IMG/VR virus record: IMGVR_UViG_3300043313_000323
Coordinates: 1 to 61,468 of that record
Source: a virus
Length of the DNA stretch: 61,468 nucleotides
Reading direction: 5' to 3' (one strand)
The notes below the pieces were generated by a model. That model was not told where the DNA came from and did not search any database. It worked only from the letters and a program-made list of their open reading frames with translations. A program made the translations under genes and the position numbers. Each line of letters starts with the position of its first letter. The first letter of the stretch is position 1. Shown piece by piece: positions 1-61,468 of this stretch.

Positions 1-155
1 ATCTGCACGCCTTCGCGGAAGAGACCAAGCGCGACCCGAAAGAGCTGATCGTCGTCAACCGGCTCAAGACGCCGGACGCGCGCGAGGCGCGCAAGCGGGC
101 TCATACCAAGCTGACGCAGCTCGACCTGTTCGACCGCGAAGAGACCATCATTTGA
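1..155 (+). CDS. C-terminal end of a truncated gene with a clamp-binding-like tail
   Basis: The open frame enters from the left edge and stops with TGA at 153-155, so only about 50 C-terminal residues are present. The fragment is charged and ends in TQLDLF-DREETII. QLDLF matches the well-known bacterial sliding-clamp (DnaN) binding motif QL(S/D)LF, which usually sits at a protein terminus. That would fit a replication or repair protein, but this is inference from five residues. The family cannot be named from the visible part. Confidence 0.6.
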   Translation, partial: LHAFAEETKRDPKELIVVNRLKTPDAREARKRAHTKLTQLDLFDREETII

Positions 156-235
156 GCGAGTGGAAAATCCAGCACCCGGTGCCAAGGTATCGCGACCGCA
201 GCACATTCGCTGAGCGCAAGAAGGAGCGAATAAAA

Positions 236-544
236 ATGACCGAAGACGAAGAAATGCGCAAAGCGCTGGAAGCTGACGGCGAGAAGCTGCGCCAACTCAC
301 AGGCAAAGATCATGGACCGTTTCAGGAGCGGGACTACGCGAGCGAATTGGCATTGTGCGAGCGCTACAAGACGAGCAATACCATCCTGCCGCAAGAGTTG
401 GCCGTCCTTCGCGACACCGTCGCTTACTTGCGCTCCTTCGCCCAGCAATACCCCGATGCTCCCGGCGATTCATTCGCCGCAAAGATGCGGAGCCACTCGC
501 AAGTGATCGAGGAGCTGGTCGAGCGTTTCGAGGCGCAGCCATGA
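236..544 (+). CDS. hypothetical protein, 102 aa
   Basis: The start at ATG 236 is chosen because AAGGAG lies at 221-226, nine bases upstream. A longer frame from TTG 152 would overlap the previous stop but has no comparable ribosome-binding site. The protein is acidic and helical with no family I recognise. Its TGA overlaps the ATG of the next gene (ATGA), so the two are probably translationally coupled. Confidence 0.7.
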   Translation: MTEDEEMRKALEADGEKLRQLTGKDHGPFQERDYASELALCERYKTSNTILPQELAVLRDTVAYLRSFAQQYPDAPGDSFAAKMRSHSQVIEELVERFEAQP

Positions 545-924
545 GATCAGCTATCGCGTATGGCAGCACCAAGCTGGAAGCCGGACGCTTGCGTTACGGT
601 GAACTCGCCAGCAATACCGGCGACCTCTTCGGCCTGTTCAACATCATGGGACCATGCGGTATCGAGCTGCGCATCATGTCGAGTGGCACTGGCCCGGAGG
701 CCGATGGTTGGGAGCATGTCTCGGTCTCGACCATCAGGCGACCGCCCAACTGGCAGGAGATGAACTGGGTCAAAGATATCTTCTGGGACGAAGAAGAGAT
801 CACGATGCAACTGCATCCGCCAAAATCAGCCTACGTCAACCACCATCCGTACTGCCTCCATATCTGGAGGCCGCTCAACGAGGCGATCCCGTTGCCTCCG
901 GTGTGGATGGTTGGGCCGAAGTAG
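541..924 (+). CDS. DUF7694-like phage protein, 127 aa
   Basis: The start ATG 541 overlaps the previous stop as ATGA. The C-terminal half carries W-EMNWVKDIFWDEEE, then MQLHPPKS-YVN-HPYCLHIWRP, and a PLPP tail. I recognise this as the signature of a small conserved phage family annotated as DUF7694. Its biochemical role is unknown; the conserved His, Cys and Trp residues could be structural or bind a metal. Family assignment is from memory of the motif and was not searched. Confidence 0.75.
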   Translation: MRSAIAYGSTKLEAGRLRYGELASNTGDLFGLFNIMGPCGIELRIMSSGTGPEADGWEHVSVSTIRRPPNWQEMNWVKDIFWDEEEITMQLHPPKSAYVNHHPYCLHIWRPLNEAIPLPPVWMVGPK

Positions 925-926
925 GA

Positions 927-955
927 TTGCGCTGTAGGCCATAATGGCATAGAGA
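927..955 (+). promoter_or_regulatory. TAGGCC-N5-GGCCTA promoter/operator, copy 1
   Basis: The -35 is TTGCGC (927-932). The left arm TAGGCC is at 935-940, the centre is ATAAT, and the right arm is GGCATA (946-951, one mismatch). The -10 region is TAGAGA (950-955) after a 17-bp spacer. It lies upstream of the gene starting at 1000. This is one of the weaker copies of the recurrent cassette. Confidence 0.75.
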
Positions 956-999
956 CCACCAACCCGGCGGGGGCGCTGGGTCCAACAGAAAGGGAAGTT

Positions 1000-1341
1000 A
1001 TGTTTAAGGTCGAATTTTTTGTAGACGACAAGAGGCTGGGAGCTGCGCTCCTCGCCCTCGTCGGAATAGCCCATGGTCAACCCGGCGTCGTGCCGGTCGT
1101 CAATGCCAAGCTGAACGGTCACAAGGTCGTCGCGGTGAGCGATGGCTCGTCGCTGGAGCGTTTTGCTGCGGTGCTGAAGCCGCTGAAGGGCAAGAGCATC
1201 GTCGCTGGCGACATCAGGCCGATGATGAAGTCTCTCGGCATGCAGCCATCGTCGCGCGGCTACCTGACGAAGCAGGCGGTAAAGGCTGGTCTGCTCAAGA
1301 AGAGCGGCAGCGGCTCGTCCTCAAAGTATCTGGTGATCTGA
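1000..1341 (+). CDS. hypothetical protein, 113 aa
   Basis: This is the first gene after promoter copy 1; AAAGGGAAG-like sequence precedes ATG 1000. The N-terminal half is beta-rich with a FF-DDKRLGAALLAL segment. The C-terminal part (MKSLGMQPSSRGYLTKQAVKAGLLKK) could be a small winged-helix-like domain, which I suggest only weakly. The stop overlaps the next start as TGATG. Confidence 0.75.
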   Translation: MFKVEFFVDDKRLGAALLALVGIAHGQPGVVPVVNAKLNGHKVVAVSDGSSLERFAAVLKPLKGKSIVAGDIRPMMKSLGMQPSSRGYLTKQAVKAGLLKKSGSGSSSKYLVI

Positions 1342-1607
1342 TGGCAGCGATCTACAAAAGCTACGTCTTCAAGACTAAAGACCCGGCCATCGATGAGCTG
1401 CGCACCGTGATCGAGGACCACTTCGGCCGCCGCATCACCAAGAAGGATTGCAAGACGCTGGCTGACGACGGCGGGCCGAAGGCTGGCACGATGAACGGCT
1501 GGTTCTTCGGCAAGACCCAACGCCCGCAAAGCGCGACGCTGGAGGCTGCCGGTCGAGCTGCCGGATTCAAGCGCCAATGGGTCAAGCTGAACGGAAAGGG
1601 AAAGTGA
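1341..1607 (+). CDS. Cro/C1-like helix-turn-helix protein, 88 aa
   Basis: The protein starts with a YKSYVFKTKDPAIDELRT-like segment. It continues with KDCKTLADDGGPKAGTMNGWFFGKTQRPQ-ATLEAAGRAAGF, the helix-turn-helix layout of phage Cro/C1-type families (a 'sT-nWF-G-T-RPq-aTv-A' pattern). It has no oligomerisation domain. It is probably a small DNA-binding regulator and is one of two candidates to read the repeated TAGGCC operator. The start overlaps the upstream stop (TGATG). Confidence 0.65.
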   Translation: MAAIYKSYVFKTKDPAIDELRTVIEDHFGRRITKKDCKTLADDGGPKAGTMNGWFFGKTQRPQSATLEAAGRAAGFKRQWVKLNGKGK

Positions 1608-1789
1608 TGGCAAATTTCGGACAGCCAACCAAGCCGATGGCGTTCCCAGAATCCGACGAGGCGTTGCTTCAGGAGCTGGACGCGATCAGGGCAAGCCTGT
1701 GCAACATCCAAGCGAACTCGCTCAACCTCGCGGTGCGAATCGTCAACATCATGGACGAGCTGAAGGAGAAAAATGATGGCCGGGTTTGA
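1607..1789 (+). CDS. hypothetical protein, 60 aa
   Basis: ATG 1607 overlaps the previous TGA and follows AAAGGGAAAG, a good ribosome-binding site. The body is a single predicted amphipathic helix region (ALLQELDAIRASLCNIQANS-LN-AVRIVNIMDELKEK), so a short coiled coil is likely. No family is recognised. It overlaps the next gene by 17 bases in another frame. Confidence 0.7.
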   Translation: MANFGQPTKPMAFPESDEALLQELDAIRASLCNIQANSLNLAVRIVNIMDELKEKNDGRV

Positions 1790-2063
1790 TCCTGAGAAGC
1801 TGTCGAAGGGCCTCGCGAATCTCGAAAGGCATTTCAGCGACATGCCGCTCGACTACCCGGAGGCGCACATGGGCCTGATCGACGCCCTGCGCAATTACAT
1901 CCGCACCGACGAAGCCCTCGCGCGCGATCTGCTCAACGAGGGCAGCATCACGCTCAAGCAATACGACGCGGGCAATTTCGCGATCCAGCCGATGCGCCTG
2001 ATGCTGGCTGATCTGGAGAAGCATGAGATCAACCCGACGCTGGGCCTGAAGGAGCGGCGCTGA
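1773..2063 (+). CDS. hypothetical protein, 96 aa
   Basis: GAAGGAG precedes two adjacent ATGs (1773 and 1776), and either may start translation. The protein is acidic and helical with no recognised domain. Its TGA overlaps the ATG of the next gene (TGATG), continuing the coupled chain. Confidence 0.7.
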   Translation: MMAGFDPEKLSKGLANLERHFSDMPLDYPEAHMGLIDALRNYIRTDEALARDLLNEGSITLKQYDAGNFAIQPMRLMLADLEKHEINPTLGLKERR

Positions 2064-2272
2064 TGCAGCGGGCGGTGAAGGAGACCTTCATGGTCCGCCG
2101 TCTGCAGGAGACCGCCAAGGGCAGGGCCAAGAACGGCGCGACCGGGACCGCCGCCTGCGGCAAGATCGCCGTGGCTTGGTATCCCGGTTGCCAGCGCTTC
2201 GCTTGGTTCGATGAAAATGGGGCCATCACCAAGCGGCTGGCGATCAAACTACTGGAAAATCAGGGGAAATAA
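2063..2272 (+). CDS. hypothetical basic protein, 69 aa
   Basis: This short basic protein has a conserved-looking stretch KIAVAWYPGCQRFAWFDENG. It is the last gene of the run that begins at 1000 and ends just before promoter copy 2. No function can be given. Confidence 0.65.
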   Translation: MQRAVKETFMVRRLQETAKGRAKNGATGTAACGKIAVAWYPGCQRFAWFDENGAITKRLAIKLLENQGK

Positions 2273-2288
2273 TTCTTTCCCCATGGGC

Positions 2289-2317
2289 TTGACGTGTAGG
2301 CCATAACGGCCTATATC
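2289..2317 (+). promoter_or_regulatory. TAGGCC-N5-GGCCTA promoter/operator, copy 2 (best consensus)
   Basis: The -35 is TTGACG (2289-2294). TAGGCC (2297-2302), ATAAC and GGCCTA (2308-2313) form a perfect inverted repeat. The -10 TATATC (2312-2317) begins inside the right arm. The spacer is 17 bp. An AGGAG ribosome-binding site and the gene at 2344 follow. This copy shows the architecture of the cassette most clearly. Confidence 0.88.
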
Positions 2318-2343
2318 CTCTCTTGAAAGAGAGGAGTTACCCA

Positions 2344-3333
2344 ATGGCTCGTAAAGACATCCACCGGCCCTCGGCCATCGAACCCGCCGACTATGAGTTT
2401 GTGGCGTTCGACTACTTGCCCAGCTCGCCCGGTGACATCGGCGCTGCGATGTTCCTGATGGAAGAACGCAAGCGGAAGGCCGCCCATATGGAGAAATCCG
2501 GCGGCTACTACTCCAGCCATGAACACGGCGGCAACTGCTACATCTGTGGCGCGCACTGCGTCTACTCCGCGTCGTTCTATCACGCCAAATCCAACCGTTA
2601 CATCAAGGCTGGCCTCGACTGCTCCGAGAAGCTGGAGTGCGAAGGCATCGAGGCGTTCCGCAAGAACGTCAAGAAGGCGCTGGAAGCCAACGCCGGAAAG
2701 CGGAAGGCGGCGGCGCTGCTTGAGAAGGCCGGTGTGGCCAAGGCATGGGCGCTGTGGGAATCGGAGGCGGCATATCGGAAGGCCTTCGCCGCTGAACACA
2801 AGGCTTGGCTGGAAGCCAACGCCGATGCTGAGCCGGACTACTACGGCAACATCGCGGGCGCTCCCAAGTACAACTGGGGCGGCAAGGACGAGATGATCGT
2901 CCTCGACATGGTGTCCAAGGTCATCAAGTACGGCAACCCGCCGTCTGACAAGGCGCTGGGCTTCATGAAGGTCTTGCTGGACCGGATCGAACGGGCTCCT
3001 GAGATCGCGGCTGAAAAGGCTGCAGCCAAGGCGGTCGAGCTGGCCAACTCAAAGCCGGTGCCGGTGGTCGAGGGTCGCGTCCTGATCGAGGGCGAAGTCC
3101 TGAGCGTGAAGCTGAAGGAGAGCTTCTACGGTTCGGTTCTAAAGATGCTGGTCAAGAACGCGGATGGCTGGAAGGTCTGGGGTTCAGTCCCGGCGGCCAT
3201 CGATGCGGTCGAGAAAGGCGACAAGGTCTCGTTCATGGCCAAGGTCGAAGCCTCCCCGGATGATCCGCTGTTTGGTTTCTTCAGCCGCCCGTCAAAGGCC
3301 AAGCTGATCAAGAAAGAGGAGGTGGCGGCCTGA
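2344..3333 (+). CDS. zinc-ribbon protein with C-terminal OB-like domain, 329 aa
   Basis: ATG 2344 is chosen for AGGAG at 2332-2336. Near residues 60-90 there is HGGNCYICGAHCVYSASFY, a Cys/His cluster typical of a zinc ribbon, followed by YIKAGLDCSEK. A charged Ala-rich helical middle follows. The last 80 residues (GRVLIEGEVLSVK, then KMLVKNADGWKVWGSVP, KGDKVSFMAKVEAS) look like an OB-type beta barrel. This plan is familiar from phage nucleic-acid-associated proteins. A role in DNA metabolism is plausible but not shown. Confidence 0.75.
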   Translation: MARKDIHRPSAIEPADYEFVAFDYLPSSPGDIGAAMFLMEERKRKAAHMEKSGGYYSSHEHGGNCYICGAHCVYSASFYHAKSNRYIKAGLDCSEKLECEGIEAFRKNVKKALEANAGKRKAAALLEKAGVAKAWALWESEAAYRKAFAAEHKAWLEANADAEPDYYGNIAGAPKYNWGGKDEMIVLDMVSKVIKYGNPPSDKALGFMKVLLDRIERAPEIAAEKAAAKAVELANSKPVPVVEGRVLIEGEVLSVKLKESFYGSVLKMLVKNADGWKVWGSVPAAIDAVEKGDKVSFMAKVEASPDDPLFGFFSRPSKAKLIKKEEVAA

Positions 3334-3358
3334 GCCGTCACCAGAAAGGGAAACGACG

Positions 3359-3625
3359 ATGACGTTCTATGATTACGAGCTGGGCTATGGCCGCGACGGA
3401 AGCTGGCATCTGGTCCTCTGCGCTGGCGGCAAGCCGCTGATGGGCGGGAGCTACTGCCGCGTCTCCAAGGCCGGTGACAATTGCTGGGTCCGCAAGACGT
3501 GCTGGCGCGGTGCCAAGGGTGGCATCCGTTACCTGAGCTACGCCAGCGAAGCCGAAGCGCTGGAAGCTGGCATCAAGTGGGCTCGCCGCCGTGAGCGGGC
3601 CGACGAGCTGGAGATGGCGGCATGA
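3359..3625 (+). CDS. hypothetical protein, 88 aa
   Basis: AAAGGGAAACGACG precedes ATG 3359. The sequence is aromatic and Cys-containing (YGRDGSWHLVLCAGGKPLMGGSY, then CWVRKTCWRG), which suggests a compact beta fold. It is coupled to the next gene by ATGA. No family is recognised. Confidence 0.75.
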   Translation: MTFYDYELGYGRDGSWHLVLCAGGKPLMGGSYCRVSKAGDNCWVRKTCWRGAKGGIRYLSYASEAEALEAGIKWARRRERADELEMAA

Positions 3626-3924
3626 AGATCACCATTTCAAAGGACGGTCTGAAGCGCTTCACCATCAAGACGGAGCTGCGGATCGACGCCGAAGCCGCCG
3701 CGACCTTCCTGACAGTCAGCGACCTCGACGTGCAAAACAAGACGCCGATGGAGTTCGCTGGCCAGATGGTTAGCAAGCCAAAGCGCGAGCTGCTCGATGA
3801 AATCCGAAAGATGGCACAGCGGTACGGCGACGAAACCCCGTTCTACCGGGTGGGTGATGACGGCCTCTCGGAGCATCGCGACGCGCTGGCGCGAGGTCTG
3901 CGCTCGCTGTGGGGGATCGACTGA
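3622..3924 (+). CDS. hypothetical protein, 100 aa
   Basis: ATG 3622 overlaps the upstream stop. The protein is an alpha/beta mix with a helical C-terminus. Its stop overlaps the next start (TGATG at 3922-3926). No function is evident. Confidence 0.75.
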   Translation: MKITISKDGLKRFTIKTELRIDAEAAATFLTVSDLDVQNKTPMEFAGQMVSKPKRELLDEIRKMAQRYGDETPFYRVGDDGLSEHRDALARGLRSLWGID

Positions 3925-5000
3925 TGACGAAGCCAGCCCCAACGCTGGCCGACAGCCTGATCCGCGAATGGTCGCGCCCGCATTATCGGCATATCGATCC
4001 CAACAACTGGCTGGCGACGCACATCGTGCAGGCGCGGAAGTTCGTTCTCGACAAGTCGATGTCGGCGTTCATGGCGGACCTGTCCTATGTCAGTCTCAAC
4101 GCCGCCCATACCCAACCCAAGCGCCGCGAGCTGGTCGAGGGCATGCGCAAGCTGGCCCGGTTACCACACGCCGCGACATGGATTGAGTACGACAAGCGCG
4201 AACACCGACGCCGCGTCAAGGAGTTTTACCATCCAGAGATCGACGCCTCCCCGGACGCGGTCCCGGACTATTCCGGTTGGTTGCTAATGCAGCACCCGAA
4301 GCTGGAGACGGCATTCATGTCGATCCACTGCACCTCGCATTCATGGGACGCGCGGGACGCGCGCACCGACAAGCCTAACTGCAGCCAGTTCGCCGTCGCG
4401 TGGACGTGCGACGACGGTGTGCCGCCTTGGCCGCGTGACCCCCACTACCATCGGGACCATGACGCCCGGATCGATGACACCGACAAGCTGTTGCGCTCGA
4501 CGCCAGCGGGCATCCTGACCGGCGTTCTGGAGTATCGAACCGACACCGTGTCGGTGATTCCAAACCCGCATTTTTCGAAGATGGCCGTCGAGGCCTACAC
4601 CCGGCTGGGCGAAAAGTACTTCAACCCGCTGGGCGAGTTGGCGCACGATCTGCGTTATCTCTGGAGCCTGCTCGCGACCATCAACGATCTGCCGACATCG
4701 CTGGCCGAAGTGAAGCAGGATCGCGGCTACGTCTCGCGCGGGCGCTACAGGAAGTTCAGCGACCACACCGTGATCTCTCTGACGGTCCCGGCCAAGCGCT
4801 ACGCCACCGTTGCCAAGCGGGCCATCGCCATCGCGCGCAGGCGCGGGCATCAGGTCAGGGGGCACTGGCGCAAGGATCGTTGGCACCCCGGCGAGCGCAT
4901 CTGGATCGCAGAACACGTTCGCGGCGATACGTCGATTGGATTTGTCCTCCACGACTACACGGTCGAACACCCTGTGGATAAGCCCGGAAATTCCACTTGA
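3924..5000 (+). CDS. large conserved hypothetical protein, 358 aa
   Basis: ATG 3924 is chosen because it overlaps the preceding TGA; an upstream in-frame ATG at 3909 lies inside the previous gene. The protein is rich in His, Arg and Trp (HWRKDRWHPGERIWIAEHVRGD, then GFVLHDYTV). A similar HVRGD-type ending is familiar from proteins of rhizobial phages, where the function is unknown. It is the largest protein of the left plus-strand block. Its 3' end overlaps the -35 of promoter copy 3. Confidence 0.75.
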   Translation: MTKPAPTLADSLIREWSRPHYRHIDPNNWLATHIVQARKFVLDKSMSAFMADLSYVSLNAAHTQPKRRELVEGMRKLARLPHAATWIEYDKREHRRRVKEFYHPEIDASPDAVPDYSGWLLMQHPKLETAFMSIHCTSHSWDARDARTDKPNCSQFAVAWTCDDGVPPWPRDPHYHRDHDARIDDTDKLLRSTPAGILTGVLEYRTDTVSVIPNPHFSKMAVEAYTRLGEKYFNPLGELAHDLRYLWSLLATINDLPTSLAEVKQDRGYVSRGRYRKFSDHTVISLTVPAKRYATVAKRAIAIARRRGHQVRGHWRKDRWHPGERIWIAEHVRGDTSIGFVLHDYTVEHPVDKPGNST

Positions 5001-5024
5001 CGGTAGGCCGTAATGACCTATATG
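4997..5024 (+). promoter_or_regulatory. TAGGCC-N5-GGCCTA promoter/operator, copy 3
   Basis: The -35 TTGACG (4997-5002) overlaps the stop codon of the upstream gene. TAGGCC is at 5004-5009, the centre is GTAAT, and the right arm is GACCTA (5015-5020, one mismatch). The -10 is TATATG (5019-5024) after a 16-bp spacer. It drives the run from 5055 onward. Confidence 0.85.
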
Positions 5025-5054
5025 ATGATCATAACAACTGGAGAAAAAGAGACC

Positions 5055-5366
5055 ATGACTGAACAGAGTTACCTACAGATCGACGGCAACGGCAAGGTCG
5101 TCAGCTACGTTGGCCCCGAAGCCACCGAAGCGTTCCGCGCCATCGCCATCGCCCACGCGCTCAAGCTCTATGCCAAGTGCGGCATGAAGGTGAACCGGGC
5201 CTACACGCCAACCCGGATGCTGGCGGTCGCGTCGAGCATGACCGGCAAGACCTACAAGCGCGGCCAGTACGCGCTGGCGGGTGAAGACCTCCAGAGCTGG
5301 GCCGACGCGATCAAGGCGTCCCTTCCCATCGTTGGACCGGAGGGTGCTGACCATGACCGAAACTGA
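5055..5366 (+). CDS. hypothetical protein, 103 aa
   Basis: ATG 5055 follows GGAGAAAAAGAGACC; an upstream in-frame ATG at 5013 lies inside the operator and is unlikely. The protein is small and alpha/beta (QIDGNGKVVSYVGPEATEAF, then MTGKTYKRGQYA). It is the first gene of an operon reaching about 8242. The family is not recognised. Confidence 0.75.
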   Translation: MTEQSYLQIDGNGKVVSYVGPEATEAFRAIAIAHALKLYAKCGMKVNRAYTPTRMLAVASSMTGKTYKRGQYALAGEDLQSWADAIKASLPIVGPEGADHDRN

Positions 5367-5667
5367 GCGCCACCAAGACATCACCTCCAAGCATCTGGAG
5401 GCGGCGATGCTCGACCAAGTGGTCGCGGGCACCTTCACCAAGCCATACGCCTTCGTCGCGGTCGTCGCGGAGCCCGGTTGGGTATTGGGCGTCGCCGTCG
5501 CCAACGAACGCGGCTACAACCCGACAGGCAAGACATTCGACACGGAGCTGGAAGCCCGCGAATGGGCGCAGGGGCTCAACGAGCATATCGGCTGGACCGA
5601 CGACGAGGTAATGCGGATCGTCATCTCGACCATGGGCGGACAGCCCTACGAAAGGAACGCGAAGTGA
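5353..5667 (+). CDS. hypothetical protein, 104 aa
   Basis: ATG 5353 has GGAGGG upstream and overlaps the previous gene by 14 bases. A beta-rich centre (AFVAVVAEPGWVLGVAVANERGYNP) is followed by a helical region. No family is recognised. Confidence 0.75.
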   Translation: MTETERHQDITSKHLEAAMLDQVVAGTFTKPYAFVAVVAEPGWVLGVAVANERGYNPTGKTFDTELEAREWAQGLNEHIGWTDDEVMRIVISTMGGQPYERNAK

Positions 5668-5831
5668 AGAAGCCAGCGAAGAAGAACAAGGCGAAAGCCG
5701 TCAAGAAGACCAGCAAGAAGAAGCTACCGGAGAAGGAGGGCTACGGACTGCCACTGCTCTGGCAGCGGAAGCCGACGAAGCTGCGAGCTGAACTGAAGCG
5801 AAGGCGGCAGGCGAAGAAGGACGCGGCATGA
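5664..5831 (+). CDS. very basic Lys/Arg-rich protein, 55 aa
   Basis: The GTG start at 5664 overlaps the upstream stop as GTGA, and AAAGGAACGC lies just upstream. The product is dominated by Lys, Arg and Ala (KKPAKKNKAKAVKKTSKKK), like a nucleic-acid-binding or histone-like tail. The role is inferred from composition only. Confidence 0.7.
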   Translation: MKKPAKKNKAKAVKKTSKKKLPEKEGYGLPLLWQRKPTKLRAELKRRRQAKKDAA

Positions 5832-6307
5832 TCATGTCCACCATGGACCTGAAGGAGCTGATCACGTTTGCCAACGCGCAGGCCGAGACGATCTTCCGGC
5901 GCACCGGCCAGCTCCTGCCGATGTGGCACGCGATCAAGGCGGACGGCGAGCAGATGATCATCCCGTCGCCGTGCGAGGACAAGGACATGGCGGTCGGGCT
6001 GATCAAGGCACTGTTCGAACTTGAGAGCGTCGAAACCTTCGTGTTCATGTCGGAGGCGTGGGTGCTTCACGCGGGACCGGACGCAGACCTCGACGGAATC
6101 AACCGCCGTGGCCTGTCTGAGCATCCTGACCGGCGCGAGGCGATCATGTTCGCGGCCGAGAACCGCGACGGCGAGGAGCAGACCGCCCACCGCTTCATCC
6201 TGCGGCCTGAACACGGCAAGGCCAAGCTGTCGCCGCTCAGGATGGACGACATGGCGAACAGAACCAGCGAGGGCCGAATGGTCGGACTTCTACAGAGGAG
6301 GAAGTGA
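5828..6307 (+). CDS. conserved hypothetical phage protein, 159 aa
   Basis: The start overlaps the previous stop as ATGA. The N-terminus reads MDLKELITFANAQAETIFRR, followed by a region with VFMSEAWVL and RGLSEHPDRREAIMFAAEN. I have seen similar small proteins in phage genomes without known function. The stop overlaps the next start region (GTGATG). Confidence 0.75.
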   Translation: MIMSTMDLKELITFANAQAETIFRRTGQLLPMWHAIKADGEQMIIPSPCEDKDMAVGLIKALFELESVETFVFMSEAWVLHAGPDADLDGINRRGLSEHPDRREAIMFAAENRDGEEQTAHRFILRPEHGKAKLSPLRMDDMANRTSEGRMVGLLQRRK

Positions 6308-6735
6308 TGGTGGACCTAGAAGAGCTGATCAGAGCGAAGCAGGACAAGTTGCGCGGACGGCCCGAAGACTGGATCGACCGCTTCGGCTACTGGCGGCGGC
6401 GCATCGACTGGGCCACGGTCTTGGTTATCGCCGCGCTGGCATTCACCACCATCACTCTGATGACAGTCGCCGCGTCGGCGCAACAGTCGCCGCCCAACCG
6501 CGCCCGCTACTACTACGGCGGCGAGCCTCACGTCGGCCCCGCGTCACAGGCAACCATGTACGACGCCAGCGGTCGCAACGTCGGTCGTTCGTACACACAC
6601 AGCGACGGCGCGACGACGATCTACGGCAACGATGGCCGCGTCATGGGTCGGGCATCGGTCGATAGCCAAGGCACCACCACCTTCTACGATGCAGGCGGGC
6701 GCGTGACCGGCAGAGCCGTACCGGGAGGCCGCTGA
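6307..6735 (+). CDS. membrane-anchored or secreted protein with Y-D-x-x-G-R repeats, 142 aa
   Basis: ATG 6307 follows GAGGAAGTG; GTG 6304 is an alternative. A hydrophobic helix (about residues 36-56) ends in ASAQQSP, so it may be a signal peptide with cleavage after ASA, although the preceding 35 residues are long for a classical one. The exported part repeats a YD(A/G)xGR motif three times (YDASGR, YGNDGR, YDAGGR), each followed by GR-A/S. Such short repeats resemble YD/RHS-like surface repeats. An envelope or superinfection-related role is a guess. Confidence 0.7.
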   Translation: MVDLEELIRAKQDKLRGRPEDWIDRFGYWRRRIDWATVLVIAALAFTTITLMTVAASAQQSPPNRARYYYGGEPHVGPASQATMYDASGRNVGRSYTHSDGATTIYGNDGRVMGRASVDSQGTTTFYDAGGRVTGRAVPGGR

Positions 6736-6941
6736 TGTTCGTTGTCTCACACGCGGGCTACCTGTACGGCCCGCACGACACCGCCAGCGATGCCGCCGAC
6801 TTCGCGGAGACCGCCCAACTGCAAGGCCCATGGCACATCGTGAAGCTGAGCCAGCTCACCGTGGCCACCCGCGACAAACCACTCACCCCGGCCGAAGCGC
6901 AAGAGGTCAAGACGATCTGGAGCAAGCTCTATGGCAAATGA
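6735..6941 (+). CDS. hypothetical protein, 68 aa
   Basis: The start overlaps the previous stop (TGATG). The sequence MFVVSHAGYLYGPHDTASDAADFAE suggests a small beta-alpha domain. It overlaps the next gene by 11 bases. No function is recognised. Confidence 0.7.
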   Translation: MFVVSHAGYLYGPHDTASDAADFAETAQLQGPWHIVKLSQLTVATRDKPLTPAEAQEVKTIWSKLYGK

Positions 6942-7251
6942 CCGAGAACGCGAGCTGATCGACGCCATCACGCGCGATCTGGTTAGCAAGGGCCTCCTGA
7001 TCGAAGCTGGATGGGTCGGACTGCGCATGATGTCGATCCCGAAGGACGCGCCGAAGGATCAGCTCGATGAGATGCGCAACTCATTCTTCGCTGGGGCTCA
7101 GCATTTGTTCGCCTCCATCATCGGCATCATGGACGCGGATCGTGAGCCGACAGCAAACGACATGAAGGCCATGGATGATATCAATCGCGAGCTGCAGAGA
7201 TTTATCAACGACTACAGCGCGAGACATTTACCGACGAGCGGGAGCGCCTGA
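6931..7251 (+). CDS. conserved hypothetical phage protein, 106 aa
   Basis: The sequence reads RELIDAITRDLVSKGLLIEAGWVGLRMM, then LDEMRNSFFAGAQHLFASII. This is a helical pattern familiar from many proteobacterial phages; its function is not known. It ends with an overlap to the next ATG (TGATG). Confidence 0.8.
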   Translation: MANDRERELIDAITRDLVSKGLLIEAGWVGLRMMSIPKDAPKDQLDEMRNSFFAGAQHLFASIIGIMDADREPTANDMKAMDDINRELQRFINDYSARHLPTSGSA

Positions 7252-7622
7252 TGCAAGTCAAGATTCTGGAGGTCCGCGACCGGGGCACGTTTATCCCGCT
7301 GCTCTGCATCGACATGAACCCGGCGCTCGATTTTCGTCTCGATGCGCTGCTCAAGGAGGATGGTCACAACGAGGCGCAGCGCTACTATCTGCGCCGCTGC
7401 GGCTACCCTTGCGACGGTCGGCCGAATATCGGGGTGACGCGACTGTCCGCCAATGGCGATCCGTTCTGGAACGATCCCTATGGATGGAAGGGCCGCACCA
7501 TGCCGGTCGCGCACAATTACATCATCGAGAACTGGGAGGAGATTCGCGACGGCGACGTGATCGACGTTGAGTTCATCCTTGGCGAGACGACTGTCAAGAA
7601 AGTGTCGGAGCGCCATGGCTAG
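7251..7622 (+). CDS. conserved hypothetical phage protein, 123 aa
   Basis: The pattern MQVKILEVRDRGTFIPLL, then YYLRRCGYPCDGRPNIGVTRL, and NYIIENWEEIRDGDVIDVEFILGE belongs to a family common in rhizobial and related phages. It is compact and beta-rich with conserved Cys residues. Function is unknown. It overlaps the tiny membrane gene that follows. Confidence 0.8.
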   Translation: MQVKILEVRDRGTFIPLLCIDMNPALDFRLDALLKEDGHNEAQRYYLRRCGYPCDGRPNIGVTRLSANGDPFWNDPYGWKGRTMPVAHNYIIENWEEIRDGDVIDVEFILGETTVKKVSERHG

Positions 7623-7707
7623 TGAGGACTGCATTGCGGTGGCGGCGGTCGCGGTGTTCGCTGCGGTCCTGCTCGTCATCGCGTTTTTTGTAATGGGGCA
7701 AGCATGA
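7615..7707 (+). CDS. 30-aa single-span membrane peptide
   Basis: This short gene starts at ATG 7615 inside the end of the previous gene and stops at 7705-7707, overlapping the next ATG as ATGA. The translation is MASEDC followed by an 18-20 residue hydrophobic stretch of Val, Ala, Leu and Phe, and then MGQA. One transmembrane helix fills nearly the whole product. Its position in the coupled chain supports it being real. Confidence 0.6.
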   Translation: MASEDCIAVAAVAVFAAVLLVIAFFVMGQA

Positions 7708-8015
7708 GAGATTTCAATCGGTGCAAGGTTTGCGGCAAGTACGACTGGCTCGACACGCACAAATGCGCGCCGGTCTGGGAGGCGCGTATCCACACGACGA
7801 AGTGGGAAGAGGACTGGACAGAGGTTCACGCCACCGACGCCGAAGAGGCCGCCGAGAATTTTTGCGAGAGCTACGACCGCGATGGTGAATATAGCATCAT
7901 CAGATCAGGCGATGCGGAAGTCGAGGTGCGCAGGCCGGGTGGGGACGCGGTGACGATCTTCGATATCACGGCCGAAACAGTGCCGCATTATAGCGCGCGG
8001 GAACGCAAGTCATGA
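7704..8015 (+). CDS. small zinc-finger-like protein, 103 aa
   Basis: The N-terminus has CKVCGKYDWLDTHKC, a Cys-x2-Cys...His-x-Cys metal-site pattern. An acidic alpha/beta body (EEDWTEVHATDAEEAAENFCE) follows. It is coupled on both sides by ATGA overlaps. Function is unknown. Confidence 0.75.
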   Translation: MRDFNRCKVCGKYDWLDTHKCAPVWEARIHTTKWEEDWTEVHATDAEEAAENFCESYDRDGEYSIIRSGDAEVEVRRPGGDAVTIFDITAETVPHYSARERKS

Positions 8016-8242
8016 CTGAAGACGACCGCATCGAAGAGCTAGAGAGCGCGCTGTACCGTATCGAGGCATGGAGCAGGGCCTACCCGCTCGACATCTTCCG
8101 GGAGCCGGATTGGCACAAGGCGCGCGAGCTGTTGGAGGCTGGCGGCATTACGCTGGACTCCGTCAGTGCGGCCTGCATGCGCCACGTCATCGAGGGTGTC
8201 GGCAAGATCGCGCGAGAGGCGCTGTGGCCGCCGCAAAAATAA
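8012..8242 (+). CDS. hypothetical helical protein, 76 aa
   Basis: This is the last gene of the operon that starts at 5055. The N-terminus (TEDDRIEELESALYRIEAWSR) is a likely short coiled coil, followed by a second helix pair. No family is recognised. Confidence 0.75.
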   Translation: MTEDDRIEELESALYRIEAWSRAYPLDIFREPDWHKARELLEAGGITLDSVSAACMRHVIEGVGKIAREALWPPQK

Positions 8243-8484
8243 TTTGCCTCTAGACAGTCGTCACTTTTTTCGCGCGCATGTCCGATGTCGCGCGCATCTC
8301 GATCTACGTTTTCCGTGTCAACAAAAATCTTTTGCGACGATTGAGCCTAGCCCGCTAGAAGCGATGTGGGACTTTTCGGCCTAAATCCAAATCTCAGCAT
8401 TTTCGATTTGCTATACTATGCGTGTCGGTTGGATGAGCCACCCGGCAGGCTGTTTGAAATGTAAATCAGAAAGAGAGGACTGCC
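8243..8484. other. non-coding gap with repeats and a promoter-like segment
   Basis: I see no gene in these 242 bases. TCGCGCGCAT occurs twice near 8271-8301. At 8367-8383 there is a half-kept operator, TGGGAC-N5-GGCCTA, followed by TAAATC where a -10 would lie, but no -35. Further down, TATACT (8412-8417) is a good -10 without a clear -35. One of these probably transcribes the gene at 8485. Confidence 0.5.
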
Positions 8485-8742
8485 ATGGCTGCAAAGCCAA
8501 GGAAGAAGAAGCTCGACTGGAAGCCCTACCCGAAGCACGACGGGCTTGATGTCGGATGCAAGGTCTCTTGGTATTACTACAAGAACCAAGAGGACGCGAT
8601 TGCAGCGGCGCGAGCCGCTGAACACAACGCGATGATCCAGTCGTACCTCGGTTACGATTTTGGATACTGCTCGCCCGGTTCAATCGAACCCGCCTTCAAG
8701 GACTCGGAGTTCGCGGGAATGTACCGGGTCTGCATCCCGTAA
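8485..8742 (+). CDS. hypothetical protein, 85 aa
   Basis: GAGAGGACTGCC precedes ATG 8485. It has a basic N-terminus (AAKPRKKKLDW), then a helix with EDAIAAARAAEHNA. It ends with FGYCSPGSIEPAFKDSEF. GYCSP recurs near the C-terminus of the protein at 9692, so the two may share a motif. No known family is recognised. Confidence 0.75.
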   Translation: MAAKPRKKKLDWKPYPKHDGLDVGCKVSWYYYKNQEDAIAAARAAEHNAMIQSYLGYDFGYCSPGSIEPAFKDSEFAGMYRVCIP

Positions 8743-8750
8743 AAAGCGAA

Positions 8751-8776
8751 CGGCCCCGGACGTGAGCCCGGAGCCG
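8751..8776 (+). terminator. GC-rich hairpin after the 8485 gene
   Basis: CGGC-C-CCGG pairs with CCGG-A-GCCG around a 7-nt ACGTGAG-type loop. It begins nine bases after the stop at 8742. There is no U-tract after it, so it is either a weak terminator or an mRNA 3'-end stabiliser. Confidence 0.45.
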
Positions 8777-8792
8777 CACCTTGGAAAGGATA

Positions 8793-8829
8793 CCCCGCGC
8801 CGGGGAAGGATGAATAACCCGGCGCGGGG
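8793..8829 (+). terminator. perfect 12-bp inverted repeat with start codon in the loop
   Basis: CCCCGCGCCGGG (8793-8804) pairs exactly with CCCGGCGCGGGG (8818-8829) across a 13-nt loop. The loop reads GAAGGATGAATAA and so displays a GAAGG next to an ATG. The following CTTTG is only a weak U-tract. It could be a terminator or a translational control hairpin ahead of the gene at 8864. Confidence 0.5.
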
Positions 8830-8863
8830 CTTTGCCCTGCAACAGCAATCGGAGACTTAGCAC

Positions 8864-9064
8864 ATGACGACGATCAAAGCATGGACAAACGCCAACAAGC
8901 TGATTGAGTGGAACTACGACGAGGCGGCCGACGCCAAGGCGCTCTGGATCGCAATCGTGAAGACCGGCCGTGCCCCGGACACCGGGGACGCCCTGAGCAG
9001 GGCCTACCTGTGGGGACCGGCCCGGAAGCGGGGTGAAGGTCCAGACAAGGCATGGGCGGCCTGA
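8864..9064 (+). CDS. hypothetical protein, 66 aa
   Basis: GGAG lies nine bases before ATG 8864. The protein is small and Trp-rich (KAWTNANKLIEWNYDEAADAK). It lies between the 8793-8829 hairpin and two terminators, so it is probably a single-gene unit. The family is not recognised. Confidence 0.7.
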   Translation: MTTIKAWTNANKLIEWNYDEAADAKALWIAIVKTGRAPDTGDALSRAYLWGPARKRGEGPDKAWAA

Positions 9065-9090
9065 CCTAGCCAGCCTCGCCTGTGCGTCGG

Positions 9091-9129
9091 CCGGGGGTGG
9101 GAGCTATATCCCCCGCTCCCGGTCTTTTT
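9091..9129 (+). terminator. rho-independent terminator
   Basis: GGGAGC (9099-9104) pairs with GCTCCC (9115-9120), extended by CCGG/CCGG outside. GGTCTTTTTC follows with five consecutive T. It ends the 8864 unit. Confidence 0.7.
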
Positions 9130-9199
9130 CAGCGCATCAGCGGGCTTCCTATGGGATCGACCATGCCGGGGTCGCCGCCGTGCCCCTTACAATATTACC

Positions 9200-9234
9200 G
9201 CCGCTCCGGTTTCTGCCGGGGCGGCATTTTTTTT
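9200..9234 (+). terminator. strong rho-independent terminator
   Basis: GCCGCTCCGG (9200-9209) pairs with CCGGGGCGGC (9216-9225) with one G-U pair and a 6-nt loop. It is followed by A and eight T. It isolates promoter copy 4 from upstream transcription. Confidence 0.85.
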
Positions 9235-9256
9235 GAAAAGAATCTCCCCGGACCCC

Positions 9257-9285
9257 TTGCGGTGTAGGCCATAACGGCCTACATC
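9257..9285 (+). promoter_or_regulatory. TAGGCC-N5-GGCCTA promoter/operator, copy 4
   Basis: The -35 is TTGCGG (9257-9262), with perfect arms TAGGCC (9265-9270) and GGCCTA (9276-9281) and centre ATAAC. The -10 is TACATC (9280-9285) after a 17-bp spacer. A GGCGGA/TCCGCC hairpin (9295-9310) sits at the predicted transcript 5' end. Confidence 0.87.
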
Positions 9286-9323
9286 ATTGGTGTCGGCGGA
9301 TGGGTCCGCCCCGGAGAGCCCCC

Positions 9324-9602
9324 ATGTCCTATGCCCCCTACAGCGCCTGTCTGAAGAAGCTGGTCTTGGGCTGCTTCAAGTCCGCCAGCGGTGCCTACTT
9401 TGAATACTCCAAGCTGGAAGAGGGCGAGTTCGTCCCGTTCCCCGGCTACGAGATGAAGGTCTGGTGCGGCCCGTTCGAAGAGTGGCGGTACGCCAAGGTG
9501 GTCGCCTCTCGGGCCTACGTTGTGGTCGAGGAAGGCGCGGCCGGTGAGCCGGTGGTCGAGAAGTGGGTGATCAAGTCCCACAAGAAGTACTCGGTCGCCT
9601 GA
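9324..9602 (+). CDS. hypothetical protein, 92 aa
   Basis: ATG 9324 follows GGAGAGCCCCC. The protein is beta-rich with a Lys-rich C-terminus (GCFKSASGAYFEYSKLEEGEF, then VWCGPFEEWRYAKVV). It is a single gene between promoter copies 4 and 5. No family is recognised. Confidence 0.75.
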   Translation: MSYAPYSACLKKLVLGCFKSASGAYFEYSKLEEGEFVPFPGYEMKVWCGPFEEWRYAKVVASRAYVVVEEGAAGEPVVEKWVIKSHKKYSVA

Positions 9603-9668
9603 AACATTTCGTGATTGCGAGCCCCTTGTAGTGTAGGCCAGAACGGCCTACATACAGGTGGTCGGAAG
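9602..9668 (+). repeat. 67-bp direct repeat, first copy (promoter unit)
   Basis: This stretch, from AAACATTTCGTGA through the promoter to GGTGGTCGGAAG, matches 10268-10334 at about 59 of 67 positions without gaps. The duplicated unit covers upstream sequence, promoter/operator and the first leader bases. Confidence 0.8.
9626..9654 (+). promoter_or_regulatory. TAGGCC-N5-GGCCTA promoter/operator, copy 5
   Basis: The -35 is TTGTAG (9626-9631), with perfect arms at 9634-9639 and 9645-9650 and centre AGAAC. The -10 is TACATA (9649-9654) after a 17-bp spacer. It drives the gene at 9692. Confidence 0.86.
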
Positions 9669-9691
9669 AGAGAGAAACAGGAGAGATTGAG

Positions 9692-9988
9692 ATGTCAGCC
9701 GGTTCGAAAAAGGTTTGGGTTGTCTACCACGTCGCCTCCACGATGGAGGAGAAGGTCTACAAGTCGGAATACGCCGCCAAGAAGCTGGCCGCCAAGCTGA
9801 ACGAGAAGGAAGCGAAGTGGTCGAAGAAGGAAGGCCCCTACTACGCGGTCGCTGAGATGAGCGTCTACAAGTCGAGCGTCGTCTACATGGTCGAGAAGAT
9901 CAACATGATGTCCGGCCTGAAGTACTGGGAAGCCAGCAACACGCCCGGATACTGCTCGCCCGCGAGCGAGGCCTACTGGTCGATGTGA
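9692..9988 (+). CDS. hypothetical protein, 98 aa
   Basis: ACAGGAGAGATTGAG precedes ATG 9692. The body is Lys-rich and helical (KSEYAAKKLAAKLNEKEAKWSKKEG), followed by YMVEKINMMSGLKYWEAS and a GYCSPASEAYW tail. The GYCSP tail resembles that of the protein at 8485. Function is unknown. Confidence 0.75.
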   Translation: MSAGSKKVWVVYHVASTMEEKVYKSEYAAKKLAAKLNEKEAKWSKKEGPYYAVAEMSVYKSSVVYMVEKINMMSGLKYWEASNTPGYCSPASEAYWSM

Positions 9989-10033
9989 CGAAGTCCGGGG
10001 CGGTTCGCCGCCCCACCAACTCGGGAGAGTGAA

Positions 10034-10156
10034 ATGGCAATGAAGTTTTTCTGGTCGAAGTGTGAGGCTGCGGTGTTCGCGGCGTTTGCGAGCGGTGTGC
10101 TGTCGGTGTGCGGCAACGGCCGGTTCAAGGTGGAATGGAAACTGGAGGCCGCGTGA
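10034..10156 (+). CDS. small hydrophobic-centred protein, 40 aa
   Basis: GGGAGAGTGAA precedes ATG 10034. The translation starts MAMKFFWSKCEAAVFAAFASG and ends KVEWKLEAA. The stop overlaps the next ATG (TGATG), so it is coupled to the 48-aa gene that follows. No family is recognised. Confidence 0.6.
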   Translation: MAMKFFWSKCEAAVFAAFASGVLSVCGNGRFKVEWKLEAA

Positions 10157-10302
10157 TGCTGGCACCATGGATGATCTGGGATTTGGAACGCGAGCGCGAG
10201 CGGAAGGAGCGCGAGGCCGAAGTGGGTCGCGGGCTCTGGCTCCCGGTGCCGCCGCCCCCGGCGGATGAAATATTTCGTGATGACGAGCCCCTTGCAGTGT
10301 AG
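10156..10302 (+). CDS. charged small protein, 48 aa
   Basis: ATG 10156 overlaps the previous TGA. The N-terminus reads MLAPWMIWDLERERERKEREAE, followed by a Pro-rich VPPPPADE segment. Its last codons run into the -35 of promoter copy 6. No function is known. Confidence 0.6.
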   Translation: MLAPWMIWDLERERERKEREAEVGRGLWLPVPPPPADEIFRDDEPLAV

Positions 10303-10334
10303 GCCATAACGGCCTAGATAAGGGTGGTCGGAAG
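10268..10334 (+). repeat. 67-bp direct repeat, second copy (promoter unit)
   Basis: This is the partner of 9602-9668 (about 59 of 67 identical, no gaps). After the repeat ends, this copy carries about 50 extra bases of structured leader before the shared AAACAGGAGA ribosome-binding segment. Confidence 0.8.
10292..10320 (+). promoter_or_regulatory. TAGGCC-N5-GGCCTA promoter/operator, copy 6
   Basis: The -35 is TTGCAG (10292-10297), with perfect arms at 10300-10305 and 10311-10316 and centre ATAAC. The -10 is TAGATA (10315-10320) after a 17-bp spacer. A structured leader separates it from the gene at 10406. Confidence 0.87.
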
Positions 10335-10397
10335 GGACTGGTTCGAAGCGTCCAGTTTGGACGGAGAAGTGAGCCGGTCCCTGTTTCGGGAAACAGG
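10334..10397 (+). promoter_or_regulatory. structured 5' leader, possible translational switch
   Basis: GGGACTGG (10334-10341) can pair with CCGGTCCC (10374-10381), enclosing a second hairpin CGTCCA/TGGACG (10349-10363). Next, CCTGTTT (10380-10386) pairs with AAACAGG (10391-10397), which contains the start of the AGGAG ribosome-binding site for ATG 10406. The outer stem and this last hairpin compete for bases 10380-10381. The arrangement looks like a two-state leader; no known riboswitch class is recognised. Confidence 0.5.
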
Positions 10398-10405
10398 AGA
10401 TTGAG

Positions 10406-10639
10406 ATGCCGAAAGACCTGATGAGCTTGAAAGAGGTGAAGGCCGCGATCCGCAAGGCGAAGGTCGTCATGATCCAGCCCCGGTTTGGCCTGTCGGAAGC
10501 CCACGTCGAGATCAGCAAGAAGGTCGCGCTGGAGTTTGTCTCCTCGATGGTGAAGCCCGGTGAGAGCCCGGAGGAAGCTGGAATGTACGGCGGCGTTTAT
10601 GGCTCGCTCTACGAGAGCGGCGAACTCTACCTCGGATAA
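10406..10639 (+). CDS. hypothetical protein, 77 aa
   Basis: ACAGGAGATTGAG precedes ATG 10406. It is a small helical-then-Gly-rich protein (MSLKEVKAAIRKAKVVMIQPRFG, then YGGVYGSLYESGELYLG). It is the first gene downstream of the structured leader, so it is the likely regulated product. The family is not recognised. Confidence 0.75.
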   Translation: MPKDLMSLKEVKAAIRKAKVVMIQPRFGLSEAHVEISKKVALEFVSSMVKPGESPEEAGMYGGVYGSLYESGELYLG

Positions 10640-10651
10640 CAGGAGCGGAAC

Positions 10652-10966
10652 GTGAAGATCAAAGTCGGCGGCAAGGAATACTGGGTCTACGGCGAGCATG
10701 TCGAAGTCTACATCCCGGCCGGTCCCCCTCGCGTCATGAAGGCCTCGATCCGTGGCCGGTGGCGCGGGCTGAACCCGGAAGGCCCGGTCGCCAAGAAGGT
10801 CAAGGAGGCCGCCGCCAAGGCGCTGAAGCTGAAGAAGCTGGGCGGCTGCGAAGGATTGGAGGCCAAGGCGGTCGCCGCCGGAATCTCGGGCGAGATGCTG
10901 GGCATGTGGCGGCGCGGATCGATGAGCAACGAGATGCTGATGCATCTGATTGGAGAAGTAAAATGA
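10652..10966 (+). CDS. hypothetical basic protein, 104 aa
   Basis: GTG 10652 follows AACAGGAGCGGAAC, a good ribosome-binding site. It has a beta-rich N-terminus (KVGGKEYWVYGEHVEVYIPAG) and a Lys/Ala-rich helix near residues 50-70. The stop overlaps the next ATG (ATGA). Function is unknown. Confidence 0.75.
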   Translation: MKIKVGGKEYWVYGEHVEVYIPAGPPRVMKASIRGRWRGLNPEGPVAKKVKEAAAKALKLKKLGGCEGLEAKAVAAGISGEMLGMWRRGSMSNEMLMHLIGEVK

Positions 10967-11220
10967 GTGAACTCTACAAGGAGCGTGTCGGTCGCTACCG
11001 CATCATGCGCCACGACGATTTGCCGGAAGCCCACAAGGCAGAGTATCGCGCCATGGGCGTCAACCCGGATGACCTGTGGTCGCTGGTCTGGTCGTTCGAT
11101 GACGAGGCCGCTGCGATCAAGTGCCTCGCGGATGAGAAGAGCTACCCCCGGAAGTGGTCGAGCTGGAAGCTGGTGGATGGCGGCGAGGCCGTCGAAATCG
11201 AGAGGAGTGCATGGCTGTGA
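10963..11220 (+). CDS. hypothetical protein, 85 aa
   Basis: ATG 10963 overlaps the preceding stop. The sequence reads YRIMRHDDLPEAHKAEYRAMGVNPDDLWSLV, then SFDDEAAAIKCLADEKS. It looks like a small helical globular domain with no recognised family. It overlaps the next gene by 10 bases. Confidence 0.7.
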   Translation: MSELYKERVGRYRIMRHDDLPEAHKAEYRAMGVNPDDLWSLVWSFDDEAAAIKCLADEKSYPRKWSSWKLVDGGEAVEIERSAWL

Positions 11221-11435
11221 AATATCGCGAACTGAGCCCGGACGAGCTGGAGGCGGTGAACGTCTTCGCCGCCGAGAAGGGCAAAAGCTGGAAGGAGAAG
11301 CTGGCGTTCGACTACTGGATGACGGCGCGGGTCTACGTTGACCGTGAGGGCTACGAGTACCCGGAGCTGCACCGATTGCGGAATCAACTGGGGCCGAAGT
11401 GGCTCAGCAAGTTCAAACTGGAGAAAGCCAAATGA
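11211..11435 (+). CDS. hypothetical protein, 74 aa
   Basis: GAGAGGAGTGC precedes ATG 11211. The helical N-terminus (YRELSPDELEAVNVFAAEKG) is followed by WKEKLAFDYWMTARVYVDREGYE and a LGPKWLSKFKLEK end. This resembles unnamed phage proteins around 70 aa. It is coupled to the next gene by ATGA. Confidence 0.7.
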   Translation: MAVKYRELSPDELEAVNVFAAEKGKSWKEKLAFDYWMTARVYVDREGYEYPELHRLRNQLGPKWLSKFKLEKAK

Positions 11436-11554
11436 CCATCGACTGCAAAGACCTCGACCAATTCATGGCCGTCATCGCTGGCCTCGTCCAGCGCGGCCTC
11501 GGCTTCAAGGCTGATGCCGAAACCCTGAAGATCAGCCTCACGGGAGCCAACTGA
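11432..11554 (+). CDS. hypothetical protein, 40 aa
   Basis: ATG 11432 overlaps the previous stop, and TGA 11552-11554 overlaps the next ATG. The translation MTIDCKDLDQFMAVIAGLVQ continues with RGLGFKADAETLKISLTGAN. It is a compact alpha/beta peptide supported mainly by perfect coupling on both sides. Confidence 0.6.
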   Translation: MTIDCKDLDQFMAVIAGLVQRGLGFKADAETLKISLTGAN

Positions 11555-11727
11555 TGGCTGACCGATTCGAAAACCTGAAGAAGGCCTGCGGTGGCGCGAT
11601 CAACCCGGAGACGCTAGCGCAATTCGAGATCGCCATGCGCGAGTACGAGGTCTTCATGGAGGGCATGCGCGAGCTGTTCTTTGGCCCCTGCGACGATGGG
11701 GAAGGCGATGACCGAAGAGCAAATTGA
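11554..11727 (+). CDS. hypothetical protein, 57 aa
   Basis: ATG 11554 overlaps the preceding TGA. Helical segments (RFENLKKACGGAINPETLAQ, then FEIAMREYEVFMEGMRELFF) are followed by an acidic tail. It overlaps the next gene by 20 bases. No function is recognised. Confidence 0.65.
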   Translation: MADRFENLKKACGGAINPETLAQFEIAMREYEVFMEGMRELFFGPCDDGEGDDRRAN

Positions 11728-11860
11728 GCGCGCGGTCGAGCGCCGGACTGACGCCCACGACCGGGCGCTGATGCGGGGCGACATCGACCAGAAAGACTAC
11801 GACGCCCTAATGCAAGAGCTGGCCAACTGGGCCGCAGAACAATTGGAGAAACTGAATTGA
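11708..11860 (+). CDS. conserved small helical phage protein, 50 aa
   Basis: The translation MTEEQIERAVERRTDAHDRA, then LMRGDIDQKDYDALMQELANW, follows a pattern I know from many phage genomes (ERAVERR...G-I-Q-EYDA-M-L-W). Its function is unknown. The stop overlaps a TTG start of the next gene (TTGA). Confidence 0.7.
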   Translation: MTEEQIERAVERRTDAHDRALMRGDIDQKDYDALMQELANWAAEQLEKLN

Positions 11861-12120
11861 AGCCGCTCGTCATGCCACAGATCAATCTCAACGGCACCTC
11901 GCGCGAGGCGCTGGTCCATCAACAGCTCGATGTGAAGCGGGCACTGGAAGCCACCATCAGCGCAACGCTGTCGGCCATGCCCCATGGGCGCGACTACCAG
12001 TTTCGGCCGGGAGAGTTCACCGAAGCCCAAGCCGCTTGGCTCGACCGGATCGACGTGCTGACCAAGCTGCACAACGAGATCGAGGCGCATGCGCTAGCGA
12101 TCCACAACGACGGAAAATAA
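11857..12120 (+). CDS. conserved hypothetical phage protein, 87 aa
   Basis: The TTG at 11857 overlaps the upstream TGA and has GGAGAA nearby; ATG 11872 (MPQINLNGTS) is the alternative start. MPQI-LNGTS-EAL...PHGRDYQ is a recurring phage motif with no known function. It ends directly upstream of promoter copy 7. Confidence 0.7.
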   Translation: MKPLVMPQINLNGTSREALVHQQLDVKRALEATISATLSAMPHGRDYQFRPGEFTEAQAAWLDRIDVLTKLHNEIEAHALAIHNDGK

Positions 12121-12146
12121 AGACGTAGGCCGTATTGACCTACAGC
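12118..12146 (+). promoter_or_regulatory. TAGGCC-N5-GGCCTA promoter/operator, copy 7
   Basis: TAGGCC (12126-12131), centre GTATT and GACCTA (12137-12142, one mismatch) are followed by -10 TACAGC (12141-12146). The -35 position (about 12118-12123) reads TAAAGA, far from consensus. This copy would need an activator or would be weak. Confidence 0.65.
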
Positions 12147-12182
12147 ACCGGAGCGCCTACCTTGAGGGTGAGAGGAGAGACC

Positions 12183-12407
12183 ATGAGATCGACATATTAC
12201 GACCGCTACGGAAATTACAAGGTCTGGCAGCGTCCGCTCAACAAGGGTCGCGGCTTCCGGTTCGAAGTCCGCCTCGGCAACCGCGTCTTGCTGCCAACCC
12301 ACACCAGCCTGTTCGCCGCCCAACAGGACGCCAAGGCCCGCAACAACACCTTCTGGGACGAGCAAGCCCGCTACCTGAAGCAGATGCAAGCAAATGGAGA
12401 AATGTAA
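12183..12407 (+). CDS. hypothetical protein, 74 aa
   Basis: GAGAGGAGAGACC precedes ATG 12183. The sequence (YYDRYGNYKVWQRPLNKGRGFRFEV, split by a short loop, then LFAAQQDAKARNN) suggests a beta-hairpin plus helix. It is coupled to the next gene (TAATG). Confidence 0.75.
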   Translation: MRSTYYDRYGNYKVWQRPLNKGRGFRFEVRLGNRVLLPTHTSLFAAQQDAKARNNTFWDEQARYLKQMQANGEM

Positions 12408-12601
12408 TGGACGCCCCGAAGTACCGCCTGAAGAACGCCATCAGCTCGCTGGCCGATAATATGAAGTACCGCCCCAACGCGCTGGACGACATCGAGGCTG
12501 ACCTCGAATACGCGCTGGCGGCGGTCAAGGAGATGATCGCGCGCGAGGCCAAGGAGCGCATCGAGGCGTGGGACGCAATGCACGGAAGGAAGTACAAGTG
12601 A
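12407..12601 (+). CDS. hypothetical helical protein, 64 aa
   Basis: ATG 12407 overlaps the previous TAA. The product is almost entirely helical and acidic (DDIEADLEYALAAVKEMIARE). Its stop overlaps the GTG start of the next gene. The family is not recognised. Confidence 0.75.
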   Translation: MDAPKYRLKNAISSLADNMKYRPNALDDIEADLEYALAAVKEMIAREAKERIEAWDAMHGRKYK

Positions 12602-13164
12602 CGCTCGACATCGAAGCAATCGCCAAGCGGATGGCCTCGTTTGAAGTGGACGAGAGCGAGAGCCCGATGCGCCAAGACCTGAAGATGCGGATCGCGGTCT
12701 GGGACCATGCCCCCAGTAAATTCCTGCTCGACCATGGCCGCGACTACGCCATCGGCCCCCACAGCTTTGCGCTGCCACGCGGCGAGATCAAGCAGTGCTT
12801 CATGAATGCGGCCCACCTCGCGCTCGATCTGCCGCACCTGACCTACGTCGAGGGCAAGGTCGCCTGCCATGGGCTCGCCATCGATCACGCATGGTGCGTC
12901 GATGAAGAGGGTGTCGTCGTTGATCCGACGATCCGGGACGGCCACGACGGCCACATCAGCGGTTACTTCGGGATGCCGTTCAGGGAGGACTACCTCCGCA
13001 AGGCGCTGATCTGGAACGGCTACTACGGCCTGCTCGACTACTGGACCGCAAGCAAGACCGCGCCGCAGCTCTACGAGCTGGGCCTTGAGGCCGGTCAGCA
13101 ATGGTTGCTCGATCAGCCCGCGCGCCCGCCCCGCAAGCCACGCAAGAAAAAGGCCGCCCTTTAA
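12598..13164 (+). CDS. possible papain/transglutaminase-fold protein, 188 aa
   Basis: GTG 12598 overlaps the upstream stop (GTGA) and follows GGAAGGAAG. The order of conserved residues is Cys in KQCFMNAAHLAL, His in GLAIDHAWCVDE, and Asp in VVVDPTIRD, followed by SGYFGMPF-EDYL. This Cys-His-Asp order resembles the catalytic triad of transglutaminase/NlpC-like folds, and similar phage proteins are known without an assigned role. The C-terminus is very basic (RPPRKPRKKK). Enzymatic activity is inference. Confidence 0.7.
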   Translation: MTLDIEAIAKRMASFEVDESESPMRQDLKMRIAVWDHAPSKFLLDHGRDYAIGPHSFALPRGEIKQCFMNAAHLALDLPHLTYVEGKVACHGLAIDHAWCVDEEGVVVDPTIRDGHDGHISGYFGMPFREDYLRKALIWNGYYGLLDYWTASKTAPQLYELGLEAGQQWLLDQPARPPRKPRKKKAAL

Positions 13165-13174
13165 CGGGGCGGCC
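13152..13174. terminator. bidirectional hairpin overlapping two convergent gene ends
   Basis: GGCCGCCC (13152-13159) pairs perfectly with GGGCGGCC (13167-13174). The loop holds the stop codons of both the rightward 188-aa gene (TAA 13162-13164) and the leftward 38-aa gene (TAA 13163-13161). It closes both the early and the late transcription units; the flanking U-tracts are poor. Confidence 0.65.
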
Positions 13175-13277
13175 TGTCTCGTTCGTCAGCAATCTTGCCG
13201 GTGGCGACGACGCCCATGGCGATTGCGCCCATGGTGCTGCCGAATAAAATCCCTGTCGCGAGTCCAATCCAGAACAT
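13161..13277 (-). CDS. 38-aa membrane peptide at the end of the lysis cassette
   Basis: An excellent AAAGGAGG lies before the ATG at 13277. The translation MFWIGLATGILFGSTMGAIA continues with MGVVATGKIADERDRPPR. It has one hydrophobic helix with a basic tail. Its place at the far end of the lysis genes suggests a lysis accessory protein. No family is recognised. Confidence 0.65.
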   Translation of the reverse strand: MFWIGLATGILFGSTMGAIAMGVVATGKIADERDRPPR

Positions 13278-13372
13278 GGTGGCCTCCTTTGGCTTAGCAC
13301 CCCCGGCAGATATCAGGTGGCCTCGGCGGGATCGGCGGCAGGGGATGCTCCTGCATCACCCGCGACCGACGC

Positions 13373-13549
13373 TCAGCGTATAGGGGAGCCGAAGACTCCG
13401 ATGCCGAGAATGCCGACAAGAATAAACAGGATGAGCCAGCCTCCGAAGGGTGCCCATGGCTGACCTGACGGTCGCCACGGATTCATTCCCCACACTCCGA
13501 AGACCAGCGTGATGACCCACAGTAACCAGAACCAGACATTTGCACCCAT
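13373..13549 (-). CDS. 58-aa two-span membrane protein, holin candidate
   Basis: GGAGG precedes the ATG at 13549. Two hydrophobic helices are visible: NVWFWLLWVITLVFGVW (about residues 4-20) and GWLILFILVGILGIGVFG (about 37-54). They are joined by a Pro/Trp-rich turn. Size, topology and position beside the endolysin fit a class II-type holin, but small membrane proteins are hard to assign by sequence. The 95 bases downstream hold no convincing gene. Confidence 0.65.
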   Translation of the reverse strand: MGANVWFWLLWVITLVFGVWGMNPWRPSGQPWAPFGGWLILFILVGILGIGVFGSPIR

Positions 13550-13554
13550 GATCG

Positions 13555-13734
13555 TTACTCCTCCTGCTCGATGATTCGAGCGACGGCGTCTTCCATCTTG
13601 GCCAAATTCGTCAGGCCCTTCCTGAACCGCTCCAGACCTTTGTCGGTCGGATCGGACATCAGCACGTCGAACATCTTGCAGAAGTTTTGACGCACCGCCG
13701 CCTGCAGCACCTCATCTAGATCGCGCGCGTTCAC
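13555..13734 (-). CDS. hypothetical helical protein, 59 aa
   Basis: The GTG at 13734 overlaps the endolysin stop (GTGA). The translation NARDLDEVLQAAVRQNFCKM continues with FDVLMSDPTDKGLERFRKGL and AKMEDAVARIIEQEE. It is helical and soluble. Tight coupling to the endolysin suggests a lysis-cassette role; none is known. Confidence 0.65.
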   Translation of the reverse strand: MNARDLDEVLQAAVRQNFCKMFDVLMSDPTDKGLERFRKGLTNLAKMEDAVARIIEQEE

Positions 13735-14798
13735 GACACCGGAACGCCGTTGATGATGACGGTGACGTTGCCGGTCACCTCGATGTCGAGCCGCACGGTT
13801 GCGGGATGATGCGGTCGCTCTGGCAGCGGCGGCCTCTCTTCACCCGGCGGCAGCTCAACCTCCTCCGCAGGACCACCCAGCACGGTCGCGATGGCCTCGC
13901 AAACCGCGTCGAAGTTTTCCTCGTAGGCTGCGGCATCAGCCGTCGAGTCAACGAAGGCCACCTCCAGAAGCACAGCCGGTTCGTCTGTATTATTCAAAAA
14001 ATAGAGGTCGGTTCTTTTTTTGGCACCGCGATCCGGCAGCATCATCACCTCTGCCATCGCTCCCGACAGATCGGCCGCGAGTTCGTCCTGCGTGATGAAT
14101 AGGCATTCGACGCCCATCTTCTTGTCGGTGGGCTGATAGGCGTTGAAGTGGACCGACACGTCGAGCTGACGGTCGCGCGCGTTATGGGCCGAGACGATGC
14201 ACTCCAAATTCTCGCTCTGGGTGGTCGAGGTGTTATCGTGAAACACATAGACCTCAACGCCGCGCGCCTCCAGCTTGTCAGCCACGCGCTCAACGACGCG
14301 CCTCGCCTCGTCTACTTCGTCCAAAACTCCTGCGGCTCCGCGAATTTTCTGGCCATGGCCTGAGCTGATGACGATGGATTCGTATGGCATGGTGACCTCC
14401 TCCAGAGGCTGATACTCGATGATCACTTCGTCGTCGGTGCTGAGCCCAAGCGCCGCCATGACGCCGGGGCTGACATCGGCGCACCTGTCAGTATCGATGT
14501 GCGGTCCCCAGTCAGCGGGCCGCGCGCTCACGCTCGCGCCCGTCCGCGCGTTGCGCACCAGCACCAGCATGTGCGGGAGCATGTCCTTCGGTGTCAGTTC
14601 GTAGTCCCACCTTGTGGCGATGTAGAATTGCTCAGGGTCGAGCCTGCGCGCGAGGCCGGTTGTCCCCGGCGGTTGCTGATCTAGGAATAGCTCAGGCGCG
14701 TCGCTCACCTCGTAATAAAAAGCGAGCCCTTCGTCAGGATCGACTCCGGTGTCGTCAGGTCCACCAAACCAACTGACCTTGCCTTTTAAGGTTGTCAT
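13731..14798 (-). CDS. endolysin, N-acetylmuramoyl-L-alanine amidase (Amidase_3), 355 aa
   Basis: The catalytic domain starts near residue 140. The zinc-ligand pattern of Amidase_3 enzymes is complete: SSGHG (His148), DEAR (Glu164), VHFNA (His217) and LLEVAFVD (Glu279). The enzyme would cleave the amide bond between MurNAc and the stem peptide. Residues 1-135 form a separate domain with VRNARTGASVSARPADWGPH and ALGLSTDDEV, which resembles an RlpA-like double-psi barrel found beside phage lysins. There is no signal peptide, so release needs a holin. The start overlaps the upstream stop (ATGA). Confidence 0.9.
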   Translation of the reverse strand: MTTLKGKVSWFGGPDDTGVDPDEGLAFYYEVSDAPELFLDQQPPGTTGLARRLDPEQFYIATRWDYELTPKDMLPHMLVLVRNARTGASVSARPADWGPHIDTDRCADVSPGVMAALGLSTDDEVIIEYQPLEEVTMPYESIVISSGHGQKIRGAAGVLDEVDEARRVVERVADKLEARGVEVYVFHDNTSTTQSENLECIVSAHNARDRQLDVSVHFNAYQPTDKKMGVECLFITQDELAADLSGAMAEVMMLPDRGAKKRTDLYFLNNTDEPAVLLEVAFVDSTADAAAYEENFDAVCEAIATVLGGPAEEVELPPGEERPPLPERPHHPATVRLDIEVTGNVTVIINGVPVS

Positions 14799-15100
14799 TG
14801 TGGCTTCGCTTTCTGCGGTGAGATGTGCAGCTCGCGCGTCATCACATCAACGATGCGGTTGATGCTGTTCTCGTTCTTGTCGATGTCCTGTTGCAGCTTT
14901 GCGATGGAGAGCTTCATCTCCTCCATTCTGAGGACGGTGTACTCAGCGCCCCTCGTCTCCATAATGTGGACTCGGGTTTCGAGCTTCACCATGTACGCCA
15001 GCCCGCTCGCCGTGAACGCCCCTATCGCGATGAACTGAGCGATCAAAAAGTAGATGAGGGTGCTGTTGTCCCTCATCCACGACTTTGCACTTTCGACCAC
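14795..15100 (-). CDS. membrane-anchored coiled-coil lysis protein (i-spanin or holin candidate), 101 aa
   Basis: The GTG at 15100 is supported by GGAGG five bases upstream. One N-terminal transmembrane helix (about residues 13-36, LIYFLIAQFIAIGAFTASGL) is followed by a long coiled coil (residues 45-90). This topology fits an inner-membrane spanin or an XhlA-like membrane protein. It sits immediately before the endolysin and overlaps it by ATGA. Confidence 0.7.
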   Translation of the reverse strand: MVESAKSWMRDNSTLIYFLIAQFIAIGAFTASGLAYMVKLETRVHIMETRGAEYTVLRMEEMKLSIAKLQQDIDKNENSINRIVDVMTRELHISPQKAKPQ

Positions 15101-15188
15101 GACTTCCTCCTGCTCTGATGCGCGCGGCGATGGCGCTAAACGCAGCCACCATCCTGCGGCGGCGCTCTTCGCAGGATCGACAGGTCAT
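14943..15188 (-). CDS. possible small CxxC basic protein, overlapping frame
   Basis: The ATG at 15188 overlaps the upstream stop as ATGA, so coupling is possible. The N-terminus MTCRSCEERRRRMVAAFSAI resembles short CxxC-xxRR proteins often seen in phage lysis cassettes. However, two thirds of the frame overlaps the coiled-coil membrane gene out of frame, and the C-terminal half looks like noise. It is reported with low confidence. Confidence 0.3.
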   Translation of the reverse strand: MTCRSCEERRRRMVAAFSAIAARIRAGGSRGRKCKVVDEGQQHPHLLFDRSVHRDRGVHGERAGVHGEARNPSPHYGDEGR

Positions 15189-15469
15189 TTCGGAGCGAGC
15201 TTGGTGGCGAAATCTTCCATGGTCAGCGGCGGCTGACCCTCCAGCGCGCGGACCCGGTTCTCATGGTCGAACAGCACTTCCTGCTCCTGCGTCGGCGTTG
15301 GCGGCACCGGCTCAGGCTCGACGTAAGGGTCAGGCACACCACCTTCCTCGACCCACTTCAGGTACTCCGCATAGTCGCGATTAGCCTCGTCGGGCGGGAT
15401 GCTAGCACCATCCTCGACGCGGATCACGCCGCAGGGCTCTTCCGCTGCAGTCAGTTTGTACTCAGCCAT
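15185..15469 (-). CDS. small tail-fibre-associated protein, 94 aa
   Basis: AGGAG lies before the ATG at 15469. The sequence GASIPPDEANRDYAEYLKWVEEGG-PDPY is a motif common in phage proteins downstream of tail fibres, and a Pro-rich EPEPVPPTPTQEQ follows. It may help fibre assembly. That role is inferred from position. Confidence 0.65.
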   Translation of the reverse strand: MAEYKLTAAEEPCGVIRVEDGASIPPDEANRDYAEYLKWVEEGGVPDPYVEPEPVPPTPTQEQEVLFDHENRVRALEGQPPLTMEDFATKLAPK

Positions 15470-15479
15470 CAAAGTCTCC

Positions 15480-15905
15480 TCATTTCTGTTCTAGCTTGTC
15501 CAGCCGCGCCATGATCGTATCGAGCTTCGCCATGAGCGGATCAGGCGGCAATGTCGGTGGCGGCTGTTCGCTGAACGTCTCGGTCTCTAGATTGTAGACC
15601 TTGTTTCCCAAATCCTTCTGGGGATCAGCGCCATGGTAGTTGTCGATCTCCACCACGATGTGCCCCTGCGGAAAGATCATCGCGGCATCATGCACCGCAG
15701 GACCGACAACGTAGCCGCCCACGTCCTCGCGCCAGACCGCAGCGATGACGACATTCCACGGACTGAAGTTGGTGCCGGGATGAACGTACTCATACCAATC
15801 GACACCATCGCTCTCGCGCTGGGCAAACATCGCACCGACAGGCGCGTCCTCCCGCGTCTCGGCTGGCATGTACCGTTTCCATAGACCATGATTGATGTGA
15901 GGCAT
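15480..15905 (-). CDS. tail fibre accessory protein, 141 aa
   Basis: The ATG at 15905 shares bases with the upstream fibre stop (TGATG) and has a TAGGAT-type ribosome-binding site. A beta-rich body (WYEYVHPGTNFSPWNVVIAAVWR, then VVEIDNYHG) ends in a short coiled coil (LMAKLDTIMARLDKLEQK). Position after the fibre array suggests a fibre chaperone or small fibre component. Confidence 0.6.
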   Translation of the reverse strand: MPHINHGLWKRYMPAETREDAPVGAMFAQRESDGVDWYEYVHPGTNFSPWNVVIAAVWREDVGGYVVGPAVHDAAMIFPQGHIVVEIDNYHGADPQKDLGNKVYNLETETFSEQPPPTLPPDPLMAKLDTIMARLDKLEQK

Positions 15906-16996
15906 CAGGCGTATCCTATGGTCCACCAGCCGGTGGTGAGAAACTGCAAGTAGCGGTATCTACCGACAACGGCCCCCACACGATAGTCAGAAGGAAATAC
16001 GTTGAACTGAATGCCGGTGATGACAGCGCCGCCATACGGCTCGTACATGGTATTGATGGGACCGCCGGGATCACCGGCATGGACCAATCGCGCGTTGTTG
16101 ACGTAGGGCGCGAGGTTCGGTGGTGGCGTCGGCGCTGGTAACGACGTGAAGTCTCGCGTCGTCCAGAACTTGTACTGGGTGCCGTTGCCGTAGGACCAGC
16201 CGCCCATGTAGAAGTTGCCGTCGCTGGAAAGCCCGAAGTTGCAGGCAAATGCGCCGGGACGGTGAAACGTCATACAGGCGTCGTAGGGGCCGACGCCTTT
16301 TATCTCGATGGTGCCAGAACCTTGTGGTTGATAGATGAGGGCTTGGGATTGTATCGTTAACGGCCCCATCGTATCCCCGGCCTTGTTCACCGGGGTGTAG
16401 TTGAAATCGCTGGTGCCCCACAGGCGACCGTTGACGGCGTAGACGTAGCCGCCGTTCAGGACGTAGTTCGAACCGTCGTAGTAGAGATAATGCTGATTGG
16501 CTGCAGCGCCGAGATAGATGATGCCTGACGTTGGTGCGTTGGGTCGCGCCGCGACGATGTCGCCTCCGACGTTCAGCCCGCCGCCGTTGATCGCTATCCC
16601 ACCCGCGACGGTCAGTGGACCAGTCATTGAATCGCCGGTCTTGCTGACGGCACCGACGCTTGCCGGTGTCACTTGCGTCCACTGGCCGCTCAGCCTGCCG
16701 TAGAGCTTGCCGTCGTTCGGCGCTTCAGGAAGGCCGCCATCCGCTGCAGGCGGGATCACCGTCCAAGCAGCGTCCATCCTGCCGTAGAGCGAACCATCGG
16801 ATGGAGCTTCACCGAGACCGCCGGGAGGTCCGGGCGTTCCGGTCTCGCCTGTCGGCCCCGGATCGCCCTTGGTGCCCGGTACGCCTTGCGGACCCTGCGG
16901 GCCGACATCGCCCTTCGGTCCTTCAGTGCCCGGAGGACCGGCGGGACCGGCCGGTCCAGTTTGCGGGACGTTGAGCAGAATGGTTTCACTCGGCAT
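15905..16996 (-). CDS. collagen-like tail fibre, 363 aa
   Basis: The N-terminus has about 15 G-x-y triplets ([22 protein letters not shown] and on), then two copies of a APxDGxLYGRxxxxWTxVxP motif. A central phage-fibre segment [17 protein letters not shown] and [16 protein letters not shown] follows. The C-terminus carries a distinct beta-rich domain. This is the last of the fibre genes and differs from its neighbours at the C-terminus. It is likely a receptor-binding or side fibre. Confidence 0.8.
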
Positions 16997-18264
16997 TACA
17001 GCCTCGCATCGAATTTGATCATGTTTGCATAGGTCAAGGTAGCCGGGGCGTGAGTTGTGAGGGGGATCAGGTTCACAGTTCCGCTTATCATAAGGTCACC
17101 GCCGGTCGGCTCTATGTGACCGTTTGAACCTACTACGGCGTTGCTAATCTGACCCGCAGCATTCCAAGGAGGGCTTTCAAAATCAAACGTGGTCGCCATG
17201 AGAGAAACCGTTGGATACACTCTGTACGGCACAATGGGCTGATGCTGAAAAGTTATTGCCGCAGCGCCGCCTACCGCCACAGCGCCGTTACAGAACCCAC
17301 CCAAGCGAGCCCTGTTGAATTGGAGGTAGCGGTAGCAAATCAGGCTCTCCTCACCGGCTGGCCGCATGATCAGCGCCGAATTTTCGGCGGACGGCGCTTC
17401 GATGCCGGGTAGAACGATGAGGCCGGTGATATCCAAAAAATCATCATTGCTGGAAAACATATTCTCGGTCCCGGTGACACCAATGTAACTCCCGGCCGTC
17501 CATGCGTTGGCGGGCGCAGAAGTGGTTGACCCGGCCGCTATGCAAAAGATGATGTTCAATCCGGTTTGGTTCTCTTTCGACCATGTCCCCAACGTGTCAC
17601 CGGGGATGGTAAACACCTTGTACTGCCATGTGTTGGCGGCGGCCGTGAAGCTGAACGTGTACGCTCGCGTGAGATTTCCGTTTCGTATAGACCCGGAGTA
17701 CGTTCCCGGTCGTTTAACGCGCATCCAACAGGCAAACGTCAGCGGCTTGGCTGCGGGCGTCCCCCAAGCAAGACGCGCCACCCTGTACCCTTCGATGGAG
17801 TGCTGAATAAGAAATTCATCTGTCGCAGCCGTCACCCCGCCAGCGGTCCCCACCCAGCATCGCAATGCAAAACTAAAACCGGGCAACTCGGTCGGCTGCA
17901 GCCCCATACGCACACTGTTCAAGGTGCCCCATGATCCGCCGCTCCTGTACTGAAGCCAGCCGTCACAAACTCTGGCTACGTTAGCCGTGACGGTTGCGGT
18001 GCCAGTTTCCTGATTGATCTCCATCGACCCATTGATCTGCATTCCTGAAAACGCAAGCGTATCGAGCGGAGCTGCGGCGATGTTGTTGCGTGCCTGCGTG
18101 CGCTGCCCCTTCGTCGCGGGCAGCACATCGCTCGTCAGCGTCTGCGCGATGTCGTAGCGCACCGCACCTGACGACGGCTGGCTCATCACCCACTTCTCAC
18201 CGTCCCATGTGTAGTTGCCGAAGGCTTGGCCCACGGTCGGCGCGCTGGGGAAATCCATCGCCAT
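16996..18264 (-). CDS. tail fibre paralogue, 422 aa
   Basis: The N-terminus [22 protein letters not shown] is a baseplate-attachment-type motif shared with the next two fibres. The linker [10 protein letters not shown], then [15 protein letters not shown] and [12 protein letters not shown], is followed by the shared [15 protein letters not shown] and [11 protein letters not shown] segments. The final part before the ARL C-terminus is divergent. It starts by TAATG overlap. Confidence 0.8.
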
Positions 18265-18266
18265 GG

Positions 18267-19604
18267 TCAGAGCCTCGCGTTGTAAGAGACGTGGCCGGGA
18301 TTGAAGACGACGACTTTGTTGACAACTCCAGAAGTTGTTGATGTACAGGTTATCTGCGCACCATCGGGATATGTGTTCCCGCCAACGACAGTGATGTCGC
18401 GCATCGCGCTATAAAGATCATTGATCGCGCCCACTCCGTTACTGAACAGCGCGGCTGTCGGCGCGGCCCGCATAACCGGAGAGAACGTCTCCGCAGTATT
18501 GACCTGTGTCGCCGCGCCAAACACAGCAAGCGTAGTTGAGTTTTTTCGCCAGTATCGTCTGCATAGCTGCAGCTCCTGATCGAACGGCCTTGTGGTGAAC
18601 GGCGCGCGGGCCGCTGACGGAGTCTCGATGCCGGGAAGGATGACAAGCCCAGAGATATACATTCCGCAGTTCGTCGCTGACAGGAAGTTAGACTGACCCG
18701 CCGCATTGAAATAATTGCCAGCCTGCCACGCATTGAGAACCGGAGCGGTGTAGACGCCCGTTGGCGCATATGCTCCGATAGTTAGATAGATTCCGATGCC
18801 GGTGTCCTTCAGCCACGTCCCCGACGTGTCTGGCGGGACCGTGAAGGTGATGAACTGCCAAGCATTCCTGACGGATGCCGTCGTCACATAAGAGCGATTG
18901 GTAGCAGAATTGCGAATCGCAATACTGGCAACGCCCTCTATGTTCGATAGCGCCCAGAAGCCTATCGTCACCGGCTGCGCGTTGACCGTGCCCCATGCCA
19001 GTCGCGCAGCGCGCGTGCCTTCGACGCGGGTCAAAAAATTGATGAAGGCATCCGCTGGACCCGTAGGAAGAACTGACCCGGCATAAACAACCAAGCTGGC
19101 TTTGTACCCCGGAGGAACAGTATCGACATGCTGTCCGGTGAGGACATCTCCGGTGATCTGGGCGTTGCTGGTTGACCAGTTGTCAACCGGATATGTCGTT
19201 GTCGCTGGAGTTCCGATGTTGTTGCCAAACTCCTGACTGACCTCCATCGCGCCGTTCACTTGAATGCCGCTGTAACCCATCGCATCGAACGGAGCTGCGT
19301 ACACATTTTTCCGGGCCTGCACTTGTTGCGCATCAATCAACGCCTGCGCGGTGCTGTGCAGCACTGCATCGTAGCCCGCGCCACCGAGAACCGTGATCCA
19401 CTGCTCCGAGTTTCCGTCATTGTATCGGCAGAACAAAACGCCGGTCGCACTGTTGAGCCACAGCGATCCGACAGGCGCGGTTGGTGGTGTGTCAGCGACG
19501 TAGATCGGGCCGTAGCCCGCCGCGCTGTCCCACTTCTCGCCGTCCCACGTCCACCCCTGATAGACTTGGCCGATGGTCGGTGCGTTGGGGAAGTCAAATG
19601 CCAT
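18267..19604 (-). CDS. tail fibre paralogue, 445 aa
   Basis: It shares FPNAPTIGQVYQGWTWDGEKWD, IYVADTPPTAPVGSLWLNSATG, IQVNGAMEVSQE, RLAWGT, TIGFW, LVILPGIETPSAARAPF and LQLCRRYW with its neighbours. The C-terminal about 90 residues differ and end in SYNARL. This pattern, a conserved trunk and a variable tip, is typical of receptor-binding proteins. Confidence 0.8.
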   Translation of the reverse strand: MAFDFPNAPTIGQVYQGWTWDGEKWDSAAGYGPIYVADTPPTAPVGSLWLNSATGVLFCRYNDGNSEQWITVLGGAGYDAVLHSTAQALIDAQQVQARKNVYAAPFDAMGYSGIQVNGAMEVSQEFGNNIGTPATTTYPVDNWSTSNAQITGDVLTGQHVDTVPPGYKASLVVYAGSVLPTGPADAFINFLTRVEGTRAARLAWGTVNAQPVTIGFWALSNIEGVASIAIRNSATNRSYVTTASVRNAWQFITFTVPPDTSGTWLKDTGIGIYLTIGAYAPTGVYTAPVLNAWQAGNYFNAAGQSNFLSATNCGMYISGLVILPGIETPSAARAPFTTRPFDQELQLCRRYWRKNSTTLAVFGAATQVNTAETFSPVMRAAPTAALFSNGVGAINDLYSAMRDITVVGGNTYPDGAQITCTSTTSGVVNKVVVFNPGHVSYNARL

Positions 19605-19607
19605 CGT

Positions 19608-20966
19608 TCATAGCCTCGCGCTCGCTATCCAAGTGGCGTTGCCGCCATCCCAGCCTTGGAAGTTGGTGGCACCCAGTATTTGAAATGAAAACTGATCCAG
19701 CGTTCCTGTGCGCACTACTGGATTAAACGCAACGGCTGATCCGCCAGACCAATATTGCCATCCATTAAACGTGAGAGTTGGCGTGGCTCGCTTGCGAACG
19801 GAAAACCGGACGCTGTCATAGTTCACAGAGCCCGATGGAAGCGTCCCGTAATAGATAGTTGGCCCCTGTCCAATTTCGTAATACCTCTGGCACGTCAGCA
19901 GTTCCTGATCGTAAGGCCTCATGATGTATGGTGCGCGTTCAGCGGGCGGCGCTTCGATGCCGGGAAGCACAACAACGCCGGTAATGCGGAACACGTCCGT
20001 AGTTGCGGCGACTGCGTTCACCTGTCCCGGTGCGGCATTGTAGCTGGTAGTCATCCACACATTCGTGGTTGGCGTTGTTTTGGTGACCCCCGACGCCATC
20101 GCAAAACTTAGTCCGATTGATCCGGTATTGTCGTTCGGCCAATTGCCATCGGTACAACCGGGAATGGTGACAACGTGGTACTCCCATTTTTCCGATACAA
20201 CCTGACTATAGGTCGTGGCGTATGAACGGTGTGGAGTTAAATTGCTGTTGATGACAATACTGTACACCCCCGTCCTTTTGTGCGCTGACCAAAATCCAAT
20301 AGTTATCGGTCGGGCTGACGCGGTGCCCCACGCAAGACGCGCTGTGCGACTGCCCTCGATGTTGGTGAACATCTGAACGAAATCGTCGGCAGCTAAAGTT
20401 GGCTTCGCTGTCGTTGGCACCATCTGAGCGAAATATTGAAGACCCACCGGGACAAAGCCCACACCATTAACGACTCTCGCTGAGACAGCCAACGACGCTC
20501 CGACAAAGTAGTAACGCCAACCACCGTCAGAGATATATGCAAATGGAGTCGTGTATTCGATCAGAGTGTCCTGATTGACATCGAACGAACCGTTCACTTG
20601 CATCCCGTTGTACGCGAGCCCATCGAGCGGGGCTGCGGCGATGTTCTGTCGAGCTTGGGTTTGTTGCGCTGATGTCAGCGTCTGCACTGCTCCGTAGCGC
20701 ACGACATCAGCAGGCCCGCCGGAAATAACCGCCGCCCATTGCGCTGAGTCACCATCAAAATAGCGAACGTAGAGCCTGCCCGTCGCACTATTCCACCAGA
20801 GTGAACCAACCGGCGCGGCGGGCGCGGCATCGGCAATGTAGATCGCGCCGTAGCCAGTGCCGCTGGTCCATTTCTCACCGTCCCAAGTGTAGACAGGCTG
20901 ACCCGCGACCGGCGGGTTGGGCCACGTCTGACCAACAGTTGGCGTGCTGGGAAAATCAAACGCCAT
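19608..20966 (-). CDS. tail fibre paralogue, 452 aa
   Basis: The N-terminal FPSTPTVGQTW...YTWDGEKW is followed by [62 protein letters not shown] and LLTCQRYYE. The C-terminal tip is unique and ends in WIASARL. It is one member of a tandem family of four. Confidence 0.8.
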   Translation of the reverse strand: MAFDFPSTPTVGQTWPNPPVAGQPVYTWDGEKWTSGTGYGAIYIADAAPAAPVGSLWWNSATGRLYVRYFDGDSAQWAAVISGGPADVVRYGAVQTLTSAQQTQARQNIAAAPLDGLAYNGMQVNGSFDVNQDTLIEYTTPFAYISDGGWRYYFVGASLAVSARVVNGVGFVPVGLQYFAQMVPTTAKPTLAADDFVQMFTNIEGSRTARLAWGTASARPITIGFWSAHKRTGVYSIVINSNLTPHRSYATTYSQVVSEKWEYHVVTIPGCTDGNWPNDNTGSIGLSFAMASGVTKTTPTTNVWMTTSYNAAPGQVNAVAATTDVFRITGVVVLPGIEAPPAERAPYIMRPYDQELLTCQRYYEIGQGPTIYYGTLPSGSVNYDSVRFSVRKRATPTLTFNGWQYWSGGSAVAFNPVVRTGTLDQFSFQILGATNFQGWDGGNATWIASARL

Positions 20967-20969
20967 CGG

Positions 20970-22712
20970 TCATATCCTCGCGTCCGCTGTAACTTTTTGA
21001 AGATCAATGAAGTTCAGCGCAGCCATGCTCTTGGAAAGCATAAGGGTTCTATTGTCTGCTCCCACGAAGAGACTGTCCCAGTTTGAAAAAGTTACCCCGT
21101 CTTGAATATCGCCAAGGGCTGTTACAGTTGGCGAACCGCGCATGGCCACAGGAAGAGTGTAGGTAAACCAAAATGCTGGAGCAGCGGGATTGATCAGGCG
21201 CGAAATCATTAAGTCGGCTCCCCCGCCCACGAAAAAATACCGCTGACACGCCAACAGCTCATGATCGAACGGCCGCAGGATCAACGACGACTGTGCAGCC
21301 GATGGAGCGTCGGGTCCGGGTAGAATAACGACACCACCAAGGCGGAAAACATCGGAGACCGCAGCGACAGCGTTCACTTGACCGGGGGCCGCAGCGTAGT
21401 TCGCGTTGTGCCAAGCATTTGCCGCTGGTGCGGTGGCGGTAGTACCAGAGGAGAGTGTCCACACTATCGAAAAACCAATGCCACTATCGACTTTCCACAC
21501 TCCGCTCGTCTCACCGGGAATGGTGATGACCTTGTACTCGTTCGCATCGGCCACGTTCTGGGTAAAACTCGCAATGTAAGAGCGAGAGCCATCGAAATTT
21601 CCCACTCTCAAACTATACAGACCGGGCCTGTGAGCGGCTGTCCAGAATCCAATCGTGATCGGCTGCGCATTCGGCGTACCCCACCCCAACCGCGCTATGC
21701 GATAGCCTTCGACTTTGTACTGGACATAACTTCCATCATTGGCACCCTGCGTCGGCCAAGGGGTTATGACCGTTACCGCGAGGTGTTTTTGAAAACCGGG
21801 AAAGCGCGCCCCGGATTGCGATGCAGCCAAAGTTGCCCCGCCACCGCCCCATGCCCAGACATCGCAGACATTATACCCGACGCTGGCCGCACCCATCTGC
21901 GCCACCTCGAAACTGCCATTAACTTGAATCCCATTGTAAGCAGCCGCGTCGAGCTGAGCTGCATAGACGTTCTGTCGCGCTTGCGTGCGCTGGCTTTCCG
22001 TCAGCGCCTGCACCGCGTCATAACGAACGCCATTACTGTCGCCCAGCGCGGCGATGTTAGACCGCGCCCGCCACTGCTGCTCGGCATTCAGCGTTTGCGT
22101 TGTATCGAATGCCACCGCGCCAATTGCGGCAGCACTGACGCTCGGAGGCGCGATCACCCACTGCGTGGAATTTCCGTCGTTGTAGCGAATATAAATCAGA
22201 CCAGTGCTTGACTGAAACCAGAGACTGTTGTCGCCAGCACCAACCGGCGGCGTGTCGGACACCAAGACAGCGACGCCACCACCGGGTCCGGGAATGCCCT
22301 GCGGTCCCATCGGTCCCTGTGGACCTTCCGGTCCAATCAGCGATATGCCTGCAGGCCATGCGCCAGCATGCTTCGGACCAAACCAGAAATGCGTCGTGGT
22401 ATTGATGTAGAAGTCGCCATCGACACCTGTGCCGACAGTCGGATCGCCCTCACCATAAAGAACGCCTTTGCCAGCTTGGCCGGGATCACCCTGAACACCT
22501 TGCGGACCCTGCGGCCCCGGATAGCCGGGTGGACCGGCGGGACCGGGCGGGCCGGGATCGCCTACAGGGCCTTTTTCACCGGCAGGGCCTACGGGACCAA
22601 CAGGTCCGGGCGGACCAATCGGAGAGATGGCAAGCATCGTATTGCTGGGCGTGAAAGTCGCCAGCGTGATGCGCGGCAATCCGTTGCCAAGTTCAAAGAG
22701 AGGGGCTGGCAT
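20970..22712 (-). CDS. collagen-like tail fibre, 580 aa (longest of the array)
   Basis: About 20 G-x-y triplets ([19 protein letters not shown] and on) form a collagen-like stalk within residues 30-80, with a second short stretch near 130. The trunk carries the same motifs as the next three genes ([45 protein letters not shown]) and then a unique tip. As the first fibre gene it is probably the main fibre. Confidence 0.82.
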
Positions 22713-23089
22713 TATCGCGTCGTCCCTTCGACCACAATGGCGCTACCTTCCCAGAGACGCTCCTGAAAGCTGTTGGTCATCAGTCGAACCATGTCGCAGT
22801 AATACTGGCCCGCCGCGAGATGGGTGAGGTGGGCGCGGTCGATCAGCACGGTGAATGTGCCGCCGGTCGCGTTGGTAATGATGATGCCACCATCCGGCGA
22901 GAACACCGAAACCAGTGCTTCATGGTCGGTTTCCTGCATTCGGATTTCTAGCTTGAGCAGCGATCCGGTCAGATCAATCGGCGTGACAGTCCCGGTAGCC
23001 TCATCGACCGTCCCGTAGAGGAACGGCACGATCCAGTCCTCGTTCTTGGCGATGTTCATGATGCCAGAATAATACGAAGGACCAGCCAT
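22712..23089 (-). CDS. hypothetical virion-associated protein, 125 aa
   Basis: The beta-rich sequence ([14 protein letters not shown], then [13 protein letters not shown], and [28 protein letters not shown]) resembles the small Ig-like or BppU N-terminal-like proteins often placed before phage fibres. The stop overlaps the following fibre start. A connector or fibre-adaptor role is inferred. Confidence 0.65.
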
Positions 23090-23092
23090 GGC

Positions 23093-23689
23093 TTATGTCT
23101 TCTTTTTGCCGCGCAGCGTGCGCGCTTGCAGTCCGGCGAATCGGGCCTCGACATCCTCGTAGGTTAGAATGGTGGGCGTGTCTGAACCAAGGTCAGTGAG
23201 ACATTCCGCCTCGACGGTGCGGCTCTGTTGCGCCAGCGTCGTCATCTGGCTGTTCAGGCTGATGGCGTCCCCAGCCGTGATCGTGTAGGCAGCGCCGTCT
23301 TGGGTGAAACTGATGACATCCGCTGTCGGCAGCGATGCCGCGTATTGCGCGAGATTGCTGATCAGCGTCTGGCTGGCGCGGTCGGTCTTGGCGGGGATGC
23401 TGTTGAACATCAGACCGGCTTCCGTGACATCCCATCGTGACTGGCTGGAAAACAGTTTCAATATTTCCGGTGTCTCGACCGGTTCGGCGTATTGACGCGG
23501 ATCGTTTCCCTCCGTCCACGGCCTGCCATCGGGCGTCGCAGACAACTCACCAATGCGCCCCAAGGTGGCCAAGGGATAGGGGTACGGAATGATCCGCACA
23601 CCATCGCCGTAGGCCGTTGATGGCACGGCGGCGTCGGCGTCACTGTGATACGCCAGCACGGCCCCACCTCGACAATAGAGAAGGTTCAT
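23093..23689 (-). CDS. tail fibre assembly-like protein, 198 aa
   Basis: A good GGGGATTCAA region lies before the ATG at 23689. The N-terminus begins NLLYCRGGAVLAYHSD, and the centre is YPYPLATLGRIGELS. The C-terminal helix region is VISFTQDGAAYTITAGDAIS then LNSQMTTLAQQSRTVEAEC, a layout like DUF4376-type domains attached to fibre chaperones. The assignment is moderate. Confidence 0.6.
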   Translation of the reverse strand: MNLLYCRGGAVLAYHSDADAAVPSTAYGDGVRIIPYPYPLATLGRIGELSATPDGRPWTEGNDPRQYAEPVETPEILKLFSSQSRWDVTEAGLMFNSIPAKTDRASQTLISNLAQYAASLPTADVISFTQDGAAYTITAGDAISLNSQMTTLAQQSRTVEAECLTDLGSDTPTILTYEDVEARFAGLQARTLRGKKKT

Positions 23690-23699
23690 TTGAATCCCC

Positions 23700-25076
23700 T
23701 TAATGGATCATGGAGTTGCCGTTGCCGACAGTATTGTACGCTGGCGTACAAGTGCCGACGAAATTCTGCGATGAGGCAACGATGATGCCGGTGTTTCCAT
23801 TGGCCCAGATCGAACCCGCTCCATTGGCGTTGCCGCCAGCGCCAAAATCAATCTGGCAAGTGGCGTTGGTCTGCTGAGCCCACAGCCCGTAACCGGCATT
23901 GCGATAGCAGTGCGAAGGAGTGAAGCCCTGACCAGCCACTTGCGGAAAGTTGAGATACCCCGTCGAACTCAGGTAGCACTGGATGCCCTGACCAGCGTTG
24001 GCATTGCAGAACAGGCCGCCATCCCACTGCGTGCCTGAGCGCGGCCAGAGATAGAACCCGGAGCTGTCGTTGCCCAAGCAGACAGCATTGCCGAAGGCGG
24101 TAATGAATCCGCCGTTGGTAATGGCGATGCCGTTGGCGCAGCCGAAAGCGAAGAAACAGGTATTGAAATTCTGGTCTGGTGTCTGGCCCCAGCTACTGAC
24201 GCAGGAGCCGACATCGAAATTGAAGCCTGACCCCATTCTGAAATTGATTGCAGCCAGACCGTCATAGGCCCACGGGCTGTCAGGTGCCATGGTTCGCGGA
24301 AGGTTGTTCAGCGAGCCCGCGCACATGAACAGGACGCCTGACCCCTGATCGTTGACGCCATCGCCAGTGAACAGAATGCCGTCCAGATGTTGCAGACAAC
24401 TTCCAATGATCTGCATTCCGGCGACCGGAAACCAGCCGCCAAACAGCCTACCTGAAAACTGCAGCTCGGTCGCGAACTTGGTTCGCATGATCGATAGGTT
24501 GGTCTGCGTATCAGCAGAGCGCTGCGCTGCCGAATTTCCGTTCCACGCATAACCAGCATCGGTTCTGGAAACAGGAGCCAGCATCGGCGCTCCGAAGATC
24601 GAGATGCGGTCATTGTTCGGATGGTTTACGACGATGGGTCGTGTGTAGAGATACCGCGCCGCCTGCGCGCTTCCCGCTGCCGCACCGGCCAGTTGCAGAA
24701 TGACGTGTCCTGTCGGCGTGATGCGATACTTGCCGAGATAGGCGAACGCATCATTGAGATCAGCAAAATCCGCGCCTGAGCCATGAACCGTAAACGTCAC
24801 CTCTGTCGAGATGATGAATTGCCAGTTGGTGATGAAGCCTTCAATGGCCTTGCGCAATTGCGTCAGGTCGCTGTTGGCCGGGGTAAGACATGCGCTGCCA
24901 GAGAAGTCGGTATAGCCGCGCACGTTAGCGCGGGTGATCACCTCGATGATTTCGCGCTGGTCATACTCGATTGACTCACCGGGGACGATGGAGCCTTGAA
25001 TGCCAGCGGCCGGGTTGCCGTTGATGTACGGTGCGGTCGGGTTGGAAGGTTGATCCAGTGGTTGGTTGTACTTCAC
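23700..25076 (-). CDS. beta-helix tail fibre or spike, 458 aa
   Basis: The GTG at 25076 follows GGAGACGCATC. The N-terminal about 80 residues form an attachment region (PYINGNPAAGIQGSIVPGES). After this come many short Gly/Asn-rich turns (NGGFITAFGN, NDSSGFYLWP, NAGYGLWAQQTN) expected for a right-handed beta-helix. It is unlike the four-member fibre family nearby, so it is probably a spike with its own host-surface target. Glycan cleavage cannot be inferred. Confidence 0.75.
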   Translation of the reverse strand: MKYNQPLDQPSNPTAPYINGNPAAGIQGSIVPGESIEYDQREIIEVITRANVRGYTDFSGSACLTPANSDLTQLRKAIEGFITNWQFIISTEVTFTVHGSGADFADLNDAFAYLGKYRITPTGHVILQLAGAAAGSAQAARYLYTRPIVVNHPNNDRISIFGAPMLAPVSRTDAGYAWNGNSAAQRSADTQTNLSIMRTKFATELQFSGRLFGGWFPVAGMQIIGSCLQHLDGILFTGDGVNDQGSGVLFMCAGSLNNLPRTMAPDSPWAYDGLAAINFRMGSGFNFDVGSCVSSWGQTPDQNFNTCFFAFGCANGIAITNGGFITAFGNAVCLGNDSSGFYLWPRSGTQWDGGLFCNANAGQGIQCYLSSTGYLNFPQVAGQGFTPSHCYRNAGYGLWAQQTNATCQIDFGAGGNANGAGSIWANGNTGIIVASSQNFVGTCTPAYNTVGNGNSMIH

Positions 25077-25092
25077 GATGCGTCTCCGTTTA

Positions 25093-25794
25093 TCAGTAAC
25101 CGACGTTGAGCGGGATTTCTTCCCACTCGCAAGTGATAGAGAAGGACCATGTGCCGGTCGCTGGCACCGTGGCCTGAATCATGAAGCCCTCAGTGGTGGC
25201 GAGCAGTAGCGGCATCTCACCAGTCGGCCTGTCGAACAATTTCATTGGCGCGGTACTGAAGGGCGTGAATGGCTGGTCCCCCACGCCGATGATCCAGCTC
25301 TCGGTCGTGCCGGGTCCAGTGTCGGCTGTGTAAATGCCACCAGTCAGCGCGGACGTGTCGGAGTGCATGATGCTGGCGACGGACGAATTGTGCGATGTTC
25401 GCAGCTTGGCGTTATTGCTGCCCAGCGGCACGGCGCTTCCGCCCACCAGTTGCTCTCCGAAGTCGCGAAGCGTCAGCATGTCGAACTTCGCGACACCCGG
25501 CGTAAAGCCTACGCTGTTGCTCAGCCCTGACATCTTCACCCTGCGGATCAAGGCATAGTAATTGGCGGACCCCCACTGGAATGCATAGATCGGAATTTTG
25601 GCCGCAGCGTTCGCTCCCATCACACCGCTGACGGTCGTGCGATGAAATGCACCACCGCCACCGTAATCGATTGGAAGCGGCGTATGGAAAACCATCGAGC
25701 GCCGAAGACTCCCGTCCTGCGACGCACTGAGGTCTCGCGACCGCAAGGTGAATAGATTGCCAAGACCGTCTTTGATTTCGGTATTGTCGGGCAT
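25093..25794 (-). CDS. hypothetical virion protein, 233 aa
   Basis: It lies between the Mu gp48-like gene and the spike. The beta-rich sequence (HTPLPIDYGGGGAFHRTTVSG, then QWGSANYYALIRRVKMSG) resembles unnamed structural proteins that precede fibres in related phages. It is probably part of the baseplate periphery. Confidence 0.65.
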   Translation of the reverse strand: MPDNTEIKDGLGNLFTLRSRDLSASQDGSLRRSMVFHTPLPIDYGGGGAFHRTTVSGVMGANAAAKIPIYAFQWGSANYYALIRRVKMSGLSNSVGFTPGVAKFDMLTLRDFGEQLVGGSAVPLGSNNAKLRTSHNSSVASIMHSDTSALTGGIYTADTGPGTTESWIIGVGDQPFTPFSTAPMKLFDRPTGEMPLLLATTEGFMIQATVPATGTWSFSITCEWEEIPLNVGY

Positions 25795-25795
25795 G

Positions 25796-26521
25796 TCAGA
25801 ATGTCCCCAATATGAGGTATTGGCTGTTGTACAACTGGGTGAAATCGAGAGCGTCGAGTGGCGAGTAGTCGTAGACGATTTCGGTGTGAGCTGGCTTCAG
25901 CTTGTCGAGGATGCATTCAAGATCGGCAGCGGTGCCGATTTCCAGCAAGCGGTTAACACCGCAGACGCTTGAATTGCAGCGGAAGTATTCCAGAGACAGC
26001 GAACCGACGTGGATGGTCCAGTAGAATCGCATTTCCGCTGGACCAAGTTGCCAACGATAGTGATCTGGATCACCGGGGTTGTAAATGCCGCTCTGATCTC
26101 CAACCCGCGAAACACCGGGCATGTACGGCGCGTATTCTGTGATCGTGATATTGCCGTAGCCGTAAGCGTTTGAGACATCCAGAAAGAACTGGCGCGACTG
26201 ACCGCCCAGCATCGTCATCTTGGCGACAAGCGCGAGACGGCGCGCACCAATCGAAGTAGGCGGATTCAGCATGCAGGGGTCTGGCAGTCCCCAGTTGCGC
26301 TCCCAGTCCGGCAACAGCTCCAGCGTCTTGCGCGGGTCGCTCTCATTCTCCAACAGGTCGGCGGCGCGGGTATCGACATAGCCCCAGTATTCAGCGAGGC
26401 CACGACAGGTCAGCTCAAGCGTCGATCCGGGGTACTTCGGCCACGCCTGCCCGCGCGGGAGCAGAGTCAGGAAGGCCGTGCCGTAATCTTCTCCTGAACG
26501 GCGAACGTGGATATCGACCAT
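25796..26521 (-). CDS. baseplate protein, Mu gp48 / DUF2313-like, 241 aa
   Basis: The N-terminal motif LTLLPRGQAWPKYPGSTLE, then ESDPRKTLELLPDWERNWGLPDPC, is the hallmark of the Mu gp48/YmfQ family, which links baseplate to fibres. A C-terminal Cys/Glu-containing region (LECILDKLKPAHTEIVYDYS) also matches. The order after the J-like protein is as in Mu. Confidence 0.88.
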   Translation of the reverse strand: MVDIHVRRSGEDYGTAFLTLLPRGQAWPKYPGSTLELTCRGLAEYWGYVDTRAADLLENESDPRKTLELLPDWERNWGLPDPCMLNPPTSIGARRLALVAKMTMLGGQSRQFFLDVSNAYGYGNITITEYAPYMPGVSRVGDQSGIYNPGDPDHYRWQLGPAEMRFYWTIHVGSLSLEYFRCNSSVCGVNRLLEIGTAADLECILDKLKPAHTEIVYDYSPLDALDFTQLYNSQYLILGTF

Positions 26522-26526
26522 TGCGG

Positions 26527-27600
26527 CTAACCGTAGGTCAGATCGCCAAGCACCGCCATGTATCCGGGGGCTGGCATAGGCACGTCGCTCGCGACAAGAT
26601 CATAGGCGTAGACGCCGATGGCATTGGAGATGCCCTGATCGGACCAAGACCTGTACCAGAGCTGCCCCGGTGTGGCGCGCTCCCTGAACTGATCAAGCAG
26701 GCTGTCTTCGATAGCTCCTCGCGTCGAGCCGTCGTCCCTGTCGAGATAGCTGATGCGAAGATTGACCGGGTGCGGGATCGGACCCTCAACAAAGAAGTCT
26801 TTCACCGCCACCGGCCGCACCGTGTCGATGTAGGCCTTGACCATCGCGATGTCGTCAGGCAGCGGGAAGCCGCCGTTGGCGGCGCGAAATTCATCCATCA
26901 TAAAGCGGATTGTGACGGTGCCGATTCCCATCTCCAGCGGCGCGCACCACGCGCGCGTAACGCCCGGACAAGACAGTGCCCACGCCTCGTAGTCGTAGGC
27001 GCTGCCACCCATTGGCGGTTGCCGGATGCGGCGAAGGACTCTGGCGCGGAGGTCGTCATCGTTTTCGATATCGACGCCGCCGGTCATCTCGGCCACTTCG
27101 ATCACGCCGTCAACCCCAGCGACAACCGACGCCAACGACATCGTGTCGCCTTGGTCCATGTTGCCGATAGAGCCGGGATCGAGGGCTCGGGTCGGAGCCG
27201 GTGCCGGGTTCACGCCGATGACGACATCGGCCGTCGTCTCGTAACCAATGCCGTTGCCTGTTAGCTGCGTCCCTGTCGGCACCCGTGTGCCGTTTAAGCC
27301 GGTGAAGTTGACGATGCCAGACGCGAATGTCGCCTGCTTGCGCCCCTTGCTGCCGTCAGCATTGACCAGCCAGATATCGCCGTGCCGGTCGAGCCACTCC
27401 TTCTCGGCGGTGTCCGGCAGGAGCTGCAGCGCCAGCCAATCGATGTACTGCAGTGTCAGGTGGCACAGGCCGCCCTGAGCGTCGGACAGGACGCGCAGCA
27501 CTGAATTGGGAACGCTCGCGTCGGCTCCGGGGAGCGATGCCCGGACGTTGTCGCGAACGAGGCCTCGGACTTCTTTGAGGGTTGGCGTGTTCCAAGGCAT
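26527..27600 (-). CDS. baseplate wedge protein J-like (Mu gp47), 357 aa
   Basis: The sequence features RDNVRASLPGADASVPNSVLRV, EKEWLDRHGDIWLV, NGTRVPTGTQLTGNGIGYET, GGVDIENDDDLRARVL and AWALSCPGVTRAWCAP are typical of Baseplate_J proteins. The length (357 aa) is normal for gp47. It forms the baseplate periphery around the hub. Confidence 0.92.
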   Translation of the reverse strand: MPWNTPTLKEVRGLVRDNVRASLPGADASVPNSVLRVLSDAQGGLCHLTLQYIDWLALQLLPDTAEKEWLDRHGDIWLVNADGSKGRKQATFASGIVNFTGLNGTRVPTGTQLTGNGIGYETTADVVIGVNPAPAPTRALDPGSIGNMDQGDTMSLASVVAGVDGVIEVAEMTGGVDIENDDDLRARVLRRIRQPPMGGSAYDYEAWALSCPGVTRAWCAPLEMGIGTVTIRFMMDEFRAANGGFPLPDDIAMVKAYIDTVRPVAVKDFFVEGPIPHPVNLRISYLDRDDGSTRGAIEDSLLDQFRERATPGQLWYRSWSDQGISNAIGVYAYDLVASDVPMPAPGYMAVLGDLTYG

Positions 27601-27604
27601 TTAC

Positions 27605-28111
27605 TCAGGCCCTCTCGATTTCGTCCCACAGGACTTGGAAGCGCAGATCGACCGGCCGCTTCGGCCCGCGATACAGGGCCACCATGGCATCGACCCGATT
27701 AAGACCGTTGCGGTAGGCGGCGACATCGAAGCTGGTAATCATCTTGTGAGAAACGAAAGGCTGGAGCGCCTCACTGATGTACTTCTCGACGCGGGTGATG
27801 GTCGCCCCTTCCGGGTCTTCCGCCCCAACGATCTTGGCCCGTCTCAGGAGCCACAGCTTGGTCCCTATCGGCCAACCACCAAACAGCTCCTCCGCATCCA
27901 TGTCGCCCCACCAGCCCGCACGGTCGGTCGAGTCCGGGTCCGGTAGAACATCATTCGCATCAACGAGCCTGTCGGTGCCTAGCGCAACGATCACCGCTGT
28001 GGTCAGCGCCTGCGTATCGTCCAGCGTGCCGTCATCGAGCAACCACCAGTCGATGGGAATCGAGTAGCGCGGGAATGCTTCGGGGCTCTGGATAAGGCGG
28101 ATGTCAGGCAT
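27605..28111 (-). CDS. baseplate protein, Mu gp46-like, 168 aa
   Basis: The start at ATG 28111 (MPDIRLIQ) is chosen because it overlaps the gp45-like stop; the longer frame to 28228 runs inside that gene. A WWLLDDGTLDDTQALTTAVIVALGTD opening and GWWGD with LFGGWPIGTKLWLLRRAK are classical gp46 features. A gp25-like wedge role is known for this family. Confidence 0.88.
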   Translation of the reverse strand: MPDIRLIQSPEAFPRYSIPIDWWLLDDGTLDDTQALTTAVIVALGTDRLVDANDVLPDPDSTDRAGWWGDMDAEELFGGWPIGTKLWLLRRAKIVGAEDPEGATITRVEKYISEALQPFVSHKMITSFDVAAYRNGLNRVDAMVALYRGPKRPVDLRFQVLWDEIERA

Positions 28112-29168
28112 GGGATATCCTGCTTTCAAGCTCAGCGACACGACGTTCCAGTGCCACGATTCGCGCCTCCATTGTTTCAAATAATTTCGGCGCAGTCGCG
28201 TCGTAGCCGGTCGATACTTCTTCTTCATGCACCACCGGCAGGATGCCCGGAGGCAACGTCACGCCGGGTGGCAATGGCGGAAACGGCAGCGGAGGCAGCG
28301 GCGGGATCGCGACCCCAAGTGCTGCGAAGATCGAATCGACGTAGCCCTTTGTCGTCAACTCCGTTGGCTTGGTTGGTGGCGCGGCTTCCACCTGTTTCAT
28401 GAATTTGCCCAGACCGTTCGTAAACTTGTCACCGAAAATCTGAACCAGCGGGCCGCCTGATCGCGCCGTTCCGCCTGACCCCGGCTGAAAACTGTGCAAC
28501 GGGGTTTTGTGTTCAATCGTTTGATCGTGGACAAGCTCGGTCTTGCCCTTGGTCATCTCAACGTGCTGCTTACTCTCCTTCTCGTAGCGCTGCTTCTGGC
28601 CTTTCTTCTTCATGCCGCCGCCAGACGAGGAGGATGACGAAGATGAGCTGTCGCCTGCAGCCAAGGATTCAACGCTGCCATCCAAGGTTTCGGCGCTCTT
28701 GCCGCTGCCACCACCGCCGCCTCCACCCTCATCCTGCGGCGGCTCAGCCAATTGAAACTTCATCTTCTTGTCGGTGCGCCCGGTGATGAAGACGCCGTCC
28801 TTGTTGAAGTGCATCTGGTGCTGCAGATGATCGAACATCGCCACGTCACCGGGCTTCAGCTCCTTCAGGCGATAGCGCCTGTCGTCCATCACAGACGCGA
28901 TTGGAAAGCTGCGATTGCCACCCAAGAAATTGATGTAGGCCTCGGCGCATTCGGTGATCTTGCCATCCTTGCCTTTGGTCGCCTTGTTCACGACGGACGT
29001 GAAGCCATAGTTTTGCGGGCTCTCGATCTTCTCGCGGGCCTCGCCGCCCATGAAGGAGCCCTTCATCTCCTGCATACCGGTCTTGTCATCAATCTCATCG
29101 ACCAGCGAACGAGCGCCGCTGGCGGTGTAGCCGACGTAACCCTGTTGCAATGGATTCTGGCGATGCAT
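28104..29168 (-). CDS. baseplate spike protein, Mu gp45-like with long C-terminal extension, 354 aa
   Basis: GGAGATATCA precedes the ATG at 29168. The N-terminal part (GARSLVDEIDDKTGMQEMKGS, then NYGFTSVV, AYINFLGGNRSFPIAS and GDVAMFDHLQHQMHF) matches gp45 tail-spike proteins. Beyond about residue 140 there is a Gly/Ser linker and a beta-repeat region (QTIEHKTPLHSFQPGSGG). A Pro-rich stretch PPLPPLPFPPLPPG and a final coiled coil follow. The extension makes it longer than the roughly 200 aa of Mu gp45. Confidence 0.85.
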   Translation of the reverse strand: MHRQNPLQQGYVGYTASGARSLVDEIDDKTGMQEMKGSFMGGEAREKIESPQNYGFTSVVNKATKGKDGKITECAEAYINFLGGNRSFPIASVMDDRRYRLKELKPGDVAMFDHLQHQMHFNKDGVFITGRTDKKMKFQLAEPPQDEGGGGGGGSGKSAETLDGSVESLAAGDSSSSSSSSSGGGMKKKGQKQRYEKESKQHVEMTKGKTELVHDQTIEHKTPLHSFQPGSGGTARSGGPLVQIFGDKFTNGLGKFMKQVEAAPPTKPTELTTKGYVDSIFAALGVAIPPLPPLPFPPLPPGVTLPPGILPVVHEEEVSTGYDATAPKLFETMEARIVALERRVAELESRISHA

Positions 29169-29180
29169 TGATATCTCCGA

Positions 29181-30302
29181 CTATGCGTTGACGGTTGGAT
29201 CAGAAGTTGATTTGGGCGCGGGCGTGGGCGTCTGCTTGCCGGACTCGTCCAGCTTGTATTCCTGCGCGCCCAACATCGACGGCAGCACGCATTCGAGCTG
29301 TGTCAGTGTCCCGCCTTTAGTGTCCTGCGTGAACGTCGCGGTCTTGATCAGCATGGTCAGGGCGAGCGGGCACATTGGCGAATTAAGATAGACGCCGTCG
29401 CCACACTTCCACAGGTTTTTCCCGTCGCGTAGCCACCCCTGCACGGTGACGTTGGCGGTGACCTTCGTGCCACTGCGCTGCAGAGCTTCGTACTGGGCGC
29501 GCATCTGCGCCTCTTGCGGGGTCATGGACGGATGCTCGGCTGGAATCTCCATCTTCCGCGTATGCAACCCCGGCAGATCGCCCATGGCAACAGCAACAAT
29601 CTCTGCGGTGTCGAGCGGCGACTTGTCGTCCTTGACCTTGGCCTGCGAGTTCAGCTTGTACTCGTTGAACAGAAACTCGCTGGAAAAGACGCACTGCATC
29701 TTCAGGATGTTCTGGCCCTCGATCAGGTTCTGCGTGATGGGTGGCGAGTTGTCACCAATGAGCAGCAAGTTGCCGAGATGATCGGAGCCAAGTTTTGCGT
29801 TGCGCATGCGCGCGATCCTGTCGAGGAAGTCGAACACCGGCTCACCGGGCTGCGACTGCATCACCTCGAATTTCATACTGCTTGGCGTCCCAACAATCTT
29901 CGGACTGCCACCGACTGACGACACGACCTTGGTGAAGATCGAGCTGATGGGCTGATTGTCGAAATTGTTCTTGCCGTTTTCGCTGGGCACGCTGGACGTT
30001 GCCGCCGCCCACTGCACACCGACGCCGGATAACTGCACACCGTGTTCGGTCGAGGCGTAGGCGACCTGTCGCTGCGTGATAATTCCAGTCACGCCCAACT
30101 GTCCGCCAAGTAGGATCGTGCAGGAGTCGCCGGGTTTGAACTGTAGCTTAGCCCAGTCGAACGGCAGCTTGCCGCCTTCGGTCGCGGTAAAGCGAAACGT
30201 CGGCCAGCCATCCATCCATCGATGCTGGACATAGACCGTTTCCCAATCTTGGTAGTCCACTCCAGCGACGCGAAGGAGGGCCACTTCATTCGGATTTGGC
30301 AT
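29181..30302 (-). CDS. baseplate hub protein, Mu P / gpD-like, 373 aa
   Basis: The start at ATG 30302 (MPNPNEVALLRVAG) is chosen because it lies directly after the upstream stop (TGAAATG); an upstream extension would sit inside the previous gene. The features are QHRWMDGWPTFRFTAT, FKPGDSCTILLGGQLGVTG, SVLE-free FEVMQSQPGEPVFDFLDRIARM and LTMLIKTATFTQD. These are typical of the Mu gpP hub family. Confidence 0.87.
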   Translation of the reverse strand: MPNPNEVALLRVAGVDYQDWETVYVQHRWMDGWPTFRFTATEGGKLPFDWAKLQFKPGDSCTILLGGQLGVTGIITQRQVAYASTEHGVQLSGVGVQWAAATSSVPSENGKNNFDNQPISSIFTKVVSSVGGSPKIVGTPSSMKFEVMQSQPGEPVFDFLDRIARMRNAKLGSDHLGNLLLIGDNSPPITQNLIEGQNILKMQCVFSSEFLFNEYKLNSQAKVKDDKSPLDTAEIVAVAMGDLPGLHTRKMEIPAEHPSMTPQEAQMRAQYEALQRSGTKVTANVTVQGWLRDGKNLWKCGDGVYLNSPMCPLALTMLIKTATFTQDTKGGTLTQLECVLPSMLGAQEYKLDESGKQTPTPAPKSTSDPTVNA

Positions 30303-30303
30303 T

Positions 30304-30978
30304 TCAGAATGCCAGCGCTCGTCCCTCGCGAGGCGCGAAGGCTGGGTGAATGATCTTGTTTTCTTCGCGTAGCTCGTCCGCCCGCGCTGCCGTATCATAA
30401 AGACGTTGCGACAGGATCAGCGTCGGACGCGGTGCGGAAAATCGGAAGTTGAGCATCTGCGGGAGCGGGCGCGCAGTCTCGTACAGATGGAACGTCACTG
30501 CAGCATGCAGCGACACCAGCGTCCGGTAGACCGACAGAACCATCTCATCGGCAGCAAGCTCTTCCGCTTGATCAAATGCCGGATGCAGTTTTTTGCCAAC
30601 CCTTTCCACATCCTCACGACTGGTGAAGTCGATCTCGACCAGAACCATAGCCATTTGCTGCAGGCTGAAACAGGCGCATGCGTTTCGGATCAGCACACCA
30701 ATCAGGGTTGTGAGCTTCTCGGCAAGAAGTGCCGCGCGCACCCTGTCAAACTCATCCAGCGTCGCGCCACTCAGACGCGCCTGATTGAAGCAGGCCGTCA
30801 GCTTGTCGGCTATGACATTGGTGGCGATGTAAATATCTGCATAAGCCAGTATGTCGCCGCAGGCCCTGCGCAGATCGGAGCCAGCTCGACCGACTTGATC
30901 GTTCGATGTCGCCAGCAACATCTCGGTGGCGAGGCGGGCAATCCTAGTGGCTTCCTTAACTTCAATGGCCGGGATCAT
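30304..30978 (-). CDS. C-terminal half of a Mu N-like DNA circularisation / tail protein, 224 aa
   Basis: The end of the protein (ARPLPQMLNFRFSAPRPTLI-SQRLYDTAARADELREENKIIHPAF) matches the C-terminal part of Mu gpN-type proteins. In Mu this is one continuous protein with the DNA_circ_N domain; here it is a separate gene overlapping the N-terminal-half gene by four bases. The split looks functional because both parts are intact and coupled. Confidence 0.78.
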   Translation of the reverse strand: MIPAIEVKEATRIARLATEMLLATSNDQVGRAGSDLRRACGDILAYADIYIATNVIADKLTACFNQARLSGATLDEFDRVRAALLAEKLTTLIGVLIRNACACFSLQQMAMVLVEIDFTSREDVERVGKKLHPAFDQAEELAADEMVLSVYRTLVSLHAAVTFHLYETARPLPQMLNFRFSAPRPTLILSQRLYDTAARADELREENKIIHPAFAPREGRALAF

Positions 30979-31637
30979 GCTGTCACATCCGGTTTTGAGC
31001 GCGGTGCGTTGGTTCTGATCACTTCCTTGACTTCAGCCACACTCGCATCATTGAGCTGTTGGACAGCGTAGTAGACGCCAGCCTTGCTGCTTCGCTCGCC
31101 ATTCGCCGGGGCCTTGCCGTATTCGGTGAACGACATATCGAACACGCAATATCCGCCAACCCTGTTCTCCTCCGTCACCCGGTAGCGCGTGCAGGAGACT
31201 TCCAATTGGCCAAGCAGCGGCAACTGCAGGATTGCCGGACCCTCGGTCTCCAGCGCCTCGATCAGTTTGTCGCGCGCCGGGATGTAGGTCTTTTTCTTCA
31301 GGTCGTTGCCATCGCCATCCACATCTCTCGGATAGACAATGATGTAGCCGCGCACCGTAAACTCGCGCTGGCGGCGTCCCATGTCTTCGGCGTATGGCAC
31401 GTCACGCTTCGGAAATTCGTGCGGCACAATGCGACGGCCAGATTCGCGCACCGCAGATTCGACATGGAAGCGGCAATTGCGAAACATCGCAGGCATCCAC
31501 TTGCTGCGCCACGCCTCGCCTGACTTCAGCTCCATGATCTTGGTAGCTTTAGCTGGCGAGAGGCCCTTGCCATTGGCGACGGGCTGAGAGTTGTTAACCG
31601 GCGGTCTTGGTGGTGCGATAACCGGGCCTCTGGCCAT
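30975..31637 (-). CDS. N-terminal half of a Mu N-like protein (DNA_circ_N), 220 aa
   Basis: AGGGAAAGCAA precedes the ATG at 31637. The motif SGEAWRSKWMPAMFRNCRFHVE, then GRRIVPHEFPKRDVPYAEDMGRR and FTVRGYIIVYP, is diagnostic of the DNA circularisation N-terminal domain. This domain is now viewed as a baseplate/tail component. The C-terminal partner is the next gene. Confidence 0.85.
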   Translation of the reverse strand: MARGPVIAPPRPPVNNSQPVANGKGLSPAKATKIMELKSGEAWRSKWMPAMFRNCRFHVESAVRESGRRIVPHEFPKRDVPYAEDMGRRQREFTVRGYIIVYPRDVDGDGNDLKKKTYIPARDKLIEALETEGPAILQLPLLGQLEVSCTRYRVTEENRVGGYCVFDMSFTEYGKAPANGERSSKAGVYYAVQQLNDASVAEVKEVIRTNAPRSKPDVTA

Positions 31638-31647
31638 TTGCTTTCCC

Positions 31648-34389
31648 TTAGATGCTGTAAGATTCTTCTGTTGTCTTGGCGACGCTCGGACCTTGCTGCG
31701 TCAATTGACCAGCCTCCTGTCTCTGCATATCGGTGTTCTTGAACAGCTTTGTTCTGGCTTGTTCGGCACCCTGTTGAGCTGATGGTCCTACATCAACCTT
31801 GACGCTGCCGTCCGCCCTGACTGTCTGATTGGTCGTAAGCGAGCCACGGTCGAGCGCGCCGCGATCCGGCTGGCTCGCCAGCGAAGCGCCGAGACCGATG
31901 CCGCTGCCTGCGCCCTGCGCGGAGAGTAGGCTTGATGGATAGCCGCCGACTTTGGCTGGCGCGACGACTGGACCCGTCTCCGTCCCGGCGACCTTGCTTT
32001 GCTCGGCGGCCTTGCTCTCCTGATAACGCTTCATGCCTTGCGGCGTGAGCTGAGTGTGAACGTGAGGACCGGTCGCATGGTGAGATGGATGCCTCACCTC
32101 ATCGATAATCTTGTAGTCGCGGCCTTCCTTCAGACCGCGCCCACCCATCGTCTCGCGTATTCTGGCCATCGCCGTATCGGACTGCTCAGGCGTGCGGGCG
32201 CGCGTATCGAAGGCGAGCCCGCGCGAGTGCGCGGAGTGAGGATTCGCGCGCGACAGCGGATGGTTGGGGCTGCGGTAGGTGGACGTGATCTCCGCGCCCG
32301 TAGCCTTCACCTCGCCCGTCAGCGCGGCTAGCCCAGCCGCCCTTCCCTCTGCGCTATCATCAACGCCAACGGGTGCGCCACCGCCGCCACCACCGCCGCC
32401 GCTGCCTTTGGTCATCGTCTGTGGGACGGTCCCCAGCGACGCGACGTTGCCGCCAGTCATGATCGCGCTGGCTTGCGCGGGAGACATCCCGCCGCCAGCA
32501 CCACCGCCCGCACCAGAGCCAGCACCAGCGCCGCCGCCGCCACCAGCACCAGCGCCAGCACCGCTAGCCGGTGCCGATTTCGAACCGCCGGTATCAGTGC
32601 CCGTATCTGCGCTGTCGCTATTCGCGCGCTGTTGATCGGCGCTGGTGCCGCCGCTCGCGGTGCCGCTGGTGCCGCCGCCTGAATTGCCTCCCTTCGTACC
32701 ACCCTGCTCTGGCGTGTAGGATGCATTCTGGACGCCACTGCCGGGACCGCTGCCGCCCGTGGCACCTGACCTTCCTGACGACCCTGACGATCCCGGCGCT
32801 CCCTTCCCGCCATCCATATTGCGGTCGAAGAATGCGTTCAACTTCTCAAGCTGCGCCGTCAGCTTCTCGGCTTGCGTCGTATTCCTGCCGGTCTCGTCAA
32901 TCAGCTCATCCTGCGTGAACGAGATGTTTGTCCGCAACGAGCTGTAGTCGTTGGTGCCGCCCTGATAGCTCTGAGGCTGCGGCTCCATGCCACGATTGTA
33001 GTATCGCTGTTGCGTCGCCATCGGTGGCCGCTCAAGGCGACCAGATCGCATAGGCCCGCTCATGTTCGGCGGCGGTGCCGGTGACCCGCTTGGCGGCAGG
33101 GCGTTTTCGTTCCTTCGCGTCGCCTCTTCTTCCGGGGTCTCCTTGACCCCCTCATCCTTCTTCGTCTCGGTCATCCCACTGGCGGTACCAGTGATCGTAT
33201 CGTAGAGCCCCTTGATGTCCTTGAAGAGCTGAGCCACACCGCCCAGCTCCGTCCTGATCATCGTCAGCGTTTCCGGGATCGATTCAATAAATCCCGGCAG
33301 CTTGTCGATCAGCCCCTTTAACTCAACCTTCAGCTCGCTCAACAGCGCAGGCAGCTCATCCTGCAGCTTCCCAAGCGCATCGAGAACGATGGGCAATCCC
33401 ATCGCCAAAATCTCGGTCGAAAATTCGTCCCAGATCGCCGTGATCTCGCCCCAGACCAAACTGATCTGTTTGCTTAATACCCCGATGCGCTCCAGCTCCT
33501 TCGCCGTCTTCGGGTCAGGGTCTTTCAGGATCGGCATTTCCATGTCTTCGGCGCTCAAACCAAATTCAGCGCCCCACTGGTTCATCATCGCTCTGGCGAC
33601 ATTTTTTGCGACGCCAGCCTCGATCATCTGACGCTCAAGCGCCTTGCCGTAAGTGATGACCGCGTTGCGCGCCTTGTTCGGGTCCATCGCCGCGAGCTTG
33701 TTGACCCAGTTCTGATCGACGCCCATTCCAATCAGCCGCGCGCGTAGCGACGAATTGTTTTTCGATAGATTGAACTGAGCGTCGCCAACCGCCTGAAAAC
33801 TTCTGGTGATCGACTCGGCTGACTGGCCAAACCGCTTGGCTTCGTCCTGAGCGTACTTCAGCTCCGCGAAGGTCATGCCCATCTGTCGGGCGGTCTTGCC
33901 AAGCGTATCCATCTCTCGCGCGAAGCGAAAAACCGAAACACCATAAGCAACAACGGCAGCGCCAAGGCCGACAACAGCAATCGCGACGCCGCCGATTCCC
34001 ATCAGCGCCACCTTCGCGGTCGTGCCGACGCTCGCGAATGCACCACCAAGACCGTGCAGGGCCACGCCCATGTCGCGCATGTTGCCAGCGATCTGCGGCA
34101 GGCTCTGCAATCCCTGCGTGGCCACGCCCATGCGCGCGAAGCCGTCCTTGAGCGCATTGGCATTTACCGCCGCCGCGCGCATCTCCGTATTGAAATTGCG
34201 AAGACCCGGAACCGCTTTATTGGTCGCGCCGCCCAGATTGGTGACGCCAGCCGAAGCCGCGTTGACGGCGGTCGTTAGTGCGGTCGCTGACCCGGTCAGC
34301 AATCCTATTTCACCACGAATCTTCGCCAGCCCCGGAGTGGCGTTATCCTGAAGATTAACTGTGAGACGTAGTTCTTCGAACTCTGCCAT
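31648..34389 (-). CDS. tape measure protein 2 with M15-type peptidase domain, 913 aa
   Basis: The first 290 residues align almost without gaps to the upstream tape measure gene (MAEFEELRLTVNL, LQSLPQIA near 95, GLGAAVVAYGVSVF-FAREM near 142-160). Hydrophobic segments lie at about 115-155. A long Gly/Ser/Ala linker leads to a C-terminal domain (about 685-790) with SAHSRGLAFD (His721, Asp728) and GPHVH (His778). This is the zinc-ligand pattern of M15 peptidases that cut peptidoglycan cross-bridges. It likely sets tail length and helps cell-wall penetration. It starts directly after the upstream stop (TAAATG). Confidence 0.88.
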   Translation of the reverse strand: MAEFEELRLTVNLQDNATPGLAKIRGEIGLLTGSATALTTAVNAASAGVTNLGGATNKAVPGLRNFNTEMRAAAVNANALKDGFARMGVATQGLQSLPQIAGNMRDMGVALHGLGGAFASVGTTAKVALMGIGGVAIAVVGLGAAVVAYGVSVFRFAREMDTLGKTARQMGMTFAELKYAQDEAKRFGQSAESITRSFQAVGDAQFNLSKNNSSLRARLIGMGVDQNWVNKLAAMDPNKARNAVITYGKALERQMIEAGVAKNVARAMMNQWGAEFGLSAEDMEMPILKDPDPKTAKELERIGVLSKQISLVWGEITAIWDEFSTEILAMGLPIVLDALGKLQDELPALLSELKVELKGLIDKLPGFIESIPETLTMIRTELGGVAQLFKDIKGLYDTITGTASGMTETKKDEGVKETPEEEATRRNENALPPSGSPAPPPNMSGPMRSGRLERPPMATQQRYYNRGMEPQPQSYQGGTNDYSSLRTNISFTQDELIDETGRNTTQAEKLTAQLEKLNAFFDRNMDGGKGAPGSSGSSGRSGATGGSGPGSGVQNASYTPEQGGTKGGNSGGGTSGTASGGTSADQQRANSDSADTGTDTGGSKSAPASGAGAGAGGGGGAGAGSGAGGGAGGGMSPAQASAIMTGGNVASLGTVPQTMTKGSGGGGGGGGAPVGVDDSAEGRAAGLAALTGEVKATGAEITSTYRSPNHPLSRANPHSAHSRGLAFDTRARTPEQSDTAMARIRETMGGRGLKEGRDYKIIDEVRHPSHHATGPHVHTQLTPQGMKRYQESKAAEQSKVAGTETGPVVAPAKVGGYPSSLLSAQGAGSGIGLGASLASQPDRGALDRGSLTTNQTVRADGSVKVDVGPSAQQGAEQARTKLFKNTDMQRQEAGQLTQQGPSVAKTTEESYSI

Positions 34390-37300
34390 TTAATTTGTCG
34401 CCAGTAGCTCTTTGGCCGTTTCCTTCGACATCGTTGTCTCTCTCGTTGACGAAGTGCTTTTGAATGCGCCGCTGCCGGTGACTTCGACCTTGGTACCAGA
34501 TGGCGCTCTCACAACCGACGTGAGCTTGCCGTCCGTCTGAACATTGGCGTCCTTGTCCGCCGTTAAGGCTTGGCGCGAGACCTCGGCGCGGGCCACTGTG
34601 GGCCTGTCCTTGGCGGCGTCGGCCGCAGCAATTTCTCGCTGCCGTCGCTGTTGCCATTCGCGGGAGCCCGCATAATCCAGATTGTTAAAGCGCTCGCCGT
34701 TGATGTTAACGCCAATGCCGCCCCTATTATAATTCGGGTCTCTGCTACTGCCCTGATCGGTATGACTCTCGATGGTATTGCTGCCGCCAATCGCACGGTC
34801 GATCTGCGAATTTACATAGGCGCGGTACTTCGGGTCTTTATCCAAACTGGCCAAATGAGAATTGATCTTACCGGTGCGGATCGGACCATAAAAACTCTCG
34901 CCTTGACTTCGGCCTTCGATCATCTGCTTCAACGTCTTCGGCGGCAGGCCGCGCCTTCTGCGGCTCTCGTTGACCATCTCCGTTCTGTTGAACAGGCTCT
35001 CGACCACGGCCGGACCAGCACCAAGGTTCTCGGCGCTGAGAATCCCGCCAACCAGCCTTCTGGTCGCCGGGTCTTCCAGCTCCTTCTTGAACCCCTCCCG
35101 CTTCGCCGCCAGATACTTCGATCCGCTGCCAGCCTCTGCCGGTGAGACGCCATCGACCTTGGCGCTGTCGGTAGCACCATCCACTTTGGCGCTATCGTTG
35201 CCGCCGCCGCGCTTCGCGCGCACCTCCGCAACCGCCGAGTCGCCCGCGTAGCGAATGTCCATGTTCTTGATGGGTCGCCGCTTCACGCCGTACTGGTCGG
35301 CAAACATCGCGGTGTTCGTCTTGGCATCGTAGCTACCGGGAACGATGTTCATGACGTGGCCGCCAGTCTGGCCCTTGCCAAGCGGCGCACCGACATTGCC
35401 GCCGTAGCGGCGCTCGTTATAGCTGGCGATCATACTGCCAAATGGGCGGTTCGGATTATTGATGTCCGCCTTGTCTTGCTTCTCGCCCCAGTCATTCCAG
35501 TTGGAAGCAATCGCGCCGCCCTTTGGCGGCTTGAACCCGGCCGACATCACATACTTGCCAGCGACCATGCCGCAGGCTGGGCCGTTCATGCGGTACCCCT
35601 TCGCCGCGAACAGTTTCTGCAACCCGGCGGTGTCTCCCGCGCGCCCCAAGGTCTCGACCTGTTTCATTGTTTCAGGATCGATGCCCTTGCCATCCTGATC
35701 ATTGAGCGCCGCCGGTCCACCGGCACCGCCGTTGCTGTAGGTGCCACTGGCTCCACCGTAGCTGCCACCGCCACCTTGACCGCCGCCGGTATATCCGCCG
35801 CCAGCCGCAGCGCCCGCTGATCCGCCAAAGGTTGCGTTCTGGAAACCGCCGCCGCCACCACCACCGCCGCCAAAGCGTTCGAAGTAGTCGTTCAGCTTTT
35901 CGATCTGCCTCGTAAGTTTTGAGACCTCGTCAGTACCATCGCTCAATTCGTCCTTTAGTTCGCCCTGCGTGAACGATGCGCGCTGGAGCAAAGGGTTACT
36001 ATTATTGGAGCCACCGTCGTAGCTCATATTCCTGCGCAACTGATGCGGCATCACCCCCGGACCCGTCGCGCGCGGACCATACTGTCCCGGCGGCGGCGTG
36101 AGAGGAGGCGGCACGGGCGGTCGATCACCGGGCCTTATCGGCTCCAGACCATGATTGCGCAGAGCCTCATCGGTGGGAGTGCCGCCGCCCCACCTCTCCG
36201 CGTCCCACATCGACCATTCGCCACGCCGTTTCTTCTCGGCCCATGCCTCGTCGTTTTCCTTGCTCATGAACTTGTCCCAGCCCATGAACTTCTGCAGCGA
36301 CGGGTGCGCGCGAGATCGCACCATATCAAGCGGATGCACCATATATTTGAGGGTGGTGATCACACCCTGAAACAGGGAGACGACCCCCTTCAGCGCGACG
36401 CCGACTTTACGAATGGCGGTCGGTATTTTTCCAACAAGCCCCGGCAAAAACGAGACCGCATATTCGATCCAGATTCTCAACTCTTTCAGGATCGCGGGCA
36501 TCTTGCCCTTCAGCTTGATCATGCTGTCGCGCAATTTCGGCAGCGCGGACGCAAGCAGCTCGGTCTTGAACTTGGTCCACTCATGCGTCATCTGTCGCCA
36601 GACGCTCATGATGGCATCGCTGTACATAGAGATGTCTTCTAGCTGCGCCTTCTTCTTCGGAGACATCGGCGGCAGCTCTGGCATATTCAATTGCTCAGCG
36701 CCGAGTTTGAACTCCTTGAGAAACTGAGCAGCTAGTCTGGCGGCGTTGGCTGGCATGACGCCAGACGCGAGAGCCTGCGCCTCCAATTGCTTGGCGTACC
36801 GGACAATGGCATTGCGCGCTTGGTTCGGCTCCAGCTTTGAAAGCTGCGCGATCCATCCAGCATCAACGCCCTGACCAAGCAACGTCGCGCGCAGTTGAGA
36901 ATTGTTTTTGTACAGGTCGAGCTGCGCGTCGTTGATTCCCTGATAGCTGCGGATGACCATGTCGGCCGAATAGCCAAACTGCTTCGCCTGATCCGTCGCA
37001 TACTTCAGTTGAGCAAAGCCCAAGCCCATCTGCTTCGCCGTCTTGCTCATGTCGCTCATCTCGCGAGCGAACTTGAAGACGGAAACACCGTAGGCAACGA
37101 CGGCTGCGCCAAGGCCAACAACGCCAAGAACGACGGCACCGATACCAACCACCGCAATGGAAGCGGCGGCAGACACCCCGACAAATGCCGCGCTCATGCC
37201 GCGCACACCAAGGGCCATGTCGCGCACGTTGCTGGCTATCTGCGGCAAGGACTGGAGCCCCTGCATGGACACGCCCATCTGCAGGATGCCAGAGACCACT

Positions 37301-37536
37301 GAGCGCGCACCCTGCTCAGCTTCGCGCATGCGTTGATTGAGCGTGCGAACTTGCGGAGCTGCGGCGGTCACCGCATTGCCGAGATTGGTGATGCCGTTAA
37401 AGCCTGCATTCAGGCTCGCCGTCATCGAGTCAGTGGCAACGGTTAGATTGCCAAGCTCACCTCGCAGGCGCTGAAGCCCCGCAGACGCATTGTCTACGAG
37501 GTTGACTGTAAGGCGTAGCTCTTCAAATTCAGCCAT
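34390..37536 (-). CDS. tape measure protein 1 with two hydrolase-like domains, 1048 aa
   Basis: This is the first of two tandem tape-measure genes. The N-terminal 160 residues are helical and hydrophobic, and the middle is a mixed helical tape. From about 650 to 760 lies NGPACGMVAGKYV (Cys655) and TGGHVMNIVPGSYD (His727), a Cys-His arrangement like NlpC/CHAP peptidases. At 815-950, RRLVGGILSAENLGAGPAVV (Glu836) and LFNRTEM resemble SleB-type cell wall hydrolases. The ATG at 37536 lies inside the end of the frameshifted chaperone. Confidence 0.88.
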   Translation of the reverse strand: MAEFEELRLTVNLVDNASAGLQRLRGELGNLTVATDSMTASLNAGFNGITNLGNAVTAAAPQVRTLNQRMREAEQGARSVVSGILQMGVSMQGLQSLPQIASNVRDMALGVRGMSAAFVGVSAAASIAVVGIGAVVLGVVGLGAAVVAYGVSVFKFAREMSDMSKTAKQMGLGFAQLKYATDQAKQFGYSADMVIRSYQGINDAQLDLYKNNSQLRATLLGQGVDAGWIAQLSKLEPNQARNAIVRYAKQLEAQALASGVMPANAARLAAQFLKEFKLGAEQLNMPELPPMSPKKKAQLEDISMYSDAIMSVWRQMTHEWTKFKTELLASALPKLRDSMIKLKGKMPAILKELRIWIEYAVSFLPGLVGKIPTAIRKVGVALKGVVSLFQGVITTLKYMVHPLDMVRSRAHPSLQKFMGWDKFMSKENDEAWAEKKRRGEWSMWDAERWGGGTPTDEALRNHGLEPIRPGDRPPVPPPLTPPPGQYGPRATGPGVMPHQLRRNMSYDGGSNNSNPLLQRASFTQGELKDELSDGTDEVSKLTRQIEKLNDYFERFGGGGGGGGGFQNATFGGSAGAAAGGGYTGGGQGGGGSYGGASGTYSNGGAGGPAALNDQDGKGIDPETMKQVETLGRAGDTAGLQKLFAAKGYRMNGPACGMVAGKYVMSAGFKPPKGGAIASNWNDWGEKQDKADINNPNRPFGSMIASYNERRYGGNVGAPLGKGQTGGHVMNIVPGSYDAKTNTAMFADQYGVKRRPIKNMDIRYAGDSAVAEVRAKRGGGNDSAKVDGATDSAKVDGVSPAEAGSGSKYLAAKREGFKKELEDPATRRLVGGILSAENLGAGPAVVESLFNRTEMVNESRRRRGLPPKTLKQMIEGRSQGESFYGPIRTGKINSHLASLDKDPKYRAYVNSQIDRAIGGSNTIESHTDQGSSRDPNYNRGGIGVNINGERFNNLDYAGSREWQQRRQREIAAADAAKDRPTVARAEVSRQALTADKDANVQTDGKLTSVVRAPSGTKVEVTGSGAFKSTSSTRETTMSKETAKELLATN

Positions 37537-38112
37537 CTTCCTGCGCCATCCGCTCGCGCTTCTTTTGATGCGCGAGTTCGATGGTCCGCTCCAGATGGAT
37601 GCGGACCTCGGACGCGGGCATGTCTAGAAACGTGGTGGGCGAGATATGGTAGAAATCAGCGAGCCGATAGCAGTCGAGGACGGTGTCCCCTACCAAGCTG
37701 TCGGGTCCGGGATAAAAAAACCGCGAAGCCTGTAGGCGCAGCTATTCCAGTCCCGTGGGTCCATCGCCTCGATGAACGGCGGCAGGATGCCGGACAGTTG
37801 CGACATCATCGTCGTCATCTTGCGCTCAAGGATGATCACATCGCCGTCTTGGTTGACGTGACACGGATTGCCGCAGCGGTTGATGTCGCCACCAGTCGGC
37901 TCCCGGAACGTCAGCTCATGAACCGTCTCGGCCCCCTGCCGGACGCCACGATGCAACAGTCGCACCTTGACCGGCCAGACCTCTTTCGGTTGCTCGACTA
38001 CGTCATCGGGCTCGTTGTCGATGATCGGGCCTGCGGCCGGATCGGGCGTCTCGGGAAGGGGATCGGCTTTGACGAACCCTTCCCGGTTAGCTTGCTTATT
38101 CATACGCTTCAC
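37529..38112 (-). CDS. tail assembly chaperone long form by -1 ribosomal frameshift
   Basis: The short form ends at 37690. On the minus strand, its codons GGT TTT TTT ATC contain a run of seven T (genome bases 37720-37714) placed correctly for a -1 slip on T-TTT-TTT. After the slip the new frame runs without a stop through YPGPDSLVGDTVLDCYRLAD, FYHISPTTFLDMP and SEVRIHLERTIELA, to TGA at 37531-37529. This matches the known gp41/gp42 strategy in Mu and the G/GT strategy in lambda. It leaves no gap before the tape measure. Confidence 0.8.
37690..38112 (-). CDS. tail assembly chaperone, short form (Phage_TAC_7-like), 140 aa
   Basis: An acidic disordered N-terminus leads to PVKVRLLHRGVRQGAETVHELTFREPTGGDI, the typical opening of TAC_7 proteins, with a helical C-terminal region. 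It lies between tube and tape measure, the conserved place for this protein. The normal stop at 37692-37690 follows shortly after the slippery run. Confidence 0.87.
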   Translation of the reverse strand: MKRMNKQANREGFVKADPLPETPDPAAGPIIDNEPDDVVEQPKEVWPVKVRLLHRGVRQGAETVHELTFREPTGGDINRCGNPCHVNQDGDVIILERKMTTMMSQLSGILPPFIEAMDPRDWNSCAYRLRGFFIPDPTAW

Positions 38113-38115
38113 CTT

Positions 38116-38517
38116 TTATCTGGCGGCCTGCCGGACTGGCGAGACCGGATTGTCGATGGCCATTTCCTCGCACCAGAGACCTTCCCATCGCACACGGACC
38201 TGACCGTCGCGGGCGTTGGCTTCCAGTGCAGCTTTGCACGTCGCGCCAATCAGGCTGTACTGCCAGCCATTGGCGAGCTGCGCCACGACGTTTACGTCGG
38301 TAGCTCCGTCAAGGTCTTCCAACGCGAGACCGCGCGTGGTCGAGATGTCGCCCTCGATGAAGGGTACGCGGGGCAGCTCCTGATAACCGTGAACGCCGTC
38401 CTGTCCGGCGATCATGGTCCGCTCCACCGGAGACGGGCTTACCGTGAAGTTGCCTCGCAGTGCCATCATCTGCGAGCCCACATAGAGATAGGCGATACCA
38501 GCGAATCTTTGGGCCAT
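38116..38517 (-). CDS. tail tube protein, Mu gpM-like, 133 aa
   Basis: The sequence GIAYLYVGSQMMALRGNFTVSPSPVERTMIAGQDGVHGYQE is nearly diagnostic of Mu-type tube proteins, as is the following GDISTTRGL. The length is close to that of Mu gpM. It follows the sheath gene and is likely the polymerising inner tube. Confidence 0.9.
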   Translation of the reverse strand: MAQRFAGIAYLYVGSQMMALRGNFTVSPSPVERTMIAGQDGVHGYQELPRVPFIEGDISTTRGLALEDLDGATDVNVVAQLANGWQYSLIGATCKAALEANARDGQVRVRWEGLWCEEMAIDNPVSPVRQAAR

Positions 38518-38569
38518 AGTTCAAAACTCCAGTTGTTCTGTGGAAGTGTCAAGAAGGAAGCAACGGCGC

Positions 38570-40135
38570 TTAGCCGTTGCCGCCAGCCGCGAGGCGAACG
38601 CCCGCATCCCCGATGTCGCGATCCACGCCACGGTCGTACTGGAGCCTGAACTGCGCCAGCACAGCAAAGACGCGGAGCTGGTTGATCAAGTCCGGCGGGT
38701 ACAGGACGTTGAGGCGGTTCGGGTTGTTCGGGTCGCGCTCGACCAACAGGTGGTTCTTGAACGAGCGGGTGTCCTCGACCAGACCGTTGTATTCGTCCTG
38801 ACGATACTCCGCGACCAGCTCGGCCTTGATGATGCCGGGGGTGACGATGGCCTGACCGGGACCGAAGCGGGTGCCGTCGTTGGCCAGCTTGTGGCGTGGG
38901 AATTTCGACGTGATCGCCTGACGCTGATTGCGCAGCAAGCGAGCGAGCGTCGCCAGCGTCGTCACCAGCTCGTATGCGTCATCGCTCTGCGCGTACAAGT
39001 TAAGCTGATAGGTCGTGGTTTCCCGGAGGATCATCACGCCTTCGCCGCCGACTTCCTGCGTCGCGATCCCGTAGCCTGCGAGCGTGTTCAGCTCGCCGCG
39101 ATTGAAGCGCTCATGCAGCGGTGCCGACAGAACGCCCGTGAGCGCCAGCGTCTGCAGCGGGCGGGCCGGATCGTTGGTGAGGCCGCGCGCGGCCTTTGCG
39201 GTGTAGGCGGCGGTCCACTCATAGACCGGCGTCGGGCTCCCCAGCTCGACACCCATGATCGATGTCGTGCCAGAGTTCTGGGTTTCACCAAACATGATCA
39301 TGTTGGCGTAGTCGGCGCGGTGGGCTGAGAAGACGTGACCGTAAAGCTGACGCATCCAGCCCCAGCGGCCGGTATCGGTGAAGCCGTACTCCAGATTCCA
39401 CGCCATCAGCGAGGTGGAGTCGGTGAACGGCATCGCCACATATTCGAAGTTGCGCTCGCCAAGATTGGCGATGGCATCATCCATATCGGGCACACCAGCG
39501 CCGCCGCTCAGCATGCCAAGGGTGGTGTATTCAATGGTGATGCCAGCCGGAAGCTCTTCGCTGCCGATGCGGCCATAGTAGCTGTCGCGCAGATCGATAT
39601 CGTTGCCGCTGGTGCCCTTCCAGTTACACGTCAGCGTCACATCGGTGGGACCGCCAACCGATGTCACCGGCAGATTGAAGTTTTCGTTGATCGCCGCCGA
39701 GATCGCGACATTGATCTCGTTGAGCGTGTCGGTCGCGCCGATGTTCACGCCGACATGCTGGCCGCCGATGTAGAGGTGGATGGTGCCAGCCTCATGACCG
39801 CCCGCAGCAACCGTCACAGTGATCGAGCCGGTAGCCGCAGTGCCGCCCACCGGTTCAGCGAGCGGTAGGCCCCAGACTTCGTGCGCGAAGTTGTTGGCGA
39901 AGAACGCTGCAAACATATTGGCGAGGTGCGAGCCCTGACCGAATTGCTTGTCGGCCTGAGCTTGCGTGCCAATTGGGATCGCAACGTCAGGAATACCAAT
40001 GCCCTCATCGGTCATGATGCCGACGAGCAGCGCAGGCTGGCGGATAGTCCAGAGACCGGCCTTTGAAGGATCGACCTCGACCCAGTAAAGCGGCAGTCTC
40101 CAGTTGGTCGGAATGTTGGCGAAACTTACAGGCAT
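38570..40135 (-). CDS. contractile tail sheath protein, Mu gpL-like, 521 aa
   Basis: TAGGAGATCGAACC precedes the ATG at 40135. The opening FANIPTNWRLPLYWVEVDPSKAG is the Mu gpL pattern, and the central insertion plus C-terminal domain (ELVAEYRQDEYNGLVEDTRSFKNHLLVERD) are conserved in sheaths. It shows that the virion is a myovirus. The length is slightly above Mu gpL. Confidence 0.93.
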   Translation of the reverse strand: MPVSFANIPTNWRLPLYWVEVDPSKAGLWTIRQPALLVGIMTDEGIGIPDVAIPIGTQAQADKQFGQGSHLANMFAAFFANNFAHEVWGLPLAEPVGGTAATGSITVTVAAGGHEAGTIHLYIGGQHVGVNIGATDTLNEINVAISAAINENFNLPVTSVGGPTDVTLTCNWKGTSGNDIDLRDSYYGRIGSEELPAGITIEYTTLGMLSGGAGVPDMDDAIANLGERNFEYVAMPFTDSTSLMAWNLEYGFTDTGRWGWMRQLYGHVFSAHRADYANMIMFGETQNSGTTSIMGVELGSPTPVYEWTAAYTAKAARGLTNDPARPLQTLALTGVLSAPLHERFNRGELNTLAGYGIATQEVGGEGVMILRETTTYQLNLYAQSDDAYELVTTLATLARLLRNQRQAITSKFPRHKLANDGTRFGPGQAIVTPGIIKAELVAEYRQDEYNGLVEDTRSFKNHLLVERDPNNPNRLNVLYPPDLINQLRVFAVLAQFRLQYDRGVDRDIGDAGVRLAAGGNG

Positions 40136-40179
40136 GGTTCGATCTCCTAACCGGGTTTCGGTCTGATTGAGTTTTTAGT

Positions 40180-40662
40180 TCAGGCTGCGGGTGGCGGGCT
40201 TCTGTTGGACTTCGGTTCTGACCTGTGCGGCTCGACCTTTGGTGTCCCCTTCGGCCTCGGCTTGTTCGCCGCCGCCTGCTCGCGCGGGTTCGTGGTCTGG
40301 TCAGCCTCGGCAAACCCGTCGCCGCTACCGGGCTCGGTGCTGATCGAGCCTTCAGCCAGACGGCGCGTCGTGAAGCCGTCAATCGGCCACTCGACACCCT
40401 GATCGAGCGCGCTTCCGAAACGGGTGCCGTTGGCGTGCCGCATCAGCATCCGCATCGACTCGTTAGCCGCGAACACCTTGACGGTCTTCGCCGGTCCAGT
40501 GATCACCTTGAGGCGAGCGGCGCGAGCTGCACGAATTGCGTCGCGCGGGTTCTCGCGGGGGCTCTCGGCTACGGCGGTGGGGTCGCCATGCTGGGGGGTG
40601 ACTCGCGTCTCGGAGACCTTCACGTCGCCGGGGTTCTGGGTGCCAATCTTAATCTCGGCCAT
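40180..40662 (-). CDS. hypothetical tail-region protein, 160 aa
   Basis: The ATG at 40662 is chosen for GGAAGGA upstream; a TTG 21 bases earlier is less likely. The N-terminus is KIGTQNPGDVKVSETRVTPQ. The middle has AANESMRMLMRHANGTRFGS, and the C-terminus is basic and Pro-rich (GTPKVEPHRSEPKSN). This family sits before the sheath in Mu-like phages, where its role is unclear. Confidence 0.7.
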   Translation of the reverse strand: MAEIKIGTQNPGDVKVSETRVTPQHGDPTAVAESPRENPRDAIRAARAARLKVITGPAKTVKVFAANESMRMLMRHANGTRFGSALDQGVEWPIDGFTTRRLAEGSISTEPGSGDGFAEADQTTNPREQAAANKPRPKGTPKVEPHRSEPKSNRSPPPAA

Positions 40663-40666
40663 AGTT

Positions 40667-41374
40667 CTATTCCTTCCGTTCAAGCGGGTTTAGTTCTGGG
40701 GGCGGGGGATCGAATGCGTACTCGGTAACGATGCGCTGCACCTCGTCGGCTGGCGAGACCGTACCGTCGTCATTGAGATGCGCCGTCTCCTGATGGATCA
40801 ACAGTAGGTCGTCGGTGATGACCGGCGTGTACTCGGCGCGATACTTGAGCGTCTGCTCGTAGCGCAGTTCGCTCATCGGCGTTTCGTTGGTTTGCGGCGG
40901 ATGATCCACCATCCGCCAATTGCCATTCAACAGTCCCTCGATCCGCACATTGTCCGGGTTGCCGATACCGCCCGGATAGGCGCGGGTGTCGATCATGTTC
41001 ATCAGGTACTGGTCGCGCCACAGCCAGTTCATGATGACCCAATAGGCCTGATTGAGTTTCTTCTGCGTCGCCTCTGGATCATTGTTGACGATGATCACCG
41101 AGAACCCAATCGTGAGATTGTGGATCATCTCGATATCGCCGTGGTTCGGATCGCCGTCAGGGCTCATGTCTTCCTTGATAAGGTAGACGCCCAGCATCGG
41201 GAGCTGATTGGGTTGCGTCGGAAGCTGGCGGCTCCTGCGCACGCTGAAACCCTGATAGAACGGCGCGGTCACCAGCTTGTCGAGCAGCATGTCGCGGATG
41301 ACATAGCCGTAGCTCTGCACTTCCGTGATGGTCGGAGGGTAGACTATCCTCGGCGCGAAGTAGCCGGTGGTCAT
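40667..41374 (-). CDS. tail terminator-like protein, 235 aa
   Basis: The sequence contains YPPTITEVQSYGYVIRDMLLDKL near the N-terminus, then MLGVYLIKEDMSPDGDPNHGDIEMIHNLTIGFSVIIVNND. The helix-then-beta pattern and the position between head-tail joining genes and the sheath fit a tail terminator/completion protein. It is longer than typical gpU-like proteins. Confidence 0.65.
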   Translation of the reverse strand: MTTGYFAPRIVYPPTITEVQSYGYVIRDMLLDKLVTAPFYQGFSVRRSRQLPTQPNQLPMLGVYLIKEDMSPDGDPNHGDIEMIHNLTIGFSVIIVNNDPEATQKKLNQAYWVIMNWLWRDQYLMNMIDTRAYPGGIGNPDNVRIEGLLNGNWRMVDHPPQTNETPMSELRYEQTLKYRAEYTPVITDDLLLIHQETAHLNDDGTVSPADEVQRIVTEYAFDPPPPELNPLERKE

Positions 41375-41739
41375 GACGGTCTCGATAGCATGATCTTGCG
41401 GATGATCAGAGTGGTCAGGCCGCCGCCGTTGCTCTCGGTGTCAACCACTTCGTACTCTCCGACTCCAATCTCACCCGCGTCGGCATCAACCCCGATGTAG
41501 ATGCGGTCGAGCTGCTCCGGGACGAAACTAAACTCGGCGTCGCGCACATCGAGAATGGTTTGCTGGTCGGAGGTGATCGAGCCGTCCATACCAGCCACAT
41601 CCACTGGACGGGTGTCGAATATCCCGCGCGACGCATACGCGGGCGCACCCGGCTGCGAGGCCAGAGGCGTCACAGTTATCGGGCGCGCGAAGGTGTCCAT
41701 ATTCGGCAGATAGACCAGTGTCGAAAAATCTAACGCCAT
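41371..41739 (-). CDS. head-tail joining-like protein, 122 aa
   Basis: The ATG at 41739 (MALDFSTLVYLPN) is chosen for GGGAGG seven bases upstream; a GTG 18 bases earlier is the alternative. The pattern FARPITVTPLASQPGAPAYASRGIFDTRP, then ILDVRDAEFSFVPEQLDRIYI, is beta-rich and resembles FII-type head-tail attachment proteins. Function is inferred from order and fold type. Confidence 0.65.
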   Translation of the reverse strand: MALDFSTLVYLPNMDTFARPITVTPLASQPGAPAYASRGIFDTRPVDVAGMDGSITSDQQTILDVRDAEFSFVPEQLDRIYIGVDADAGEIGVGEYEVVDTESNGGGLTTLIIRKIMLSRPS

Positions 41740-42107
41740 TCGATTGCCTCCCTGCACAACCTCTTCATGCGGTCGAACAGTTGATCGACCAGCACCGGCC
41801 GCAGGATCGGGCGCTTGGTGCCGACGACGCGGCGCTGCGGCTTGCGGTTGGTCGCCTTACCCTTGTTGTTCGGCCCCGAAGTCCTCGCTCTGCGCGAGCG
41901 CGGATAAATCAACGTCGTGACTGACCACTCTGAAGACATCTGTCTGCCGGTCTGCGCATCGATGGTCGGATACTTCCGGTTCATGTCCTCGCGCTGCCAG
42001 TCGAGAAAGACTTGCGGCAGGCCGGTGTACATCTCGTTGATGCGCGTCTGCACGTCATCGAATTGCTTGAGCAGGGCGTCAGCTTCGACCTTGACCTCGA
42101 ATGGCAT
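41730..42107 (-). CDS. head-tail/tail completion protein, 125 aa
   Basis: The N-terminus is helical (VEADALLKQFDDVQTRINEMY), followed by WQREDMNRKYPTID and a basic region RSRRARTSGPNNKGKATNRK. The location after the connector and the length suit a gp10-like tail completion protein. Similarity to a named family is weak. Confidence 0.6.
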   Translation of the reverse strand: MPFEVKVEADALLKQFDDVQTRINEMYTGLPQVFLDWQREDMNRKYPTIDAQTGRQMSSEWSVTTLIYPRSRRARTSGPNNKGKATNRKPQRRVVGTKRPILRPVLVDQLFDRMKRLCREAIEWR

Positions 42108-42111
42108 GGCT

Positions 42112-42741
42112 TCAAATCCAGTGTTTGATGTAGTGGCCCAGCAAGTCCTTCACGGTATCCTTGCCGCCGGATGACGCGGTGGTGCTGCCGCCAGAACTTC
42201 CGCCGCTGGTTGGCGAATGAAACATCACGCGCGATTCCTTATGGCTGATCATGCGAACACCGGTCAGTGCCGCCGCCGCCTGCTCGCTCTTCGATGTCGA
42301 GACCAGCAACGATACCGCCTGTTGCAGCGGTAGCGGAGCCTCATCCGGCAAATCGTAGCCGCCCGTGTAGGTGATGCTGATCGGTTCGGCCCGGTTGGTG
42401 AAGATCGACAGCTTGCCCTCGCGCTCGTCCAGCTCCCAGTCGTTGAGCCGGTCAACGCCATTGGTGGTGACGCTCTCGATGTCGGACTGTTTCACTGGCC
42501 AGTGCGTCAGGTAGACCCGGCGGCTGGACAGCTCGCGCCATCTCTCGATCAGCTTTTCCCTAGCGAAGATGCGATTGCACATCCGCGCGATCACCTGAGA
42601 GTTGGTTGAGATCAATAGCTGCAATTGATCGTCGCTGGAAACGTCGGCAGGCGGAATGCCCAACGCAATCTTGGCGTCCTCCAACGAAATCAGGTCGTGG
42701 CTCACCGCTGGCGTCAGTATGATCTGGGTGACATCGGCCAT
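42112..42741 (-). CDS. head-tail connector protein (gp6-like), 209 aa
   Basis: The opening LISLEDAKIALGIPPADVSSDDQLQLLISTNSQVI is typical of the phage connector (HK97 gp6-like) family. It is followed by LTHWPVKQSDIESV and ISITYTGGYDLPDEAPLPLQQAV. The C-terminus is Gly/Ser-rich. It directly follows the collagen-like gene (TGAcATG). Confidence 0.85.
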   Translation of the reverse strand: MADVTQIILTPAVSHDLISLEDAKIALGIPPADVSSDDQLQLLISTNSQVIARMCNRIFAREKLIERWRELSSRRVYLTHWPVKQSDIESVTTNGVDRLNDWELDEREGKLSIFTNRAEPISITYTGGYDLPDEAPLPLQQAVSLLVSTSKSEQAAAALTGVRMISHKESRVMFHSPTSGGSSGGSTTASSGGKDTVKDLLGHYIKHWI

Positions 42742-42742
42742 G

Positions 42743-44137
42743 TCAGCGGGCCTCGATCTGGAATTGTTCGAACAGACTGCGCAATTGCAGCGGCGGCCCG
42801 GACCTTCCGTCCGACATGATGGGAATTGCGACGTACTCCGCGCGGTCGATCTCCCACTTCTGGATTACCGCGCCGGGGGTACCTCTTTCGCCCTGCTCGC
42901 CGCGCGTACCGCGCTCGCCCTTGGGTCCGGCCTTGCCTTGGCTCGCGATCAATTGCCAGCCGGGACCGGGACACACTCCGGGGTCGTCCTTCTTGGCGCA
43001 GAAGGTGCTGCCACCCAGCGCGACGAACTCCAGCTCACGGTAGGTCTCGTTCTCGTTCCACAGACCGCGCACGATGATCGAACGCCCGTCCGCGCCCGCC
43101 CGCGCGAGGCAGACCCAGTCCTTGGAGCCGCCGTCAGGACGGTCGGCCGTGTCCTTCAGCGCCTGATAGGTCGAGCCCGCGCGCGTGACGACCGCGCCCG
43201 CATAATGAACGCCGGACTCCCAGACCTTGACGCACGGCAGCAAGCCCATCGGGCCTCGCTCGCCGCGCTCACCGGGTTGTCCGGGCTCCCCGCGCGCACC
43301 GGGTATACCCGTCTCGCCACGCAAGCCCATTTTGCCAGCTTCTCCCGACTGGCCACGGTCGCCCTTCTCGCCTCTTTCGCCGCGCTCGCCCTTGATGCTC
43401 AGGCCCGGAATACCGGGTTCTCCCCGGTCACCCTTTTCCCCGCGCTCGCCGGGTGCGCCATGCAGCCCCGGCTGGCCGGGATCGCCTTTGACGGACATTC
43501 CGGGCAGACCCTGCTCGCCTTTGGCACCGCGCTCACCGGGCTTCCCTGTCTCACCGGGACGCCCTTGGTCGCCGCGCTCGCCACGGTCGCCCTTGATCGA
43601 CAGCCCCGGCTCGCCCCGGTCGCCTGCAGGCCCGCGTTCGCCGGGGAGCCCGCGCTCGCCGGGGTCACCCTTGACGCTCAGGCCGGGGATACCCTGCTCC
43701 CCTCGTTCGCCTTGGGGGCCTTCTTTGCCTTGGAGACCGATTTCCCCTTGCAGCCCGCGCTCACCAGCCGGTCCCGGTGCCCCGTCGCTACCATCGTGCC
43801 CCGGTTCGCCGCGCTCACCAGCGGGGCCGGGAGGCCCTTCCTGACCCCGTTCGCCAGCCGGTCCCATAGCACCGTCAACGCCGGGGTCACCGCTCTTGAT
43901 CGTCGCCAGCTTCTCGCCCACCAGCCGGTCAACCTTGGCCTGCAGCCCCGTCACGACGAGGTTGATCTCGGCCACGGTCGCGCGCATCTGGGCTTCCATC
44001 AGCTCACGCTGCTGGTCCCACTGCTTGCGATGCTGGGAGATGACAACTCCCATCGCCACGCGAAGAGCTTCAAGCGTCGCTTCTGTCATGTGCATCGGCG
44101 TAGGAGAGGAGCGTTCTGACTTCGCTGGCAACGACAT
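42743..44137 (-). CDS. collagen-like protein with carbohydrate-binding-like repeats, 464 aa
   Basis: The ATG at 44137 is chosen for AAGGA upstream, giving a 68-base overlap with the portal gene. A short coiled coil (about residues 20-80) is followed by some 70 G-x-y triplets rich in GERG and GDRG. The triplets are interrupted four times by G(L/M)S(V/I)KG. Two modules of the form VWESGVHYAGAVVTRAGSTYQAL and GLWNENETYRELEFVALGGSTFCAK follow; their Y-x-G-x-V-x-x-x-G-x-x-Y spacing resembles chitin/carbohydrate-binding modules. A capsid decoration or head fibre is likely given its location. Confidence 0.82.
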   Translation of the reverse strand: MSLPAKSERSSPTPMHMTEATLEALRVAMGVVISQHRKQWDQQRELMEAQMRATVAEINLVVTGLQAKVDRLVGEKLATIKSGDPGVDGAMGPAGERGQEGPPGPAGERGEPGHDGSDGAPGPAGERGLQGEIGLQGKEGPQGERGEQGIPGLSVKGDPGERGLPGERGPAGDRGEPGLSIKGDRGERGDQGRPGETGKPGERGAKGEQGLPGMSVKGDPGQPGLHGAPGERGEKGDRGEPGIPGLSIKGERGERGEKGDRGQSGEAGKMGLRGETGIPGARGEPGQPGERGERGPMGLLPCVKVWESGVHYAGAVVTRAGSTYQALKDTADRPDGGSKDWVCLARAGADGRSIIVRGLWNENETYRELEFVALGGSTFCAKKDDPGVCPGPGWQLIASQGKAGPKGERGTRGEQGERGTPGAVIQKWEIDRAEYVAIPIMSDGRSGPPLQLRSLFEQFQIEAR

Positions 44138-45554
44138 CGTCAAAGTCCTTTGCCGTGATTGATTTCTTCACTGGCGGCTCATCGTCAGGGGGTTCTTTTT
44201 CTTCCAGCTTCTCACCCGGAGGCTTCGCGCCAAACGGCGACGGCGGCCCACCGGCAGGAGGAGCGCCTGCAGCTCCCGGCATTCCCGGAGCGGCCGGGAT
44301 TGCGGCGGCGGCCGACAGCGGCACGACCTGTTGCTGGACGCGGGGCTCGTCGCCAAACTCGACCTCGGGCAGGCTCTCGATGGCGCGGGCTTCGTTGGGC
44401 GAGAAAATTCCGCCCTGCACCGCCTGCGCGAGGCCAGCGATCCTGACGCCAAACGCAGACCGCAACAAGGCGGCAGTATCAAACTCGACGTATTCGTCTG
44501 GCTGGCCATCGAGCTGGAAAAGTAATCCAAAGGCGTCTTCAATGTGATTGATAGCAAAGCCAAGACCAGACGCGATCCAGCTCTGCATCAATAGTTCGGT
44601 CGATGAAAAGGCGGTACCGCCGATGCCGAGAATTGCGAGCGGTACCCTGAAGGCGAGTGCGATCTTCTGGTCGGTGAGCTTCATCATCTCGGCCAGCTCG
44701 GCATCTTTTGACGGCGTGGACAAGATGTAAGGCTTGAGGCCCGCCGTCAGGATCGGGGTGCCACCCGCGTTCAGCCCTCTGCTTTGCTCGTCCCAGCGGT
44801 CGCGGATGAACTGGACCTGATCCTTGTCGAGGATGAGGTCGGTCGTCAGCACCGCGCTCGGGCGCGCTTGGTTCATGTAGAATTTGATCTGTTGCTGCGT
44901 CATCGCGTTGGACTGTGCGATGTCGTTGAGCGCCGCCGCGATAGGCGTGTCGCCCACCAGCGGATAGGGGTGCCGTCGCCGCGTCGCGTTCAGGCGCACA
45001 TGCAGCACGTCGCGCGCGGGCACGACCAGCGATTCCTTGACCTGTCGGTCGATGATGTCGTTGCCTGCCAGATTGTAGAACACGTCACCAGTCACCGCGA
45101 CTTGCGGATAGCTCTGGTTCGGGTCCATCAAGTGTAATTCTTTGATCTCGAATCGATCATTGCGCAGCGCCAGAGCGTAGGCATTGCCATCCGCGTAGAG
45201 TGAGCGGGTCAGGTTCAGCATGAAATCGCTGGGCGATTGATAGCTGTTCGGAGAGCGCAGGATGCGCGACACCGCCGAATTGGTGATGCGGTCGCGACCC
45301 TTCTTATCGTTCAGCCGCCAGTGATCACCGGGACACATCGCGATGGTCTGGCTGTACGCCGACAGGCATGCCTCGACCATTGCGGACGAAGCGCCGCTGC
45401 TCGGATTGATGTCCGACTGCCAGAAATTCCACGGCGAGTCTGCGGGGAGCCAGCCGCCTGTCACCGGAAGGTAATAGGGACCGGGACGCACCTCGCCCTC
45501 GCCAGCGGCTTTGCTGACGAAGGCGGAAGCGATCCTTTGCAGGAAGTTGGCCAT
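44070..45554 (-). CDS. portal protein, HK97-type, 494 aa
   Basis: Recognised by SPWNFWQSDINPSSGASSAMVEACLSAYSQTIA near the N-terminus, PNSYQSPSDFMLNLTRSLYADGNAYALA, and the C-terminal half DRWDEQSRGLNAGGTPILTAGLKP with AFRVPLAILG. The C-terminal tail is rich in Pro, Ala and Gly. It should form the dodecameric DNA gate at one capsid vertex. It lies downstream of the capsid gene, the reverse of the usual order. Confidence 0.93.
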   Translation of the reverse strand: MANFLQRIASAFVSKAAGEGEVRPGPYYLPVTGGWLPADSPWNFWQSDINPSSGASSAMVEACLSAYSQTIAMCPGDHWRLNDKKGRDRITNSAVSRILRSPNSYQSPSDFMLNLTRSLYADGNAYALALRNDRFEIKELHLMDPNQSYPQVAVTGDVFYNLAGNDIIDRQVKESLVVPARDVLHVRLNATRRRHPYPLVGDTPIAAALNDIAQSNAMTQQQIKFYMNQARPSAVLTTDLILDKDQVQFIRDRWDEQSRGLNAGGTPILTAGLKPYILSTPSKDAELAEMMKLTDQKIALAFRVPLAILGIGGTAFSSTELLMQSWIASGLGFAINHIEDAFGLLFQLDGQPDEYVEFDTAALLRSAFGVRIAGLAQAVQGGIFSPNEARAIESLPEVEFGDEPRVQQQVVPLSAAAAIPAAPGMPGAAGAPPAGGPPSPFGAKPPGEKLEEKEPPDDEPPVKKSITAKDFDDVVASEVRTLLSYADAHDRSDA

Positions 45555-45976
45555 CAGGTGCCGGATGGCTTTGCGTTATCGCGGGCCGGGGTGGCCGCGC
45601 GGGTCTGGTAGCCGCCCGTCGATGGCGTTGCCGCCTCGGACTGCTTGTTCTTTTGCTCGTCCTGCTTCTTCTTGGCTTCAGCGGAGCCTTCATGCTGGTG
45701 GCGCGTGTCCGGGTTGATCCAGCCACTGTCACCGGGCTTCGGCATACCGCCATGCTGGAGGCGCTGCGGATCACCGCCGCCCTCCGGGATCGAGCCCATG
45801 TTCATGGCAGCGACCTTTGCCAGATCATTCTCCATCTGGGTTGGGGTCGGGTCTTCATGGTCATAGAACTTGGCCACTCGCTCCTGCACTTCAGCCGCCG
45901 TCTGCTCGACGCCTTCCTTGTTGTGCTTGTCGATCTCGGACTGCGTCGGGGTCGGGTTCTTCTGTTCGTCAGCCAT
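45554..45976 (-). CDS. hydrophilic head-region protein, 140 aa
   Basis: The sequence is rich in Glu, Lys, Gln, Thr and Pro (QKNPTPTQSEIDKHNKEGVEQ, then KKKQDEQKNKQSEAA) and probably disordered. It sits between capsid and portal genes with its own AAGGAGAG ribosome-binding site. A scaffold-like or portal-associated role is possible but not supported by a motif. Confidence 0.65.
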   Translation of the reverse strand: MADEQKNPTPTQSEIDKHNKEGVEQTAAEVQERVAKFYDHEDPTPTQMENDLAKVAAMNMGSIPEGGGDPQRLQHGGMPKPGDSGWINPDTRHQHEGSAEAKKKQDEQKNKQSEAATPSTGGYQTRAATPARDNAKPSGT

Positions 45977-46000
45977 CTGGCTCTCCTTGTTTCAGGTTGA

Positions 46001-46029
46001 AGTGTCTTCCGCTTCTGACGGAAGACACT
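46001..46029 (-). terminator. 11-bp hairpin behind the capsid gene
   Basis: AGTGTCTTCCG and CGGAAGACACT (46001-46011 and 46019-46029) form a perfect stem with a 7-nt loop. It lies between the capsid stop (46057) and the next gene start (45976). No U-tract follows in the minus direction, so it may stabilise or attenuate the highly expressed capsid message. Confidence 0.6.
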
Positions 46030-46056
46030 CTATCAACGCTTGCGGTGACTAATCGA

Positions 46057-48153
46057 TCACCACGTCACGCCCGCCACCCACGCGACGGTCCCGGCGCGGC
46101 GAACCGCCCAGTTCATCGGCAGGATGAGGCGCAAAGCGAGCGAGTCGGTCTGGAACATCGACATGGCAGGAGCCGCCACGACGCCGGGGGTGCCGGTGGT
46201 GCCGATGTGCTGCGGTGCGGTGTCTTCCATGTGCAGGGTCGCGGTGTCGCTGATTTCGAATCGCGGGGTGTCGCCCGTGATCGAAACAAAGTCGGCCGCG
46301 TCCATGCAGATCACGGTGCCAAGCGGCACGGTGCCGGATTTGATTACCGGGTAACCCATCAGCATGTTGTTCTCGATGCTCTGGGCGAACGGGAAGAGAC
46401 CGCCGGGGACCGGAGGCTGGATGAACCCGATGCCGAGAGCCTGTTGCGGGTTCATGATGAAGACCAGCGAGCGGACGTTGCCGTTGGTCGCCGTCAGGAT
46501 CGCGCCGGTCAGGCCCTTGAGATCGCCAACGAGGGCATTGAAGCCACCGCCTGCGGTCGGGGTCAGACCAACGCTGCCGTTGCGCAGACCGGCGGGACGA
46601 ATGATCGTTGCCGGGAGCGCATCGAGCAGGATGGTGTCGATAGCGATCTGCGTGTCTTCCTGAATCGCGTTGCGCAGAAGGCCTTCGATGGCGGGCACGG
46701 AATGCTCGTCCATCTCACGGGTCCAAGTGGTGATCACCGCCATCTTCTTCGGGGTGAGCAACTGGCTGGTAAACGCGGCCTGACGCACCGGGATCGGAGC
46801 GCCTTCACCGACGAACGATCCAGCAACGGTCGGGGTCGCGGAGCGCGTCGGCACGTTGATGCGGCCATTGCGCCCGAAGGTCAGCTTGAGCCCCATTGCC
46901 GACAGCGCCGGGTAGACCGACGACGGCAGCAAGGACGGCATCAGGTCGGCGTTGATCTGCTGAACGAGTTCAGCGGCCCAGCCGGTGACCGTGGTCATCG
47001 CCGGGGCAGTGCCAGCCTTCAACGAGAGATCGCCAATGAGCTTGGTGGCCTCGTCGTCGCCATAGATTTTCTGGCGGACCTGATCGACGGACCAGCCAGC
47101 GAACTCATGGTTCTTCGACAGAATCTTGATCGTACCGGCGCGGACCAAGAACTCGATGGGGTCGAGCTTCTTCGGCGTGAACGCGAACGGACGCGCGCCT
47201 TTGCCGATGATGGCGGGAGCGGATTTGCCGTTAGCGTTTTCGTCCTTCATGTCGGTCTTGATCTTGATCTCGCTGTCGAGGAACGACTGCCGCAGACTTT
47301 CCTGATCAGCAATCTTCTTGTTCAGCTCGTTGGTGGTCGCAACGTCTGCGTCGGTGACGTTCTCATCGTCAACGCCGTCGAGGTGTGCGGATAGTTGGTC
47401 GCGCAGGCGGTTGAGCCGCTGCTCAGTGTCAGCAATACGCTGGGTGAGGGGAGACGCCATGGTCTCGTTCCTTCTATGTGATGTCTTCGTATCGGCATGC
47501 CCGCCGTTTGAACCGCGACGCACAACGCTCTGGTCTTTTTTATTGACTTGCCCGTCAAAGACCGCAGCGAGGGTGTCTCGGGAAATGTTGAGCGACTTGG
47601 CAACCGCCAAGGCGTTCGGGTTCGCAGGGATCGAAACCAACGAGGTCTCGACTAGCTCAGCTCGTTTGAAGCGTAGGCCCGCCCCGCCTTTGGTCAGCGG
47701 TTCGGATTGCCTCGGCAGAAAACCAACCGAGACTGCGCGCAGGATGTCGGCATCGACCAGCCTGCGAATTTCGTCATGGCGCGGGGACGTACCCAATGGC
47801 GCGAGGCGCAGCTCGCCGCGCAGCTCGCCGCCTTGGATGTGAAGGTTGTGCCACTTGCCAATCGGGAAATTCGGATTGTGATTGAACAGCGCCACCGGGT
47901 TGCGCTTGAAGTTGACCAAGTCCCAGCCCGATGCCTCGATCACGTCGCCCATGCGGTCAGGCGTCGCATCCGACAGGATGAAGGACATGCCAGTGCCCTC
48001 CGAAATGTGCGTCTTGATGACGACCTTCTCGGCCTGACGCTCCTCCCACGCGAGCGCGCAGGCGTCCTCGTCCCCAGTCTCGGAAACGCAGGCGTCCATG
48101 AACTCGTCGCGGTCTTCGAAGTCGTCGGGCGAGGCTTTGCGCTTGATTCCCAT
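46057..48153 (-). CDS. prohead protease-major capsid protein fusion (HK97 fold), 698 aa
   Basis: A strong AGGAGG ribosome-binding site precedes the ATG at 48153. Residues 45-185 are an S78-type prohead protease with FNHNPNFPIGKW (His92) and ELVETSLVSIPANPNALA (Ser171). A coiled-coil region (about 235-290), as in capsid delta/scaffold domains, follows. An HK97-type capsid protein runs from about 330 on (GWAAELVQQINADLMPSLLPSS, then INVPTRSATPTVAGSFVGEG and WAVRRAGTVAWVAG). At residue 232 an internal ATG (47460) has AAGGAACGAGACC before it, so a separate 467-aa capsid form may also be made. Confidence 0.92.
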   Translation of the reverse strand: MGIKRKASPDDFEDRDEFMDACVSETGDEDACALAWEERQAEKVVIKTHISEGTGMSFILSDATPDRMGDVIEASGWDLVNFKRNPVALFNHNPNFPIGKWHNLHIQGGELRGELRLAPLGTSPRHDEIRRLVDADILRAVSVGFLPRQSEPLTKGGAGLRFKRAELVETSLVSIPANPNALAVAKSLNISRDTLAAVFDGQVNKKDQSVVRRGSNGGHADTKTSHRRNETMASPLTQRIADTEQRLNRLRDQLSAHLDGVDDENVTDADVATTNELNKKIADQESLRQSFLDSEIKIKTDMKDENANGKSAPAIIGKGARPFAFTPKKLDPIEFLVRAGTIKILSKNHEFAGWSVDQVRQKIYGDDEATKLIGDLSLKAGTAPAMTTVTGWAAELVQQINADLMPSLLPSSVYPALSAMGLKLTFGRNGRINVPTRSATPTVAGSFVGEGAPIPVRQAAFTSQLLTPKKMAVITTWTREMDEHSVPAIEGLLRNAIQEDTQIAIDTILLDALPATIIRPAGLRNGSVGLTPTAGGGFNALVGDLKGLTGAILTATNGNVRSLVFIMNPQQALGIGFIQPPVPGGLFPFAQSIENNMLMGYPVIKSGTVPLGTVICMDAADFVSITGDTPRFEISDTATLHMEDTAPQHIGTTGTPGVVAAPAMSMFQTDSLALRLILPMNWAVRRAGTVAWVAGVTW

Positions 48154-48191
48154 AGGGAAATCCTCCTGCGAGAAAAAGTTAGTGGGTGGGC

Positions 48192-48220
48192 TTGACGCAT
48201 AGGCCGGAATGGCCTACATC
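48192..48220 (+). promoter_or_regulatory. TAGGCC-N5-GGCCTA promoter/operator, copy 8
   Basis: The -35 is TTGACG (48192-48197), with perfect arms at 48200-48205 and 48211-48216 and centre GGAAT. The -10 is TACATC (48215-48220) after a 17-bp spacer. It lies in the divergent gap between the capsid gene (minus) and the gene at 48247. The palindrome could affect both sides, but on the minus strand no good -35 accompanies it. Confidence 0.88.
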
Positions 48221-48246
48221 AGGGGCGACAGAAAAAGGAAGGCGAC

Positions 48247-48663
48247 ATGATCAAACTTCGATATTCGGCGGTGGACGGCGTCAACCGTCTCAAATCGTTC
48301 AGGAGCCTCGCGGGCGCGCGTAATTACGCGATCTCGATGCTCGGCAAGTACCCCAGTTTCGGCAGCTACTACGCGGTCAGCGACGACGGCGTCGGCAAGA
48401 TCGAAGTGATCTCGGGCGTCAAGCTGCGCGACCTGTTCGGTGAACCGGGTGGCAACCCCGATCCGGTGATCGATGAGCTGGAGGCGTCCTACGAAGAAGA
48501 GCTGCGCGCTGAAGAGGCGCGCGAGCTGGCCCAGATCAAGGCGGAAGCAGAGATGTGGGACAAGGCCTATCGCGCCTACCGCATCGCCGGATGCTCCTGC
48601 TCTGAACAGCAATTGAACCTAGTCGGCTGCGACTGCGCAGCATCAAGAGGAGAAAGCAAATGA
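48247..48663 (+). CDS. hypothetical protein, 138 aa
   Basis: AAAAAGGAAGGCGAC precedes ATG 48247. The N-terminal half is alpha/beta (GARNYAISMLGKYPSFGSYYAV). The middle is an acidic helix (EEELRAEEARELAQIKAEAE), and the C-terminus has CSCSEQQLNLVGCDC, a possible metal site. It is coupled to the next gene by ATGA. Confidence 0.78.
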   Translation: MIKLRYSAVDGVNRLKSFRSLAGARNYAISMLGKYPSFGSYYAVSDDGVGKIEVISGVKLRDLFGEPGGNPDPVIDELEASYEEELRAEEARELAQIKAEAEMWDKAYRAYRIAGCSCSEQQLNLVGCDCAASRGESK

Positions 48664-48851
48664 GCTACCGCGTTATGCCGTGCCCCTGCGGATCAGGGCT
48701 CGACAGCTACTGGCAGAACGATGCCCGTGGCATCCCGCTCTGCCGGACCTGTGACAAGTGCCACGACGAAAAGATGAAGGGCTATCGCCCGGACGTTTTG
48801 TCAGATTCGAACTACTGGGCGGACGAGGCCATCGAGCCAGAGGACTACTGA
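48660..48851 (+). CDS. zinc-finger phage protein, 63 aa
   Basis: The sequence PCPCGSGLDSYWQNDARGIP then LCRTCDKCHDEKMKGYRPDV and LSDSNYWADE-IEPE follows a motif seen in many phage genomes. The two Cys pairs probably hold a zinc ion. Function is unknown. Confidence 0.8.
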   Translation: MSYRVMPCPCGSGLDSYWQNDARGIPLCRTCDKCHDEKMKGYRPDVLSDSNYWADEAIEPEDY

Positions 48852-48852
48852 A

Positions 48853-49050
48853 ATGGACGACCACAAGCGAGCGGCCTATGCCGCATTACACGATGCCGCC
48901 GACAAGGTCCGCGCGCTAGTTATCGCCGCGCGGTCCAGCTCTCACCCGCTCCAACTGAATGACGACACGCTGGTGTCGATGGGTGCCGCACTGAACGGTC
49001 TTCATGCTGCGCAGCGCGATCTGGAGCTGGAGGACTTGTTCCAAAAATAA
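48853..49050 (+). CDS. hypothetical helical protein, 65 aa
   Basis: The ATG at 48853 is just after the preceding stop. The sequence is helical (DDHKRAAYAALHDAADKVRA, then LNGLHAAQRDLELEDLF). It is the last gene before promoter copy 9. Confidence 0.72.
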   Translation: MDDHKRAAYAALHDAADKVRALVIAARSSSHPLQLNDDTLVSMGAALNGLHAAQRDLELEDLFQK

Positions 49051-49064
49051 TTTTGCAAGGCCTC

Positions 49065-49092
49065 TTGCATGTAGGCCAGAACGGCCTATATT
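49065..49092 (+). promoter_or_regulatory. TAGGCC-N5-GGCCTA promoter/operator, copy 9
   Basis: The -35 is TTGCAT (49065-49070), with perfect arms at 49072-49077 and 49083-49088 and centre AGAAC. The -10 is TATATT (49087-49092) after a 16-bp spacer. A hairpin GGGAC-G-GCG / CGC-G-GTCCC (49102-49124) lies at the predicted 5' end of the transcript. Confidence 0.87.
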
Positions 49093-49144
49093 GAGATTGT
49101 TGGGACGGCGGTGGTCGCGGTCCCCGGATAGAGGAGTTTCGAGA

Positions 49145-49558
49145 ATGTACCTTCAGGATTACAAACCGGCCGGTGCCAAGGGCAAGGCCGCTCAGTATGA
49201 GGCGGCGTTCGCCAAGGCGGTCGCGGCGGGTCTGGCGGCCGGTGCTGCCAAGGTGCCCAGCCCGATGATCGTCAACGAGATGGTCGGCATGAGCAACGCG
49301 GTCAAGCAGTCTTGGTACGTCCCGGAAGGGCCGTGCGGGTTCGCTTGGGTCAACGTCTCGCCCGGAAACAGCCCGTTCGCCAACTGGCTGAAAAAGAACG
49401 GCATCGCCCGCAAGTCTTACTACGGCGGCGTCGATATCTGGGTCAGCGACTTCGGCCAGAGCGTCGAGCAGAAGGAAGCCTGCGCCTCGGCCATGAGCAA
49501 GGTTCTCCAGATTGAACTGGGGATGTCCTCGATCTCGGCAATGAGCCGTTTGGACTGA
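49145..49558 (+). CDS. hypothetical protein, 137 aa
   Basis: GAGGAGTTTCGAGA precedes ATG 49145. The sequence has an Ala/Lys-rich helix (KGKAAQYEAAFAKAVAAGL) and the aromatic core SWYVPEGPCGFAWVNVSPGN, then FANWLKKNGIARKSYYGGVD and IWVSDFGQS. It looks like a compact globular domain I have seen in other phages without function. Confidence 0.77.
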   Translation: MYLQDYKPAGAKGKAAQYEAAFAKAVAAGLAAGAAKVPSPMIVNEMVGMSNAVKQSWYVPEGPCGFAWVNVSPGNSPFANWLKKNGIARKSYYGGVDIWVSDFGQSVEQKEACASAMSKVLQIELGMSSISAMSRLD

Positions 49559-49567
49559 ACGAAAGAA

Positions 49568-49586
49568 GCGAGGGTCGCGCCCTCGC
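49568..49586 (+). terminator. short hairpin after the 49145 gene
   Basis: GCGAGGG (49568-49574) pairs with CCCTCGC (49580-49586) around a 5-nt loop. No U-tract follows. It is a weak terminator or mRNA-end structure. Confidence 0.4.
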
Positions 49587-49656
49587 CCGGTCTCGGCAGC
49601 GGAGCTAGTCGGGCGCGCGAGGGGCTCCAGCGAAACAGCCCCACAAGGAACGAGCG

Positions 49657-49812
49657 ATGGATTGGAAAGCATTAGCGCTGAGCGAAGGGTGGCGCATCGG
49701 CGTCGAGGATGGGGAAGCCTGCTTACTGCACGACGACCTAGACCGACGCTGGCCGCTGAATGACTGGGAGGGTGCTTGCCGCGATATCGGCGTAGCCCCA
49801 CTTGACAAGTAG
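49657..49812 (+). CDS. hypothetical acidic protein, 51 aa
   Basis: AAGGAACGAGCG precedes ATG 49657. The translation MDWKALALSEGWRIGVEDGE continues with ACLLHDDLDRRWPLNDWEGA. Its TAG stop is the first three bases of the operator arm TAGGCC of copy 10, and the -35 of that promoter lies inside its last codons. It may belong to the transcript from copy 9. Confidence 0.65.
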   Translation: MDWKALALSEGWRIGVEDGEACLLHDDLDRRWPLNDWEGACRDIGVAPLDK

Positions 49813-54643: not shown

Positions 54644-56590
54644 TCAGAGCCTGCCGTCGATCTGCTTCCATTCCGGCCCCAGCTTATCAAGCACCTTGCC
54701 GTAGTAGACGCGCATCTTCGCGTTCCACTCCTCCGCGATTGCTTCCTGCTTGGCCTGCTCTTCGAAATTTCCGGCCTTGGAGGCCTTCACCGCTGCGTCC
54801 GCAGCCGTGCGCGCCTTCTTGTACATATCGTGGCCGCCATGCTCCTTCGCATGCAGCAAGCCGGGATGAGCCAACTGGATTTCCGCGATTTGCCCGGTCT
54901 CTGGATCGCGCAACATAAGCGGGCGGTCGGTATAGCCGCTTTCCTGTATGGTGCGCCAACCTTCGTCAGCGACTTCGTATGTCTTGGACAATTCCTTCAC
55001 GACCGCATCGCCATCCGCTGATCCGTTAAGGGTGAAGGTGCCGCGCGCGAGGTCGGTAACGCGAGCGACGCCCTGCCCCGGCTTCATCTTCTGATTGACG
55101 CGATCAATGCCGTCTTGGTTTCGTTTTGGATTGCCGTCCGCATCCTTGACGTAGACGGGGTGGCCTTCGGTATCGCGAACGCGATTGCCGTATTTATCCT
55201 CCTGAACCAAGTGAACCTTGGTGCCGGGATTGATAAATTTGACGCCGAGTTTTTCGGAGATCGGCGTGGCCGCCTCCTGCAGATTATCCTGCGCGATCAG
55301 CGACGCATCGACCGCATGATCCATCGTCTTCAGCGGCGACTTCGCAACCCAGCCATTCTCGGGATGGTCGCGAACATCCTTGACCGCCTTCGGTCCTGCG
55401 CCCTGCACACCGGGCTTGTAGCCCTTGACGTGTACCCTTACCGGAATCGACTTCCATCCGTAATCCTTGACGGACGTGTAGGTGCCGTTGCCATCCGTGA
55501 TCAGATACTTGCCATCGCCCATTGGCTCGACGCTGAGCGGCACTCGCTTCGATAGCTCGCCCTTGGCTGCAGCCGCCATTCGCTTCGCACCGTTGGTGCC
55601 GCCCTGCCTGTTCTCATCATCCGACTTGCTGGAGACCAGCTTGCCGATGGGCATGACGGTGGCCCGCTTCATCTTGAAATAGTCTTCGTGCTTTTCCGGC
55701 AGCTCTTTCGGCGTTGGCCGGTGGTCGATGACGCGCTTGGCAAAGTCCTTATCGCTCTCGCCCTCTTTGCGCTTGCCGCCGCCCTTGCCGCTACCGCTAC
55801 TTCCGCTGCTTTCGCTGCCGCCGCCGCTGTCGCCACCACCACCAGAACCGCCGGGTCCGGTGAAGCGACCGTCCTCCGGGTCATGATCCTGATTGTACTT
55901 TTCCAGCAACGACATCGAGCGCCGCTTGGCGCTGGCGAACTGGCTCTTGAGACGCTTGGCTTCCTGCTGTTCGCGGTGCTTGCGGATCAGCTCATCGCTG
56001 CGCTCGCGCGCGATCACGCGCAGGGCATCCTCACGCTCTCGGACCGCCAACCTGACATCACCATCCTCAAACGCGAGCTTAACCATGGTCGTCTCCACAT
56101 CATCGACCTCGAAATCGGTTACAGCCGCGACGCGACCGTCGATGACCTCGATCTGCCACTGCCGCATCTCATTCAACGGCGAATCTTCAGAGGCCTCCTT
56201 CGGGCTCGGGCCGGGATCGTCAGCGCCATCGGGGTGGCTCTCCTCCCAAGACTGCCGCCACATATTCAGACAGGCGGCGACGGCGGTGAGCTGGTCCTTG
56301 CCGTACTCCATCAATTGCGGGACGCACTCGTCCATCCAGTCGCCGTGCGCGCTCTTGCGATCTACTTTTTCCTGCGGCTCGTTTTCTTCCAGCCAAGGCT
56401 CAAGCAGATCGTCCGGGATGGTCCCCAGCTCTTCGGCTTCCAATTCCTCGATGTCGCGGCCGAAGGAAACGTAGGCAAACGTCTCCGCATTCGGCTCAAG
56501 GCCAAGCTCGTCAATCAGCTTCAGGATATCACTTCGCCCAACGTGGGGGCCGGATTCCTCTAGCAAGGATTTCTCGCTGAGCTTCGTCAA
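54644..56590 (-). CDS. multidomain head-associated protein with ParB-like and RelA/SpoT-like parts, 648 aa
   Basis: The TTG at 56590 has GGGAAGA upstream and overlaps the previous gene by 62 bases. Residues 80-115 (WMDECVPQL, then AVAACLNMW) resemble a short motif also seen at the start of the capsid fusion. A coil leads to YNQDHDPEDGRFTGPGG (232-248), a tail motif of phage portal/MuF-linked proteins, and then a Gly/Ser linker. Residues 308-390 look like a ParB/Srx-like domain. Residues 505-595 (VTDLARGTF; SGYTDRP; IAEIQLAHPGLLHAKEHGGH; MYKKAR) resemble the RelA/SpoT synthetase fold. It may be carried in the capsid and injected. Confidence 0.72.
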   Translation of the reverse strand: MTKLSEKSLLEESGPHVGRSDILKLIDELGLEPNAETFAYVSFGRDIEELEAEELGTIPDDLLEPWLEENEPQEKVDRKSAHGDWMDECVPQLMEYGKDQLTAVAACLNMWRQSWEESHPDGADDPGPSPKEASEDSPLNEMRQWQIEVIDGRVAAVTDFEVDDVETTMVKLAFEDGDVRLAVREREDALRVIARERSDELIRKHREQQEAKRLKSQFASAKRRSMSLLEKYNQDHDPEDGRFTGPGGSGGGGDSGGGSESSGSSGSGKGGGKRKEGESDKDFAKRVIDHRPTPKELPEKHEDYFKMKRATVMPIGKLVSSKSDDENRQGGTNGAKRMAAAAKGELSKRVPLSVEPMGDGKYLITDGNGTYTSVKDYGWKSIPVRVHVKGYKPGVQGAGPKAVKDVRDHPENGWVAKSPLKTMDHAVDASLIAQDNLQEAATPISEKLGVKFINPGTKVHLVQEDKYGNRVRDTEGHPVYVKDADGNPKRNQDGIDRVNQKMKPGQGVARVTDLARGTFTLNGSADGDAVVKELSKTYEVADEGWRTIQESGYTDRPLMLRDPETGQIAEIQLAHPGLLHAKEHGGHDMYKKARTAADAAVKASKAGNFEEQAKQEAIAEEWNAKMRVYYGKVLDKLGPEWKQIDGRL

Positions 56591-58019
56591 GGTCGATCTT
56601 CCCTTCCCTGTATCGCGCCCATGTACTCTTGACGCTGGCCTCTAGCGCGGCGTCGCGCTTTTCCTCGGGGCTGAACAGACCGCGCAACGCTTCCCACGTC
56701 GTGCTTTGCATCTCTCTCGGAAGAACGCCAGCGTCCTTGGCCGCGATCCGGTAGGCCTCGCTATATAGGGCATAAAGGCTCTTCAGCCCAGTGTCGGCGT
56801 TCTTGGGACCGGACATCCCAAGCCCTTCCTTGACCTGACTGGCACCGCCGCCCAGCGGCATCAGCAATGCGGCGGCCACGGCATGCGTGTCAATCGTCGT
56901 GTCCTCGCCGTACTCTGGCGAGATGATGTTGTTGTAGAAATTGCGGACCTTGTGATTGTCGCCAAGCTGCGCCGAGACGTTCTCGCGACTGTCATCCGCC
57001 AGAATGCTGAGCGCTGCCTCCGTCATGCCGAAGCCGCCCCAGCCGGATTGCCGCACCTTCCGCTCGTCTTCCTTGCCTGCCATCGCGACTTCGCCGGACT
57101 TGGTGCCTTCTGGATTCCAGATCGCGTAGGCGCGGCCCGGTTCGGCGTTGCCCTCATCGTAGAAGCGCAAAACAATCGCTTGCTGCGCCCGGTCTGGAAG
57201 CTCCGACAGCTTCTTGCCCTCAAAGGTGTTCGCCATCTTCTCGATCTTGGCGGCCATCGCGCGGCGGTTCTTGACCTTGAGCAACTGGCCCCTGATCGCC
57301 GGGTCTTTCGGGTCGGCACCTTCAGGTATCTTGCCCTCGATCTTGTCGGCGTCATCGAGCTGCGTCTGCGCGTACTCCAGCATCGCCGTCTTGGTCTTCT
57401 CGGCCTTCTCGCCTTCGATTGGTATCGCGCCCTTCGCTACCGCGATATCGAGGACGCGCGTCGCCATCTCGACGTTCTGGTCCCAGTCGCGCTGCGGCGA
57501 CAGCGAAGCCAGCACGCCAGCGACCGCGCGAGGCGAGACGCCGTACTGCTTGGCAAAATCATCTGCGATCTTGCGAGCGCCGCGATACCACGTTGCGGAT
57601 CGGCCGCGCAGTTGCGGGTCTTGCGCGTTGTAGATCGCGGTGAGGTTCGACGCCGCATGCGAGACGAAGGCCTTAACCTTCTGCGCTACCGTCGCGCCCT
57701 TCGGCAGCTTCAGGAACGTGCCGCCGTAGCTGTCCATCAGCTTCTCGACGCCCTTGGCGAACTTCGGGTTTTCAAGCGCCTTGTTGAAAGTCTCTAAGGT
57801 CGGCGCGAGGTCTTGCCGCTTGTGCGGGTCGAAGTCCTGCTTGGCTGCTGACGGCACCGTAGTCGAGACGCGGTCCTCGGCACCACCGGCACCAACCCAG
57901 CGCCCGCGCTCATCACGCGGATGCTCGCTCTCATCGAAATATCTGAGCTGGAAAGTCGCCTGCTCCAGCCATCGCTTGCGCAGCTCATGCTCGTTGCTGA
58001 GCCGCGCGAGGACGTTCAT
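56529..58019 (-). CDS. minor head-associated protein with FDESEHPRDERGRW motif, 496 aa
   Basis: The N-terminus ends in RYFDESEHPRDERGRWVGAGG (27-46), the linker motif found in phage head proteins fused to effector domains. The conserved core WYRGARKIADDFAKQYGVSP, then RAVAGVLASLSPQRDWDQNV (144-182), has a helix-hairpin-helix look. It reminds me of a phage family annotated as DUF7178; I am not certain of that number. The rest is helical. A packaged DNA-interacting protein is a reasonable guess. Confidence 0.7.
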   Translation of the reverse strand: MNVLARLSNEHELRKRWLEQATFQLRYFDESEHPRDERGRWVGAGGAEDRVSTTVPSAAKQDFDPHKRQDLAPTLETFNKALENPKFAKGVEKLMDSYGGTFLKLPKGATVAQKVKAFVSHAASNLTAIYNAQDPQLRGRSATWYRGARKIADDFAKQYGVSPRAVAGVLASLSPQRDWDQNVEMATRVLDIAVAKGAIPIEGEKAEKTKTAMLEYAQTQLDDADKIEGKIPEGADPKDPAIRGQLLKVKNRRAMAAKIEKMANTFEGKKLSELPDRAQQAIVLRFYDEGNAEPGRAYAIWNPEGTKSGEVAMAGKEDERKVRQSGWGGFGMTEAALSILADDSRENVSAQLGDNHKVRNFYNNIISPEYGEDTTIDTHAVAAALLMPLGGGASQVKEGLGMSGPKNADTGLKSLYALYSEAYRIAAKDAGVLPREMQSTTWEALRGLFSPEEKRDAALEASVKSTWARYREGKIDLDEAQREILARGIRPPRWAK

Positions 58020-58022
58020 GGG

Positions 58023-58412
58023 TTAGCCGCGCCGTGCCGCGCCGCCTTCGTCGCCAGCGATAGGCGGCTCGGCCCCGGTCTCGACGGCGATGCCAAAGCG
58101 GGTGGTGTGCGTCTGCGGCACCGGATGCGCGCGGGTGCCTGACCGGAGCTTGATGAAGGCGACGGTACGGGTCCACGGCGCGCTGACGACAACGGTGGTG
58201 TCCGGCTTCACCTGAAGCGTGATCTCTTCCTGTTTGTCGTTGTACAGATCGTTGAACAGATTGCCGTCGCTCGATGCCTGAAAGGTCAGGTTGGCATCGG
58301 TGAACTCCTGCGGCACCGTGATCCGCACGATGGTGCCAGCGGAGCAATCCGCAACATCGGAAAGGCTCTCGCCCTGTTGAATGGTCGGGCCGTCAACAAC
58401 GATTAGTCCCAT
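58023..58412 (-). CDS. hypothetical structural protein, 129 aa
   Basis: AAAGGGAAATACG precedes the ATG at 58412. The pattern GESLSDVADCSAGTIVRITVPQEFTDANLTFQASSDG-LFNDLYND is frequent in phages near the packaging genes and looks like a jelly-roll or Ig-like beta sandwich. A decoration or head-surface role is possible. Confidence 0.7.
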   Translation of the reverse strand: MGLIVVDGPTIQQGESLSDVADCSAGTIVRITVPQEFTDANLTFQASSDGNLFNDLYNDKQEEITLQVKPDTTVVVSAPWTRTVAFIKLRSGTRAHPVPQTHTTRFGIAVETGAEPPIAGDEGGAARRG

Positions 58413-58424
58413 CGTATTTCCCTT

Positions 58425-58649
58425 TCAGGTTCTTGGTTTTCCATCCGCCTCGCGGGTGATGGCAACATTTGCCCACATTGCATTGGCGCGGTGGGCGCGC
58501 AGAATGAAAGTCTTGTCCGGGCCATCAGGCAGTATGCGCTCCAGCACGTCGGCATACTCCTTGGCTGCGATGCGGACCTTGGCCATCGCCGTCGTCTGCT
58601 CGTCGGTCGGCCTGAGATATTCGAATGTAGAGTCATGCAGCGTCGTCAC
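58425..58649 (-). CDS. Acb2/Tad1-hairpin-like protein (possible cyclic-nucleotide sponge), 74 aa
   Basis: The GTG at 58649 follows GAGGAGATCGTA. The protein is a two-helix hairpin: PTDEQTTAMAKVRIAAKEYADVLERILPDG, then KTFILRAHRANAMWANVAITRE. The second-helix ending (A-MWAN-AI-R) is the signature I associate with the Acb2/Tad1 hairpin family (DUF7681). Some members bind CBASS or Thoeris signalling nucleotides and block host immunity. Many relatives are uncharacterised, so activity is only suggested. Confidence 0.68.
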   Translation of the reverse strand: MTTLHDSTFEYLRPTDEQTTAMAKVRIAAKEYADVLERILPDGPDKTFILRAHRANAMWANVAITREADGKPRT

Positions 58650-59005
58650 TACGATCTCCTCAATTTATCGACCCAGTGCTGCAGCCTGCGAGCGATCAGG
58701 TCTTTGCGATTCCATTCCACCGCGACGCGAACGCCGTCCTCGGTCAGCCACGACCAGCCGAATGAGTGCATGGCAAGGCCCAGATGCACCAGCTCGCGGC
58801 GGCCGTTCTTGTCGATGATGTTGCCGTCAGCGACCGGGCCGCAGACGAAGAGCTGGCCCAGCACCGCGATGCCTGAGCCGCTCAACAGCGACAGCTCCAG
58901 CATCGGCTTGCTCATGACGCGCCTTCGCTCAGGCAGCGCATTGTGGACCCACGTCAAAAACTTCAGAAGCGCCGACAGTGAGGCAATGCGAAGCGCGTAG
59001 ATCAC
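58649..59005 (-). CDS. hypothetical phage protein, 118 aa (or 88 aa)
   Basis: The GTG at 59005 lies just after the upstream stop. An internal ATG at 58915 has a better GAAGG site and gives an 88-aa protein. The core LELSLLSGSGIAVLGQLFVC, then LVHLGLAMHSFGWSWLTEDG and VRVAVEW, looks like a small winged-helix-type fold seen in rhizobial phages. Function is unknown. Confidence 0.65.
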   Translation of the reverse strand: MIYALRIASLSALLKFLTWVHNALPERRRVMSKPMLELSLLSGSGIAVLGQLFVCGPVADGNIIDKNGRRELVHLGLAMHSFGWSWLTEDGVRVAVEWNRKDLIARRLQHWVDKLRRS

Positions 59006-59008
59006 GGG

Positions 59009-59227
59009 TCATCGCGGAAATGGTACTGACGGCTCAGGCCGTGGCGGTGGCGCATCCACATCCATCGGCGGCTTGGCGGGCTCCTGCATCTTGGTCCACA
59101 ACGACTGGCGAACATACATCGTGTCGCCGTTCTGGATCAGCACGTTCTCGAAACCGAGATTGACGAGCAGCTCGGGCAGTTCGCCCTTCGCTGCATCGTC
59201 TTCGTCCGGGATGATGACAACTTGCAT
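59009..59227 (-). CDS. hypothetical protein, 72 aa
   Basis: The sequence MQVVIIPDEDDAAKGELPELLVNLGFENV, then LIQNGDTMYVRQSLWTKMQE, is a small alpha/beta domain with a Pro-rich C-terminus. It lies between the zinc-finger gene and the next small gene in the packaging operon. The family is not recognised. Confidence 0.7.
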   Translation of the reverse strand: MQVVIIPDEDDAAKGELPELLVNLGFENVLIQNGDTMYVRQSLWTKMQEPAKPPMDVDAPPPRPEPSVPFPR

Positions 59228-59230
59228 CGG

Positions 59231-59353
59231 CTAGTCCGCAGGCGGCGCTTTGACTTCGGCTTCGCCCGTGCCGTGGCACGTCGGGCACTCGGTGGGCTCG
59301 CCGTCTTCAACGACCTTGCCGCTGCCGTTACAGGTCTCGCATTTCTCAGCCAT
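59231..59353 (-). CDS. DnaJ-type zinc-finger miniprotein, 40 aa
   Basis: The ATG at 59353 has GGAGAAGACG upstream. The translation holds two complete C-x-x-C-x-G-x-G motifs, CETCNGSG and CPTCHGTG, separated by about 15 residues, as in one zinc module of DnaJ. The product is essentially only this zinc finger. It may assist folding or bind a protein partner. Confidence 0.75.
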   Translation of the reverse strand: MAEKCETCNGSGKVVEDGEPTECPTCHGTGEAEVKAPPAD

Positions 59354-59372
59354 CGTCTTCTCCTCCGGGTTG

Positions 59373-60980
59373 CTAGGCGATCAGGGTGCCAACATCTATC
59401 GGCCGCATTTGTTGCGCAACGCCGACAGCCATCGCAAGGGCTACCATACCGTCGATCCGGCCGCTCGACTTGTTCTTGCTGAGCTTGCGGTTGGCGTCGT
59501 CCTTGCCTTCAACGACAGCACAGGCTGCGCACATTGACAGCACCGGGTTGTTGCCGTGGACGATCAGCTTGTCGCGGATCAGCTCCTCCAGCGACCGGAG
59601 CGCGGGGCTCATGCTCTGGGTGCCCTGACCAAATTCAACGAACTTGTCCTCGATCACATTGAGCGAGAAGCCCGCCTTCTCCAGCCACGGCTTCAGGTGC
59701 GCCATATTCCAGCGATCAAATGCCAGCTTGCGAATGTTGTAGCGGTTGAACAGGTCGCGCAGATGCTTGGCGACATCCTCGTACTTGATCGATGAGCCGG
59801 GGATCGTCTGCAACAGGTTCTTCTCGGCCCACATATCGTAGGGGACGCGGTCGGTGCGGCTCTTCTCCTTCAGGCCATCGGCCGGAAGCCAGAAGGTCGG
59901 ATGCACATGCCACTTCTTGTCCACCGGCTGTCCTATCAGGACCAAGGCCGTGAGATCGGCCACGCTCGACAGGTCGAGCCCGCCGTAGAGCGGCGTCTGC
60001 GCGGTGAACGGCTGCACCTGTCCGCCGCAGGATTTCCACAGGCTGGCGGTGACGAATGGATTGCTCGCCTCGACCCGCTGATTGAGAACGAGGTTTCGAA
60101 ACTCGGCCTCTCTGGCCGGGAGGCGTCTGGCATCTTCCGCCATCGCCAGCACTTCGGCGCGGTTCATGAACAGGTCGAGCGCCGGGTTGGCCGCCCGGAT
60201 CGAGGCCAGCGTGAACGGGTCGTCGTCCATCGGCGCGGTGTTCATGCGCAGGACCGCCTTCGGGTCGGCACCGGTCGCGGCGTCATCGACCAACAGGCTG
60301 AGCAAGTCGCTGTCGGTCGGGGCCTGCGTCGAGATCACAATGGTCAGCGGGTTCTCCTGCGCTGCGGTCGCCGTCTCCAGCGCCTCGTACAGGCTGAAGC
60401 GCGGGCCTTTGACCTGTCCCAGCTCGTCGTGGATCGTCAGCACCGGGCTCAAGCCAAATGCCGTCGCGGTCTCTGAGCTGAGCGCCTTGTAAACCGTGCC
60501 AAGGCCGGGACAGTGCAACTCGCGGACGGTCTCCTTGATGCGGATCACCTTGCGCAGCCTCGGGCTCATCAGCACCATCTTGCGCGCGAGGTTGAAGATG
60601 ATGCTGGCCTGATCGCGGGACTGCGCCGCGCTGTACAGCGAGCCGTTCGGCACCGCCATCGGGCCGCATAGATGCAACAGGACGATAGCCGCGCACTCGG
60701 TGGTCTTGGCGTTCTTGCGCCCCCGCGTGATGATCGCGCGCCGGGTGCCTGCCGGGTTGTCGTAGATGACCTTGAAATCCTCCCGCATGAACTCGGCCAT
60801 CCTGAGCTGGACGCCGACGTACTTGCCCTCCGGGAGGAACAGGTAGTCTTGGCACCACTTGATGTTCTTCTCGGCGCGGGTCAGCGGCCTGCCAAGGATG
60901 CGCTCGTCTAGGTCCGGGTCGTCAGAGACGTAGGCGTCGTCCGGCGCGTAGGTGGCTGTCGTCACTGGTGCGTCGCCCAC
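59373..60980 (-). CDS. terL: terminase large subunit, 535 aa
   Basis: Recognised by the ATPase domain: VGVQLRMAEF adenine-binding region, Walker-A-type TRGRKNAKTT (85-94) and Walker B LTIHDE (181-186). The nuclease domain begins with PLYGGLDLSSVADLTALVLIG, an RNase-H-like first strand with catalytic Asp. The length is normal for the Terminase_1 family. It cuts concatemers and pumps DNA into the procapsid. GTG 60980 is used; GTG 60965 overlapping the upstream stop (GTGA) is equally possible. Confidence 0.93.
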   Translation of the reverse strand: MGDAPVTTATYAPDDAYVSDDPDLDERILGRPLTRAEKNIKWCQDYLFLPEGKYVGVQLRMAEFMREDFKVIYDNPAGTRRAIITRGRKNAKTTECAAIVLLHLCGPMAVPNGSLYSAAQSRDQASIIFNLARKMVLMSPRLRKVIRIKETVRELHCPGLGTVYKALSSETATAFGLSPVLTIHDELGQVKGPRFSLYEALETATAAQENPLTIVISTQAPTDSDLLSLLVDDAATGADPKAVLRMNTAPMDDDPFTLASIRAANPALDLFMNRAEVLAMAEDARRLPAREAEFRNLVLNQRVEASNPFVTASLWKSCGGQVQPFTAQTPLYGGLDLSSVADLTALVLIGQPVDKKWHVHPTFWLPADGLKEKSRTDRVPYDMWAEKNLLQTIPGSSIKYEDVAKHLRDLFNRYNIRKLAFDRWNMAHLKPWLEKAGFSLNVIEDKFVEFGQGTQSMSPALRSLEELIRDKLIVHGNNPVLSMCAACAVVEGKDDANRKLSKNKSSGRIDGMVALAMAVGVAQQMRPIDVGTLIA

Positions 60981-61408
60981 GGTGCCACTTCAGGGGCCTG
61001 CTCAGCTTGCTGCGGGCCTGCCACATGCGCGTTGACCCGTTGCTGGGTGGTCAGGCGCAGCTTCTCCATGATGGCCACCACGACCCTCGACTCGCGTTCG
61101 TGGAGGATGCACAGGGTGTTCAGGTGCTTCACCTGTTCGGCGTCTGTGGGGTCGAGAAGACCCGCCCGGACCTCCTGCAGGCTCTCGCCAAGCCAGCGCC
61201 CAGTGGCTATATGCCTGCAGAGCTGGATCATCAGCGGCCAGACCTCCCTCGGAAACCAATCCGGCGGGGAGGTAGCCCACAACCGGTTCCACTCCTTCGC
61301 CTCTTCAGGACTTAATTCCTCGGGAGGGTCAGGTTGTACTCCCGGAATGTCACCAAGCCCCACTCGCGTAGGTTGTACTCTCCCGGTTCCCTTTCGACCT
61401 CTTTGCAT
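60962..61408 (-). CDS. terS: terminase small subunit, P27-like, 148 aa
   Basis: GAAGGA precedes the ATG at 61408. A Pro-rich start leads to LSPEEAKEWNRLWATSPPDW, then a helical bundle (WPLMIQLCRHIATGRWLGES) and LNTLCILHERESRVVVAIMEKLRLT, typical of P27-family small terminases. It should recognise the packaging site. The 60 bases to its right hold no gene; they contain TAGGCCGGTTCCTA (61431-61444), a partial look-alike of the operator arms. Confidence 0.82.
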   Translation of the reverse strand: MQRGRKGTGRVQPTRVGLGDIPGVQPDPPEELSPEEAKEWNRLWATSPPDWFPREVWPLMIQLCRHIATGRWLGESLQEVRAGLLDPTDAEQVKHLNTLCILHERESRVVVAIMEKLRLTTQQRVNAHVAGPQQAEQAPEVAPWATHQ

Positions 61409-61468
61409 AACAGTAGGTTCCTTCTCTTTTTAGGCCGGTTCCTAGCATGGATTTTTAGCTAAGGGAGA

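Follow-up and report, generated by a model that had tools for sequence, protein, structure and literature searches.

The closest described counterparts of the tape pair considered here are each encoded by a single gene. Residues 674-690 of the phage Mu tape protein gp42 are trimeric on hub and spike (PMC11915804), and its authors describe a trimeric tape. The tape of A-1(L) is a six-fold bundle with three hub-bound C-terminal helices, the missing three ends being attributed by the authors to proteolysis (PMC10966104); the same paper cites the Pam3 tape alongside it. Reports on the number of tape molecules per tail, and on the C-termini at the hub, differ between a trimer (Mu) and a six-fold bundle with only three visible ends (A-1(L)). 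Some tapes also contain wall hydrolases: gp95 of phiCbK is a tape measure with a CHAP domain (PMC3556154), and TM4, as cited in that paper, encodes a tape measure with a built-in wall hydrolase. Literature on two, second or duplicated tape-measure proteins yielded no published tandem tape-measure paralogues.

The window analysed here is the whole of a 61,468-base IMG/VR virus record (IMGVR_UViG_3300043313_000323). Its two tape genes occupy the same site, between chaperone and DNA-circularisation/hub genes, as gp42 of Mu and the SfV/ST64B-type tapes, which are encoded by one gene only and display no sequence match to the window tapes. Like phiCbK gp95 and TM4, the window carries hydrolases inside its tape proteins, but those phages have one tape and one hydrolase set. 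The features of the module are listed below; halves A and B refer to a bipartite C-terminal motif described further on.

38570..40135 (-) tail sheath, phrog_165
38116..38517 (-) tail tube protein, PF10618
37690..38112 (-) tail assembly chaperone, PF10109
34390..37536 (-) TMP1 (D1, "alpha" copy), tape-measure protein of 1048 aa, upstream gene of the pair
36367..37536 (-) TMP1 tape domain, residues 1-390, gapless against TMP2 1-390
37072..37173 (-) TMP1 hydrophobic segment, residues about 122-155, from sequence
35167..35619 (-) TMP1 Cys-His module, putatively papain-like/CHAP-type, with C655 and H727
34612..35121 (-) TMP1 second module with conserved E836, VVESLxNRTE, FYGP and TDQGS; conserved, without family match
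34393..34569 (-) TMP1 C-terminal end, half A kept (APSGTKVEVTGSGAF), half B absent, terminus SKETAKELLATN
31648..34389 (-) TMP2 (D2, "beta" copy), tape-measure protein of 913 aa, downstream gene of the pair
33220..34389 (-) TMP2 tape domain, residues 1-390
33925..34026 (-) TMP2 hydrophobic segment, residues about 122-155, from sequence
31990..32352 (-) TMP2 putative zinc-peptidase domain of M15/LAS type, ligands H721, D728 and H776/H778
31651..31854 (-) TMP2 C-terminal end, half A lost, diverged half B kept (LFKNTDMQRQEAGQLTQQGPSVAKT)
30975..31637 (-) tube-initiator/DNA-circularisation protein, N part, PF07157
30304..30978 (-) tube-initiator/DNA-circularisation family, C part as separate gene, phrog_184 278-403
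29181..30398 (-) baseplate hub, Mu gp44/gpP-like
28104..29168 (-) spike, Mu gp45-like

Genes of the minus strand followed the order sheath, tube, chaperone, TMP1, TMP2, tube-initiator/DNA-circularisation (two genes), hub, spike and wedge genes, with sheath, tube and gp43-47-like baseplate genes arranged as in Mu/SfV-type contractile tails. The closest sheaths in named phages, ~40-45 % identical, came from Mu- and SfV-like phages. Both tape genes sit between a frameshifting tail assembly chaperone and the baseplate hub genes, which is the position of tape-measure genes. In the chaperone gene, a T7 slippery run is located at 37720, and the -1 frame stays open for 61 aa, ending inside the start of TMP1, so that one chaperone set lies ahead of two tapes. 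The Mu gp43-like protein was encoded by two overlapping genes (30304-31637), both in the window and in relatives whose interval was read.

The adjacent genes of 1048 and 913 aa described in an earlier note on this DNA were both present, the ATG of TMP2 directly abutting the stop codon of TMP1. BLASTP aligned the two proteins from residue 1 to residues 554 and 523 (231 of 557 identities, 41 %, E = 2e-129), without gaps up to residue ~390. The colinearity that the note had reported was thus confirmed, together with the common hydrophobic segment, but its extent had been understated, since the alignment runs well beyond the ~290 residues claimed. Intact copies of both types were present in independent relatives, and both window genes are, at the sequence level, under purifying selection (dN/dS of 0.28 and 0.31 against the related locus L009; 0.19 and 0.32 for single-gene controls); chance, pseudogene formation and assembly error are therefore excluded for the pair. 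One long tape gene split by a frameshift was also considered and rejected, because an N-terminal motif and a complete architecture were present in each copy separately.

Named families recognised these proteins poorly. TMP2 matched the tail length tape measure phrog_8125 weakly (E = 2e-4), and TMP1 gave no match of its own to tape-measure profiles, its tape identity being derived from homology to TMP2. Relatives were matched by profiles TMP_2, TMP_3, TMP_N and PhageMin_Tail, again weakly and below Pfam cut-offs. A tblastn search of 50,697 phage records retrieved no match for either protein, hence no close relative in named phages. Foldseek returned nothing at E < 0.001 for either model against PDB or for the TMP2 model against a viral library, and profile searches of PDB sequences gave no match. 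TMP1 and TMP2 are identified as paralogous, full tape-measure proteins of a contractile tail module of the Mu/SfV type.

A scan with TMP2 alone found no relatives; these were retrieved with profile and tube-anchored scans. The collection was gathered by tape-domain and tube-protein scans, together with a search of 266 genomes of the genus of Bradyrhizobium sp. SRL28, whose locus L036 is a double-tape prophage. The fragment L002/L005 harbored this tandem pair too, at 51-67 % identity. The non-redundant set comprised 87 loci in which the chaperone-to-hub interval was complete; of these, 63 carried one tape gene, 24 carried two and none carried three. As the loci were best matches to chosen seeds and many were metagenomic fragments, 24/87 should not be read as an unbiased frequency. 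The search for relatives with one or both genes, which the earlier note had proposed, hence yielded both kinds, and its statement that phages normally have one tape measure held for most of the family, although two tapes proved to be a recurrent state. Within the first 57 loci, the chaperone-to-hub gap was clearly bimodal (2276-3800 vs 4393-6330 bases), and in 21 of the 24 pairs the D1 stop and D2 start were within about 14 bases of each other. Mapped on a core-gene tree from which tape genes were left out, the one- or two-tape state required ten changes, nine of them being forced by well-supported branches; by this reconstruction the two-tape state arose or switched repeatedly, with at least nine forced switches. 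L177 and L180 were not counted as two-copy loci, since their second ORF was not a tape. In both loci an ORF of ~400 aa with a hub-like ending follows the tape gene, which illustrates that ORF counts alone can mislead.

The view that two tape-measure paralogues bear different wall-hydrolase modules was upheld. TMP2 displayed the SxHxxGxAxD and HxH zinc-ligand motifs of an M15-type peptidase, with the H721, D728 and H778 predicted earlier and additionally H776; H721, D728 and H776/H778 were invariant in four proteins, TMP2 and three relatives. This domain was modelled with pLDDT above 90, and its top folds were mostly LAS members (VldE, Z 7.6; ChiX, 6.4; LysECD7, 6.3; hedgehog), while PF08291 was met in its relatives at E = 0.04 only. 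The Cys-His region expected in TMP1 was likewise found (C655, H727). Its aligned relatives matched PF05257 CHAP (1e-6) and TIGR02594 (8e-15), whereas TMP1 of the window was itself without match, and fold matches of the module stayed at Z < 5. The "SleB-like" label given to the second TMP1 module was not borne out, as neither Pfam nor NCBIfam gave a SleB/Hydrolase_2 match for 13 aligned members. Hydrolase modules were shuffled across the tape family, whose tail genes are mosaic, and were similar between the two copies in only one of 19 pairs examined. They tracked gene position near the window, where D1 went with D1 of L009, and D2 with D2 of L009 and of L027. Two tapes would allow several wall hydrolases per virion, and their delivery by one tail is plausible from these sequences.

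Tape domains and C-terminal ends recorded conflicting histories. In the tape-domain tree, copies grouped by phage lineage, and within the clade of the window a grouping of all first copies or of all second copies was rejected (p = 1e-7 and 3e-8). The tree of C-terminal ends of the same clade placed first copies in one group (100/98) and second copies in another (88/82), and within-phage pairing was rejected (p = 0.001, 0.007 and 5e-6). The excess of within-phage identity peaked at residues 280-400. Tape domains of one phage differed in length by 0 to 4 residues over 300-380 in many pairs, a matching which is partly expected from descent and was used only as support for co-assembly. The simplest account would be an old pair whose tape domains were kept alike inside each phage as the ends diverged according to role. 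Homogenised tape domains could, however, equally result from neutral gene conversion or from the use of one chaperone by both copies. A single ancient alpha/beta split, tested on end sequences (59 columns), was neither demonstrated nor rejected (p = 0.34 and 0.23), and one common origin of the alpha ends of all lineages was not rejected either (p = 0.34).

Single-gene tapes end in a bipartite motif, common to all tapes, which is composed of half A (APxGTKVxxxGxG) and, after LFK, half B (xxxRQTQMxPA). SfV-type tapes likewise have half A at their end, and half B coincides in position with the resolved C-terminal segment of Mu gp42 (674-690); the C-terminal end itself was poorly modelled, with pLDDT mostly under 50. 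The halves, which are short, were scored with profiles from single-gene tapes only and a 99 % shuffle threshold; L118 and L197 were too diverged for such scoring. Both halves were present in 51 of 63 single-gene tapes vs one of 50 double-locus copies (Fisher p = 3e-19, relatedness ignored). Within pairs, the halves shifted in opposite directions in 20 out of 25 cases, and in 17 out of 20 with a profile from nearer singles. Counted by independent lineage, complementarity was observed in 8 of 11 (sign test p = 0.11), which makes the lineage-level statistics suggestive, not conclusive. Individual pairs departed from the scheme: half B was degenerate in TMP2 of the window, where the difference was small with a broader profile, and L071 kept half B in both copies. 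Gene order was reversed in L026 and L084, whose first copy was beta. In a far-off double lineage (L184/L193/L203/L204) the same division was apparent by eye, and alpha ends displayed a conserved tail of their own, SKxTAxxLLATN, in three phages. One copy of L026 (3240-6122) carried both halves above both thresholds, and one copy of L071 (12860-15778) a clear half B with most of half A, a state that would be expected of an intermediate stage. Pair counts thus tend towards the complementary loss of ancestral elements seen in subfunctionalised paralogue pairs, with weaker support at the level of lineages.

Among the three readings offered by the earlier note, a mixed tape was best supported, through the within-phage co-evolution of tape domains and the divided end motif, from which we infer co-assembly; we give a probability of roughly 55 % to TMP1 and TMP2 being two subunits of one mixed tape. 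Both proteins would be loaded by one chaperone set into a shared tail tube, where their bundled tape domains would fix a single tail length and their C-termini would occupy two different baseplate positions. Since half B lies at the site of the hub- and spike-bound segment of Mu gp42, the beta end would plug the trimeric hub and the alpha end would take the other position. Two or more kinds of wall hydrolase would then be delivered on ejection. A bundle of 3 alpha and 3 beta would fit a six-fold tape with three hub-bound ends such as that of A-1(L), which is encoded by one gene, while the trimeric tape described for Mu would not fit. That the ruler is an obligate 3 alpha + 3 beta assembly, the mismatch between six-fold tape and three-fold hub having been solved repeatedly by duplication and complementary anchor loss, is put forward only tentatively; in single-tape phages, the same mismatch would be handled by one protein in two roles. 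Duplicated, subfunctionalised ring subunits form obligate hetero-oligomers elsewhere, for example in the fungal V-ATPase ring. The likeness resides in duplication followed by complementary loss, whereas the present case concerns a phage tail ruler and a putative hetero-oligomer. One structural protein would here have become an apparent two-part machine repeatedly within one phage group. As a natural two-gene tape labels both subunit classes genetically, stoichiometry and end roles become directly testable.

Other readings share part of this evidence. C-terminal modules that differ between copies in 18 of the 19 pairs examined, and that are reshuffled among family members, would also be expected if only one copy were the ruler and the other an accessory internal tail protein, with a tape-like N domain retained mainly for loading and with the second hydrolase as its cargo. 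This is unlikely, although the best placed of the alternatives, for neither tape domain is incomplete, their lengths match and they are under equal constraint, and in most pairs neither copy keeps both C-terminal halves of the single tapes. The full tape architecture of each copy, together with the differing modules, would suit an alternate use of two tapes, giving two tail populations that differ in hydrolases or lengths. The near-equal tape-domain lengths within most phages make tails of two lengths, another suggestion of the earlier note, improbable, and as the two copies share out the end motif instead of each keeping it whole, and the adjoining genes have one operon and one chaperone in common, we regard alternate use as the least probable reading.

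Somewhat less doubtful than alternate use, yet still improbable, is that no partnership exists and that tandem duplication occurred repeatedly, followed by neutral gene conversion of tape domains and by C-terminal swapping or breakpoint truncation. The mosaic tail genes of this family agree with it, and D1 is often the copy without half B at its 3' end, as a truncating breakpoint would give. Truncation does not, however, produce the internal loss of half A in the partner, and the reversed order in L026 and L084, the proper conserved tail of alpha ends and the purifying selection on both copies all speak against this reading as well.

Outside the tail module, the window displayed prohead protease (S78) and HK97-type capsid protein matches within one ORF of 698 aa (46057-48153). 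Collagen-repeat proteins (PF01391) were encoded at 42743-44143 and 20970-22712 (E = 7e-38 and 6e-9), one of them adjoining the portal gene.
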